Shown one piece after another: positions 1 through 64,000 of a stretch of 64,000 nucleotides of DNA (the first letter of the stretch is position 1; the number at the start of each line of letters is the position of its first letter). Source of the stretch: Phoenix dactylifera (lineage: Eukaryota; Streptophyta; Magnoliopsida; Arecales; Arecaceae). A model generated the notes under the pieces. The model ran no database searches. It was given only the letters and a program-made list of their open reading frames with translations, and was not told the origin of the DNA. The stretch spans positions 248,001 to 312,000 of the forward strand of contig NW_024067685.1 of the NCBI RefSeq assembly GCF_009389715.1. The letters run 5' to 3'. The position numbers and the translations under genes were made by a program.

Positions 1-2238
1 TTAAAATCTGCATAGTGTGAACACGACTTAAGGCATATAACTTGATCTAATCAGGATTGACCCAATCATGAGCCCAACTCAATTTGGGTCGAACCCAATT
101 TGATTTGGCTCATCAAATCAGCCCAATTGCAATCAATTCCACTTAATTCTTCTTCAATTAACTCACTAACACTTAGTGGGTTAATTCAATCACCTATTGA
201 TAATTAAAATCAATTGTGATTCTAAATAACAATTATGATAGTCTGACTAATCAAATCCTCTATGTGTGTGATTCCGTAGGTTCTATTCAGTCTGGTAGTG
301 AGACATATTGAAATCTCCATCTCAATATCACTAAAACTCCTTTCAGTTCTACTTTTAGAGTTCACTGATTACCAAGTAAATGCCTTCGGGTCTCACAATC
401 CACTAGTGACACCTAGCAGTATGTGGTGCCAACCTAGCAGAATAGAAGTCTGAATTTTCAGATGCAGTTAGCGTATGATACAGTCCCTTTATCATGGATC
501 CTGACAGGACGGAGGTCCGTCATATGCCAAATTTATTCGACTTCCAGTTCGAGATATGGAAAACTCTTTTTTCAAAATACCTGGCCAAGTATCGAACTCA
601 GTCTCATAAATCACATAGGATCACTCCTAATCTATCAAGGTCGATAGATCCCATTTAAATGCAATGCTATTCCAAGATAAACCTACTGCAGCCAATTCGC
701 ACCACAAGGATCCTTATGGCTAGGGCCCAAGTTTACATGCTTGTCAAACTATAGCAACCTTATAGTGAATAGCTGAGGCATCGCAGATCAAATGATCAGT
801 CATACAACAACAGCATAATATCACGTACGAAGGAATTTCAAAGCGAATCCCAACAACGTGCGGCTCGGTCTGTCAAAGATAACCGATCAGCCTTCCTGGC
901 GTGGGTATGTAGTCTCTATGACTTAGGTCACGCCTAACAACAATAATGCAGCGAAACACAGCACCAGAAAGTACCACGAAGGAGAAGGAGAAATATAGGG
1001 AAAGAGAATTTTATTGAATAACCGCTCAACTGATTATAATAAGCTCTCCTGGCCTCTCCATCTCTACCGGATACCAATCCCTCCCCTTTGAGGGTCCTCT
1101 TATAGATAAGCAACCTCCAGTTACAAGTCCCTCACGAACTCAACTTCCAATGCACAGGATAAGGATGAATTCTAGATAAGATAGGAAAATCCCGATTCCA
1201 GCAGGATTCTGCGCAATCAGATAAAACAGCCAAGTTCGTGCCTCAAACGAACTCGGATTACCATGAAACTGGTTTTGTTAGATTTAGGACGAAAAACTCT
1301 TCCAGATAGCACCTTTTTCACTTTGAACAGACTTCTGTAGAGTTCTAGAAATGCCCCTCAAAGTGAAAGCGCGTGGAAACAGCGTTACAGCCATGTCTTC
1401 TAACCATACACGTTTTCAGTTATAAAAACGTGTTAAAATATGTTCCTTGCCTTCTGGAGACTTATGCCACGTTCCTCCATCAGTGACACACATTTTCATG
1501 CATCCCAATTTTCCGGATTCAGTCTATGCTTCGAGATAAGCCCACAACGCTGAATCAGTCTCGTTGCAGGAGCTTTCCTTCTAATGATGAACCGGCATGT
1601 ATTCTCAACAATACACGCCTTGGAGCACGTGCCCATGGCTCCATGCTCTTGGGTATTCCTCCTACATCTTGGACATGTTTTCCTAGGTGATCCTAGGGCC
1701 CAGATTTGGTCTCCAAGTTGCCCAAATCTCTAGAGAGCACCGTCAGACCTCGAACCTGTCCAGCGACCTGATCTGGTTTATACCTTGATCCACGTCCGGT
1801 CCAGCTCCGATTCGAGGAGCCGTGATAATAAGTAGTCACTGACGAGTGGATGTCTCCATGTGATTACTTTTTTTGGTCATGCTCAGTACACTTGTTCTCT
1901 AACAAGTACTTGCACAATCACTCCAGTGTCTCTATACTGTGGACGTGAGACTCATCCATCTGATTAAGTGATCTGTGCACTAATCTCAGCAGATGATGGA
2001 TCCATCGATCAGGAGCATTTAGAAATTAATCCCTAATAACACATGCCTCAAATTCTCAACTCCTTGAGAATATGTGTCATCATCTTATTAATTTCTTGGA
2101 CGATTCATAGACATATACAAATATGAATGAATAACAAATTGCCCAATCTTGTTAATCAATAAGAGTCAAATTACAAATTTATGTCCCAGATTACAAATAT
2201 GCGTTAGCCACATTGGCTTCTAGGGCATACTTCTAACA
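1..2238 (-). mobile_element. Partial copia-type long LTR, running off the left edge, split by an insertion
   Basis: Read on the minus strand, the element starts at 2238 with TGTTAGAAGTATGCCCTAGA and matches the start of the LTR at 49474 (TGTTGGATGTATGCCC). The match continues through the 'interval to next insertion' at 1830 and resumes from 814 down to the window edge, including the segments around 2100, 1900, 600 and 480. The homologous complete LTR is 2337 bp, so this copy should end outside the window. No coding sequence of this element is seen. Bases 2239-2243 (ACCTC) would be its flanking target duplication, but the other end is not visible. Whether it is a solo LTR or one end of a full element cannot be decided here. 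Confidence 0.8.
820..1824 (-). mobile_element. 1-kb insertion inside the copia LTR, solo-LTR-like
   Basis: The copia LTR homology stops and resumes across this block. ATAAT lies on both sides (815-819 and 1825-1829), as expected for a 5-bp target duplication. On the minus strand it has a TATA-like CTATAAGA near 1100 and an AATAAA signal near 1010-1016, the promoter and polyadenylation layout of an LTR. The ends are not TG/CA: they form a short inverted repeat (ATCACG at the left, CGTGAT at the right). It could be a solo LTR with non-canonical ends or a short inverted-repeat element. No coding sequence was recognised. Confidence 0.45.
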
Positions 2239-2243
2239 ACCTC

Positions 2244-2575
2244 TTGCTCATGCTTAATCAAATAATCAATGGAATGGGTTATGAGTTACGGACTTGAGGA
2301 CTCAAAAAAATGGGTTAATCAATCAGCGAATGGGTTATGGGCTGTGACTTGTGGGTTAAATGGGTAATGCGGGTTCAGGGCGGGTCGGATTGGGTCGTTG
2401 GGTAAATGATCCAAATTGACTCAAAAAAGAAATGGGTCGGATCGGGTCCGAGTCGGCTCAAGATTAGGTTGACTCGGACCCAATTCGAAAAACATAATGG
2501 GTCCAATTTGAAAACCTGACTCGGACCCACGGGTCCTCTAAAACGGCTTGAGTCGGGTCGGGTCGGGTCATGGGT
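2244..2575. repeat. GGGTC/GGGTT-rich degenerate repeat
   Basis: This stretch is built from imperfect TGGGTT, GGGTCGG and CGGACCC words on both strands, ending in a GGGTCGGGTCGGGTC run near 2553-2568. It resembles widespread plant non-autonomous repeats rich in GGGTC, but I could not define terminal inverted repeats or a target duplication. It carries no convincing coding sequence; the 95-codon open frame starting near 2548 is accidental. Confidence 0.45.
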
Positions 2576-2934
2576 CGACCCGACCTATTTGCAGCTTAGC
2601 TTTATCTCTTTTTTATCCATCTCCTACTCCAAGGCAAACAAGATCTATCCTTTTTTTTCTATCTCCTTCTTCAACTCTTACATATCGACTGGTTAAATGG
2701 ACTAGGCCCAATTTCTTATTAGTTGGGCTTGGTATTACATTCTTCCCCTCTAGAAAAAATTCATTCTCCCATTGTATAGATTTACATCCCATTGTATATT
2801 ATAATTTATCTACTTATGCTTTGATAACATATTAATTATAATGCCTCCGACTCAAGATTGCAAGCCCAGGATCGTGGCAATAGTCATATACTCATAGAGA
2901 ACTCCCCCCCACAACCATACAAGGCATCTCTTCA
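2576..2934. other. AT-rich non-coding flank of LINE1
   Basis: No gene, RNA or recognisable element is seen. The pyrimidine-rich beginning (TTTATCTC, then CTATCTCC and similar words) weakly resembles 56330-56370 near the other LINE. The right edge at 2934 is the pre-insertion flank of LINE1, adjacent to its poly(A) tail. Confidence 0.5.
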
Positions 2935-3196
2935 TTTTTTTTTTGGATAAAGGTAAGTGTGTATATATCCAAATTGAAGAAATGACGTACAAATGCACAG
3001 AGGCATACCCTAGAAATCAAAGACTAGGAGGGCAAACCTCTCTAGCCACAACAACTAACAACAAAGCTTGTAAGAACAAAATGATGAGAGTATCAAAAGA
3101 CATCATCAAAGAATCCCCACGAACTGTGAAGCCATCTATTAGCAGGAGATGGAATCACACCCCGTGTGGGATTAATCCAAGTCACAATACAAAAAG
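2935..3196 (-). mobile_element. LINE1, piece 4: 3' end of ORF2, 3' UTR and poly(A)
   Basis: On the minus strand this is the final part of an L1-type LINE. The end of ORF2 (stop near 3093) is followed by a short 3' UTR and a 10-base poly(A), seen as T10 at 2935-2944. It aligns collinearly with 61580-61848 of LINE2. The piece ends at AAAAG (3192-3196), which is duplicated at 9774-9778, so the LINE continues beyond gypsy element A1. Confidence 0.9.
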
Positions 3197-3972
3197 TGAT
3201 AAGAGCACACTTCGGACCGTCCTGGAAATAGGTAGAGAAAGAGGAACTTGACCCTAACCGCGACCTGCCGGTAGAACCAAAGTTATCAAAAGAAGCGTGA
3301 CCCTAACCGCGACCTGCCGGTAGAACCAACACTATCAAGTTCTAATCCAAGAACAAAGGTGAAGCTCTCACATAAGAGAAACTCTCAAATTTCATTCATG
3401 CGTTCTCCCCCTCTCAAGTACAATCAGATGTTATTTTAAGGCTGAAATGGCTTCAAAGAGAAGCAACTCCTAGGAAATTACATAGCACTACTTGTCATGC
3501 ATTTTCCAAGGCTGCATTTACCAAGGCTTGGAAAAGATGCATGTTACACCTACTCCTAGAAAAGTAACCAGAACTTAGGAAAAAGATCCCAAAGTAATTA
3601 TAGTGACTTTGGGAACTACAAGAAAGTCTGAATGTGACTTGGGGAATACAAAACATCATCTGAAATATCACCCCAAAAGTATGCACGAAAATCCAAATAC
3701 AATAGAAAAGTTGGCCTTCCCATGAATGCTTCTTGTCATGTGATTTGGACTTTCCAAAGTGTTGTCTTCAGGTTGGACTCAAAGCATCTTCACCCAATTG
3801 TATGAAAGTGAACCAATTAGGTGCAGCCTCTATCTCACGTTGGTCTTCTTTTCCTTTGATTTTTATGATCAGGCTTTCCAAAGCTTGTTTCATCCTCTTA
3901 GTCTTGGCCCTTGTCATAGGACCTTCAATTCCATGCAAAGGATCTTTAGATGGGCTGGTTGCGTCTCTATCA
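3197..3972 (-). repeat. A1 3' LTR (776 bp)
   Basis: It runs from TGATAAGAGC (3197) to CTCTATCA (3972); on the minus strand it begins TGATAGAG and ends CTTATCA. It is bordered on the inside by the polypurine tract. It encodes the last ~68 codons of pol. Compared with the 5' LTR it lacks one copy of an 18-bp duplication encoding NDRDAT. Confidence 0.92.
3249..3329. repeat. Internal 32-bp direct repeat in family A LTRs
   Basis: The 32-bp word beginning TGACCCTAACCGCGACCTGC occurs at 3249-3280 and again at 3298-3329, a 49-bp period. The same pair is present in all four family A LTRs (A1 and A2, both ends), so it is ancestral to the family. Confidence 0.9.
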
Positions 3973-6794
3973 TTCCCTCCCTCTTCAAAAGGATTCGTCC
4001 TCGAATCAGATTCATCACCTACATCAAACAAAGATAGATCAGCCACATTAAAGGTAGCACTTACATTACCATATTCACTTGGGAAGTCCAACTTGTAGGC
4101 ATTGTCATTGATCTTCTCTAGAACTTGGAAGGGTCCATCTCCTCTTGTTTGCAGCATAGATTTTCTTTGAGTGGGAAACCTCTCCTTCCTCATATGAACC
4201 CAAACCCAATCTCCTGGTTCAAAAATAACTTTAATACGCCCCTTATTTGCTTGCTTTGCATATTGCTCATTCTTCCTCTCAATGTTGGCTCGAACTTTTG
4301 CATGCAACTCCCTAATAGTATCCGCCTTTTTCTTACCATCCAAATTGGTACACTCATTAGTAGGCAAAGGTAAGATGTCTAAAGGAGTCAAAGGATTAAA
4401 GCCATACACAACTTCAAAAAGAGAATAAGAAGTAGTAGAATGAACAGTTCTATTATAAGCAAACTCAACATGTGGCAAGCATTTCTCCCAATTTTTCAAA
4501 TTCTTTTGAATGATAGCACGCAACAAGGTAGTAAGTGTTCTATTTACTACTTCAGTTTGTCCATCCGTTTGAGGATGTGCAACAGTAGAAAATAAGAGTT
4601 TTGTTCCTAGTTTATTCCACAAAGTTTTCCAAAAATGATTTAGGAACTTTACATCCCTATCACTTACTATTGTTCTAGGCAATCCATGCAAGCGCATTAT
4701 CTCTTTAAAGAACAGATCAGCAATATGTGTTGCATCATTGGTTTTGGAGCATGCAATGAAATGTGCCATTTTACTAAACCTATCAACAATGACAAATATA
4801 CTATCTTTGCCTCCTTGAGATCGAGGTAATCCTAACACAAAATCCATTGAAATATCAGTCCAGGGTTGATTAGACACAGGCAAAGGTGTATAGAAGCCAT
4901 GGGGCATGACTTTAGATTTAGCTTGTTTACATGCTATGCACTTATCACAGACCGATTGCACATCATGCTTCATGTTAGACCAATAAAAATGCTCATGCAA
5001 TATTTCTAAGGTCCTTTTTATCCCAAAATGTCCCATCAATCCACCACCATGACTTTCTCTAACTAGCATTTCACGCAAGGAACAAACAGGCACACACAAC
5101 TTATTTTTCTTAAACAAGAAACCATCATGCCTATAATAGTCCCCAAAAGCATGTTTAGAACAAGAATTCCATACTTGGCCAAAGTCAGAATCATCAGCAT
5201 ATAAGTCCTTTATAAACTCAAAACCAAGTAATTTAGTTTGCAAAGAAGTAAGCAATGCATACCTTCTGGACAATGCATCAGCCACTTTGTTTTCCTTACC
5301 ATTCTTGTACTTGATTACATAAGGAAACATCTCAATGAATTCCAACCACTTGGCATGTCTTTTTTGAAGCTTATCTTGAGATCTTAGAAACTTCAAGCTT
5401 TGATGGTCAAAATGAATTATGAATTCCCTTGACCACAAGTAGTGTTGCCAAGTTTGCAAAGCTCTCACCAGAGCGTACAATTCTTTGTCATACATGGAAT
5501 AATTCAATGATGCCCCATTAAGCTTTTCACTAAAGTAAGCAATTGGTTTAGAGTCCTGCATTAGTACGGCCCCTATACCAACACTAGATGCATCACATTC
5601 AATTTCAAAAGCTTTATCAAAATTAGGCAAACAAAGCAAAGGTGCATTGGTCAATTTTTCCTTTAATGAATTAAAAGCTCCCTCATGCACATCATTCCAC
5701 TTAAACACAACATTCTTTTTAACAAGTTCATTCAAAGGTGCAGCAATAGAACTAAAGTTCTTTACAAACCTTCTATAAAAACTTGCTAAACCATGAAAAC
5801 TTCTTACCTCATTTGCATTCTTAGGTGTAGGCCATTCTCTAATTGGCCTTACCTTCTCCTCATCCACACTTATTCCTTTCGAGCTTACAACAAAACCCAA
5901 AAACACAACAGATTCATGGCAGAATGAACACTTTTTAAGATTAGCATATAATTTGTTTTCTCTCAAAACATTAAGAACAACATGCAAATGATTAACATGT
6001 TCATCTAAGGTTTTGCTATAAATCAAAATATCATCAAAATACACTACAACAAATTTTCCAATGAAAGAACGCAAAACATGGTTCATTAACCTCATGAAGG
6101 TGCTGGGTGCATTAGATAAGCCAAATGGCATCACCATCCACTCGTATAAACCATATTTTGTTTTAAAAGCCGTTTTCCATTCATCACCTTCTTTCATGCG
6201 AATTTGATAGTATCCACTCTTCAAATCTATTTTAGAAAACACACACGAACCATGCAATTCATCAAGCATATCATCCAATCTAGGGATAGGATATCGATAC
6301 TTTACAGTGATTTTATTTATGGCTCGGCAATCCGTACACATGCGCCACGTCCCATCTTTCTTCGGAACCAAGATCACAGGAGCAGAACACGGGCTAAGAC
6401 TCTCCCTCACAAATCCTTTTTGCAGCAACTCATCTACTTGCCTTTGAATTTCTTTTGCTTCCTCTGGACTTGTTCTGTAGGCTGGTCTATTTGGGATTGA
6501 AGAACCTGGAATTAAGTCAATCTGATGCTCAATACCTCTTGTAGGAGGTAATCCATGGGGAATTTCTTCTGAAAAAATATCACCAAATTCCTGTAACAAA
6601 GAAGCAACCATACTAGGCAAAGAAGAATTGAGTTCGTTAGTGAAATAAACATCCTTGTGTATGAGCACAAGTAGCTGCTCTTTTGCTAACAAGGCACTCT
6701 CAACCTCTCTTTTGCTTGCAAATGCACTCACTCTCTTTTTTTTTCTCTTCTTTGGATTCTGATTTATTCTTTTCTTTTGTCTGCTCACTCTCAT
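3768..6794 (-). CDS. pol: A1 pol: reverse transcriptase, RNase H, integrase with basic C-terminal tail
   Basis: This open frame of about 1008 codons encodes the replication enzymes of element A1. In order: reverse transcriptase with [11 protein letters not shown] and the catalytic YFDD near residue 253; RNase H starting at CDAS near residue 400; integrase HHCC zinc domain around residues 582-622; integrase core with catalytic Asp in DISMDFV (~645), SDRD (~712) and Glu in [10 protein letters not shown] (~747). The C-terminus has the GPY-like [15 protein letters not shown] segment, then [13 protein letters not shown] and [15 protein letters not shown]. The last ~68 codons lie in the 3' LTR. The apparent start at 6794 is not the natural one: pol should be fused to gag-protease, and a 9-A run (8 in A2) near 6733-6741 shifts the frame. 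All catalytic residues I can see are present. Confidence 0.88.
3973..3986 (-). other. A1 polypurine tract
   Basis: GAAGAGGGAGGGAA on the minus strand lies directly before the TGATAG start of the 3' LTR. It primes plus-strand DNA synthesis. It fixes the true inner edge of the LTR, which falls inside the pol reading frame. Confidence 0.88.
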
Positions 6795-8403
6795 TTTTTT
6801 TATCTTTCCTCTCTTTTTCTTGAATGCTCAATTGCTCCTCTCTCAACTTACACTCTCTTGAAATTCTGATTTGATCAGCAAAGGTCTCGGTTGGTTGGAG
6901 AGGTGTTAAAACAATAGTGTGATTGTTCATAACAAGAGTGTATCTATTTTTGTACCCATCATGAATAACCCTTCTATCAAATTGCCACGGACGCCCAAGA
7001 AGTAGATGTCCAGCATGCATAGGTGCCACATCACAAAGAACTTCATCCTTATATTTACCGATGGAAAAAGAAATCATCACTTGCTTAGTCACCCTTATGT
7101 CACCACAATCATTCAGCCACTGAAGTCTATATGGATTAGGGTGCTTTAATGTGGGCAAATTCAATTTTTCAACCAACAAGGTGCTAGCAACATTAGTGCA
7201 ACTCCCACTATCAATGATTAAGCTGCATACCTTGTCGTTTATATGGCATCTTGTATGAAATATATGCTCACGTTGCTCCTCATTACCACCCGCCTTAGGT
7301 TGCATGTTGAGAGCACGCCTAGTGACAAGCACATCTCCAACAACAGGTTCAGCAACTTCAACATCACTACAATCCTCCAATGGTGGCATGTCATCATCAC
7401 TTGAGCTCACACTCTCTATGTCTCCATTATCTAGCAGTATCATGGCTCTTTTATTTGGACATTGAGAAGCAATATGTCCAACTCCTTGACACCTGAAACA
7501 TTTCATATCACGAGATCTAGAGGATGAATTAGTTTCCATTTTACCTTTAGGTGCAGCAATCGAATTTTTGGCCTTTGCATCTTCTTTTGGCTTTGACACA
7601 GATTTGTTGTTTTGCCAATTCGATTTCCATGAGGAACTAGTAGTAAATTTGGAAGTACTCTTAGCTTTCAATTGCCTTTCCACTAGAATAGCTTTGTGCA
7701 GCAAATCCTCCATCTCTATATAATGTTGCAATTCTACCACATCAGCTATCTCCTTCTTTAAACCTCCAATGAATCTAGCCATAGTTGCCTCTCGGTCTTC
7801 TTCAACATTGGCTCTAATCATGGCTATTTCCATCTCCTTATAGTAATCTTCCACACTCATGGAGCCTTGAGTTAGACTTTGCAATTTTCTGTGCAAATCT
7901 CTATAGTAGTGGCTGGGTACAAACCTTTTTCTCATGACAGCCTTCATCTCATCCAATGTACCAATAGGCCTCTCTCCATTTCTATGTCTACTAGTCACCA
8001 TTTGATCCCACCAAATACTAGCATAATCATGGAACTCAACAATGGCTAGTTTAACCCTCTTCTCCTCGGAATAATTATGACATTCAAACACATGTTCAAC
8101 CTTTCTCTCCCACTCTAAATATAATTCAGGATCATTTTTACCTTGGAATGCAGGGATTGTCATCTTAATACTTCCCAAATGACTGTCTTTTCTTGATTCA
8201 TCTCTTTGCCTCCTTCCATTACTTCTTCCATCCGAATACTCCTCTTCTTCTTCTTCTTCAAACATCCTCCCCCTCAAAGGTTTGAGTCTGCTTGGTGATT
8301 CCAAATCATTCATTCGTGCACCAAGCTTAGTAAGTTGATCAGCAATGGCTTTCATCCATAACTTCATATCAACATCTGGTTGTTTACTACCTTCACTACT
8401 CAT
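6700..8403 (-). CDS. gag: A1 gag and protease
   Basis: The polyprotein starts at the ATG at 8403 ([10 protein letters not shown]); an upstream in-frame TTG is not credible as a start. The N-terminal half is the capsid-like retrotransposon gag domain ([21 protein letters not shown], then IWWDQM). A CCHC zinc knuckle ([14 protein letters not shown]) sits near residues 301-314, followed by an acidic stretch. The aspartic protease has the active-site DSG in [12 protein letters not shown] near residue 395. A lysine/glutamate-rich linker follows, where the frame breaks into pol. A natural single gag-pol frame is supported by A2, which reads through at this point. Confidence 0.88.
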
Positions 8404-8963
8404 CTTTGTATGCTGCAATCAAAAGATTAGTATAAACAGAATAGGTCCTCACACACTCCTCTCTCTGGTAGACACTCTTTTATAGCTTTTTCTTGATGAT
8501 GATCTCACCCTCTTGCCTTTTACCACTTAGCTTCACCTTATGAGCTCTTAAATAAGAACCTTTTGGATGTTTCTACACAACAGGAAACAGTAAGGAGTCG
8601 ATGATAACCTTAGGGAACAAGAACTCGCAAGGAACAATTTAATTGGAACCAACAAAGGGTTCAAGGAAGGTTTGAATTGAGAACAATTCAATGGAAGCGT
8701 TAAAGAACCCACAAGAAAATTAGGAGCAAAATCTGCCCCGAATTTTTTTTCTTTTTCTTTTTTTTTTCTTTTTTCTTCTTCTTCTCTTTTTTTTTTTTTT
8801 TTTGAAATAGCAGAACAGAAAGGAACAAGGACGATGACACAAACCGATTAAAGGAAGATGTCACCAAGGATATAGAGATAAACAACAGCGGAACACCTTT
8901 TTTTTTTTTTGAATTAAACAAGATAAACACACAAAGCATAGATAACATCTGATTTCAGGAACC
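8404..8963 (-). other. A1 5' untranslated leader
   Basis: This is the leader between primer-binding site and gag start. It holds long homopolymer and pyrimidine-rich tracts on the plus strand (T/C runs at about 8740-8803 and a T run near 8899-8910). No upstream coding frame is supported. The packaging signal is expected here but not identifiable by eye. Confidence 0.7.
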
Positions 8964-8977
8964 GGGCTCTGATTCCA
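8964..8977 (-). other. A1 primer-binding site, one base changed
   Basis: On the minus strand it reads TGGAATCAGAGCCC, two bases after the 5' LTR. A2 has TGGTATCAGAGCCC, the common plant initiator-Met-tRNA type. A1 therefore carries a T-to-A change at the fourth base. Confidence 0.85.
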
Positions 8978-8979
8978 AA

Positions 8980-9773
8980 TGATAAGAGCACACTTCAGAC
9001 CGTCCTAGAAACAGGTAGAGAAAGAGGAACTTGACCCTAACAGCGACCTGCCGGTAGAACCAAAGTTATCAAAAGAAGCGTGACCCTAACCGCGACCTGC
9101 CGGTAGAACCAACACTATCAAGTTCTAATCCAAGAACAAAGTTGAAGCTCTCACATAAGAGAAACTCTCAAATTTCATTCATGCGTTCTCCCCCTCTCAA
9201 GTACAATCAGGTGCTATTTTAAGGCTGAAATGGCTTCAAAGAGAAGCAACTCCTAGGAAATTACATAGCACTACTTGTCATGCATTTTCCAAGGCTGCAT
9301 TTACCAAGGCTTGGAAAAGATGCATGTTACACCTACTCCTAGAAAAGTAACCAGAACTTAGGAAAAAGATTCCAAAGTAATTATAGTGACTTTGAGAACC
9401 ACAAGAAAGTCTGAATGTGACTTGGGGAATACAAAACATCGTCTGAAATATCACCCCAAAAGAATGCACGAAAATCCAAATACAATAGGAAAGTTGGCCT
9501 TCCCATGAATGCTTCTTGTCATGTGATTTGGACTTTCCAAAGTGTTGTCTTCAGGTTGGACTCAAAGCATCTTCACCCAATTATATGAAAGTGACCCAAT
9601 TAGGTGCAGTCTCTATCTCACGTTGGTCTTCTTTTTCTTTAATTTTTATGATCAGGCTTTCCAAAGCTTGTTTCATCCTCTTAGTCTTGGCCCTAGTCAT
9701 AGGACCTTCAATTCCATGCAAAGGATCTTTAGATGGGCTGGTTGCATCTCTATCATTGGTTGCGTCTCTATCA
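8980..9773 (-). repeat. A1 5' LTR (794 bp)
   Basis: It runs from TGATAAGAGC to CTCTATCA and is followed by AAAAG, the target duplication. It has two copies of the 18-bp GGTTGCRTCTCTATCATT-type unit near 9741-9773; the 3' LTR has one. Several further substitutions separate the two LTRs. Confidence 0.92.
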
Positions 9774-10153
9774 AAAAGTAATCTCTCTCAGAAGAACACA
9801 CTCATGTGTAGGGCCATCGCCATGCAAACGAGCATTACGTTCCCTCCAAATGTAGTAGACCGCAGTTGCCACCATAAGCTTTGCAATTCGACCCAAGAGT
9901 GAACGACCATCCATTTGAGAAAGCCAAGATCGTATCCATCCATCTACACGAGGCCCACGGAATATTACACTTGGCACAAAGAACAGACCAGATGCGCTGA
10001 GAGAATGGGCACTAAAAAAATAAATGATCCACATACTGATGCCCACCCTCACACAAAACACATTGGGCGACCTGAATAATGCCAAAGCATATAAGCTTAG
10101 CTTGAGTATACAAGGCATCCTGGATGGCTAACCAAAGAATAAAAGACATCCAT
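9774..10153 (-). mobile_element. LINE1, piece 3: ORF2 C-terminal zinc-binding region
   Basis: This LINE1 segment lies between A1 and A2. On the minus strand it encodes the region after the reverse transcriptase, related to zf-RVT (LWLAIQDALYTQAKL, CVLCEGG). It matches LINE2 at about 61230-61600. It is bounded by AAAAG (9774-9778) and TCCAT (10149-10153), the target duplications of the two gypsy insertions. Confidence 0.88.
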
Positions 10154-10947
10154 TGATAAGAGCACACTTCGGACCGTCCTGGAAACAGGTAGAGAATGAG
10201 GAACTTGACCCTAACCGCGACCTGCCGGTAGAACCAAAGTCATCAAAAGAAGCGTGACCCTAACCGCGACCTGCCGGTAGAACCAACACTATCAAGTTCT
10301 AATCCAAGAACAAAGGTGAAGCTCTCACATAAGAGAAACCCTCAAATTTCATTCATGCGTTCTCCCCCTCTCAAGTACAATCAGGTGCTATTTTAAGGCT
10401 GAAATGGCTTCAAAGAGAAGCAACTCCTAGGAAATTACATAGCACTACTTGTCATGCATTTTCCAAGGCTGCATTTACCAAGGCTTGGAAAAGATGCATG
10501 TTACACCTACTCCTAGAAAAGTAACCAGAACTTAGGAAAAAGATCCCAAAGTAATTATAGTGACTTTGGGAACTACAAGAAAGTCTGAATGTGATTTGGG
10601 GAATACAAAACATCATCTGAAATATCACCCCAAAAGTATGCACGAAAATCCAAATATAATAGGAAAGTTGGCCCTCCCATGAATGCTTCTTGTCATGTGA
10701 TTTGGACTTTCCAAAGTGTTGTCTTCAGGTTGGACTCAAAGCATCTTCACCCAATTGTATGAAAGTGACCCAATTAGGTGCAGCCTCTATCTCACGTTGG
10801 TCTTCTTTTCCTTTGATTTTTATGATCAGGCTTTCCAAAGCTTGTTTCATCCTCTTAGTCTTGGCCCTAGTCATAGGACCTTCAATTCCATGCAAAGGAT
10901 CTTTAGATGGGCTGGTTGCGTCTCTATCATTGGTTGCATCTCTATCA
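10154..10947 (-). repeat. A2 3' LTR (794 bp)
   Basis: It runs from TGATAAGAGC to CTCTATCA and is followed inward by the polypurine tract. It contains the pol C-terminal codons and the two-copy 18-bp duplication (NDRDATNDRDAT). Confidence 0.92.
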
Positions 10948-11465
10948 TTCCCTCCCTCTTCAAAAGGATTCGTCCTCGAATCAGATTCATCACCTACATC
11001 AAACAAAGATAGATCAGCCACATTAAAGGTAGCACTTACATTACCATATTCACTTGGCAAGTCCAACTTGTAGGCATTGTCATTGATCTTCTCTAGAACT
11101 TGGAAGGGTCCATCTCCTCTTGTTTGCAGCTTAGATTTTCTTTGAGTGGGAAACCTCTCCTTCCTCATATGAACCCAAACCCAATCTCCTGGTTCAAAAA
11201 TAACTTTAATACGCCCCTTATTTGCTTGCTTTGCATATTGCTCATTCTTCCTCTCAATGTTGGCTCGAACTTTTGCATGCAACTCCCTAATAGTATCCGC
11301 CTTTTTCTTACCATCCAAATTGGTACACTCATTAGTAGGCAAAGGTAAGATGTCTAAAGGAGTCAAAGGATTAAAGCCATACACAACTTCAAAAGGAGAA
11401 TAAGAAGTAGTAGAATGAACAGTTCTATTATAAGCAGACTCAACATGTGGCAAGCATTTCTCCAA
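10725..11465 (-). pseudogene. pol: A2 pol, 3' fragment: integrase C-terminus
   Basis: An open frame of 246 codons encodes the last part of integrase ([20 protein letters not shown]), the [12 protein letters not shown] segment and the basic tail [15 protein letters not shown] inside the LTR. It is separated from the upstream part by an indel near 11460-11465 (one C fewer than A1). The product would lack the catalytic core. Confidence 0.8.
10948..10961 (-). other. A2 polypurine tract
   Basis: GAAGAGGGAGGGAA on the minus strand abuts the 3' LTR and is identical to that of A1. Confidence 0.88.
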
Positions 11466-13249
11466 TTTTTCAAATTCTTTTTAATGATAGCACGCAACAA
11501 GGTAGTAAGTGTTCTATTTACTACTTCAGTTTGTCCATCCGTTTGAGGATGTGCAACAGTAGAAAATAAGAGTTTTGTTCCTAGTTTATTCCACAAAGTT
11601 TTCCAAAAATGACTTAGGAACTTTACATCCCTATCACTTACTATTGTTCTAGGCAATCCATGCAAGCGCATTATCTCTTTAAAGAACAGATCAGCAATAT
11701 GTGTTGCATCATTGGTTTTAGAGCATGCAATGAAATGTGCCATTTTACTAAACCTATCAACAACGACAAATATACTATCTTTGCCACCTTGAGATCGAGG
11801 TAATCCTAACACGAAATCCATTGAAATATCAGTCCAGGGTTGATTAGACACAGGCAAAGGTGTATAGAAGCCATGGGGCATGACTTTAGATTTAGCTTGT
11901 TTACATGCTATGCACTTGTCACAGACCGATTGCACATCATGCTTCATGTTAGACCAATAAAAATGCTCATGCAATATTTCTAAGGTCCTTTTTATCCCAA
12001 AATGTCCCATCAATCCACCACCATGACTTTCTCTAACTAGCATTTCACGCAAGGAACAAACAGGCACACACAACTTATTTTTCTTAAACAAGAAACCATC
12101 ATGCCTATAATAGTCCCCAAAAGCATGTTTAGAACAAGAATCCCATACTTGGCCAAAGTCAGAATCATTAGCATATAAGTCCTTTATAAACTCAAAACCA
12201 AGTAATTTAGTTTGCAAAGAAGTAAGCAATGCATACCTTCTGGACAATGCGTCAGCCACTTTGTTTTCCTTACCATTCTTGTACTTGATTACATAAGGAA
12301 ACATCTCAATGAATTCCAACCACTTGGCATGTCTTTTTTGAAGCTTACCTTGAGATCTTAGAAACTTCAAGCTTTGATGGTCAGAATGAATTATGAATTC
12401 CCTTGACCACAAGTAGTGTTGCCAAGTTTGCAAAGCTCTCACCAAAGCGTACAACTCTTTGTCATACGTGGAATAATTCAATGATGCCCCATTAAGCTTT
12501 TCACTAAAGTAAGCAATTGGTTTAGAGTCCTGCATTAGTACGGCCCCTATGCCAACACCAGATGCATCACATTCAATTTCAAAAGCTTTATCAAAATTAG
12601 GCAAACAAAGCAAAGGTGCATTGGTCAATTTTTCTTTTAATGAATTAAAAGCTTCCTCATGCACTTCATTCCACTTAAACACAACATTCTTTTTAACAAG
12701 TTCATTCAAAGGTGCAGCAATAGAACTAAAGTTCTTTACAAACCTTCTATAAAAACCTGCTAAACCATGAAAACTTCTTACCTCATTTGCATTCTTAGGT
12801 GTAGGCCATTCTCTAATTGCCCTTACCTTCTCCTCATCCACACTTATTCCTTTCGAGCTTACAACAAAACCCAAAAACACAACAGATTCATGGCAAAATG
12901 AACACTTTTTAAGATTAGCATATAATTTGTTTTCTCTCAAAACATTAAGAACAACATGCAAATGATTAACATGTTCATCTAAGGTTTTGCTATAAATCAA
13001 AATATCATCAAAATACACTACAACAAATTTCCCAATGAAAGAACGCAAAACATGGTTCATTAACCTCATGAAGGTGCTGGGTGCATTAGATAAGCCAAAT
13101 GGCATTACCATCCACTCATATAAACCATATTTTGTTTTAAAAGCTGTTTTCCATTCATCACTTTCTTTCATGCGAATTTGATAGTATCCACTCTTCAAAT
13201 CTATTTTTAGAAAACACACACGAACCATGGAATTCATCAAGCATATCAT
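11363..13249 (-). pseudogene. pol: A2 pol, middle fragment: RT palm, RNase H, integrase core
   Basis: A 628-codon frame covers the second part of reverse transcriptase (from [11 protein letters not shown], through YFDD), RNase H ([11 protein letters not shown]) and integrase zinc and core domains up to the catalytic Glu segment [10 protein letters not shown]. It is interrupted at both ends by single-base frameshifts relative to A1: an extra T near 13205 at the start and the indel near 11465 at the end. The catalytic motifs are intact. Confidence 0.82.
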
Positions 13250-14066
13250 CCAATCTAGGGATAGGATATCGATACTTTACAGTGATTTTATTTATGGCTC
13301 GGCAGTCCGTACACATGCGCCACGTCCCATCTTTCTTCGGAACCAAGATCACAGGAGCAGAACACGGGCTAAGACTCTCTCTCACAAATCCTTTTTGCAG
13401 CAACTCATCTACTTGCCTTTGAATTTCTTTTGCTTCCTCTGGACTTGTTCTGTAGGCTGGTCTATTTGGGATTGAAGAACCTGGAATTAAGTCAATCTGA
13501 TGCTCAATACCTCTTGTAGGAGGTAATCCATGGGGAATTTCTTCTGGAAAAATATCACCAAATTCCTGTAACAAAGAAGCAACCATACTAGGCAAAGAAG
13601 AATTGAGTTCGTTAGTGAAATAAACATCCTTTTGTATGAGCACAAGTAGCTGCTCTTTTGCTAACAAGGCACTCTCAACCTCTCTTTTGCTTGCAAATGC
13701 ACTCACTCTCTTTTTTTTCTCTTCTTTGGATTCTGATTTATTCTTTTCTTTCGTCTGCTGACTCTCATTTTTCTTATCTTTCCTCTCTTTTTCTTGAATG
13801 CTCAATTGTTCCTCTCTCAACTTACACTCTCTTGTAATTCTGATTTGATCAGCATAGGCCTCGGTCGGTTGGAGAGGTGTTAAAACAATAGTGTGATTGT
13901 TCATAACAAGAGTGTATCTATTTTTGTACCCATCATGAATAACCCTTCTATCAAATTGCCACGGACGCCCAAGAAGTAGATGTCCAGCATGCATAGGTGC
14001 CACATCACAAAGAACTTCATCCTTGTATTTACCGATGGAAAATGAAATCATCACTTGCTTAGTCAC
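13158..14066 (-). pseudogene. pol: A2 pol, 5' fragment: protease end, linker, RT start
   Basis: About 302 codons run from the end of protease through the lysine-rich linker into the reverse transcriptase fingers ([21 protein letters not shown]). The A-run in the linker has 8 bases here, and the frame stays open through it. That is why the break in A1, with 9, is read as a mutation and not a normal gag/pol boundary. The frame is lost near 13205. Confidence 0.82.
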
Positions 14067-14109
14067 CCTTATGTCTCCACAATCATTCAGCCACTGAAGT
14101 CTATATGGA

Positions 14110-15378
14110 TTAGGGTGCTTTTAATGTGGGCAAACTCAATTTTTCAACCAACAAGGTGCTAGCAACATTAGTGCAACTCCCACTATCAATGATTAAGCTG
14201 CATACCTTGTCGTTTATATGGCATCTTGTATGAAATATATGCTCACGTTGCTCCTCATTACCACCCGCCTTAGGTTGCATGTTGAGAGCATGCCTAGTAA
14301 CAAGCACATCTCCAACAACAGGTTCAGCAACCTCAACATCACTACAATCCTCCAATGGTGGCATGTCATCATCACTTGAGCTCACACTCTCTATGTCTCC
14401 ATTATCCAGCAGTATCATGGCTCTTTTGTTTGGACATTGAGAAGCAATATGTCCAACTCCTTGACACCTGAAACATTTGATATCACGAGATCTAGAGGAT
14501 GAATTAGTTTCCATTTTACCTTTAGGTGCAGCAATCGAATTTTTGGCCTTTGCATCTTCTTTTGGCTTTGACACAGATTTGTTATTTTGCCAATTCGATT
14601 TCCATGAGGAACTAGTAGTAAATTTGGAAGTACTCTTAGCTTTCAATTGCCTTTCCACTAGAATAGCTTTGTGCAGCAAATCCTCCATCTCTATATAATG
14701 TTGTAATTCTACCACATCAGCTATCTCCTTCTTTAAACCTCCAATGAATCTAGCCATAGTTGCCTCTCGGTCTTCTTCAACATTGGCTCTAATCATGGCT
14801 ATTTCCATCTCCTTATAGTAATCTTCCACACTCATGGAGCCTTGAGTTAGACTTTGCAATTTCCTGTGCAAATCTCTATAGTAGTGGCTGGGTACAAACC
14901 TTTTTCTCATGACAGCCTTCATCTCATCCCATGTACCAATAGGCCTCTCCCCATTTCTACGTCTACTAGTCACCATTTGATCCCACCAAATACTAGCATA
15001 ATCATGGAACTCAACAATGGCTAGTTTAACCCTCTTCTCCTCGGAATAATTATGACATTCAAAGACATGTTCAACCTTTCTCTCCCACTCTAAATATAAT
15101 TCAGGATCATTTTTACCTTGGAATGCAGGGATTGTCATCTTAATACTTCCCAAATGACTGTCTTTTCTTGATTCATCTCTTTGCCTCCTTCCATTACTTC
15201 TTCCATCCGAATACTCCTCTTCTTCTTCTTCTTCAAACATCCGCCCCCTCAAAGGTTTGAGTCTGCTTGGTGATTCCAAATCATTCATTCGTGCACCAAG
15301 CTTAGTAAGTTGATCAGCAATGGCTTTCATCCATAACTTCATATCAACATCTGGTTGTTTACTACCTTCACTACTCAT
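14110..15378 (-). pseudogene. gag: A2 gag and start of protease
   Basis: It starts at the ATG at 15378 and encodes the gag domain, the CCHC knuckle ([14 protein letters not shown]) and the protease active site [12 protein letters not shown]. An extra T near 14121 shifts the frame within protease. Apart from that the sequence is nearly identical to A1 gag. Confidence 0.85.
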
Positions 15379-15946
15379 CTTTGTATGCTGCAATCAAAAG
15401 ATTAGTATAAACAGAATAGGTCCTCACACACTCCTCTCTCTGGTGGACACTCTTTTATGGCTTTTTCTTGATGATGATCTCACCCTCTTGCCTTTTACCA
15501 CTTAGCTTCACCTTATGAGCTCTTAAATAAGAACCTTTTGGATGTTTCTACACAACAGGAAACAGTAAGGAGTCGATGATAACCTTAGGGAACAAGAACT
15601 CGCAAGGAACAATTTAATTGGAACCAACAAAGGGTTCAAGGAAGGTTTGAATTGAGAACAATTCAATGGAAGCGTCAAAGAACCCACAAGGAAATTAGAA
15701 GCAAAATCTGCCCCGAATTTTTTTCTTTTTTTTTTTTTCTTTTTTTTCTTCTTCTTCTTTCTTCCTTCTCATTTTTTTTTTTTTTTGAAATAGCAGAACA
15801 GAAAGAGACAAGGACGATGACACAAACCGATTAAAGGAAGATGTCACCAAGGATATAGAGATAAACAACAGCGGAACACCTTTTTTTTTTTTTGAATTAA
15901 ACAAGATAAACACACAAAGGATAGATAACACCTGATTTCAGGAACC
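15379..15946 (-). other. A2 5' untranslated leader
   Basis: The leader corresponds to that of A1, with the same pyrimidine-rich runs (about 15717-15788). No coding frame is supported. Confidence 0.7.
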
Positions 15947-15960
15947 GGGCTCTGATACCA
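15947..15960 (-). other. A2 primer-binding site
   Basis: TGGTATCAGAGCCC on the minus strand, two bases inside the 5' LTR, is the canonical plant initiator-Met-tRNA primer-binding site. Confidence 0.9.
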
Positions 15961-15962
15961 AA

Positions 15963-16756
15963 TGATAAGAGCACACTTCGGACCGTCCTGGAAACAGGTA
16001 GAGAATGAGGAACTTGACCCTAACCGCGACCTGCCGGTAGAACCAAAGTTATCAAAAGAAGCGTGACCCTAACCGCGACCTGCCGGTAGAACCAACACTA
16101 TCAAGTTCTAATCCAAGAACAAAGGTGAAGCTCTCACATAAGAGAAACCCTCAAATTTCATTCATGCGTTCTCCCCCTCTCAAGTACAATCAGGTGCTAT
16201 TTTAAGGCTGAAATGGCTTCAAAGAGAAGCAACTCCTAGGAAATTACATAGCACTACTTGTCATGCATTTTCCAAGGCTGCATTTACCAAGGCTTGGAAA
16301 AGATGCATGTTACACCTACTCCTAGAAAAGTAACCAGAACTTAGGAAAAAGATCCCAAAGTAATTATAGTGACTTTGGGAACTACAAGAAAGTCTGAATG
16401 TGATTTGGGGAATACAAAACATCATCTGAAATATCACCCCAAAAGTATGCACGAAAATCCAAATATAATAGGAAAGTTGGCCCTCCCATGAATGCTTCTT
16501 GTCATGTGATTTGGACTTTCCAAAGTGTTGTCTTCAGGTTGGACTCAAAGCATCTTCACCCAATTGTATGAAAGTGACCCAATTAGGTGCAGCCTCTATC
16601 TCACGTTGGTCTTCTTTTCCTTTGATTTTTATGATCAGGCTTTCCAAAGCTTGTTTCATCCTCTTAGTCTTGGCCCTAGTCATAGGACCTTCAATTCCAT
16701 GCAAAGGATCTTTAGATGGGCTGGTTGCGTCTCTATCATTGGTTGCGTCTCTATCA
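15963..16756 (-). repeat. A2 5' LTR (794 bp)
   Basis: It runs from TGATAAGAGC to CTCTATCA and is followed by the target duplication TCCAT. It is nearly identical to the A2 3' LTR. Confidence 0.92.
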
Positions 16757-17240
16757 TCCATGAAATAGCTTGGCTATGCCAAACAAGCTTCCACCAGTCC
16801 ACTCTACTATGACGCGTGCGCAACGACTCCCAAAAACCACGAACAGAGAAGGAACCCTTCGGAGCATCAATCCACTGCAATACATCCGGCCTTCTGCTAT
16901 CTGGCCGGAATGAAGTAGGAGTACTACTAATGAGCTCAAGCCATGCAGGGGAGTGAGAGATAGGCCAGTGCCACTCCTGGCCATCAATAATAGCCTCCAC
17001 CTTGGCATTCTGCCCAAGGCCAGAATCATAGATAAACTTTTCCCCAAACACCTCAATAAGAGGACCAAGGGGATGCCAATGGTCAAACCAAAGTGAAATA
17101 CTACTCCCGTTGCCCACTCGATATCTCATCTTCCATCGGACAAGGCTGCGAAGACTAAGAATCCTCCGCCAACTCCAAGAGCAATCCCTGGGGCATTTGA
17201 TCTTCCAAATACTTCTGCCTCGCAAAAGATAAGAGCGAAC
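16757..17240 (-). mobile_element. LINE1, piece 2: ORF2 region after the reverse transcriptase
   Basis: The LINE1 segment lies between A2 and composite B. On the minus strand it encodes RGRSIWKIKCPRDCSWSWRR and GNGSSISLWFDHWHPLGPL, matching LINE2 at about 60765-61240. Its outer end CGAAC (17236-17240) is repeated at 46232-46236, where the LINE resumes after 29 kb. Confidence 0.9.
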
Positions 17241-18763
17241 TGATGTGAACCCCGTAAGATAGATTCTTAGAAACCCACGAACAAGTTGATGAATAACCCA
17301 AGAAAGTCTGAAAAATCAGTTTGGAAGAGATAGAACCTTGACCCGATGTTTAGCAAAACATGAACCAAAGGTATAGAAGGTTGTTGACGCCACACCCTAA
17401 TAGAATCAGGATGATAAGTCACTTGAACGCCACAAGGGTTGCCTTGATAAGTTCTAAGTTCAATGAAGAACCAAAGAAGTGAATAACCTCACAATTTTCA
17501 TTCCAATTCAGATCTGCCTGTTTACATAAGGAACACCCTTTTTATAGCCCAAAGGGAAACCTAACAGCCTTTAATTAAAGTCTAATCCCTAGAACAATAA
17601 TGACTCCACTAGTCATAGTTCAGTCTCCTAGGAAATTAATGAAGACAGTTTCCTAGAACATTAATGAAACTCCACTAGTCAAAGTTCAATCTCCTAGGAA
17701 ATTAATAAAGACAGTTTCCTAGAACATTAATAAAGCTCCACTAGCCTTTAGACATTCAGCAACATAAAACTAAATCTGAAAACTCCAGCAATATTTCCAC
17801 CAAGTAAGCATCTAATTTGGCCTAATAATTTCATGGATCATGTTGACTAGTCCACAAGCTATCTTCACGTCCAAATCCACTCCAATAGCCTCTTGCTGGT
17901 TCCAAGCTTCCTCAATCAGCCCATTAAGTGCTTCCTTCATTCTTTTAGCTTTGGACCGAGTGATTGGTCCTCCACCAGTTTGTAATGGATCATCAAGATG
18001 TATCGGACCAGAATGCTCCATACATTTCTCCTTGCTTCCCACGGCCTTGGATAGTCCCTCCTTAGGTTGCTTGGTGGCTGCATCCTGGTTTCCATCATTC
18101 CCCCTCTCCTGAAAAGGATTCGTCCTCGAATCTTCATCACCTGCATCAAAAAGGGAAAGATCAGAAACATTAAATGTAGTACTAACATTATACTCACCTG
18201 GTAAGTCAAGCTTATATGCATTATCATTAATGCGAGCAATGACTTGAAATGGCCCATCTCCTCTAGGGTGCAACTTAGAACGCCGTTTTGCTGGAAATCT
18301 TTCCTTTCTCATATGCACCCAAACCCAATCTCCTGGTTCAAAGATCACTTTCTTCCGCCCTTTGTTGGCTTGAGTAGCATATTGTTCAGTTCTTTTCTCA
18401 ATGTTTTGCCTAACTTTCTCATGCAATTGCTTCATCGTTTCAGCTTTCCTTTTGCCATCTAAACTAGCACGCTCATCAATAGGTAAAGGTGACAAATCCA
18501 TTGGAGTTAAAGGATTAAACCCATACACTATTTCAAAAGGAGAAAAGTTAGTAGCAGAATGCACGGATCTATTATAAGCAAATTCAACATGTGGCAAACA
18601 CTCTTCCCAATTCTTCAAATTCTTCTGAATGATGGCACGCAATAAAGTAGATAAAGTTCTATTAACTACCTCGGTTTGCCCATCAGTTTGTGGGTGGCAA
18701 GTTGTAGAAAACATGAGCTTAGTACCTAACTTACCCCACAAAGTCTTCCAGAAGTAGCTCAAG
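17241..18763 (-). repeat. Array unit 1: outer element 3' LTR and 3' pol
   Basis: The LTR spans 17241-18097, the polypurine tract 18098-18110 (AGGAGAGGGGGAA on the minus strand) and 3' pol 18111-18763. The truncated integrase frame (17812-18762, 316 codons) is fully open. It has private variants (for example TAATAAAG near 17728 and AATTTCATGG near 17827). The unit ends with the target duplication TCAAG (18759-18763) of the inner insertion. Confidence 0.92.
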
Positions 18764-20769
18764 TGATGTGAACCCCTTAAGATAGATTCTTAGAAACCCA
18801 CGAACAAGTTGATGAATGACCCAAGAAAGTCTGAAAATCAGTTTGGAAGAGATAGAACCTTGACCCGATGTTTAGCAAAACATGAACCAAAGGTATAGAA
18901 GGTTGTCGACGCCACACCCTAATAGAATCAGGATGATAAGTCACTTGAACGCCGCAAGGGTTGCCTTGATAAGTTCTAAGTTCAATGAAGAACCAAAGAA
19001 GTGAATAACCTCACAATTTTCATTTCAATTCAGATCTGCCTGTTTACATAAGGAACACCCTTTTTATAGCCCAAAGGGAAACCTAACAGCCTTTAATTAA
19101 AGTCTAATCCCTAGAACAATAATGACTCCACTAGTCATAGTTCAGTCTCCTAGGAAATTAATGAAGACAGTTTCCTAGAACATTAATGAAACTCCACTAG
19201 TCAAAGTTCAATCTCCTAGGAAATTAATGAAGACAGTTTCCTAGAACATTAAGGGCTCGTTTGGTTCGCGGGAAGTATTTTCCCTCCTAGGAATATGATT
19301 CCTGGGAATCAGATTCCTAGGAAGAGGATACCTAGGAAAGTACTTTTGGCATGTTTGGTTAACCATGGAAAAGTGACAAATTTCCAAAGTGCTTATGTTT
19401 GGTTGACCATCCACTTTCCTAGGAAAGTTAAGTATAATTCCTATTATGCCCTTAATAAAAATTAGGTCTTTAATGCCTCTTTAATGCTTCTTTAATGCTA
19501 AAGGATCTTTTTGGGAAAAAACAAAAAAGGAGTGATTCCCACCTCATGGGAAAGTAACTTTCCCATGTTTCTCATGGGAAAGACTTTCCCATGAAATGTG
19601 GGAATCATATTCCCATGGGAATACAACTTTTCCATCTCTCTCCTTTGAAAACTCCAACCAAACAAGAGGCATTTCATTACTTTTCCGTTGACCACACTTT
19701 CCCCCCTCCTTTTCCTGTGAACCAAACGAGCCCTAATGAAGCTCCACTAGCCTTTAGACATTCAGCAACATAAAACTAAATCTGAAAACTCCAGCAATAT
19801 TTCCACCAAGTAAGCATCTAATTTGGCCTAATAATTGCATGGATCATGTTGACTAGTCCACAAGCTATCTTCACGTCCAAATCCACTCCAATAGCCTCTT
19901 GCTGGTTCCAAGCTTCCTCAATCAGCCCATTAAGTGCTTCCTTCATTCTTTTAGCTTTGGACCGAGTGATTGGTCCTCCACCAGTTTGTAATGGATCATC
20001 AAGATGTATCGGACCAGAATGCTCCATACATTGCTCCTTGCTTCCCACGGCCTTGGATAGTCCCTCCTAAGGTTGCTTGGTGGCTGCATCCTGGTTTCCA
20101 TCATTCCCCCTCTCCTGAAAAGGATTCGTCCTCGAATCTTCATCACCTGCATCAAAAAGGGAAAGATCAGAAACATTAAATGTAGTACTAACATTATACT
20201 CACCTGGTAAGTCAAGCTTATATGCATTATCATTAATGCGAGCAATGACTTGAAATGGCCCATCTCCTCTAGGGTGCAACTTAGAACGCCGTTTTGCTGG
20301 AAATCTTTCCTTTCTCATATGCACCCAAACCCAATCTCCTGGTTCAAAGATCACTTTCTTCCGCCCTTTGTTGGCTTGAATAGCATATTGTTCAGTTCTT
20401 TTCTCAATGTTTTGCCTAACTTTCTCATGCAATTGCTTCATCGTTTCAGCTTTCCTTTTGCCATCTAAACTAGCACGCTCATCAATAGGTAAAGGTGACA
20501 AATCCATTGGAGTTAAAGGATTAAACCCATACACTATTTCAAAAGGAGAAAAGTTAGTAGCAGAATGCACGGATCTATTATAGGCAAATTCAACATGTGG
20601 CAAACACTCTTCCCAGTTCTTCAAATTCTTCTGAATGATGGCACGCAATAAAGTAGATAAAGTTCTATTAACTACCTCGGTTTGCCCATCAGTTTGTGGG
20701 TGGCAAGTTGTAGAAAACATGAGCTTAGTACCTAACTTACCCCACAAAGTCTTCCAGAAGTAGCTCAAG
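18764..20769 (-). repeat. Array unit 2, carrying a MITE
   Basis: The LTR spans 18764-20103 including a 481-bp MITE and its TAA duplication; 3' pol follows. An AAG-to-TAG nonsense change near 20068 stops the integrase frame at LTR entry. The start reads ACCCCTTAAG instead of ACCCCGTAAG. Confidence 0.92.
19253..19733. mobile_element. Tourist-like (PIF/Harbinger) MITE
   Basis: This 481-bp non-autonomous element has terminal inverted repeats GGGCTCGTTTGGTTC at the left and its complement (GAACCAAACGAGCCC) at the right, flanked by TAA duplications (19250-19252 and 19734-19736). The empty site is visible in every other array unit as ACATTAATGAAG. The interior has repeated TTCCCATGGG and CCTAGGAA words and no transposase. 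The 3-bp TAA target and GGG start fit the Tourist group. Confidence 0.93.
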
Positions 20770-22291
20770 TGATGTGAACCCCGTAAGATAGATTCTTAGA
20801 AACCCACGAACAAGTTGATGAATAACCCAAGAAAGTCTGAAAATCAGTTTGGAAGAGATAGAACCTTGACCCGATGTTTAGCAAAACATGAACCAAAGGT
20901 ATAGAAGGTTGTTGACGCCACACCCTAATAGAATCAGGATGATAAGTCACTTGAACGCCACAAGGGTCGCCTTGATAAGTTCTAAGTTCAATGAAGAATC
21001 AAAGAAGTGAATAACCTCACAATTTTCATTCCAATTCAGATCTGCCTGTTTACATAAGGAACACCCTTTTTATAGCCCAAAGGGAAACCTAACAGCCTTT
21101 AATTAAAGTCTAATCCCTAGAACAATAATGACTCCACTAGTCATAGTTCAGTCTCCTAGGAAATTAATGAAGACAGTTTCCTAGAACATTAATGAAACTC
21201 CACTAGTCAAAGTTCAATCTCCTAGGAAATTAATGAAGGCAGTTTTCTAGAACGTTAATGAAGCTCCACTTGCCTTTAGACATTCAGCAACATAAAACTA
21301 AATCTGAAAACTCCAGCAATATTTCCACCAAGTAAGCATCTAATTTGGCCTAATAATTGCATGGATCATGTTGACTAGTCCACAAGCTATCTTCACGTCC
21401 AAATCCACTCCAATAGCCTCTTGCTGGTTCCAAGCTTCCTCAATCAGCCCATTAAGTGCTTCCTTCATTCATTTAGCTTTGGACCGAGTGATTGGTCCTC
21501 CACCAGTTTGTAATGGATCATCAAGATGTATCAGACCAGAATGCTCCATACATTGCTCCTTGCTTCCCACGGCCTTGGATAGTCCCTCCTTAGGTTGCTT
21601 GGTGGCTGCATCCTGGTTTCCATCATTCCCCCTCTCCTGAAAAGGATTCGTCCTCGAATCTTCATCACCTGCATCAAAAAGGGAAAGATCAGAAACATTA
21701 AATGTAGTACTAACATTATACTCACCAGGTAAGTCAAGCTTATATGCATTATCATTAATGCGAGCAATGACTTGAAATAGCCCATCTCCTCTAGGGTGCA
21801 ACTTAGAACGCCGTTTTGCTGGAAATCTTTCCTTTGTCATATGCACCCAAACCCAATCTCCTGGTTCAAAGATCACTTTCTTCCGCCCTTTGTTGGCTTG
21901 AGTAGCATATTGTTCGGTTCTTTTCTCAATGTTTTGCCTAACTTTCTCATGCAATTGCTTCATCGTTTCAGCTTTCCTTTTGCCATCTAAACTAGCACGC
22001 TCATCAATAGGTAAAGGTGACAAATCCATTGGAGTTAAAGGATTAAACCCATACACTATTTCAAAAGGAGAAAAGTTAGTAGCAGAATGCACGAATCTAT
22101 TATAAGCAAATTCAACATGTGGCAAACACTCTTTCCAATTCTTCAAATTCTTCTGAATGATGGCACGCAATAAAGTAGATAAAGTTCTATTAACTACCTC
22201 GGTTTGCCCATCAGTTTGTGGGTGGCAAGTTGTAGAAAACATGAGCTTAGTACCTAACTTACCCCACAAAGTCTTCCAGAAGTAGCTCAAG
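20770..22291 (-). repeat. Array unit 3
   Basis: The LTR spans 20770-21625, then polypurine tract and 3' pol. An AGA-to-TGA change near 21471 truncates the integrase frame. It shares several private variants with unit 5 (ATTCATTTAGC, GGGTCGCC, GAAGAATCAAAG, GAACGTTAATG). Confidence 0.92.
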
Positions 22292-23856
22292 TGATGTGAA
22301 CCCCGTAAGATAGATTCTTAGAAACCCACGAACAAGTTGATGAAAAACCCAAGAAAGTCTGAAAATCAGTTTGGAAGAGATAGAACCTTGACCCGATGTT
22401 TAGCAAAACGTGAACCAAAGGTATAGAAGGTTGTTGACGCCACACCCTAATAGAATCAGGATGATAAGTCACTTGAACGCCACAAGGGTTGCCTTGATAA
22501 GTTCTAAGTTCAATGAAGAACCAAAGAAGTGAATAACCTCACAATTTTCATTCCAATTCAGATCTGCCTGTTTACATAAGGAACACCCTTTTTATAGCCC
22601 AAAGGGAAACCTAACAGCCTTTAATTAAAGTCTAATCCCTAGAACAATAATGACTCCACTAGTCATAGTTCAGTCTCCTAGGAAATTAATGAAGACAGTT
22701 TCCTAGAACATTAATGAAACTCCACTAGTCAAAGTTCAATCTCCTAGGAAATTAATGAAGGCAGTTTTCTAGAACATTAATGAAGCTCCACTAGCCTTTA
22801 GACATTCAGCAACATAAAACTAAATCTGAAAACTCCAGCAATATTTCCACCAAGTAAGCATCTAATTTGGCCTAATAATTGCATGGATCATGTTGACTAG
22901 TCCACAAGCTATCTTCACGTCCAAATCCACTCCAATAGCCTCTTGCTGGTTCCAAGCTTCCTCAATCAGCCCATTAAGTGCTTCCTTCATTCTTTTAGCT
23001 TTGGACCGAGTGATTGGTCCTCCACCAGTTTGTAATGGATCATCAAGATGTATCGGACCAGAATGCTCCATACATTGCTCCTTGCTTCCCACGGCCTTGG
23101 ATAGTCCCTCCTTAGGTTGCTTGGTGGCTGCATCCTGGTTTCCATCATTCCCCCTCTCCTGAAAAGGATTCGTCCTCGAATCTTCATCACTTGCATCAAA
23201 AAAGGGAAAGATCAGAAACATTAAATGTAGTACTAACATTATACTCACCTGGTAAGTCGAGCTTATATGCATTATCATTAATGCGAGTAATGACTTGAAA
23301 TGGCCCATCTCCTCTAGGGTGCAACTTAGAACGCCGTTTTGCTGGAAATCTTTCCTTTCTCATATGCACCCAAACCCAATCTCCTGGTTCAAAGATCACT
23401 TTCTTCCGCCCTTTGTTGGCTTGAGTAGCATATTGTTCAGTTCTTTTCTCAATGTTTTGCCTAACTTTCTCATGCAATTGCTTCATCGTTTCAGCTTTCC
23501 TTTTGCCATCTAAACTAGCACGCTCATCAATAGGTAAAGGTGACAAATCCATTGGAGTTAAAGGATTAAACCTATACACTATTTCGAAAGGAGAAAAGTT
23601 AGTAGCAGAATGCGCGGATCTATTATAAGCAAATTCAACATGTGGCAAACACTCTTCCCAATTTAAAAAATCTGCTGGCTTTAGAAGATTCAAATCTCTC
23701 CAAATTAAGTCAGCCACCCTCTCCTTCCATTGTCTCAAGCCCAACTAGGTAACTTTCCTCTATTGCAAGCTACTAATTTTGGGAATCATTTGAATGATCA
23801 GTTGCCTTTGGGAGATTCATTTATCTCCAAAAAAAGTCTTCCAGAAGTAGCTCAAG
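22292..23856 (-). repeat. Array unit 4, with part of integrase replaced by LINE sequence
   Basis: The LTR spans 22292-23147. In 3' pol, the segment that should carry the catalytic-Glu region (about 130 bp) is missing and replaced by about 173 bp of LINE ORF1 sequence (23666-23838), giving a 1565-bp unit. An extra A near 23199-23204 also shifts the frame. Confidence 0.92.
23666..23838 (+). mobile_element. Captured LINE ORF1 fragment inside array unit 4
   Basis: This stretch matches 57260-57433 of LINE2 (from AAAAATCTGCTGGC to CTCCAAAAAAAGTC) with few differences, on the plus strand, antisense to the gypsy array. There are no target duplications or poly(A). It replaces array sequence, with short shared words at the edges (CAATT and AAAGTC). 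The copy retains a base (AATGATCAG) lost in LINE2 (AATGTCAG), so LINE2 in its present form is not the direct source. Confidence 0.9.
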
Positions 23857-25377
23857 TGATGTGAACCCCGTAAGATAGATTCTTAGAAACCCACGAACAA
23901 GTTGATGAATAACCCAAGAAAGTCTGAAAATCAGTTTGGAAGAGATAGAACCTTGACCCGATGTTTAGCAAAACAAGAACCAAAGGTATAGAAGGTTGTT
24001 GACGCCACACCCTAATAGAATCAGGATGATAAGTCACATGAACGCCACAAGGGTCGCCTTGATAAGTTCTAAGTTCAATGAAGAATCAAAGAAGTGAATA
24101 ACCTCACAATTTTCATTCCAATTCAGATCTGCCTGTTTACATAAGGAACACCCTTTTTATAGCCCAAAGGGAAACCTAACAGCCTTTAATTAAAGTCTAA
24201 TCCCTAGAACAATAATGACTCCACTAGTCATAGTTCAGTCTCCTAGGAAATTAATGAAGGTAGTTTCCTAGAACATTAATGAAACTCCACTAGTCAAAGT
24301 TCAATCTCCTAGGAAATTAATGAAGGCAGTTTTCTAGAACGTTAATGAAGCTCCACTAGCCTTTAGACATTCAGCAACATAAAACTAAATCTGAAAACTC
24401 CAGCAATATTTCCACCAAGTAAGCATCTAATTTGGCCTAATAATTGCATGGATCATGTTGACTAGTCCACAAGCTATCTTCACGTCCAAATCCACTCCAA
24501 TAGCCTCTTGCTGGTTCCAAGCTTCCTCAATCAGCCCATTAAGTGCTTCCTTCATTCATTTAGCTTTGGACCGAGTGATTGGTCCTCCACCAGTTTGTAA
24601 TGGATCATCCAGATGTATCGGACCAGAATGCTCCATACATTGCTCCTTGCTTCCCACGGCCTTGGATAGTCCCTCCTTAGGTTGCTTGGTGGCTGCATCC
24701 TGGTTTCCATCATTCCCCCTCTTCTGAAAAGGATTCGTCCTCGAATCTTCATCACCTGCATCAAAAAGGGAAAGATCAGAAACATTAAATGTAGTACTAA
24801 CATTATACTCACCTGGTAAGTCAAGCTTATATGCATTATCATTAATGCGAGCAATGACTTGAAATGGCCCATCTCCTCTAGGGTGCAACTTAGAACGCCG
24901 TTTTGCTGGAAATCTTTCCTTTCTCATATGCACCCAAACCCAATCTCCTGGTTCAAAGATCACTTTCTTCCGCCCTTTGTTGGCTTGAGTAGCATATTGT
25001 TCAGTTCTTTTCTCAATGTTTGCCTAACTTTCTCATGCAATTGCTTCATCGTTTCAGCTTTCCTTTTGCCATCTAAACTAGCACGCTCATCAATAGGTAA
25101 AGGTGACAAATCCATTGGAGTTAAAGGATTAAACCCATACACTATTTCAAAAGGAGAAAAGTTAGTAGCAGAATGCGCGGATCTATTATAAGCAAATTCA
25201 ACATGTGGCAAACACTCTTCCCAATTCTTCAAATTCTTCTGAATGATGGCACGCAATAAAGTAGATAAAGTTCTATTAACTACCTCGGTTTGCCCATCAG
25301 TTTGTGGGTGGCAAGTTGTAGAAAACATGAGCTTAGTACCTAACTTACCCCACAAAGTCTTCCAGAAGTAGCTCAAG
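23857..25377 (-). repeat. Array unit 5
   Basis: The LTR spans 23857-24712. It has the same AGA-to-TGA nonsense change as unit 3 plus a private one-base deletion near 25020, which splits the integrase frame in two. Confidence 0.92.
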
Positions 25378-26900
25378 TGATGTGAACCCCGTAAGATAGA
25401 TTCTTAGAAACCCACGAACAAGTTGATGAATAACCCAAGAAAGTCTGAAAATCAGTTTGGAAGAGATAGAACCTTGACCCGATGTTTAGCAAAACATGAA
25501 CCAAAGGTAAAGAAGGTTGTTGACGCCACACCCTAATAGAATCAGGATGATAAGTCACTTGAACGCCACAAGGGTTGCCTTGATAAGTTCTAAGTTCAAT
25601 GAAGAACCAAAGAAGTGAATAACCTCACAATTTTCATTCCAATTCAGTTCTGCCTGTTTACATAAGGAACACCCTTTTTATAGCCCAAAGGGAAACCTAA
25701 CAGCCTTTAATTAAAGTCTAATCCCTAGAACAATAATGACTCCACTAGTCATAGTTCAGTCTCCTAGGAAATTAATGAAGACAGTTTCCTAGAACATTAA
25801 TGAAACTCCACTAGTCAAAGTTCAATCTCCTAGAAAATTAATGAAGACAGTTTTCTAGAACATTAATGAAGCTCCACTAGCCTTTAGACATTCAGCAACA
25901 TAAAACTAAATCTGAAAACTCCAGCAATATTTCCACCAAGTAAGCATCTAATTTGGCCTAATAATTGCATGGATCATGTTGACTAGTCCACAAGCTATCT
26001 TCACGTCCAAATCCACTCCAATTAGCCTCTTGCTGGTTCCAAGCTTCCTCAATCAGCCCATTAAGTGCTTCCTTCATTCTTTTAGCTTTGGACCGAGTGA
26101 TTGGTCCTCCACCAGTTTGTAATGGATCATCAAGATGTATCAGACCAGAATGCTCCATACATTGCTCCTTGCTTCCCACGGCCTTGGATAGTCCCTCCTT
26201 AGGTTGCTTGGTGGCTGCATCCTGGTTTCCATCATTTCCCCTCTCCTGAAAAGGATTCGTCCTCGAATCTTCATCACCTGCATCAAAAAGGGAAAGATCA
26301 GAAACATTAAATGTAGTACTAACATTATACTCACCAGGTAAGTCAAGCTTATATGCATTATCATTAATGCGAGCAATGACTTGAAATGGCCCATCTCCTC
26401 TAGGGTGCAACTTAGAACGCCGTTTTGCTGGAAATCTTTCCTTTCTCATATGCACCCAAACCCAATCTCCTGGTTCAAAGATCACTTTCTTCCGCCCTTT
26501 GTTGGCTTGAGTAGCATATTGTTCAGTTCTTTTCTCAATGTTTTGCCTAACTTTCTCATGCAATTGCTTCATCGTTTCAGCTTTCCTTTTGCCATCTAAA
26601 CTAGCACGCTCATCAATAGGTAAAGGTGACAAATCCATTGGAGTTAAAGGATTAAACCCATACACTATTTCAAAAGGAGAAAAGTTAGTAGCAGAATGCA
26701 CGGATCTATTATAAGCAAATTCAACATGTGGCAAACACTCTTCCCAATTCTTCAAATTCTTCTGAATGATGGCACACAATAAAGTAGATAAAGTTCTATT
26801 AACTACCTCGGTTTGCCCATCAGTTTGTGGGTGGCAAGTTGTAGAAAACATGAGCTTAGTACCTAACTTACCCCACAAAGTCTTCCAGAAGTAGCTCAAG
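25378..26900 (-). repeat. Array unit 6
   Basis: The LTR spans 25378-26234. A one-base insertion near 26021 (CAATTAGCC) alters the last codons of the integrase frame, otherwise open for 313 codons. It shares CACCAGGTAAG and the altered TTAGCC site with unit 8. Confidence 0.92.
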
Positions 26901-28421
26901 TGATGTGAACCCCGTAAGATAGATTCTTAGAAACCCACGAACAAGTTGATGAATAACCCAAGAAAGTCTGAAAATCAGTTTGGAAGAGATAGAACCTTGA
27001 CCCGATGTTTAGCAAAACATGAACCAAAGGTATAGAAGGTTGTTGACGCCACACCCTAATAGAATCAGGATGATAAGTCACTTGAACGCCACAAGGGTTG
27101 CCTTGATAAGTTCTAAGTTCAATGAAGAACCAAAGAAGTGAATAACCTCACAATTTTCATTCCAATTCAGATCTGCCTGTTTACATAAGGAACACCCTTT
27201 TTATAGCCCAAAGGGAAACCTAACAGCCTTTAATTAAAGTCTAATCCCTAGAACAATAATGACTCCACTAGTCATAGTTCAGTCTCCTAGGAAATTAATG
27301 AAGACAGTTTCCTAGAACATTAATGAAACTCCACTAGTCAAAGTTCAATCTCCTAGGAAATTAATGAAGACAGTTTCCTAGAACATTAATGAAGCTCCAC
27401 TAGCCTTTAGACATCAGCAACATAAAACTAAATCTGAAAACTCCAGCAATATTTCCACCAAGTAAGCATCTAATTTGGCCTAATAATTGCATGGATCATG
27501 TTGACTAGTCCACAAGCTATCTTCACGTCCAAATCCACTCCAATAGCCTCTTGATGGTTCCAAGCTTCCTCAATCAGCCCATTAAGTGCTTCCTTCATTC
27601 TTTTAGCTTTGGACCGAGTGATTGGTCCTCCACCAGTTTATAATGGATCATCAAGATGTATCGAACTAGAATGCTCCATACATTGCTCCTTGCTTCCCAC
27701 GGCCTAGGATAGTCCCTCCTTAGGTTGCTTGGTGGCTGCATCCTGGTTTCCATCATTCCCCCTCTCCTGAAAAGGATTCGTCCTCGAATCTTCATCACCT
27801 GCATCAAAAAGGAAAAGATCAGAAACATTAAATGTAGTACTAACATTATACTCACCTGGTAAGTCAAGCTTATATGCATTATCATTAATGCGAGCAATGA
27901 CTTGAAATGGCCCATCTCCTCTAGGGTGCAACTTAGAACGCCGTTTTGCTGGAAATCTTTCCTTTCTTATATGCACCCAAACCCAATCTCCTGGTTCAAA
28001 GATCACTTTCTTCCGCCCTTTGTTGGCTTGAGTAGCATATTGTTCAGTTCTTTTCTCAATGTTTTGCCTAACTTTCTCATGCAATTGCTTCATCGTTTCA
28101 GCTTTCCTTTTGCCATCTAAACTAGCACGCTCATCAATAGGTAAAGGTGACAAATCCATTGGAGTTAAAGGATTAAACCCATACACTATTTCAAAAGGAG
28201 AAAAGTTAGTAGCAGAATGCACGGATCTATTATAAGCAAATTCAACATGTGGCAAACACTCTTCCCAATTCTTCAAATTCTTCTGAATGATGGCACGCAA
28301 TAAAGTAGATAAAGTTCTATTAACTACCTCGGTTTGCCCATCAGTTTGTGGGTGGCAAGTTGTAGAAAACATGAGCTTAGTACCTAACTTACCCCACAAA
28401 GTCTTCCAGAAGTAGCTCAAG
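26901..28421 (-). repeat. Array unit 7
   Basis: The LTR spans 26901-27755. An AAG-to-TAG change near 27705 truncates the frame at 238 codons. It shares GACATCAGCAAC (two bases shorter than other units) and AAAAAGGAAAAG with unit 9. Confidence 0.92.
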
Positions 28422-29943
28422 TGATGTGAACCCCGTAAGATAGATTCTTAGAAACCCACGAACAAGTTGATGAATAACCCAAGAAAGTCTGAAAATCAGT
28501 TTGGAAGAGATAGAACCTTGACCCGATGTTTAGCAAAACATGAACCAAAGGTATAGAAGGTTGTTGACGCCACACCCTAATAGAATCAGGATGATAAGTC
28601 ACTTGAACGCCACAAGGGTTGCCTTGATAAGTTCTAAGTTCAATGAAGAACCAAAGAAGTGAATAACCTCACAATTTTCATTCCAATTCAGATCTGCCTG
28701 TTTACATAAGGAACACCCTTTTTATAGCCCAAAGGGAAACCTAACAGCCTTTAATTAAAGTCTAATCCCTAGAACAATAATGACTCCACTAGTCATAGTT
28801 CAGTCTCCTAGGAAATTAATGAAGACAGTTTCCTAGAACATTAATGAAACTCCACTAGTCAAAGTTCAATCTCCTAGGAAATTAATGAAGACAGTTTCCT
28901 AGAACATTAATGAAGCTCCACTAGCCTTTAGACATTCAGCAACATAAAACTAAATCTGAAAACTCCAGCAATATTTCCACCAAGTAAGCATCTAATTTGG
29001 CCTAATAATTGCATGGATCATGTTGACTAGTCCACAAGCTATCTTCACGTCCAAATCCACTCCATTAGCCTCTTGCTGGTTCCAAGCTTCCTCAATCAGC
29101 CCATTAAGTGCTTCCTTCATTCTTTTAGCTTTGGACCGAGTGATTGGTCCTCCACCAGTTTGTAATGGATCATCAAGATGTATCGGACCAGAATGCTCCA
29201 TACATTGCTCCTTGCTTCCCACGGCCTTGGATAGTCCCTCCTTAGGTTGCTTGGTGGCTGCATCCTGGTTTCCATCATTCCCCCTCTCCTGAAAAGGATT
29301 CGTCCTCGAATCTTCATCACCTGCATCAAAAAGGGAAAGATCAGAAACATTAAATGTAGTACTAACATTATACTCACCAGGTAAGTCAAGCTTATATGCA
29401 TTATCATTAATGCGAGCAATGACTTGAAATGGCCCATCTCCTCTAGGGTGCAACTTAGAACGCCGTTTTGCTGGAAATCTTTCCTTTCTCATATGCACCC
29501 AAACCCAATCTCCTGGTTCAAAGATCACTTTCTTCCGCCCTTTGTTGGCTTGAGTAGCATATTGTTCAGTTCTTTTCTCAATGTTTTGCCTAACTTTCTC
29601 ATGCAATTGCTTCATCGTTTCAGCTTTCCTTTTGCCATCTAAACTAGCACGCTCATCAATAGGTAAAGGTGACAAATCCATTGGAGTTAAAGGATTAAAC
29701 CCATACACTATTTCAAAAGGAGAAAAGTTAGTAGCAGAATGCACGGATCTATTATAAGCAAATTCAACATGTGGCAAACACTCTTCCCAATTCTTCAAAT
29801 TCTTCTGAATGATGGCACGCAATAAAGTAGATAAAGTTCTATTAACTACCTCGGTTTGCCCATCAGTTTGTGCGTGGCAAGTTGTAGAAAACATGAGCTT
29901 AGTACCTAACTTACCCCACAAAGTCTTCCAGAAGTAGCTCAAG
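28422..29943 (-). repeat. Array unit 8
   Basis: The LTR spans 28422-29277. The truncated integrase frame is open for 316 codons (28992-29942), with HAQTDGQ where other units have HPQTDGQ. Confidence 0.92.
28992..29942 (-). pseudogene. pol: Truncated integrase frame of an array unit (representative)
   Basis: Each unit carries the 3' third of integrase, joined straight to the upstream LTR. This copy stays open for 316 codons. It begins (with TTG, not ATG) just after the second catalytic Asp region, so it lacks the HHCC zinc domain and both core Asp residues. It keeps the catalytic Glu ([10 protein letters not shown]), the [15 protein letters not shown] segment and the basic tail [15 protein letters not shown], encoded in the LTR. 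The first in-frame ATG is at KLMFSTT. It cannot be an active integrase. Equivalent frames are open in units 1 and 9 and broken in the others. Confidence 0.8.
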
Positions 29944-31464
29944 TGATGTGAACCCCGTAAGATAGATTCTTAGAAACCCACGAACAAGTTGATGAATAAC
30001 CCAAGAAAGTCTGAAAATCAGTTTGGAAGAGATAGAACCTTGACCCGATGTTTAGCAAAACATGAACCAAAGGTATAGAAGGTTGTTGACGCCACACCCT
30101 AATAGAATCAGGATGATAAGTCACTTGAACGCCACAAGGGTTGCCTTGATAAGTTCTAAGTTCAATGAAGAACCAAAGAAGTGAATAACCTCACAATTTT
30201 CATTCCAATTCAGATCTGCCTGTTTACATAAGGAACACCCTTTTTATAGCCCAAAGGGAAACCTAACAGCCTTTAATTAAAGTCTAATCCCTAGAACAAT
30301 AATGACTCCACTAGTCATAGTTCAGTCTCCTAGGAAATTAATGAAGACAGTTTCCTAGAACATTAATGAAACTCCACTAGTCAAAGTTCAATCTCCTAGG
30401 AAATTAATGAAGACAGTTTCCTAGAACATTAATGAAGCTCCACTAGCCTTTAGACATCAGCAACATAAAACTAAATCTGAAAACTCCAGCAATATTTCCA
30501 CCAAGTAAGCATCTAATTTGGCCTAATAATTGCATGGATCATGTTGACTAGTCCACAAGCTATCTTCACGTCCAAATCGACTCCAATAGCCTCTTGCTGG
30601 TTCCAAGCTTCCTCAATCAGCCCATTAAGTGCTTCCTTCATTCTTTTAGCTTTGGACCGAGTGATTGGTCCTCCACCAGTTTGTAATGGATCATCAAGAT
30701 GTATCGGACTAGAATGCTCCATACATTGCTCCTTGCTTCCCACGGCCTTGGATAGTCCCTCCTTAGGTTGCTTGGTGGCTGCATCCTGGTTTCCATCATT
30801 CCCCCTCTCTTGAAAAGGATTCGTCCTCGAATCTTCATCACCTGCATCAAAAAGGAAAAGATCAGAAACATTAAATGTAGTACTAACATTATACTCACCT
30901 GGTAAGTCAAGCTTATATGCATTATCATTAATGCGAGCAATGACTTGAAATGGCCCATCTCCTCTAGGGTGCAACTTAGAACGCCGTTTTGCTGGAAATC
31001 TTTCCTTTCTCATATGCACCCAAACCCAATCTCCTGGTTCAAAGATCACTTTCTTCCGCCCTTTGTTGGCTTGAGTAGCATATTGTTCAGTTCTTTTCTC
31101 AATGTTTTGCCTAACTTTCTCATGCAATTGCTTCATCGTTTCAGCTTTCCTTTTGCCATCTAAACTAGCACGCTCATCAATAGGTAAAGGTGACAAATCC
31201 ATTGGAGTTAAAGGATTAAACCCATACACTATTTCAAAAGGAGAAAAGTTAGTAGCAGAATGCATGGATCTATTATAAGCAAATTCAACATGTGGCAAAC
31301 ACTCTTCCCAATTCTTCAAATTCTTCTGAATGATGGCACGCAATAAATTAGATAAAGTTCTATTAACTACCTCGGTTTGCCCATCAGTTTGTGGGTGGCA
31401 AGTTGTAGAAAACATGAGCTTAGTGCCTAACTTACCCCACAAAGTCTTCCAGAAGTAGCTCAAG
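29944..31464 (-). repeat. Array unit 9
   Basis: The LTR spans 29944-30798. The 316-codon integrase frame (30513-31463) is open. It shares the two-base deletion GACATCAGC and AAAAAGGAAAAG with unit 7. Confidence 0.92.
30240..30248 (-). promoter_or_regulatory. TATA box of family B LTR (unit 9, representative)
   Basis: TATAAAAAG on the minus strand, in the context GGGCTATAAAAAGGGTG, is the likely core promoter of the LTR. It is conserved at the same place in all array units. In the array a transcript starting here would run through the rest of the LTR into the next unit's truncated integrase frame. Confidence 0.75.
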
Positions 31465-32986
31465 TGATGTGAACCCCGTAAGATAGATTCTTAGAAACCC
31501 ACGAACAAGTTGATGAATAACCCAAGAAAGTCTGAAAATCAGTTTGGAAGAGATAGAACCTTGACCCGATGTTTAGCAAAACATGAACCAAAGGTATAGA
31601 AGGTTGTTGACGCCACACCCTAATAGAATCAGGATGATAAGTCACTTGAACGCCACAAGGGTTGCCTTGATAAGTTCTAAGTTCAATGAAGAACCAAAGA
31701 AGTGAATAACCTCACAATTTTCATTCCAATTCAGATCTGCCTGTTTACAGAAGGAACACCCTTTTTATAGCCCAAAGGGAAACCTAACAGCCTTTAATTA
31801 AAGTCTAATCCCTAGAACAATAATGACTCCACTAGTCATAGTTCAGTCTCCTAGGAAATTAATGAAGACAGTTTCCTAGAACATTAATGAAACTCCACTA
31901 GTCAAAGTTCAATCTCCTAGGAAATTAATGAAGACAGTTTCCTAGAACATTAATGAAGCTCCACTAGCCTTTAGACATTTAGCAACATAAAACTAAATCT
32001 GAAAACTCCAGCAATATTTCCACCAAGTAAGCATCTAATTTGGCCTAATAATTGCATGGATCATGTTGACTAGTCCACAAGCTATCTTCACGTCCAAATC
32101 CACTCCAATAACCTCTTGCTGGTTCCAAGCTTCCTCAATCAGCCCATTAAGTGCTTCCTTCATTCTTTTAGCTTTGGACCGAGTGATTGGTCCTCCACCA
32201 GTTTGTAATGGATCATCAAGATGTATCGGACCAGAATGCTCCATACATTGCTCCTTGCTTCCCACGGCCTTGGATAGTCCCTCCTTAGGTTGCTTGGTGG
32301 CTGCATCCTGGTTTCCATCATTCCCCCTCTCCTAAAAAGGATTCGTCCTCGAATCTTCATCACCTGCATCAAAAAGGGAAAGATCAGAAACATTAAATGT
32401 AGTACTAACATTATACTTACCTGGTAAGTCAAGCTTATATGCATTATCATTAATGCGAGCAATGACTTGAAATGGCCCATCTCCTCTAGGGTGCAACTTA
32501 GAACGCCGTTTTGCTGGAAATCTTTCCTTTCTCATATGCACCCAAACCCAATCTCCTGGTTCAAAGATCACTTTCTTCCGCCCTTTGTTGGCTTGAGTAG
32601 CATATTGTTCAGTTCTTTTCTCAATGTTTTGCCTAACTTTCTCATGCAATTGCTTCATCGTTTCAGCTTTCCTTTTGCCATCTAAACTAGCACGCTCATC
32701 AATAGGTAAAGGTGACAAATCCATTGGAGTTAAAGGATTAAACCCATACACTATTTCAAAAGGAGAAAAGTTAGTAGCAGAATGCACAGATCTATTATAA
32801 GCAAATTCAACATGTGGCAAACACTCTTCCCAATTCTTCAAATTCTTCTGAATGATGGCACGCAATAAAGTAGATAAAGTTCTATTAACTACCTCGGTTT
32901 GCCCATCAGTTTGTGGGTGGCAAGTTGTAGAAAACATGAGCTTAGTACCTAACTTACCCCACAAAGTCTTCCAGAAGTAGCTCAAG
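31465..32986 (-). repeat. Array unit 10
   Basis: The LTR spans 31465-32320. A CAG-to-TAG change at the polypurine tract (near 32333) ends the integrase frame at 217 codons. It shares CCAATAACC with unit 11. Confidence 0.92.
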
Positions 32987-34507
32987 TGATGTGAACATCG
33001 TAAGATAGATTCTTAGAAACCCACGAACAAGTTGATGAATAACCCAAGAAAGTCTGAAAATCAGTTTGGAAGAGATGGAACCTTGACCCGATGTTTAGCA
33101 AAACATGAACCAAAGGTATAGAAGGTTGTTGACGCCACACCCTAATAGAATCAGGATGATAAGTCACTTGAACGCCACAAGTGTTGCCTTGATAAGTTCT
33201 AAGTTCAATGAAGAACCAAAGAAGTGAATAACCTCACAATTTTCATTCCAATTCAGATCTGCCTGTTTACATAAGGAACACCCTTTTTATAGCCCAAAGG
33301 GAAACCTAACAGCCTTTAATTAAAGTCTAATCCCTAGAACAATAATGACTCCACTAGTCATAGTTCAGTCTCCTAGGAAATTAATGAAGACAGTTTCCTA
33401 GAACATTAATGAAACTCCACTAGTCAAAGTTCAATCTCCTAGGAAATTAATGAAGACAGTTTCCTAGAACATTAATGAAGCTCCACTAGCCTTTAGACAT
33501 TCAGCAGCATAAAGCTAAATCTGAAAACTCCAGCAATATTTCCACCAAGTAAGCATCTAATTTGGCCTAATAATTGCATGGATCATGTTGACTAGTCCAC
33601 AAGCTATCTTCACGTCCAAATCCACTCCAATAACCTCTTGCTGGTTCCAAGCTTCCTCAATCAGCCCATAAAGTGCTTCCTTCATTCTTTTAGCTTTGGA
33701 CCGAGTGTTGGTCCTCCACCAGTTTGTAATGGATCATCAAGATGTATCGGATCAGAATGCTCCATACATTGCTCCTTGCTTCCCACGGCCTTGGATAGTC
33801 CCTCCTTAGGTTGCTTGGTGGCTGCATCCTGGTTTCCATCATTCCCCCTCTCCTGAAAAGGATTCGTCCTCGAATCTTCATCACCTGCATCAAAAAGGGA
33901 AAGATCAGAAACATTAAATGTAGTACTAACATTATACTCACCCGGTAAGTCAAGCTTATATGCATTATCATTAATGCGAGCAATGACTTGAAATGGCCCA
34001 TCTCCTCTAGGGTGCAACTTAGAACGCCGTTTTGCTGGAAATCTTTCCTTTCTCATTTGCACCCAAACCCAATCTCCTGGTTCAAAGATCACTTTCTTCC
34101 GCCCTTTGTTGGCTTGAGTAGCATATTGTTCACTTCTTTTCTCAATGTTTTGCCTAACTTTCTCATGCAATTGCTTCATCGTTTCAGCTTTCCTTTTGCC
34201 ATCTAAACTAGCACGCTCATCAATAGGTAAAGGTGACAAATCCATTAGAGTTAAAGGATTAAACCCATACACTATTTCAAAAGGAGAAAAGTTAGTAGCA
34301 GAATGCACGGATCTATTATAAGCAAATTCAACATGTGGCAAACACTCTTCCCAATTCTTCAAATTCTTCTGAATGATGGCACGCAATAAAGTAGATAAAG
34401 TTCTATTAACTACCTCGGTTTGCCCATCAGTTTGTGGGTGGCAAGTTGTAGAAAACATGAGCTTAGTACCTAACTTACCCCACAAAGTCTTCCAGAAGTA
34501 GCTCAAG
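32987..34507 (-). repeat. Array unit 11
   Basis: The LTR spans 32987-33841. A one-base deletion near 33706 (GAGTGTTGG) shifts the frame. It also has CATAAAGTGC where the other units have CATTAAGTGC. Confidence 0.92.
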
Positions 34508-36027
34508 TGATGTGAACCCCGTAAGATAGATTCTTAGAAACCCACGAACAAGTTGATGAATAACCCAAGAAAGTCTGAAAATCAGTTTGGAAGAGATAGA
34601 ACCTTGACCCGATGTTTAGCAAAACATGAACCAAAGGTATAGAAGGTTGTTGACGCCACACCCTAATAGAATCAGGATGATAAGTCACTTGAACGCTACA
34701 AGGGTTGCCTTGATAAGTTCTAAGTTCAATGAAGAACCAAAGAAGTGAATAACCTCACAATTTTCATTCCAATTCAGATCTGCCTGTTTACATAAGGAAC
34801 ACCCTTTTTATAGCCCAAAGGGAAACCTAACAGCCTTTAATTAAAGTCTAATCCCTAGAACAATAATGACTCCACTAGTCATAGTTCAGTCTCCTAGGAA
34901 ATTAATGAAGACAGTTTCCTAGAACATTAATGAAACTCCACTAGTCAAAGTTCAATCTCCTAGAAAATTAATGAAGACAGTTTCCTAGAACATTAATGAA
35001 GCTCCACTAGCCTTTAGACATTCAGCAACATAAAACTAAATCTGAAAACTCCAGCAATATTTCCACCAAGTAAGCATCTAATTTGGCCTAATAATTGCAT
35101 GGATCATGTTGACTAGTCCACAAGCTATCTTCACGTCCAAATCCACTCCAATAGCCTCTTGCTGGTTCCAAGCTTCCTCAATCAGCCCATTAAGTGCTTC
35201 CTTCATTCTTTTAGCTTTGGACCGAGTGATTGGTCCTCCACCAGTTTGTAATGGATCATCAAGATGTATCGGACCAGAATGCTCCATACATTACTCCTTG
35301 CTTCCCACGGCCTTGGATAGTCCCTCCTTAGGTTGCTTGGTGGCTGCATCCTGGTTTCCATCATTCCCCTCTCCTGAAAAGATTCGTCCTCGAATCTTCA
35401 TCACCTGCATCAAAAAGGGAAAGATCAGAAACATTAAATGTAGTACTAACATTATACTCACCTGGTAAGTCAAGCTTATATGCATTATCATTAATGCGAG
35501 CAATGACTTGAAATGGCCCATCTCCTCTAGGGTGCAACTTAGAACGCCGTTTTGCTGGAAATCTTTCCTTTCTCATATGCACCCAAACCCAATCTCCTGG
35601 TTCAAAGATCACTTTCTTCCGCCCTTTGTTGGCTTGAGTAGCATATTGTTCAGTTCTTTTCTCAATGTTTTGCCTAACTTTCTCATGCAATTGCTTCATC
35701 GTTTCAGCTTTCCTTTTGCCATCTAAACTAGCACGCTCATCAATAGGTAAAGGTGACAAATCCATTGGAGTTAAAGGATTAAACCCATACACTATTTCAA
35801 AAGGAGAAAAGTTAGTAGCAGAATGCACGGATCTATTATAAGCAAATTCAACATGTGGCAAACACTCTTCCCAATTCTTCAAATTCTTCTGAATGATGGC
35901 ACGCAATAAAGTAGATAAAGTTCTATTAACTACCTCGGTTTGCCCATCAGTTTGTGGGTGGCAAGTTGTAGAAAACATGAGCTTAGTACCTAACTTACCC
36001 CACAAAGTCTTCCAGAAGTAGCTCAAG
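34508..36027 (-). repeat. Array unit 12: inner element 3' LTR and 3' pol
   Basis: The LTR spans 34508-35363 and the polypurine tract 35364-35375 (one base shorter than elsewhere). Unlike units 1-11 the pol sequence does not stop at TCAAG (36023-36027) but continues into the full integrase. This is the uninterrupted target site and shows what the outer element looked like before insertion. Confidence 0.92.
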
Positions 36028-36278
36028 AACTTGGCATCTCTATCTGAAACAATGCTCCTTGGCACGCTATGTAGTCGCACTATCTCTTTAAAGAACAAAT
36101 CTGCAATATGGTTAGCATCATCAGTTTTATGACATGGAATGAAATGTGCCATTTTAGAAAACCTGTCTACAACCACAAAAACAGAATCCATACCCCTTTT
36201 TGACCTCGGTAAACCCAACACAAAGTCCATGGAAATATCTACCCAAGGTTCACTAGGTATTGGCAATGGCTTATACAA
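35361..36278 (-). pseudogene. pol: Inner B pol: integrase core and C-terminus
   Basis: A frame of 305 codons covers the integrase core with [14 protein letters not shown] and [10 protein letters not shown] (all three catalytic residues) and the C-terminal segment. Two small deletions near 35368-35382 shift the frame at the polypurine tract, so the LTR-encoded tail is lost. The upstream break is a TGT-to-TGA stop near 36314 in the zinc domain. Confidence 0.82.
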
Positions 36279-36311
36279 TCCATGAGGTAAAGATCTAGAT
36301 TTACCTTGCTT

Positions 36312-37052
36312 TCAGGTGATGCACTTCGCACAAACCCTCTCTACATCTCGTTTCATGTGTGGCCAAAAGAAATGTTCAGCCAAGACATCTAAGGTTTTCC
36401 TCACACCAAAGTGTCCCATTAGTCCCCCACCAAGAGCCTCTCGAACTAATAACTCTCTCAAAGAACAATTAGGCACACATAATCTATTTTCTCTAAATAG
36501 AAATCCCTCATGCCTATAAAATTTTCCAAATGCCGCATGTTCACAAGCTTCAAACACATTACCAAAGTCAGAATCATTAGAATACAAATCTTTAATGTAC
36601 TCAAATCCTAACAATTTAGTATTCAAAGTAGAGATCAAAGTGTACCTTCGAGACAAAGCATCCGCAACCACGTTTTCCTTACCTTGTTTGTACTTGATCA
36701 CATAAGGAAATGACTCGATGAACTCCACCCATTTAGCATGGCGTCGGTTCAGCTTACCTTGGCCTTTCAAATGCTTTAAGGATTCATGATCTGTATGAAT
36801 GACAAACTCCTTGGGCCACAAATAATGCTGCCAAGTCTCCAAGGCTCTTACCAAAGCATACATCTCTTTGTCGTAAGTTGGATAGTTCAAAGCTGCCCCA
36901 TTGAGTTTCTCACTAAAATAGGCGAGGGGTCGGCCTTCTTGCAGCAAGATAGCTCCAATACCTATACTTGAAGCATCACACTCAACTTCGAAAGTTTTAG
37001 CAAAATTAGGTAAAGCAAGTAATGGTGCTGAACTTAGTTTTTCTTTGATCAA
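36312..37052 (-). pseudogene. pol: Inner B pol: RNase H and integrase zinc domain
   Basis: The 246-codon frame holds RNase H ([11 protein letters not shown], then TDHESLKHL) and the integrase zinc domain up to VCAKCIT, where the last zinc-ligand Cys codon has become TGA. The outer copy has ITCKQAK here, which shows the ancestral reading. The 5' boundary is a homopolymer frameshift near 37097-37102. Confidence 0.82.
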
Positions 37053-38053
37053 ATTGAAAGCCGATTCTTGTTCACTTCCCCATTTAAATCCAACACTTTT
37101 TTCACAATTTCAGTTAAAGGTGCAGCTAGGGTGCTAAAATCCTTAACGAACCTTCTATAAAAACTAGCCAACCCATGAAAGCTATGTACGTCAGTTATGG
37201 TTTTAGGTGTAGGCCACTCACGGATTGCCTTAACCTTCTCTTCATCAACCTCAATTCCCTTAGTACTAACAACATAACCAAGAAATACAATTTGACTAGT
37301 ACAAAAAGAACATTTTTTGAGGTTAGCATACAACTTCTCATCTCGCAAAATACTTAAAACCTTATGCAAATGATCAAGATGCTCATTTAAGCTTTTACTA
37401 TAAATCAGAATGTCATCAAAGTATACAATAACAAACTTACCAATAAAAGCATGCAAGATATGGTTCATTAATCTCATGAAAGTACTAGGGGCATTAGTTA
37501 ACCCAAAAGGCATAACTAACCACTCATATAAACCATATTTAGTTTTAAAAGCAGTTTTCCATTCATCACCCTTACGCATGCGAATTTGATGATAACCAGA
37601 TTTTAAATCAATCTTAGAAAAGATGCAAGAACCATGCAATTCATCAAGCATATCATCTAACCTGGGAATGGGGTGGCGATACTTTACCGTAATCTTGTTG
37701 ATAGCCCTACAATCAACGCACATTCGCCAAGTTCCATCCTTCTTAGGCACAAGCAATACAGGAACAGCACACGGACTCAAGCTTTCTCTAACATGCCCTT
37801 TTGCTATCAACTCCTCAACTTGTCTTTGGAGTTCCTTCGTCTCCTTGGGGTTACTCCTATAGGCTGGCCTGTTGGGAATTGATGCACCAGGGATGAAATC
37901 AATCTGATGCTCTATTCCCCTAAGTGGTGGCAATCCATAGGGAACCTCATTGGGAAAAACATCAGCAAATTCCTGCAAAAGAGATATAGCAACACTAGGC
38001 AAAGAAGGTTTAAGGTCGTTAGTATAAGCCTCCTTGTACAGAAGTACAATCAT
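37049..38053 (-). pseudogene. pol: Inner B pol: reverse transcriptase
   Basis: The 334-codon frame contains [32 protein letters not shown] and the catalytic YFDD. It is interrupted downstream by a T-run one base shorter than in the outer copy. The reverse transcriptase motifs are intact. Confidence 0.84.
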
Positions 38054-38061
38054 TGGCTGTT

Positions 38062-39896
38062 TTAAAAAGAAAGTTCTCTTAACTTCACTTTCTTTTGCAT
38101 AAAAAGCTCCCTTTTTTTTTCTTGCTCTTGAGGCTTTTCTTTTTTATCTTTCTTTTTGTTTTTAGCCTCTTTTTCATTTTCATTCTCATTCTTTTTACCA
38201 CTCCTCTCGGCCTCACTTCTTTTCTCACAATCACTTTTGATTTTCTTTTGATCCTTATACACTTGCCGAGGTGTTAATGGTATAAGAGTTATAGGTTTGC
38301 CATTCATTACAAAAGAATACCGATTCTTGAACCCATCATGCATAACCTTTCTATCAAATTGCCAAGGTCGGCCCAAAAGAATATGTCCAGCATGCATTGG
38401 CACTATATCACAGAGCACCTCATCATGATACCTCCCAATGGAAAATGAAACCAGCACCTGCTTATTGACCTTAATTTCTCCACAATCATTCAACCATTGA
38501 AGCTTATAAGGTCTAGGATGCTTAATAGTAGGTAAGTTCAACTTTTCAACCAAAACAGTGCTTGCTACATTAGTGCAACTACCCCCATCAATTATCATGT
38601 TGCATACCTTGTCTTGGATGTGACAACGGGTGTGAAAGATATTATCTCGCTGTGCATCATCCTCCTCCTTTACTTGCACATTCAAAGCTCTCCTGGTGAC
38701 AAGGGTTTCACCATTAACCGGATATTCTTCTCCATCACTCTCCTCCAATGGTGGCATGGGCTCTTCATCTTTATCCGATTCACTTGCTGTCTCAACATCC
38801 CCATCTTCCCTTAATAACATCACTTTTTTATTTGGACATTGAGATGCAATATATCCCCTTCCCAAGCACTTAAAACATTTAATATCTCTATTTCTAGAAG
38901 TTTGGGAAATAGATTTACCTTTATCCAAGCTAGAACCCGCATCCTTGCCTTTGGAAGTTTCAGCCTTACTCTTGGATTCAACCTTGTCATCCTTTTTGCT
39001 CCAATTTGATTTCCAAGTGGAAGACCCCAAATTCCATTCATGCCTTGTTGAACCCTTTCTTTTGAGTTGTCTCTCAACCTTCATGGCCATGTGTACCATG
39101 TCCTCAAGCTCCACATAATGTTGCAATTCCACTATATTGGCAATGTCTAGATTCAAGCCTTGCAAAAACCGTGCCATGGTTGCCTCTCGGTCCTCCTCCA
39201 CATTAGCCCGAATCATAGCTATCTCCATTTCCTTGTGGTACTCTTCCACACTTTTGGACCCTTGGTTAGGCCTTGCAACCGCTGGTACAAGTCCCTATAG
39301 TAATGGGATGGAATGAACCTCCTCCTCATGATAGCTTTCATCTCCTCCCAAGTGTCTATGGGTTTCTCACGGTTTCGCCTCCTAGACAAAACAAGTTGAT
39401 CCCACCAAATAATAGCATAGTCAGTGAACTCAACAGCAGCAAGTTTTACCATTTTTTCTTCGGAATAGTTGTGGCAATCAAAAACCAACTCCACTTTCTT
39501 TTCCCATTCCAAGTATGCCTCAGGATTGCTCTTGCCTTGAAATGAAGGAATCTTCATTTTAATGTTTCCCAAGCTGCGATCAACATCATCTACCCGCCTT
39601 CCTCTCCAACCACCTCTATCAACTCTAGCATGGTCGGACATGTTATAAGACGCTTTTTCATCAAAAATATCATCGTTCGCATCCTCATGCTCAACTTGGA
39701 ATTGACGCCTTGCTTGCCTTTGCACATTAGGACCTTCACGTGCATGGTTCCTTTGCAACGCAGCAATGTTCGCATCTTGTCTTTCCAACCTGTCCAAAAT
39801 TTCACCAAATCTGACTTCCATGCGCTCAAAATGTTGTCGCATAGCTCGTTGTTCAAGTGTCTCTGCCGTTCTTTCTTCCTCGCCACTTGACATCAT
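38062..39896 (-). pseudogene. gag: Inner B gag and protease, one frameshift
   Basis: It starts at the ATG at 39896 (MMSSGEEER); the first frame runs to about 39219 and the second covers 39249-38062. The gag domain includes YLEWEKKVELVFDCHNYSEE. The zinc knuckle reads CFKCLGRGYIASQC, with Tyr in place of the metal-binding His that the outer copy keeps. The protease site is DGG in [12 protein letters not shown], in both B copies, where family A has DSG. The C-terminal linker is lysine-rich. Confidence 0.84.
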
Positions 39897-40379
39897 TGTA
39901 GTAACCTGTCAAGAATGTTAGAAAACCTCACAAGTTCCCCCCCAGGTGTTTTACCCCAATGATATGTCACTCACCAAGTGTTTCACTCTTGCCTTTTACC
40001 TCTCAATTCACTTACATTAGTTCTTCAAGGAACTAGAGAAACTCAAATCAAAGCAATTACCTCGCGATGTACGAACAACTTATCCACGAAACTCAGAGGG
40101 TGGACAAGAATTGAAAAGGATCAAGAATAACAAGTCAAATACTTACTTTCTTTTTCAGTTCAAATCTGTTTCAGAATACCAAACCGAAGCCACAAAATTT
40201 TTTTTTTTTTTTTGCCTCATAATTTTTTTTTCTGTTTTTTTTTTTATATAAAGCACAATAGAGGCACTTTAAACTTCAAGGAATAGAAATTGAAAATATG
40301 GAAAGCAACAAATAAGATGATGAAAAGGCCAAAATAAAATAAGAAGCACCAAGGATAGAAACTGATTTAGAAGACCTAT
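39897..40379 (-). other. Inner B 5' untranslated leader
   Basis: This non-coding leader has long T/A runs (about 40197-40250). It is collinear with the outer leader. No coding frame is supported. Confidence 0.7.
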
Positions 40380-40391
40380 GCTCTGATACCA
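40380..40391 (-). other. Inner B primer-binding site
   Basis: TGGTATCAGAGC on the minus strand, two bases from the LTR, is the initiator-Met-tRNA type. Confidence 0.9.
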
Positions 40392-40393
40392 AC

Positions 40394-41248
40394 TGATGTG
40401 AACCCCGTAAGATAGATTCTTAGAAACCCACGAACAAGTTGATGAATAACCCAAGAAAGTCTGAAAATCAGTTTGGAAGAGATAGAACCTTGACCCGATG
40501 TTTGGCAAAACATGAACCAAAGGTATAGAAGGTTGTTGACGCCACACCATAATAGAATCAGGATGATAAGTCACTTGAACGCCACAAGGGTTGTCTTGAT
40601 AAGTTCTAAGTTCAATGAAAACCAAAGAAGTGAATAACCTCACAATTTTCATTCCAATTCAGATCTGCCTGTTTACATAAGGAACACCCTTTTTATAGCC
40701 CAAAGGGAAACCTACCGGCCTTTAATTAAAGTCTAATCCCTAGAACAATAATAAATCCACTAGTCATAGTTCAGTCTCCTAGGAAATTAATGAAGACAGT
40801 TTCCTAGAACATTAATGAAACTCCACTAGTCAAAGTTCAATCTCCTAGAAAATTAATGAAGACAATTTTCTAGAACATTAATGAAGCTCCACTAGCCTTT
40901 AGACATTCAGCAACATAAAACTAAATCTGAAAACTCCAGCAATATTTCCACCAAGTAAGCATCTAATTTGGCCTAATAATTGCATGGATCATGTTGACTA
41001 GTCCACAAGATATCTTCACGTCCAAATCCACTCCAATAGCCTCTTGCTGGTTCCAAGCTTTCTCAATCAGCCCATTAAGTGCTTCCTTCATTCTTTTAGC
41101 TTTGGACCGAGTGATTGGTCCTCCACCAGTTTGTAATGGATCATCAAGATGTATCGGACCAGAATGCTCCATACATTGCTCCTTGCTTCCCACGGCCTTG
41201 GATAGTCCCTCCTTAGGTTGCTTGGTGGCTGCATCCTGGTTTCCATCA
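40394..41248 (-). repeat. Inner B 5' LTR (855 bp)
   Basis: It runs from TGATGTGAAC to TTCCATCA. It shares CCTACC, AATAATAA and GACAATTT with the outer 5' LTR, where all twelve array LTRs have CCTAAC, AATAATGA and GACAGTTT. Confidence 0.92.
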
Positions 41249-41253
41249 TCAAG
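41249..41253. other. TCAAG target duplication, right copy
   Basis: TCAAG directly follows the inner 5' LTR and is followed by the outer integrase sequence (AACTTAGC). Its partner is 18759-18763, and the unoccupied site is seen at 36023-36027. Confidence 0.92.
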
Positions 41254-43280
41254 AACTTAGCATCTCTATCTGAAACAATGCTCCTTGTCACGCCACGTAG
41301 TCGCACTATCTCTTTAAAGAACAAATCCGCAATATGGTTAGCATCATCAGTTTTATGACATGGAATGAAATGTGCCATTTTAGAAAACCTGTCTACAACC
41401 ACAAAAACAGAATCCATACCCCTTTTTGACCTCGGTAAACCCAACACAAAGTCCATGGAAATATCTACCCAAGGTTCACTAGGTATTGGCAATGGCTTAT
41501 ACAATCCATGAGGTAAAGATCTAGATTTAGCTTGCTTACAAGTGATGCACTTCACACAAACCCTCTCTACTTCTCGTTTCATGTGTGGCCAAAAGAAATG
41601 TTCAGCCAAGACATCTAAGGTTTCCTCACACCAAAGTGTCCCATTAGTCCCCCACCATGAGCCTCTTGAACTAATAACTCTCTCAAAGAACAATTAGGCA
41701 CACATAATCTATTTTCTCTAAATAGAAATCCCTCATGCCTATAAAATTTTCCAAATGCCGCATGTTCGCAAGCTTCAAACACATTACCAAAGTCTGAATC
41801 ATTAGAATACAAATCTTTAATGTACTCAAATCCTAACAATTTAGTATTCAAAGTAGAGATCAAAGTGTACCTTCGAGACAAAGCATCCGCAACCACGTTT
41901 TCCTTACCTTGTTTGTACTTGATCACATAAGGAAATGACTCGATGAACTCCACCCATTTAGCATGGCGTCGGTTCAACTTACCTTGGCCCTTCAAATGCT
42001 TTAAGGATTCATGATCCGTATGAATGACAAACTCCTTGGGCCACAAATAATGCTGCCAAGTCTCCAAGGCTCTTACCAAAGCATACATCTCTTTGTCGTA
42101 AGTTGGATAGTTCAAAGCTGCCCCATTGAGTTTCTCACTAAAATAGGCGAGGGGTCGGCCTTCTTGCAGCAAGATAGCTCCAATACCTATACCTGAAGCA
42201 TCACACTCAACTTCGAAAGTTTTAGCAAAATTAGGTAAAGCAAGTAATGGTGCTGAACTTAGTTTTTCTTTGATCAAATTATAAGCCAATTCTTGTTCAC
42301 TTCCCCATTTAAATCCAACACTTTTTTTCACAATTTCAGTTAAAGGTGCAGCTAGGGTGCTAAAATCCTTAACGAACCTTCTATAAAAACTAGCCAACCC
42401 ATGAAAGCTACGTACGTCAGTTATGGTCTTAGGTGTAGGCCACTCACGGATTGCCTTAACCTTCTCTTCATCAACCTCAATTCCCTTAGTACTAACAACA
42501 TAACCAAGAAATACAATTTGACTAGTACAAAAAGAACATTTTTTGAGGTTAGCATACAACTTCTCATCTCGCAAAATACTTAAAACCTTATGCAAATGAT
42601 CAAGATGCTCATTTAAGCTTTTGCTATAAATCAGAATGTCATCAAAGTATACAACAACAAACTTACCAATAAAAGCACGCAAGATATGGTTCATTAATCT
42701 CATGAAAGTACTAGGGGCATTAGTTAACCCAAAAGGCATAACTAACCACTCATATAAACCATATTTAGTTTTCAAAGCAGTTTTCCATTCATCACCCTCA
42801 CGCATGCGAATTTGATGATAACCAGATTTTAAATCAATCTTAGAAAAGATGCAAGAACCATGCAATTCATCAAGCATATCATCTAACCTAGGAATGGGGG
42901 TGGCGATACTTTACCGTAATCTTGTTGATAGCCCTACAATCAACGCACATTCGCCAAGTTCCATCCTTCTTAGGCACAAGCAAAACAGGAACAGCACACG
43001 GACTCAAGCTTTCTCTAACATGCCCTTTTGCTATCAACTCCTCAACTTGTCTTTGGAGTTCCTTCGTCTCCTCGGGGTTACTCCTATAGGCTGGCCTGTT
43101 GGGAATTGATGCACCAGGGATGAAATCAATCTGATGCTCTATTCCCCTAAGTGGTGGCAATCCATAGGGAACCTCATTGGGAAAAACATCAGCAAATTCC
43201 TGCAGAAGAGATATAGCAACACTAGGCAAAGATGGGTTAAGGTCGTTAGTATAAGCCTCCTTGTACAGAAGTACAATCAT
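41254..43280 (-). pseudogene. pol: Outer B pol: RT, RNase H, integrase up to the insertion
   Basis: Three frames cover it: 43280-42888 (start of reverse transcriptase), 42877-41615 ([15 protein letters not shown], RNase H, most of the integrase zinc domain) and 41693-41254 ([21 protein letters not shown]). An extra G near 42895-42899 and a missing T near 41621 cause the breaks. The frame then runs into the inner element's LTR. The remainder of this integrase is 23 kb away, in array unit 1. Confidence 0.85.
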
Positions 43281-43288
43281 TGGCTGTT

Positions 43289-44874
43289 TTAAAAAGAAAG
43301 CTCTCTTAACTTCACTTTGTTTTGCATAAAAAGCTCCTTTTTTTTTTCTTGCTCTTGAGGCTTTTCTTTTTTATCTTTCTTTTTGTTTTTAGCCTCTTTT
43401 TCATTTTCATTCTCATTCTTTTTACCACTCCTCTCGGCCTCACTTCTTTTCTCACAATCACTTTTGATTTTCTTTTGATCCTCATACACTTGCCGAGGTG
43501 TTAATGGTATAAGAGTTATAGGTTTGCCATTCATTACAAAAGAATACCGATTCTTGAACCCATCATGCATAACCTTTCTATCAAATTGCCAAGGTCGGCC
43601 TAAAGGAATATGTCCAGCATGCATTGGCACTATATCACAGAGCACCTCATCATGATACCTCCCAATGGAAAATAAAACCAGCACCTGCTTATTGACCTTA
43701 ATTTCTCCACAATCATTCAAACCATTGAAGCTTATAAGGTCTAGGATGCTTAATAGTAGGTAAGTTCAAACTTTCAACCAAAACAGTGCTTGCTACATTA
43801 GTGCAACTACCCCCATCAATTATCATGCTGCATAACTTGTCTTGAATGTGACAACGGGTGTGAAAGATGTTATCTCGCTGTGCATCATCCTCCTCCTTTA
43901 CTTGCACATTCAAAGCTCTCCTGGTGACAAGGGTTTCACCATTAACCGGATATTCTTCTCCATCACTCTCCTCCAATGGTGGCATGGGCTCTTCATCTTT
44001 ATTCGATTCACTTGCTGTCTCAACATCCCCATCTTCCCTTAATAACATCATTTTTTTATTTGGACATTGAGATGCAATATGTCCCCTTCCCAAGCACTTA
44101 AAACATTTAATATCTCTATTTCTAGAAGTTTGGGAAATAGATTTACCTTTATCCAAGCTAGAACCCGCATCCTTGCCTTTGGAAGTTTCAGCCTTACTCT
44201 TGGATTCAACCTTGTCATCCTTTTTGCTCCAATTTGATTTCCAAGTGGAAGACCCCAAATTCCGTTCATGCCTTGTTGAACCCTTTCTTTTGAGTTGTCT
44301 CTCAACCTTCATGGCCACCAAATTCCCAAGTGTCAATGGGTTTCTCACAGTTTCGCCTCCTAGACAAAACAAGTTGATCCCACCAAATAATAGCATAGTC
44401 TGTGAACTCAACAGCAGCAAGTTTTACCTTTTTTTCTTCGGAATAGTTGTGGCAATCAAAAACCAACTCCACTTTCTTTTCCCATTCCAAGTATGCCTCA
44501 GGATTGCTCTTGCCTTGAAATGAAGGAATCTTCATTTTAATGTTTTCCAAGCTGCGATCAACATCATCTACCCACCTTCCTCTCCAACCACCTCTATCAA
44601 CTCTAGCATGGTCGGACATGTTATAAGATGCTTTTTCATCAAAAACATCATCGTTCGCATCCTTATGCTCAACTTGGAATTGACGCCTTGCTTGCCTTTG
44701 CACATTAGGACCTTCACGTGCATGGTTCCTTTGCAACACAGCAATGTTCGCATCTTGTCTTTCCAACCTGTCCAAAATTTCACCAAATCTGACTTCCATG
44801 CGCTCAAAATGTTGTCGCATAGCTCGTTGTTCAAGTGTCTTTGCCGTCCTTTCTTCCTCGCCACTTGACATCAT
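43289..44874 (-). pseudogene. gag: Outer B gag and protease, internally deleted
   Basis: It starts at the ATG at 44874. Relative to the inner copy about 220 bp of gag are deleted near 44320-44330 (TTCATGGCC joined to ACCAAATTCCC). A second break lies near 43720 (an extra A). It keeps a normal knuckle, CFKCLGRGHIASQC, and the DGG protease motif. Confidence 0.84.
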
Positions 44875-45359
44875 TGTTGTAACCTATCAAGAATGTTAAG
44901 AAAACCTCACAAGTTCCCCCCCCCCCGGTGTTTTACCCCAATGATATGTCACTCACCAAGTGTTTCACTCTTGCCTTTTACCTCTCAATTCACTTAAATT
45001 AGTTCTTCAAGGAACTAGAGAAACTCAAATCAAAGCAATTACCTTGCAATGTACAAACAACTTATCCACGAAACTCAGAGGGTGGACAAGAATTGAAAAG
45101 GATCAAGAATAACAAGTCAAATACTTACTTTCTTTTTCAGTTCAAATCTGTTTCAGAATTCCAAACCAAAGCCACACAATTTTTTTTTTTTTTGCCTCAC
45201 AATTTTTTTTTCTGATTTTTTTTTTATATAAAGCACAATAGAGGCACTTTAAACTTCAAGGAATAGAAATTGAAAATATGGAAAGCAACAATGGAGAAGA
45301 TGAAAAGGCCAAAATAAAATAAGAAGCACCAAGGATAGAAACTGATTTAGAAGACCTAT
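44875..45359 (-). other. Outer B 5' untranslated leader
   Basis: Collinear with the inner leader, with a C-run near 44915-44926 and T runs near 45181-45230. No gene is seen. Confidence 0.7.
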
Positions 45360-45371
45360 GCTCTGATACCA
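45360..45371 (-). other. Outer B primer-binding site
   Basis: TGGTATCAGAGC on the minus strand, two bases from the outer 5' LTR. Confidence 0.9.
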
Positions 45372-45373
45372 AC

Positions 45374-46231
45374 TGATGTGAACCCCGTAAGATAGATTCT
45401 TAGAAACCCGACGAACAAGTTGATGAATAACCCAAGAAAGTCTGAAAATCAGTTTGGAAGAGATAGAACCTTGACCCGATGTTTAGCAAAACATGAACCA
45501 AAGGTATAGAAGGTTGTTGACGCCACACCCTAATAGAATCAGGATAATAAGTCACTTGAACGCCACAAGGGTTGCCTTGATAAGTTCCAAGTTCAATGAA
45601 GAACCAAAGAAGTGAATAACCTCACAATTTTAATTCTAATTCAGATCTGCCTGTTTACATAAGGAACACCCTTTTTATAGTCCAAAGGGAAACCTACCAG
45701 CCTTTAATTAAAGTCTAATCCCTAGAACAATAATAACTCCACTAGTCATAGTTCAGTCTCCTAGGAAATTAATGAAGACAGTTTTCTAGAACATTAATGA
45801 AACTCCACTAGTCAAAGATCAATCTCTTAGGAAATTAATGAAGACAATTTCCTAGAACATTAATGAAGCTTCACTAGCCTTTAGACATTCAGCAACATAA
45901 AACTAAATCTGAAAAACTCCAGCAATATGTCCACCAAGTAAGCATCTAATTTGGCCTAATAATTGCATGGATCATGTTGACTAGTCCACAAGCTATCTTC
46001 ACGTCCAAATCCACTCCAATAGCCTCTTGCTGGTTCCAAGCTTCCTCAATCAGCCCATTAAGTGCTTCCTTCGTTCTTTTAGCTTTGGACCGAGGGATTG
46101 GTCCTCCACCAGTTTGTAATGGATCATCAAGATGTATCGGACCAGAATGCTCCATACATTGCTCCTTGCTTCCCACGGCCTTGGATAGTCCCTCCTTAGG
46201 TTGCTTGGTGGCTGCATCCTGGTTTCCCTCA
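45374..46231 (-). repeat. Outer B 5' LTR (858 bp)
   Basis: It runs from TGATGTGAAC to TTCCCTCA and is followed by CGAAC (46232-46236), the outer target duplication. It is the most divergent B LTR in the window. The long open frame across 45946-46728 is an accidental fusion of LTR-encoded pol tail and LINE1. Confidence 0.9.
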
Positions 46232-48919
46232 CGAACCCAAAAAGACCAAAGAGAGTTATCGTCATCATTACAGAGAGCCCATAAGTGTTTGGTCATGGTT
46301 GCCCTATTCCAAGTCACCATGTTCTTAATGCCCAAACCCCCTTCCTCCTTAGGCAAACAAATATTGTCCCATGCTACCTTCGCACCTCTAGTGCTAAGCT
46401 CACAACCCTTCCAAAGGAAAGAAAGTAAAGTGGATCCCACCTTCTTAATAATTGATTTGGGCAAGATGAATAAGGAGGACCAATAAACTTGGATGGAAAA
46501 CAAAATAGATTTGATGAGTTGTAATCTACCAGCAAAGGTGAGAGCACGGCAAGTCCAGCTCTTGGTTTTGGCAATAATCCGATCCACCAACACCTTACAA
46601 TCAGTAGCCTTTAACTTAGTTGTTATGAGTGGTACACCAAGATACCTAATCGGAAGCGTTCGTTCATTATACCCGAGGATATCCAAAAGCTGCATTCGAA
46701 GCTCGGAAGGCACTCCACAAATGAACATGCTCCTCTTATCTGGATTTGGTATAAGTCCAGAGAAGTCTCAAAATTGCTAAAGACAACCATCGATCAAAGA
46801 CACAGAAGCCAAATCCGCTTTACAGAAAATGATAAGATCATATGCAAAGCACAAGTGAGAGATCTTTTTCTTTTCACAACTCCAATGGTACTTGAAACCA
46901 CTATCCCTTACCATATTAACCATCGGACTCGAAAAGACCTCCATGGCTAGGACAAAAAGATAAGGTGACATAGGATCCCCTTGCCGCAAGCCCCGACCCC
47001 CAGGAAAGAATCCATGAAGTTCGCCATTAATAGAGATGGAGAAGCGAGTAGTGGAGATACACTCCGCAATCTATCTAACAACTCTATCCGGAAACCCCAT
47101 AACACGTAATACAGCAAGTAAAAAATCCCACCGAACAAAGTCATATGCCTTCATTAGATCCACCTTAAGAGCACATCTCGGAGAGCCACCAGAGCGATGA
47201 CAGTTCCGCATTAACTCTTGGCAGAGGATCATATTATCACTAATACGTCGACTCGCAACAAAGGCCGTTTGGAAAGGTTCCACCAATTCCGAAAGTACCA
47301 CCTTCACCCTATTTGCCATGAGATTTGCAATACACTTGTAAACAGTGTTACAACAAGAAATTGGTCTAAAGTCCTTTACCTTGGTAGGGTTTTGAACCTT
47401 AGGAATCAAAGAAAGTGTTGCAGCATTTGCTTGTTTTAGAAGATGCCCGGAGGAGAAAAAAGATTGGATAGCTACTATGACATCTGCCCCAACTATATTC
47501 CAAGCCTTCTTAAAGAAGCCAGCACTAAAACCATCCGGACCGGGAGCCTTGTTGTCCTTCAAAAAGAACATCACCATCTTTAGTTCGTCATCTGAAACAG
47601 ATCGATCTAAATCTTCCCTCTGAATCTCAGTGAGCCGCTTTGGAAGGACTCGCTGAAGCATATCCTCATCAACACCCGCAACCGCATGAGAACCTAAAAG
47701 ATTCTGAAAGAATTGCATAATGGTGTCATTGACCTCACCTGGAGTCTCCACCCGAGCCCCATCATCAATAGAAATAGATGTAATCTTGCTACAACTCTGA
47801 AAAAGCATCATAGATTGGAAGAAGAACCTCGAATTCTTGTCTCCCGAATTCAGCCCCTGAACCTGAGCCTTTTGCTCCAAAAAACTTTCTACCGCTCTTT
47901 TCAACTCCAAATAATCCTTAATGAGCCTTGACTCCTCGGTATGAAAAGTCGAGTCAAGGGGATGATGCTGAATCATACGTTGTACCTCCTCCAAAGCCTC
48001 TTCAGCTTGCACCACTCGCAGAGACAAATTTGCAAAGAACTCCTTATTGAACTTTTTCAACTTCCCTTTCAAATGCTTCAACTTATGGCATAGTTGATAC
48101 ATCGAAGTTCCTTTTACATCTATAGCCCAAGCCTTAGCTACCACGGATAGAAATTGCGGATGCTCAGCCCAAAGATCAAAGAATTTAAAAGGTGTTTTTC
48201 GCAAAGGTAAGGCGGCAAGTGTTACCACCATTGGAGAATGATCCGAAACACCGGAGGGAGGAAAGTAAGCTTTAGAGCCTGAAAAATCACACTACCATCT
48301 CAAATTGGCAAGGGCCCAGTCTAGCTTCTTCATAATAGGAGCCTTATCCTGCCGATTAGACCACGTGAAGAGACAGCCATTCTGTCATAAATCACTTAGG
48401 CCAGATTGAAATAAACAAGTAGCAAGGTCATTCTGCCAAGAAGGCCAACTATGAGAGCCCCCAACCATCTCCTCTTGTGACTTTATAGCATTGAAGTCCC
48501 CCCTAAGCACCCATGGAGAAGATTCCCATCCCACACTACGAGAAACTAAATCAGCCCTGAATTCACTCCGCTTAATAGGGCAATTATCACCATACACAAT
48601 CGAGACAATGAAAGAGGAATCCTTAGCAAGATCCCTAACATGCACATGCATCACTTGGTCGGATGAATTTATAAGAACCACATCCACCTCCTTAGGATTC
48701 CAACCAATCCAAATGCGTCCATGAGAAGAAGCATTATAGTTGCATGGTAAACCCCAATTTCGAAAGATGGTGTTCGCCATTTTTTCTTTATTTCTCTCTT
48801 TAACTTTAGTTTCCACCAAACCACAAAGTGACAGTATTTCCTTTCGAATAAGTTGTTGCACTTCTGAATGCTTGAAAAGGGTCATTCAAACCCCCAATAT
48901 TTCAGCAGCCAATAATCAT
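46232..48919 (-). pseudogene. LINE1, piece 1: ORF2 endonuclease and reverse transcriptase
   Basis: This is the main coding part of LINE1. ORF2 would start at the ATG at 48919 (MIIG), but its sixth codon is TGA where LINE2 has TGG. The APE-type endonuclease is seen at 48385-48885 (GRIWIGWNP, VLRGDFNAI), and the reverse transcriptase between about 47900 and 46780 (DNKAPGPDGF, RQGDPMSPYLF). The catalytic FADDL motif reads FAYDL, losing the first Asp. Several frameshifts and stops are present. ORF2 continues in the pieces at 16757, 9774 and 2935. Confidence 0.88.
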
Positions 48920-48960
48920 TAAAACTAAGAAAAGAGAGAGAAATCAAGCTCCATAAAGGA

Positions 48961-49473
48961 TTACCTCCATTTACCCCCCCTCGGGGAGTAGTATTTCCGC
49001 CCTTTCTTGCCCTTGCCACCTGACCCTTTCATCTTCTTTTTTTCAAGCGAGTCCTTTGCCTTAATAGCCAACTGATTAGCCATAGGAGTAGTAGCACCAT
49101 CAGCACAAATAGGTAGCAGTTGTGGTGTAGCTTCATCCATTTTGGGTGTATGCTCTTTAACAACATTTTCGAAATAACACTCTCCCTCTTCAAATTCCAC
49201 ATTATCCTGAAGATCCAATAAAGCAATGAATTGCGTGGACTTCTCATCCATCCTCTCCGAGCTAGGTGAACGTAAAACAATCGCATTAGATGGTGTTGCT
49301 TCCAATTCACGCCCACAAGGTGCTGTCAACCCTTTATTCTCACAATGAGGAGTTGAAGGTGCCCCACATTCCACCGGTGACTTTTCTTTTTCACGCCTTG
49401 TAACTTCTTGCCATTCACCTTCACTAGTAGAACCCACCTTAGGCACCACTTTGTCACCACCGTCGATCTTAGG
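48961..49473 (-). pseudogene. LINE1 ORF1, 3' part
   Basis: About 162 codons of the LINE ORF1 C-terminal part are visible (STSEGEWQEVTRREKEKSP, ending KYYSPRGGKWR). It matches LINE2 at about 57490-58039. Its 5' part is lost: copia element C begins at 49474, and the other side of that element does not return to LINE1. Confidence 0.8.
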
Positions 49474-50644
49474 TGTTGGATGTATGCCCTAGAAGCCAAT
49501 CTGGCTGACACATTGTTAATTCTAGGGACATAATTTTGTACTTGACTATTTATTATTGAATAAATAAAAGGCATCTTTTCATTCATATTATTTATGTGTC
49601 TATGAATCGTCCAAGAAATTAATAAGATGATGATGCATATTCTCAAGAGTTGAGAATTTGAGCCATGTATCACTGGTGATTAATTTCTAAATGCTCCTGA
49701 TCAATGGATCATCACGAGGACGGTGATCGATCCGATTAGTGCACAGATCACTTTCCTTCTGGATGGACGAGACTTGAGTCCACAGTGTAGGGACACTGAA
49801 GTGATAGTGCAGGTGCTTGTTAGAGAACAAGGGTACTGAGCGTGACCAAGACAAGAAGTCACTTGGATGTCTATCCACTCGTCAGTGACTTGCTTGATGT
49901 TGCAGTAGTGTGACTGGTCCTTTGACCTGCGGTGCTTCGGCTACTCACAGTGAGGTTATTGTAGTTTGACTGCACACATACATGGTCTCTAGCCATATGG
50001 CTCCATGCAGTGTAGATTGGCTGCAGTAGGTTCACTGTAGGAGTAGGGTATGCACCTACAAGGAATCTATCGACCTTGATAGAAGAGGAGTGATCCTATG
50101 TAATTTGTTAGACTGAGTTCTAAGACCTTGGCCAGGGCAGTAATATAAAGTGGAGAAAGAGTTTTCCACTATCGAACTCGAGTCGAATAAATCTTGACAT
50201 ATGACAGACGAAAGGGTTTGACGAGTTATCCATGACCTCCGTCCTGTAGGGATCCACGATAGTAGGACTGTATCACACGTTAACTGCACCAAGAGGTTCA
50301 TCATTCCATTCTGCTGGGTAGCCACTACATGCTACTAGGTGTCACTGGTGGATGGTGGGACTCACAGGGATTATCTCGATGATCGATAAACCCTAATGAG
50401 TTGAGTTGGAATCGTTCCAACCCATTGAAAGGAGTTTTCAATGATATAGTGATAGAGATCACAATATATCTCACTACCAGTCAGAATAGAACCTATGGGG
50501 TCACACACACTAGAAGTATTGACCGATCCGATGGTTGAAAAGTGATTATGAATCACGAGTAATCAATTCGATTGATAAGAAGTTGAAAAAGGAAAGGGAA
50601 TTAATTAATTGGACTTGAAACAAGAGTCCTACTTCGAGTAGGAT

Positions 50645-50995
50645 TCCTAGAGTCCTAATTGGCTTAGGACTGGGAATCCTAGTTGGAGTAGGACTGGGAT
50701 TCCTACTTGAAATAGGATTCCTGCAATCCTAATGAGATTAGGAGTTTTGAATCAAAATTGGATTCCTACTTGGAGTAGGATTCATAGAGTCCTAATCGGA
50801 TTAGGACTTCGGATTCAAATAGAGTCCTAATTGGATTAGGACTAAAATTATATATGTCCTAATTTGGATTAGGGTTTCTTAAGTCACAATTAATTATTAA
50901 TCTAATGAATCAATAAGACTCCTAATTGGATTAGGATTGAAGAGTTCAATTGTGTCAAAATTGATTTAAGTTCTAATTGGATTAGGACTTACCTA
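50645..50995. repeat. Cluster of short palindromic repeats in the copia LTR
   Basis: At least six copies of a near-perfect 17-19-bp palindrome of the form GTCCTAATTGGATTAGGAC occur (near 50651, 50731, 50790, 50822, 50917 and 50972), mixed with TTGGAGTAGGATTCCT words. They lie in the U3 part, upstream of the promoter. Confidence 0.82.
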
Positions 50996-51182
50996 GATTG
51001 GATCCAAATTGGTTCACCCTTGGGCTAAGCCTAATTGGATTAGGGCTTGACCACATTAGGGCATTTCAAACCCTACTTAATGTGGATTAGGGTTTACCAT
51101 GAGGAGGGGCATATGCCCCTCCCTTTTCCATGTGGAGAAGGGAGAAGAGAAGGGGGCCGGCGCCCCCTCTTGGAAAGATGTC

Positions 51183-51209
51183 AAGGGCTCCTAAATTGTA
51201 GGAGCCCTT
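51183..51209 (+). promoter_or_regulatory. Hairpin just upstream of the copia LTR TATA box
   Basis: AAGGGCTCCT and AGGAGCCCTT form a perfect 10-bp stem around a 7-base loop. It ends 6 bp before the TATA box. Two GGCCGGCGCC words flank the region (about 51155 and 51233). Confidence 0.7.
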
Positions 51210-51215
51210 CATGTC

Positions 51216-51221
51216 TATAAG
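51216..51221 (+). promoter_or_regulatory. TATA box of copia C LTR
   Basis: TATAAG in TGTCTATAAGAGAGG is the likely core promoter, about 590 bp before the end of the LTR. Confidence 0.6.
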
Positions 51222-51811
51222 AGAGGCACTAGGGCCGGCGCCCTAGATTGAACTGTTCCTCCTTCCAAGCCGTGGCCTCCCACCCTCTCTTCCCCCTTGG
51301 TTCAGCCGCAAGCAAGGAAGAACATTCAAGGTGTTGGCAGCTTCTTCCCTGCTCCATCCTTGTTCCAACGCAAGGAAGAAAAGAAGGCTGCGTGGGGATT
51401 CTTCTTCTTCCTCTTCTTCATCCTTCTTCTTCCTCCTCTCAAGTGCATTCAAGAGTTGAAAGAAAGAGAGGAGATCAGCCATCAAAAGCTATCTCTGCAA
51501 GGGAGCTAGCACCCCGGTGAGATAGAGAGCTTGGATCGGATCCTGCTTCGTGTCGATACCCGTAGAGGCTGGACACTTGAACGGCTTCAAGCGAACCTTC
51601 ATCCTAGACCACAAACTTCAGTTTGCGGTGATCATCTACCCGCACAAGGTGAAGATCTGATCTTCTAATGTATTTAAAAGTTTTTAATCCTTATCTATCT
51701 ACGAACGGTTTTTGAACAACGTTCATGCGATGAACGGTTGTTCCCGCACATGCCTCTTCCGCTGCATCTGAATTTCTAAATTTCAGCGGCATGATCGGGG
51801 TTTTCCAACAG

Positions 51812-51824
51812 TGGTATCAGAGCC
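51812..51824 (+). other. Copia C primer-binding site
   Basis: TGGTATCAGAGCC lies one base after the LTR end CCAACA. It is the initiator-Met-tRNA type. Confidence 0.9.
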
Positions 51825-53460
51825 TAGGCTTCGTAGATTAAGGTAAGGATTAATTATTAATAGGCTTATTAGATCTGAAAATTGAATGATCATGCATGCT
51901 GAAAATTTTCTGCATGAAGATTTTTCTAGGGTGCTGATTTTTGCATGCTGATTTTTATGTGATAAGATGATGATTCTAATTGTATTGTTAATGAGATTAG
52001 AAAGTTTGGAATCATGATTAGCATGATCAGCAACCTATGTCATGAGATAATCAGTTAGTTTTCAGATCTGAAAATTATAATTGCTGCATGTGGTGATGAT
52101 CATAGGATTCAAACCCTTTGGTAACAAATGTAATGACCTGCGATGCGATCTGTGATGTCATGTAATTATTCAGATGCTTGCATGCATCTTATTTGATGTT
52201 TTGAGAGGCCTGCGTGCCTCCTAAAAGAAGATGTAATTTATTATTTTTTTTATTTTACATCTGGTTGTATTTCTATGATGTGATGTACGCCAACGATCAA
52301 GTTGAAGACAAGGCATGAGATGAACAGGGGTCTAAGCGGTTGATGGCGATTGGATCAAGAGTTGGTCAAGGATCGAATCAAGGAGGCTTGGAACCAATTC
52401 AAGAGTTGAAGACCAATTGATCGATTGACGTGCATGTGCTTGTAATACGACCTAATTAGAATCCATGATCATCACCCATTTAAAGTTTAGCTTTAATTAT
52501 TGCTGCGATTATAACTGCCTGCAATGTGCCGTTTGCATGTGATGTGAATGAGAGTCGGGTAGATAGGTTTACATGTGATGTAGCAAATCCAATTGAGACC
52601 TAAATTAAAACCTCCTCAATCAAGTCGAGAGTGAACCAACATGAGCGAGTCATATTAGATTAATTGATCTAATTGGTGTCTAGAAAAGTATGAAAGGTGG
52701 TTACTTAATTAGGACCTTACTCTCTGAGTAAGGGGAGCCTCCCACCTGCTTACCTGGCCAATTGTTCGATTACCTTTTATGAAGAGCTCAAGTTGCAAAC
52801 ACTAAGACCTGATTAACCAATATTAAGTCAATAGGTCTTCCACTGTAGTAGAGCTGCTAAGGCCTTTCTGATGTTGATTTGTCTCGGCTGGATACAGTGG
52901 TCAAGTTGCATCGGGGGGCTGGACCTCTCTATAGACATGAGATGTTGTAGGGTAAAGGTGGGGTTGGGCACCAATAACTGTTAGGTGAGGACCCAATGAC
53001 GACTTTATTCCTACGGTTATACGGTGGGTCTGACTTAACTAAGAAATGGGACCAATAACTGTTAGGTGAGGTTTTCATGGCTTAGAGATCAAGTTGCACT
53101 GCAACATGCTTGAAAAGCATTGTACAAGAGTAGTACATTCATCAATCTATGTGTCACCAATAACTGTTAGGTGAGGTGGCATGTAAATTGGTGGGACTGC
53201 AGTACCCACTAGAAACCCTAGTCGTGTGGGATTTCTGTTTTCCTACCAGGGGAGTGTGAGGAATTCGAGAAAATAGTGGGAGTTACATTTGTTCTAAAAG
53301 ACCTTAGAACAGATTAGGATCAAGTACAAAAGTCTAACTAGAATCTTTACTCTCTGAGGATTATAAAGTCAGCTTCTAGACTCTTAACTCATATCCTATA
53401 GAACAACCGTTTGACCAAACCCAATTATAAAGATTGGCTCAGTAAATTTCAAAAATAGTT
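51825..53460 (+). other. Copia C long untranslated leader
   Basis: About 1.6 kb of sequence lies between primer-binding site and gag remnant, with no supported coding frame. It includes three exact copies of a 20-bp word, listed separately. Confidence 0.7.
52971..53176 (+). repeat. Three dispersed copies of a 20-bp word in the copia leader
   Basis: CCAATAACTGTTAGGTGAGG occurs at 52971-52990, 53052-53071 and 53157-53176, with unrelated sequence between. All three are identical although the surrounding element is decayed. Confidence 0.9.
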
Positions 53461-54180
53461 TTGAATTGTGAGAAATTCGGGTATATGCTAGACCATGGAA
53501 TCCCCATGTTTCCAATCCGTCCGATCACTGATCAGCGTAAGACGCTTATTAAGTGGACGAACAATGACAATAAAGTTAGGTGCTGCACAATGGCATCCAT
53601 GTCCAATGCATTACAATGCCAGCATGAGAACATGAAGACTGCCAGGGACATATTAAATCACCAACAAGAGTTGTATGGTGATCAGAGTCACGCAGCTCGG
53701 TTTGAAGTGTCCAAGAGGCTCTTCAAAGCCAAGATGCACGATGGATAGTCTGTCCATGATCATGGTTTGACCATGATAAAGGACTTAGAGAAGCTTGAGA
53801 AGCTTGGCATGACCATGCACAAGGAATTGCAAATGGATTTGATCCCGCAATCCCTTCCAGCTTCATATGAATAGTTTATAGTAAACTACCATATGAACAA
53901 GGTTGTATGCACTAAAATAGAATTGTTAAATAAATTGGTAACTAACTTAGGGACCTTGAAGAAGTTCAAGGGGCATCATTTTCGCTGTCAAGTTGGTTTC
54001 TACTTTCAAGAGAGAGTCTATTTGGAAGAAGAAGAAGCCTGCGAAGAAGCAGAAGACTAAGAAAACACCAAGTAAGAAAGTTCCAAGAAAAAAGCCAATT
54101 GCAAGGAAAAGTATTTCCATTGCATCATGGACGGCCATTGGAAGAGGAACTGTCCTACATACATGGGAAGCATAAAGAAC
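53461..54180 (+). pseudogene. gag: Copia C gag remnant
   Basis: The first frame has copia gag features (ILNHQQELYGDQSHAARFEVSKRLFKAKMHDG). After a stop it continues (KLEKLGMTMHKELQ) and reaches a lysine-rich stretch and a degenerate knuckle reading YFHCIMDGHWKRNC near 54108-54150, where the first Cys is Tyr. Frames change several times. No functional product is expected. Confidence 0.78.
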
Positions 54181-54299
54181 ATGAAGGGTGACAGACCTTC
54201 AGAAGGTATGTCAGATATGCTCAGGATACTTAGGGACTGTTACCTATTGCCAGCAGAAATTTGATTTCTGTATTTTATTTAGCATAGAAAGATTTTTTA

Positions 54300-55553
54300 T
54301 TTGAAAAAATAAATTGATTCAACATGGTTTTATGATTGACAGTCTCTATCACATACATATGGATGTATCTGTGAATATACCTGAGCAAACAGTGAATACC
54401 ATAGGATCTAATAGATCCAAAAATGAGATAAATCTAAAGTATTTGTGGCACCTCAGGCTTGGCCATATAGGAGAAGACAGAATAAACAAATTGAAGAAAT
54501 ATGAGCTTTTGGGCTCATTGACTTCCGAGTCATATTTGATTTATGAATTCTGCCTTCAAGGAAAGATGGCCAAATTATCCTTTGTAGGACACAGGGAGGT
54601 CCACTGAAATACTTACCCTAGTACACACTGATGTGTGTGGCCCATTCGATGTGCAGGCTAGGGGTTGTAATTTTTACTTCATTTACCGATGATTACTCAC
54701 GGTATGGATATGTGTATGAGACACAAATATGAAACTTTTGAAAGGTTCAAAAAGCTTAGATATGAAGTAGAAAAATAAGCACAAAAACTCATTAAGGTTC
54801 TTCGATCAGATCGAGGAAGTGAATACCTTAATGGAGAGTTCCGTGATTATCTCAAGGAGAATGGTATAGTTTCATAATGGACTCCTCCTGGTACACCTCA
54901 GCTCAATGGAGTGTCAGAGAGGAGGAATCGGACTCTATTGATATGGTCCAGCCCATGATGAGCTTCACTGATTTACCCTTGTTTCTTTAGATAGATGCCC
55001 TATTTTCAGCTATTTACTTGTTGAATAGAATTACCTCTAAAAGTCCGTTCCTACCACACCATATGAGATATGACATGGTAAGAAGCCGAGTCTTGGTTAT
55101 CTCAAGATTTGGGGATGTCCGGCCCACGTCAAGCGACAACAGGCGGACAAGTTAGAGGATAGGACAATTAATGCTCGTTTTATTGAATATCCTGAAAGAG
55201 TTATTAGGATACAATTTTTTATCCCAAATGATCACAAAGTGTTTGTGAGACGCCATGCTATCTTCATGAAAATAGTTTATCCTTGATAGAGGCAGTGGGA
55301 GGAAAATTGAGCTTGAAGAGAAAGTCTCTGAAAAGCAACGAGTCATGGATCCTATCGAACCCATTCATACAGAGCCAGTACACGATGTCCCTCAACCACC
55401 TCACAGATCTAGTAGGGTCTCCCATCCTCCCGATAGATACTTAGGTATACTAGAAGAGGATACTGAGGAAATGTTCCTAGTGGGAGATAGGGATCACACG
55501 CAGGATCCCAAAACCTACGACGAGGCGATATCTGATATCAATTCCGAAAAATG
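54300..55553 (+). pseudogene. pol: Copia C integrase remnant and pre-RT segment
   Basis: 54314-54607 encodes the pre-integrase zinc domain (LWHLRLGHIGEDRINKLKK, then CLQGKMAKLSF). Next come integrase core remnants with frameshifts (TDVCGPFDVQARG, DDYSRYGYVY, then LRSDRGSEYL and GTPQLNGVSERRN). 55345-55553 encodes the region before reverse transcriptase (PPHRSSRVSHPPDRYLGIL, DPKTYDEAISDINSEK). The sequence then ends abruptly. The order is integrase before reverse transcriptase, which defines copia. Confidence 0.82.
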
Positions 55554-56540
55554 TTCCTTCTTTGGGCGTGCACAAGCTAACATTCCAAGCATGAATAGGA
55601 TTCTTATTCCATGTGCCATGAAGAGTTCTAGTCTAGTAGGAGTTTTATTTGGATTGTTGGTTGAATTAGTCAAATGTTTGATTGAATTTTAAAAGAGTCC
55701 TTGTTAAGTAATTCTTGTTAAAGAAGGAGTCTCCAAATTTTTGGTTGTAAGAGTCCTCATTTTTCCAACCTCTTACTCTATATAAAGAAAAGGTTGAAGA
55801 ATAAAATTTAGATAAGAAGTCGATTAATTGAGTTTTTGAAAGCCATTGAGAGCCTTCACGTGAGAAGCGAGATTCTTCTCTCCCTTGGTGCGATGCCAAG
55901 CTTGGCTGAAGGGTGAAGGTGAGACTCCTTCTCTTCCCGCCAACCTTTGGGGTATTTGAGTGGAGGTGAGACTCTTCCACCCAAGACCCTAGTTATCCCC
56001 CCATATCCCATGCCCTCCTTTGCTCACGCCAACTTAGAGTTCTACTCCCATTAAAACTCCTAATCCTCCATTCACGCCAACAACCCCTCATGCCCAAACC
56101 CAATCAAACTTTGGGTCCCTACCTAATTCCATCCGTCCACAACCTTTTAATCACAATCCCCAAATTCAGCACGCACTCATTGAACCCAATTGAACCAATT
56201 AGCCATCCCATCATCCCCCTCCTTCCTCCATCCATAAGGAACCCTAGCCGCTATTGAAGAAGAAGAAAAAAAAGAAAAAAGAATTAGCCGCCATCACCCA
56301 ATTTCAGCAACCTTTCCATCCTCTTCTGTATCACTTTATCTCTTTTTTTTTCTATCTCCTACTCTAAGTCGAGCAAGGCTCTAACTATATTTTTGTATAT
56401 CATCAAAAGATACAGTGTCAAAAGGGTTTCATGAGATGAACCTCATTCCCATATCTCGACAAGCATTGCTCACATTTTAGGGAATGTAACTCATATCAAA
56501 ACGTAGGTTCCTTCGTGATCATCCTTGATTCTAATGAGGG
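55554..56540 (+). other. Non-coding junction, includes an LTR-like fragment
   Basis: 55620-55870 has the look of an LTR promoter region: AT-rich, with TCTATATAAAG near 55785, followed by a transcribed-leader-like stretch (GGTGAGACTC repeated near 55917 and 55966). It is unrelated to the copia C LTR as far as I can see. 55990-56540 is C-rich then pyrimidine-rich and has no gene. The boundary with LINE2 around 56540 is uncertain. Confidence 0.4.
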
Positions 56541-56749
56541 TGTCTAATGAGGACCTCTCTCTCTTCCTCCCTCCCTCTCTTATTTCTCTTCTTCCTTCAC
56601 GATCATCCTTGATTCTTCTTGTTGATTACGATTGTTCCTTCTTTTCTCTCGTCTGTAGTTGGTTTAGCCTCTTTTTGATCCGATTACTTTGGTGTTTTTT
56701 TTTCTGTGGGATTGTTTGGTTTTGGTGGGCTCTTCTTTTCACCTCTTTG

Positions 56750-58039
56750 ATGGATTCTCCCTCGAATGATAGTGAGGTGAAGAAGAATCTTGTTGGTGGT
56801 GGAGTTATTGGTTGTCTAGGCCCTGGTTGCGGTGCTTTGAATCTTGATCCAAGTGGGTCTAAGTGTGGTGGTGCTGCTTCTTCAAAGGCTGTTATTGATG
56901 ACAAGAAGGGAGTGGTGGATGCTAGTTCTGCACGAATAGCCTTGGGGTTGCTAAATACCAAGGTTGGAGATGTTAATGGTGGCATTCAAGTTGCTGGGTT
57001 GGATCATATGGTGCATCCACTTGGAGGTGAGAATGCACGTCGGTTTGGAGCCATTGGTGATGGTGGTGTGCCTCCTCAAGGGGCAATACAGCCTCCTACA
57101 GCAGCACTACTCCCTCAACAATTGCCACGAAATTCAAATGGAGATTTTTTTATTGATGGCAAAGGAGCTATTTTCGGAAGTAAATTACTACCCATGAATT
57201 ATGCTGATTATGAAGGAAACTTTCCTTCCTTGCAAGCTAGTAATTGTGGGAAGAATTTCAAAAATCTGCTGGCTTTAGAAGATTCAAATCTCTCCAAATT
57301 AAGTCAAACACCCTCTCCTTCCATTGTCTCTCAAGCCCAACTAGGTAACTTTCCTGTATTGCAAGCCACTACTTTGGGGAATCATTTGAATGTCAGTTGC
57401 CTTTGGGAGATTCATTTATCTCCAAAAAAAGTCAGCCAGCCTCTCCTTCAAGTTTGAATCAAGCTCAAGGCCTACTAGTGAAGGTGGGTTCTACTAGTGA
57501 AGGTGGGTTCTACTAGTGAAGGTGAATGACAAGAAGTTACAAGGCGTAAAAAAGGAAAGTCACCGGTGGAATGTGGGGTACCTTCAACTTCTCATTGTGA
57601 GAATAAAGGGTTGACAGCACCTTGTGGGCATGAATTGGAAGCAACACCATCTAATGCGATTGTTTTACATTCACCTAGCTCAGAGAGGATGGATGAGAAG
57701 TGAAGCAACACCATCTAATGCGATTGTTTTACATTCACCTAGCTCAGAGAGGATGGATGAGAAGTCCACGCTTCCATTCATTGCTTTTGAGGACCTTCAG
57801 GATAATGTGGAGGGAGAGTGTTATTTTTCTGAAAATGATGTTGAAGAGGGTACACCCAAAATGGATGAAGCTACTCCACAACCACTAGCTATTTGTGCTG
57901 ATGGTGCTACTACTCCTATGGCTAATCAGTTGGCTATAAGGCAAAGGACTCGCTTGAAAAAAAGAAGATGAAAGGGTCAGGTGGCAATGGCAAGAAAAGG
58001 TGGAAATACTACTTCCCGAGGGGGGGTAAATGGAGGTAA
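56750..58039 (+). pseudogene. LINE2 ORF1
   Basis: It starts at the ATG at 56750 (MDSPSNDSEVKKNLVGGG). The upstream in-frame extension to 56525 is hydrophobic 5' UTR translation and not credible. A one-base deletion near 57392-57395 breaks the frame. An 18-bp unit (GTGGGTTCTACTAGTGAA) is repeated near 57484-57519, and a ~60-bp segment is duplicated at about 57640-57763. The end (GGNGKKRWKYYFPRGGKWR) matches LINE1 ORF1. The function would be RNA binding, by position; I see no clear domain. Confidence 0.75.
57640..57763 (+). repeat. ~60-bp tandem duplication in LINE2 ORF1
   Basis: The segment from GAAGCAACACCATCTAATGC to GGATGGATGAGAAGT occurs twice in direct succession. LINE1 has it once (about 49247-49305), so the duplication is private to LINE2. 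Confidence 0.88.
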
Positions 58040-58080
58040 TCCTTTATGGAGCTTGATTTCTCTCTATTTTCTTAGTTTTA

Positions 58081-61000
58081 ATGATTATTGGCTATTGGAA
58101 TGTTAGGGGTTTGAATGACCCTTTCAAGCATTCAGAAGTGCAACAACTTATTCGAAAGGAAAGATTGTCACTTTGTGGTTTGCTGGAAACTAAAGTTAAA
58201 GAGGGAAATAAAGAAAGGTGGCGAACACCATCTTTCGAAATTGGGGTTTACTGTGCAACTATAATGCTTCTTCTCATGGACGGATTTGGATTGGTTGGAA
58301 TCCTCAGGAGGTGGATGTGGTTCTTATAAATTCATCCGACCAAGTGATGCATGTGCATGTTAGAGATCTTGCTAAGAATTCCTCTTTCATTGTCTCGATT
58401 GTGTATGGTGATAATTGCCCTATTAAGCAGAGTGAATTGTAGGCTGATTTAGTTTCTCGCAGTGTGGGATGGGAATCTTCTCCATGGGTGCTCATAGGGG
58501 ACTTCAATGCTATAAAGTCACAAGAGGAGATGGTTGGGGGCTCTCATAATTGGCCTTCTTGGCAGAATGACCTTGCTACTTGTTTATTTCAATCTAGCCT
58601 AAGTGATTTACGACAAAATGGCTGTCTCTTCACGTGGTCTAATCGGTAGGATAAGGCTCCTATTATGAAGAAGCTAGACCGGGTCCTTGCCAATTTGAGA
58701 TGGGAGTGTGACTTTTCAGGCTCTGAAGCTTACTTTCCTCCCTCCGGTGTTTCGGATCATTATCCAATAGTGGTAACACTTGCTGCCTTACCTTCGTGAA
58801 AAACACCATTTAAATTCTTTGATCTTTGGGCTGAGCATCTGCAATTTCTATCCGTGGTAGCTAAGGCATGGGCTAGATGTAAAAGGAAGTCCGATGTATC
58901 AACTATGCCATAAGTTGAAGCATTTGAAAGGGGAGTTGAAAAAGTTCAATAAGGAGTTCTTTGCAAATTTGCCTCGGCGAGTGGTGCGAGCTAAAGAGGC
59001 TTTGGAGCAGGTACAATGTATGATTCAGTGTCATCCCCTTGACTCGACTTTTCACACCGAGGAGTCAAGGCTCATTAAGGATTATTTGGAGTTGAGCAGA
59101 GCGGAAGAAAGTTTTTTGAAGCAAATGGCTCAGGTTCAGTGACTGAATTTGGAAGACAAGAATTCGAGGTTCTTCTTCCAATCTATAAAGCTTTTTCAGA
59201 GTCGTAGCAAGATCACATCTATTTCTACTGATGATGGGGCTCGGGTGGAGACTCCGGGTGAGGTCAGTGACACCATTATGTAGTTCTTTCAGAATCTTCT
59301 AGGTTCTCATGTGGTTGCGAGTGTTGATGAGGACATGCTTCAGCGAGTCCTTCCAAAGCGGCTCACTGAGATTCAGAGGGAGGATTTAGATCGATCTGTT
59401 TTAGATGATGAAATAAGGATGGTGATGTTCTCTTTGAAGGACAACAAGGCTCCCGATCCGGATGGTTTTAGTGCTGGCTTCTTTAAGAAGGCTTGGAATA
59501 TAGTTGGAGCAGATGTCATAGCAGCTATCCAATCTTTTTTCTCCTCCGGGCATCTTCTGAAACAAGTAAATGCTACAACACTTTCTTTGATTCCTAAGGT
59601 TCAAACCCTACCAAGGTAAAGGACTTTAGACCAATTTCTTGTTGTAACACTGTTTACAAGTGTATTGCAAAGCTCATAGCAAATAGGGTGAAGGTGGTAC
59701 TTCCGGGATTGGTGGGACCTTTCCAAACGGCCTTTGTTGCGAGTCGACGTATTAGTGATAATATTATCCTCTGCCAAGAGTTAATGCAGAACTATCATTG
59801 CTCTGGTGGCTCTTCGAGATGTGCTCTTAAGGTGGATCTAATGAAGGCATATGACTCCATTCGGTGGAATTTTTTACTGGCTGTATTACGTGTTATGGGA
59901 TTTTCGAATAGAGTTGTTAGATGGATTGCGGAGTGTATCACCACTACTCGCTTCTCCATCTCTATTAATGGCGAACTTCATGGATTCTTCCCTGGGGGTC
60001 GGGGCTTGCGACAAGGAGAACCTATGTCACCTTATCTTTTTATCCTAGCCATGGAGGTCTTTTCGGGTCTGATGGCTAATATGGTAAGGGACAGTGGTTT
60101 CAAGTACCATTGGCGTTGTGAAAAGGAAAAGATCTCTCACTTGTGCTTTGCAGGTGATCTTATGATTTTCTGTAAAGCGGATTTGGCTTCTGTGTCTTTG
60201 ATCGATGGTTGTCTTCAGCAATTTTAAGACTTCTCTGGACTTATACCAAATCCAGATAAGAGCAGCATGTTCATTTGTGGAGTTTCTTCCGAGCTTCGAA
60301 TGCAGCTTTTGGATATCCTCGGGTATAATGAAGGAGCGCTTTCGATTAGGTATCTTGGTGTGCCACTTATAATGACTAAGTTAAAGGCTACTGATTGTAA
60401 GGTGTTGGTGGACCGGATTATTTCCAAAACCAAGAGTTGGACTTGCCGTGCTCTCTCCTTTGCAGGTAGATTACAACTCATCAAATCTATCTTGTTTTCC
60501 ATCCAAGTGTATTGGTCCTCCTTATTCATCTTGCCCAAATCAATTATTAAGAAGGTGGAATCCACTTTATGCTCTTTCCTTTGGAAGGGTTGTGAGCTTA
60601 GCACTAGAGGTGCGAAGGTAGCATGGAACAATATTTGTTTGCCTAAGGAGGAAGGGGGTTTAGGCATTAAGAACATGGTGACTTGGAATAGGGCAGCCAT
60701 GACCAAACACTTATGGGCTCTCTGTAATGATGACGGTAGCTCTCTTTGGTCTTCTTGGGTTCGCTCTTATCTTTTGCGAGGAAGAAGTATTTGGAAGATC
60801 AAATGCCCCAAGGATTGCTTTTGGAGTTGGTGGAAGATTCTTAGTCTTCGCAACCTTGTCCGATGGAAGATGAGATATCGAGTGGGCAATGGAAGTAGTA
60901 TTTCACTTTGGTTTTACCATTGGCATCCCCTTGGTCCTCTTATTGAGGTGTTTGGGGAAAAGTTTATCTATGATTCTGGCCTTGGGCAGAATGCCAAGGT

Positions 61001-61701
61001 GGAGGCTATTATTGACGACCATGAGTGGCACTGGCCTATCTCTCGCTCCCCTGCATGGCTTGAGCTCATTAGTAGTACTCCTACTTCATTCCGGCCAGAT
61101 AGCAGAAGGCCAGATGTCTTGTAGTGGATTGATGCTCCGTAGGGTTCCTTCTCTATTCGTGGTGTTTGGGAGTCGTTGCGCCCACGTCATATTGTGGATT
61201 GGTGGAAGCTTGTTTGGCATAGCCAAGCTATTCCAAGGATATTCTTTATTCTTTGGTTAGCCATTCATGATGCCTTGTATACTCAAGCTAAGCTTATACG
61301 CTTTGGCATTATTCAGGTCACCCAATGTGTTTTGTGTGGGGGTGGGCATGAGGATGTGGATCATTTATTTTTTGAGTGCCCATTCTCTCAGCACATCTGG
61401 TCCGTTCTTTATTTCGTGGGCCTCGCGTAGATGGATGGATACGATCTCTTGGCTTTCTCAAATGGATGGTCGTTCACTCTTGGGTCGAACTGCAAAGCTT
61501 ATGGTGGCAGCTGCGGTCTACTACATTTGGAGGGAACGTAATGCTCGTTTGCATGGCGATGGCCCTACACATGAGTGTGTTCTTCTAAGAGAGATTACTT
61601 TTTGTATTGTGACTCGGATTAATCTCACACGGGGTGTGATTCCATCTCCTGCTAATAGATGGCTTCACAGTTCGTGGGGATTCTCTGATGATATCTTTTG
61701 A
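58081..61701 (+). pseudogene. LINE2 ORF2: endonuclease, reverse transcriptase, zinc-binding C-terminus
   Basis: It starts at ATG 58081 (MIIGYWNVRGLNDPF). The order is APE-type endonuclease (GRIWIGWNP, VLIGDFNAI, about 58090-58790), a linker, reverse transcriptase (DNKAPDPDGF near 59440, DLMKAYDSIRWNF near 59835, RQGEPMSPYLF near 60010), then the zf-RVT region (CVLCGGGHEDVDHLFFECP near 61327). The catalytic FADDL motif reads FAGDL near 60150. Stops occur in frame (for example 58440, 59141 and 61122). It ends at the TGA at 61699-61701. Confidence 0.86.
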
Positions 61702-61848
61702 TACTCTCATCATTTTGTTCTTACAAGCTTTGTAGTTAGTTGTTGTGGCTAGAGGGGTATGCCCTCCTAGCCTTTGATTTCTGAGGGCATTTGTACGTTA
61801 TTTCTTCAATTTGGATATATACACACTTACCTTTATCCAAAAAAAAAA

Positions 61849-62885
61849 CTCGTATGTGTTAGGTGGTAAAAGGCTATGGTGAGTCTCATCTAAAGAAATG
61901 TATTGGGATGCCTTCAAATAATAGCTCTTTTTAGATTTAATGTATAGAAAGGGAATCAGATCATTCTATAGCACCTAAAGATCCTACATGTTAATTTTAT
62001 TTATTTTAATAATTACAAAATTATAGTTCTTAGCTAAGTATTAAGTAGGCTAGGTAAATATGTAAAGTACATGCAAAAGAAAGAAACCTATTTTCTCTAG
62101 TCATTAACAAAAGAAAAGAATAAGACTTAAAATGTGTGCAAAATGAAATAGGCCTTTTAAAAAACATAGTAATACAATGAATAAGGTTCCAATATACAAA
62201 TATCAATAAAAAGAAAAATAGAAGATAAAACCATCAAAGATACCTTTGCTATCCATCCTAGTATCTTCGAATATATAGAGTGATGACCTGATGCCATGAT
62301 AATCAAGTTGAAAGGATGTTTTCATTCCACTTGATATGTTAGAGGAAGTAAACATGAACGTACCCTTGATGATCCAATCAAAATATTATTGACGAAAAAT
62401 ATGCAAAAATTCATGCTATGCACAAAATTTTTCTTTGAGTTTATTTTATGTAGAAATAGATGGAATCAAATCCTATTCCTTAGATTACATGTTAACTCTT
62501 TTCCATATAGATTATTGGGAGTTTGACCTCTAAATAGAAATTGTCCATTTAAGTCAACAGCTAAAAGCAAAGCCCCAAAAAATCTAAAAAGATTAGCCAC
62601 CAAATGGTTCCATTCAATTCATGTTTACCATAAATTGCATGAATTACAATAATGAAATCTTTTGGCCTCCTCCTTTGATATTTTGGTATCTACTTTCCAG
62701 AAAATGTTTCACCACCAAGCCTCACAGCAAGATCCCAATGGCAACACTATATGAACTCTCCCCATGATTAACATCTGCCTTGATCACACCCTGAGCCTAT
62801 CTTTTCCTCTCCTCTTCTTGTTTCTATCCTCCTTTCCCAATAAGCGTTCACTCTCTCCCTCGATACCTTCATTTTTTTTCTTCTA
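61849..62885. other. AT-rich upstream region of the zinc-finger gene
   Basis: This is unique-looking AT-rich DNA with no recognised transposon. The last ~150 bp before the ATG include CACTATATGAAC near 62744-62755 as a possible TATA context and a pyrimidine-rich stretch (CTCTTCTTG, TTTTTTTCTTCTA) typical of plant 5' UTRs. Promoter placement is inferred only. Confidence 0.5.
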
Positions 62886-63977
62886 ATGGATGAGTATGCA
62901 CACCAACTAGAGCTTCTCCTAAGCCAAGATAACTTTGCGGGAGCCTCAAACTCCATGGAGAAGGCCCTTATCAGCATGCAAATCCCGTCCACCTTATCCA
63001 GGGTCACCCCCATGCAACCTCCAACGCTTACCTCTCCGACCAAGACAAGCAATCTCATTGGTAAGGTAAATCTAGGCTCAATTCCTCAAAATACTTTTGA
63101 TTTTCTTGCTATCAATAGCCAGCTCTCATCTATGCCAACTACATCCCTCTCCACATCCTATATCAACTATATGAAAGCCCCAATCACCACTACATCCCAA
63201 GTTGGCATCAGTTCGATGGATTCATACAAGATGACTGATCGATCACTTTCTGAGTTTCTTAACCCAAGCTTCCCAGACATCGTTGAGGAGAATTTTTATC
63301 AACTTGCAGGTGGTTGTTCATCCCAACAACAACTGGCAGAGAAGAACCTCTATTATCATCTAGGTGGATATCCTCTCCAACAACAGCCGCCAAAACAAAA
63401 TTATTTATATCAAACTAAAGGTGGGTGTCATCCCTATGAGCAGCCACTAAGACAGAACTTTTATCATGTCATGGGTGCATGTCCTCCTCAGCATCCCCAA
63501 CAACAACAAGTTCTATTGAGAGGCTATATTGGCTTGGAGAATCAAGTACCATACATTGATCAACAAATGTTGTTTGCTTTTATTGGTCCAAATCCAACAT
63601 ACCTAAACCCTTCTGGGAACCCCATGGATCCAAATTGGGAAGGGATCAACTCTTTCCTCTTAGGACAAGTCAGGCCTGGTCCGGATATTGCTCGTGTCTA
63701 CAGATGCAGCATTTGTAGTATAGAATTTCCAAATGCTCAAGCCTTTGGTGGGCACATGAGTTCACATAGCAAGCACAAAAGGAGACAAAGGACATCAACA
63801 ACCAAAGGACAATTCAAGAAGGTTAAATTGAACCCATCATCAACTGATACAAGAAAAGCCATTGTTTGGCCTTTGTCAAGAAAATCAACCCCCCTGAAAG
63901 AGACTAAGAATGATAAGCAGGAAAACAAGAAGGTGGACTACGAGAGTGATGAATCCATGTCCAACTCCTTTCTCTAG
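62886..63977 (+). CDS. C2H2 (QAFGGH-type) single zinc-finger protein
   Basis: This intact, intronless 363-codon frame is the one credible host gene. It has a single plant-type C2H2 finger with Cys274, Cys277, His290 and His294; the recognition helix contains QAFGGH, the plant-specific variant form (commonly QALGGH). A basic stretch (KHKRRQR, residues 296-302) follows and could be a nuclear signal. Residues 136-208 hold four imperfect modules of 18-19 residues, each starting with N[FLY]-Y-type words, with a GG/GxC element and a Gln/Pro tail. LELLL at residues 8-12 fits an EAR-like repressor pattern but may be chance. The likely role is a nuclear DNA-binding regulator; the target is unknown. 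The start is the first ATG after a pyrimidine-rich leader. Expression is not shown. Confidence 0.75.
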   Translation: MDEYAHQLELLLSQDNFAGASNSMEKALISMQIPSTLSRVTPMQPPTLTSPTKTSNLIGKVNLGSIPQNTFDFLAINSQLSSMPTTSLSTSYINYMKAPITTTSQVGISSMDSYKMTDRSLSEFLNPSFPDIVEENFYQLAGGCSSQQQLAEKNLYYHLGGYPLQQQPPKQNYLYQTKGGCHPYEQPLRQNFYHVMGACPPQHPQQQQVLLRGYIGLENQVPYIDQQMLFAFIGPNPTYLNPSGNPMDPNWEGINSFLLGQVRPGPDIARVYRCSICSIEFPNAQAFGGHMSSHSKHKRRQRTSTTKGQFKKVKLNPSSTDTRKAIVWPLSRKSTPLKETKNDKQENKKVDYESDESMSNSFL

Positions 63978-64000
63978 AAGGATCCTAGTAGCTAAGGATC

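What the first reader, a model, noticed from the sequence alone, without database searches (positions are those of the whole stretch)
17241..36027. Satellite-like array made from LTR plus truncated integrase, with its seed event still readable
Seen: eleven ~1.52-kb units each end at the same integrase position (GTAGCTCAAG) and are joined directly to the next LTR. A twelfth continues into a full element. The same TCAAG occurs at the far end of the inner element (41249-41253), followed by the rest of the outer integrase. The junction is therefore a target-site duplication: one B element inserted into another in the same orientation. That created LTR-3'pol-LTR-3'pol in direct tandem, a substrate for unequal crossing-over. 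Inference: the array grew from this seed, as a route from nested retrotransposon to satellite. Tandem repeats derived from CRM elements are known in maize and from retrotransposons in potato, but a self-insertion seed preserved beside its array is worth examination.
Basis: partly seen in the sequence, partly recalled or inferred. Interest (0 to 1): 0.93.

Follow-up and report, generated by a model that had tools for sequence, protein, structure and literature searches.

The report
Retrotransposon self-insertion that seeded tandem array
A plant retrotransposon jumped into another copy of itself, and the short direct repeat this made appears to have grown by recombination into a twelve-unit satellite-like array, with the original insertion scar still readable beside it.

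Summary
Twelve head-to-tail units (LTR plus ~666 bp of integrase end; minus strand) start at 17241...34508. All 11 unit-to-unit junctions are the same GTAGCTCAAG|TGATGTGAAC. The inner element (34508-41248) is bounded by TCAAG duplications; the outer element (17241-46231), which encloses the array, by CGAAC. The outer halves match the inner element's uninterrupted site at 49 of 50 bases.

The window lies in a 773-Mb assembly, very probably date palm. The junction occurs 11 times there, all here, even with 3 mismatches allowed. Three LTR substitutions are in 12 of 12 array LTRs and in 0 of 24 comparison LTRs, so this LTR stretch spread from one copy through the whole array after the self-insertion. 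Shared variants are mosaic and neighbour-biased, as unequal exchange or gene conversion predicts; the mechanism is inferred.

Nested TE insertion as a satellite seed has been proposed before; a same-family insertion with both target-site duplications preserved beside its array is a new variant. It is one ~18.8-kb locus, not yet a satellite; unit number rests on one assembly.

The parts
17236..17240 (.). left target-site duplication CGAAC of the outer element, in a host LINE copy
   Evidence: matches 46232-46236
17241..46231 (-). outer B element (CRM-like Ty3/gypsy), containing the array and the inner element
17241..18763 (-). unit U01; its LTR is at the outer element's own 3' LTR position
18764..20769 (-). 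unit U02, interrupted by a MITE-like insert
19253..19733 (.). MITE-like insert with terminal inverted repeats and TAA duplication, in U02 only
   Evidence: sequence shown
20770..22291 (-). unit U03
22292..23856 (-). unit U04, with filler replacing part of the integrase tail
23660..23844 (.). LINE-like filler in U04, 93.6% identical to 57254-57439
23857..25377 (-). unit U05
25378..26900 (-). unit U06
26901..28421 (-). unit U07
28422..29943 (-). unit U08; its 316-aa open frame runs 286 bp into the LTR
29944..31464 (-). unit U09
31465..32986 (-). unit U10
32987..34507 (-). unit U11; ends in the left TCAAG duplication of the inner element
34503..34507 (.). left target-site duplication TCAAG of the inner element; the same TCAAG|LTR junction ends each of U01 to U11
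34508..41248 (-). inner B element, inserted in the same orientation into the outer element's integrase region
34508..36027 (-). U12: the inner element's own 3' LTR and integrase tail, continuing into the rest of the element
40394..41248 (-). 5' LTR of the inner element (I5), comparison sequence
41249..41253 (.). right target-site duplication TCAAG of the inner element
41249..45373 (-). rest of the outer element's internal region
45374..46231 (-). 5' LTR of the outer element (O5), comparison sequence
46232..46236 (.). right target-site duplication CGAAC of the outer element

Best explanation
A CRM-like Ty3/gypsy element (B, outer) inserted into a LINE copy. A second B element then inserted into it, in the same orientation, at TCAAG in the integrase core (shown). 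That placed integrase tail-3' LTR (outer) directly next to integrase tail-3' LTR (inner), a direct repeat of ~1.52 kb whose junction is the insertion scar itself (shown). Unequal sister-chromatid exchange or non-allelic gene conversion between the two repeats then multiplied the unit to 12 (inferred). In the LTR stretch that carries three new substitutions, all array LTRs, including the two terminal ones, descend from one copy that spread after the self-insertion (the sites are shown, the process is inferred). A MITE-like element in U02 and LINE-like filler in U04 are each found in one unit only, so they probably came after those units formed.
For: 11 of 11 junctions identical. TCAAG duplications on the inner element and CGAAC on the outer. 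Outer halves match the inner's uninterrupted site at 49 of 50 bases. Junction found 11 times in the 773-Mb assembly, all in this array, with 0 hits for the reversed-pattern control; a 23-base version with up to 3 mismatches gave the same 11 places, one of them with 2 mismatches. LTR columns 325 (C>A), 363 (A>G) and 475 (A>G) are derived in 12 of 12 array LTRs and ancestral in I5, O5 and 22 of 22 LTRs at other loci. Array LTRs differ from each other by 1.13% on average, less than from I5 (1.88%) or O5 (2.46%). Units sharing a variant are closer together than in shuffled orders: fraction of shuffles at or below observed 0.041 for all 16 shared variants, 0.017-0.021 in three reduced sets. 27 of 120 site pairs fail the four-gamete test (24 of 105, counted from its list, without one ambiguous site), pointing to exchange between units or recurrent mutation.
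Against: The exchange mechanism is not directly seen, and the neighbour effect is modest. LTR distances alone do not tie the array to these two elements: array LTRs are on average as close to the 22 other-locus LTRs (1.75%) as to I5 or O5; the tie rests on junction, duplications and continuity. The integrase tails carry no marker that separates outer from inner origin. Columns 363 and 475 lie in a 66-bp subrepeat region of the LTR (LTR positions ~346-502), so conversion inside an LTR could have affected them; column 325 lies outside it. The 22 comparison LTRs are not all independent (five from one tandem, several from the same element, two contigs probably alleles). Homogenisation of an already grown array would also spread the three sites. 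Unit number rests on one assembly. The greater age of the outer element rests on nesting; derived-site counts (O5 11, I5 8) are too close to prove it. On re-checking, confidence was lowered from 0.87 to 0.82 because of the LTR distances and because the rivals overlapped it.
Confidence: 0.82

Rival explanations
1. Same seed, but amplified through a circle: recombination between the outer and inner 3' LTRs pops out a one-unit circle, which is copied by rolling circle and recombines back at this locus.
For: A one-unit circle from this seed would carry exactly the observed junction; three substitutions shared by all 12 LTRs fit one founding unit.
Against: A concatemer starts with identical units and no order effect; neighbour bias and mosaic variants then need later local exchange. 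The junction was found at no other locus of the assembly, so there is no sign of re-insertion elsewhere.
Confidence: 0.12
2. Autointegration: a B cDNA attacked its own integrase region, giving a small circle of integrase tail plus LTR that later formed the array, with the nested element unrelated to it.
For: Autointegration deletion circles (recalled, not from a call) would have an LTR-end|internal junction of this type.
Against: The same TCAAG borders the inner element on both sides within the adjoining outer element; two independent events at the same site would be needed. The array lies between the outer element's own duplications.
Confidence: 0.02
3. Internal deletion as proposed for maize CRM1TR/CRM4TR: illegitimate recombination removed an element's interior, giving LTR-part~LTR, then growth.
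For: Unit composition (LTR plus adjacent internal DNA) is similar (PMC3648361, Discussion read).
Against: The junction is exactly an LTR terminus plus a 5-bp duplication that recurs at the far end of the inner element; a deletion would not predict that.
Confidence: 0.01
4. Assembly artefact that multiplied one or a few real units.
For: No reads could be inspected; some differences are single-base indels in homopolymer runs, for example two in U12.
Against: Units are distinguishable: among the 55 pairs of the 11 units other than U04, the closest differ at 8 aligned columns, gaps counted, and U02 and U04 carry unique inserts.
Confidence: 0.03

Closest known systems
CRM1TR and CRM4TR tandem repeats of maize (Sharma et al. 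2013, PMC3648361; abstract and Discussion read)
   Same: Tandem repeats made wholly from centromeric-retrotransposon LTR and adjoining internal DNA; [quoted passage not shown]
   Different: Their units begin at points within the LTR and end in the UTR, and they propose successive deletions with growth by gene conversion; no target-site duplication anchors the junction in the parts read. Here the junction is an insertion scar in the integrase region, with the seed beside it.
TE double insertion as satellite substrate (McGurk and Barbash 2018; not held; known here only from a review's account in PMC12628747, and reference lists)
   Same: Two insertions of the same TE give tandem copies that unequal exchange can expand; the review reports a hobo expansion to 16 tandem copies.
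   Different: By the review's account the routes are repeated insertion into one target site, rolling circle, or recombination between LTRs of two elements; here the second copy landed inside the first and the unit is a partial element.
LTR-sharing tandem LTR retrotransposons (Morales-Diaz et al. 2025, PMC11899658; abstract, passages and Discussion read)
   Same: Tandems of LTR-retrotransposon sequence in plant genomes. The same B family also forms such a tandem on contig C663.
   Different: Those units are whole elements sharing LTRs; nested insertion was ruled out at their first locus, and the Discussion leaves open complex insertion or recombination. Here nested insertion is the seed.
Satellites from tandem subrepeats in Ogre 3' UTRs (Lathyrus sativus, PMC7004042; passages read)
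   Same: Retrotransposon-derived tandem repeats that expand.
   Different: Those grow from short repeats already inside the element; B's own 66-bp LTR subrepeat is not the amplified unit.

Membership tests
CRM clade of plant chromoviruses, group A (features from PMC3059260, passages read) | LTR ends TGATG...T/CATCA (most elements) | tested here: met
   On the minus strand the inner element's LTRs start TGATG and end CATCA; the outer 5' LTR has one substitution near its start
CRM clade of plant chromoviruses, group A (features from PMC3059260, passages read) | polyprotein frame runs into the 3' LTR (all group A elements) | tested here: met
   U08 frame 28992-29942 overlaps its LTR (28422-29277) by 286 bp; element A's frame 3768-6794 likewise overlaps its LTR repeat 3193-3974
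CRM clade of plant chromoviruses, group A (features from PMC3059260, passages read) | tRNA-Met primer binding site and purine tract before the 3' LTR | tested here: inconclusive
   GTTGGTATCAGAGC follows the 5' LTR and AGGAGAGGGGGAA precedes the 3' LTR in family members; the match to tRNA-Met is recalled, not run
CRM clade of plant chromoviruses, group A (features from PMC3059260, passages read) | CR motif at the integrase C-terminus (most group A elements) | not testable with these tools
   Motif shown only in a figure; Pfam gives the SH3 (Tf2-1) module and no chromodomain at E <= 0.001
CRM clade of plant chromoviruses, group A (features from PMC3059260, passages read) | clade position by reverse-transcriptase phylogeny | not tested
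   No named CRM reference sequences were at hand
Ty3/gypsy order of domains | gag, protease, RT, RNase H, integrase in that order | tested here: met
   Retrotrans_gag, RVT_1, RT_RNaseH, Integrase_H2C2, rve and SH3_Tf2-1 in order on the minus strand of the inner element, in several separate frames; the piece 38062-39246 between gag and RT had no Pfam hit, so a protease was not detected
Satellite DNA | long head-to-tail arrays, highly abundant | tested here: not met
   One locus, 12 units; junction 11 times in the assembly, all here
LTR-sharing tandem LTR retrotransposon | whole internal regions separated by single shared LTRs | tested here: not met
   Units hold only ~666 bp of internal DNA; C663 is the contrasting example

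The most novel reading that the evidence does not exclude
Same-orientation self-insertion is a general route from LTR retrotransposon to satellite. Elements that target each other's territory build their own direct repeats, whose unit is set by the insertion site, and orientation decides their fate. The palm genome holds a direct self-insertion that amplified and an inverted one, on C49, with no array in the 1.5-kb flanks held (one of each).
Probability: 0.35. Interest if true: 0.8.

Novelty: new variant of a known kind. Interest (0 to 1): 0.62.

Why it matters
How a dispersed transposon turns into a tandem array is usually guessed from old, homogenised satellites whose first step is gone. Here the first step (insertion scar with both duplications), the amplified product and other copies of the same family for rooting variants are all available, so the order of events can be tested. 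In CRM-like elements the route also bears on how centromeric repeats could be renewed.

Tried and rejected
Rejected: coincidental repeat; autointegration as sole source; deletion origin; multiple independent insertions at one site (would leave whole elements, not LTR plus tail). Tried without result: using integrase tails to tell outer from inner origin (no separating substitutions). Columns 446, 459 and 479, where I5 and O5 differ and the state of one or other is also seen in some units or other loci, hint that both elements contributed, but are few and lie inside the 66-bp subrepeat region. An allelic contig was sought with the right flank and not found (only C38 matches at full length; next best 67% over part; the first ~150 bases are a dispersed repeat). 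A genome-wide count of B LTR ends, to find all B-in-B insertions, did not complete. Ages: 8 and 11 derived substitutions in I5 and O5 give ~0.7 and ~1 My at 1.3e-8 per site per year, and about five times more at slower palm rates; both rates are recalled, so only the order is relied on. One search's site table is superseded: 13 of 22 other-locus LTRs were in the wrong orientation. One search's integrase-tail distances for U12 and U04 are inflated by a misplaced gap and by the filler; one search replaces them.
Full report
WHERE IT IS. The window is C38:248001-312000 of a genome of 773,078,369 bases in 2391 contigs. C38 is 1,454,523 bases long. The best of 120 listed protein relatives of a unit's open frame, P0001, is named by its source as Phoenix dactylifera LOC120104803 and lies on a contig of the same length, 1,454,523. 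Its first 55 residues match 22907-23071 in U04 exactly, and its end reads like the variant frame of U01. The host is therefore very probably date palm, and that annotated gene is probably a model built from array pieces. Species identity is an inference.

ANATOMY. On the minus strand the inner element shows gag, RT, RNase H and integrase domains in order, in separate frames and without a detected protease. Units consist of an LTR (855-857 bp) and ~666 bp of adjoining internal DNA that encodes the end of the integrase (664 in U12, 709 in U04). Unit starts and the 11 identical junctions are given. The inner element 34508-41248 is bounded by TCAAG and the outer element 17241-46231 by CGAAC. The outer element itself interrupts a LINE copy whose pieces lie at 16756-17240 and from 46232. 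Joining the outer halves with one TCAAG matches the inner element's own uninterrupted sequence at 49 of 50 bases.

UNIQUENESS. The 20-base junction occurs 11 times in the whole assembly, all in this array; the reversed-pattern control gave 0. A 23-base version with up to 3 mismatches gave the same 11 places, one of them with 2 mismatches. An incomplete assembly could hide others.

ONE ANCESTOR, SPREAD AFTER THE INSERTION. The LTR search scored 40 of 68 first-look candidates and returned 42 matches, of which 30 became loci. The 22 from other contigs were aligned with the 12 array LTRs and the two 5' LTRs; 9 further matches on other contigs, two of them partial, had no locus of their own and were not put in the alignment. 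The 22 were ranked by likeness to I5 and are not all independent. Substitutions at columns 325, 363 and 475 are in 12 of 12 array LTRs and in 0 of 24 others. Since the two LTRs of an element are normally identical at insertion (established knowledge), these changes arose later in a 3' LTR and reached all units, including the outer element's own 3' LTR position (U01) and the inner element's (U12); the step into U12 must postdate the self-insertion. Most I5-O5 differences are private to one of them. Derived-site counts are 4-13 in array LTRs (mean 7.7), 8 in I5 and 11 in O5. Against a simple reading, array LTRs are no closer to I5 (1.88%) and O5 (2.46%) than to the other-locus LTRs (1.75%), so distance alone does not name the parents.

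HOW IT GREW. Sixteen variants are shared by 2 to 11 units. One (integrase-tail column 4) is ambiguous because of a homopolymer deletion in U12 and was dropped. Sharers are closer than in shuffled orders: 2.65 against 4.34 unit steps, 0.041 of shuffles; 2.42 with 15 sites, 0.021; 2.21 with 13 sites, 0.017; 2.63 with 10 distinct sets, 0.018. 27 of 120 site pairs fail the four-gamete test (24 of 105 without the ambiguous site, counted from its list). U03, for example, shares four variants with U05 alone and one with U06 alone. This fits repeated local exchange or conversion better than a once-inserted concatemer left alone; recurrent mutation could explain some of it. Which process acted is inferred.

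RELATED CASES IN THE SAME GENOME. On C663, seven B LTRs between 116399 and 163276 separate internal regions in one orientation (the last internal region is interrupted between 148253 and 158854): an LTR-sharing tandem, a different structure. On C49, a B element (616816-623560) sits inside an older B copy in inverted orientation, with GTAAG at both ends; no array is seen in the 1.5-kb flanks held. Among the 22 non-C38 LTR loci that is the only B-in-B insertion seen; L034 adjoins a more distant relative (71%).

LITERATURE. Sharma et al. 2013 (PMC3648361; abstract and Discussion read) raised nested insertion as a possible source of maize CRM tandem repeats but proposed successive deletions. Morales-Diaz et al. 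2025 (PMC11899658; abstract, passages and Discussion) describe LTR-sharing tandems, rule out nesting at their first locus and leave the mechanism open. The review PMC12628747 (passages) reports McGurk and Barbash's double-insertion model; that paper itself is not held. PMC9659126, PMC7004042, PMC4079200, PMC3059260 and PMC12371157 were read in passages only. Searches listed no title or abstract start describing a self-insertion with both duplications preserved beside its array, and ('self-insertion' with three other terms) found 0 papers; most listed papers were not opened, and subscription papers are largely missing from the library.

VERDICT. The self-insertion seed is shown as firmly as sequence alone allows. 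Amplification from it is well supported; the exchange mechanism is inferred. The locus is a satellite-like array, not an established satellite, and its centromeric position is untested.

Noticed in passing
G000 C663:116399-163276 (L039-L045): Seven LTRs of the same family separate internal regions in tandem, an LTR-sharing array; the five bases flanking its two ends do not match.
   Followed up: partly
G000 C49:616816-623560 (L022, L031): A B element inserted in inverted orientation into an older B copy with GTAAG duplications; no array in the flanks held. The older copy itself shows internal region, partial LTR and integrase tail in a row, as in an LTR-sharing tandem.
   Followed up: partly
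window 17241-23856: Annotated protein LOC120104803 (P0001) appears to be a gene model assembled from array units U04 and U01, so probably not a real gene.
   Followed up: partly
window 19253-19733: MITE-like insert with inverted ends and a TAA duplication, only in U02.
   Followed up: partly
window 23660-23844: LINE-like sequence replaces part of U04, like templated break-repair filler; 93.6% identical to 57254-57439, so the donor may be another copy.
   Followed up: partly
window 3193-9773 and 10154-16757: Two copies of a related element (A), 97.9% identical to each other and about 74-77% to B where they align; the second interrupts the same LINE copy as the outer B.
   Followed up: no
window 62886-63977: Open frame with a C2H2 zinc finger; only C38 matches this flank at full length in the assembly, next best 67% on C8.
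   Followed up: partly
G000 C1665 and C1178 (L011, L015, L020, L027): B copies with identical 25-base flanks on two contigs, probably the two alleles kept as separate contigs.
   Followed up: no
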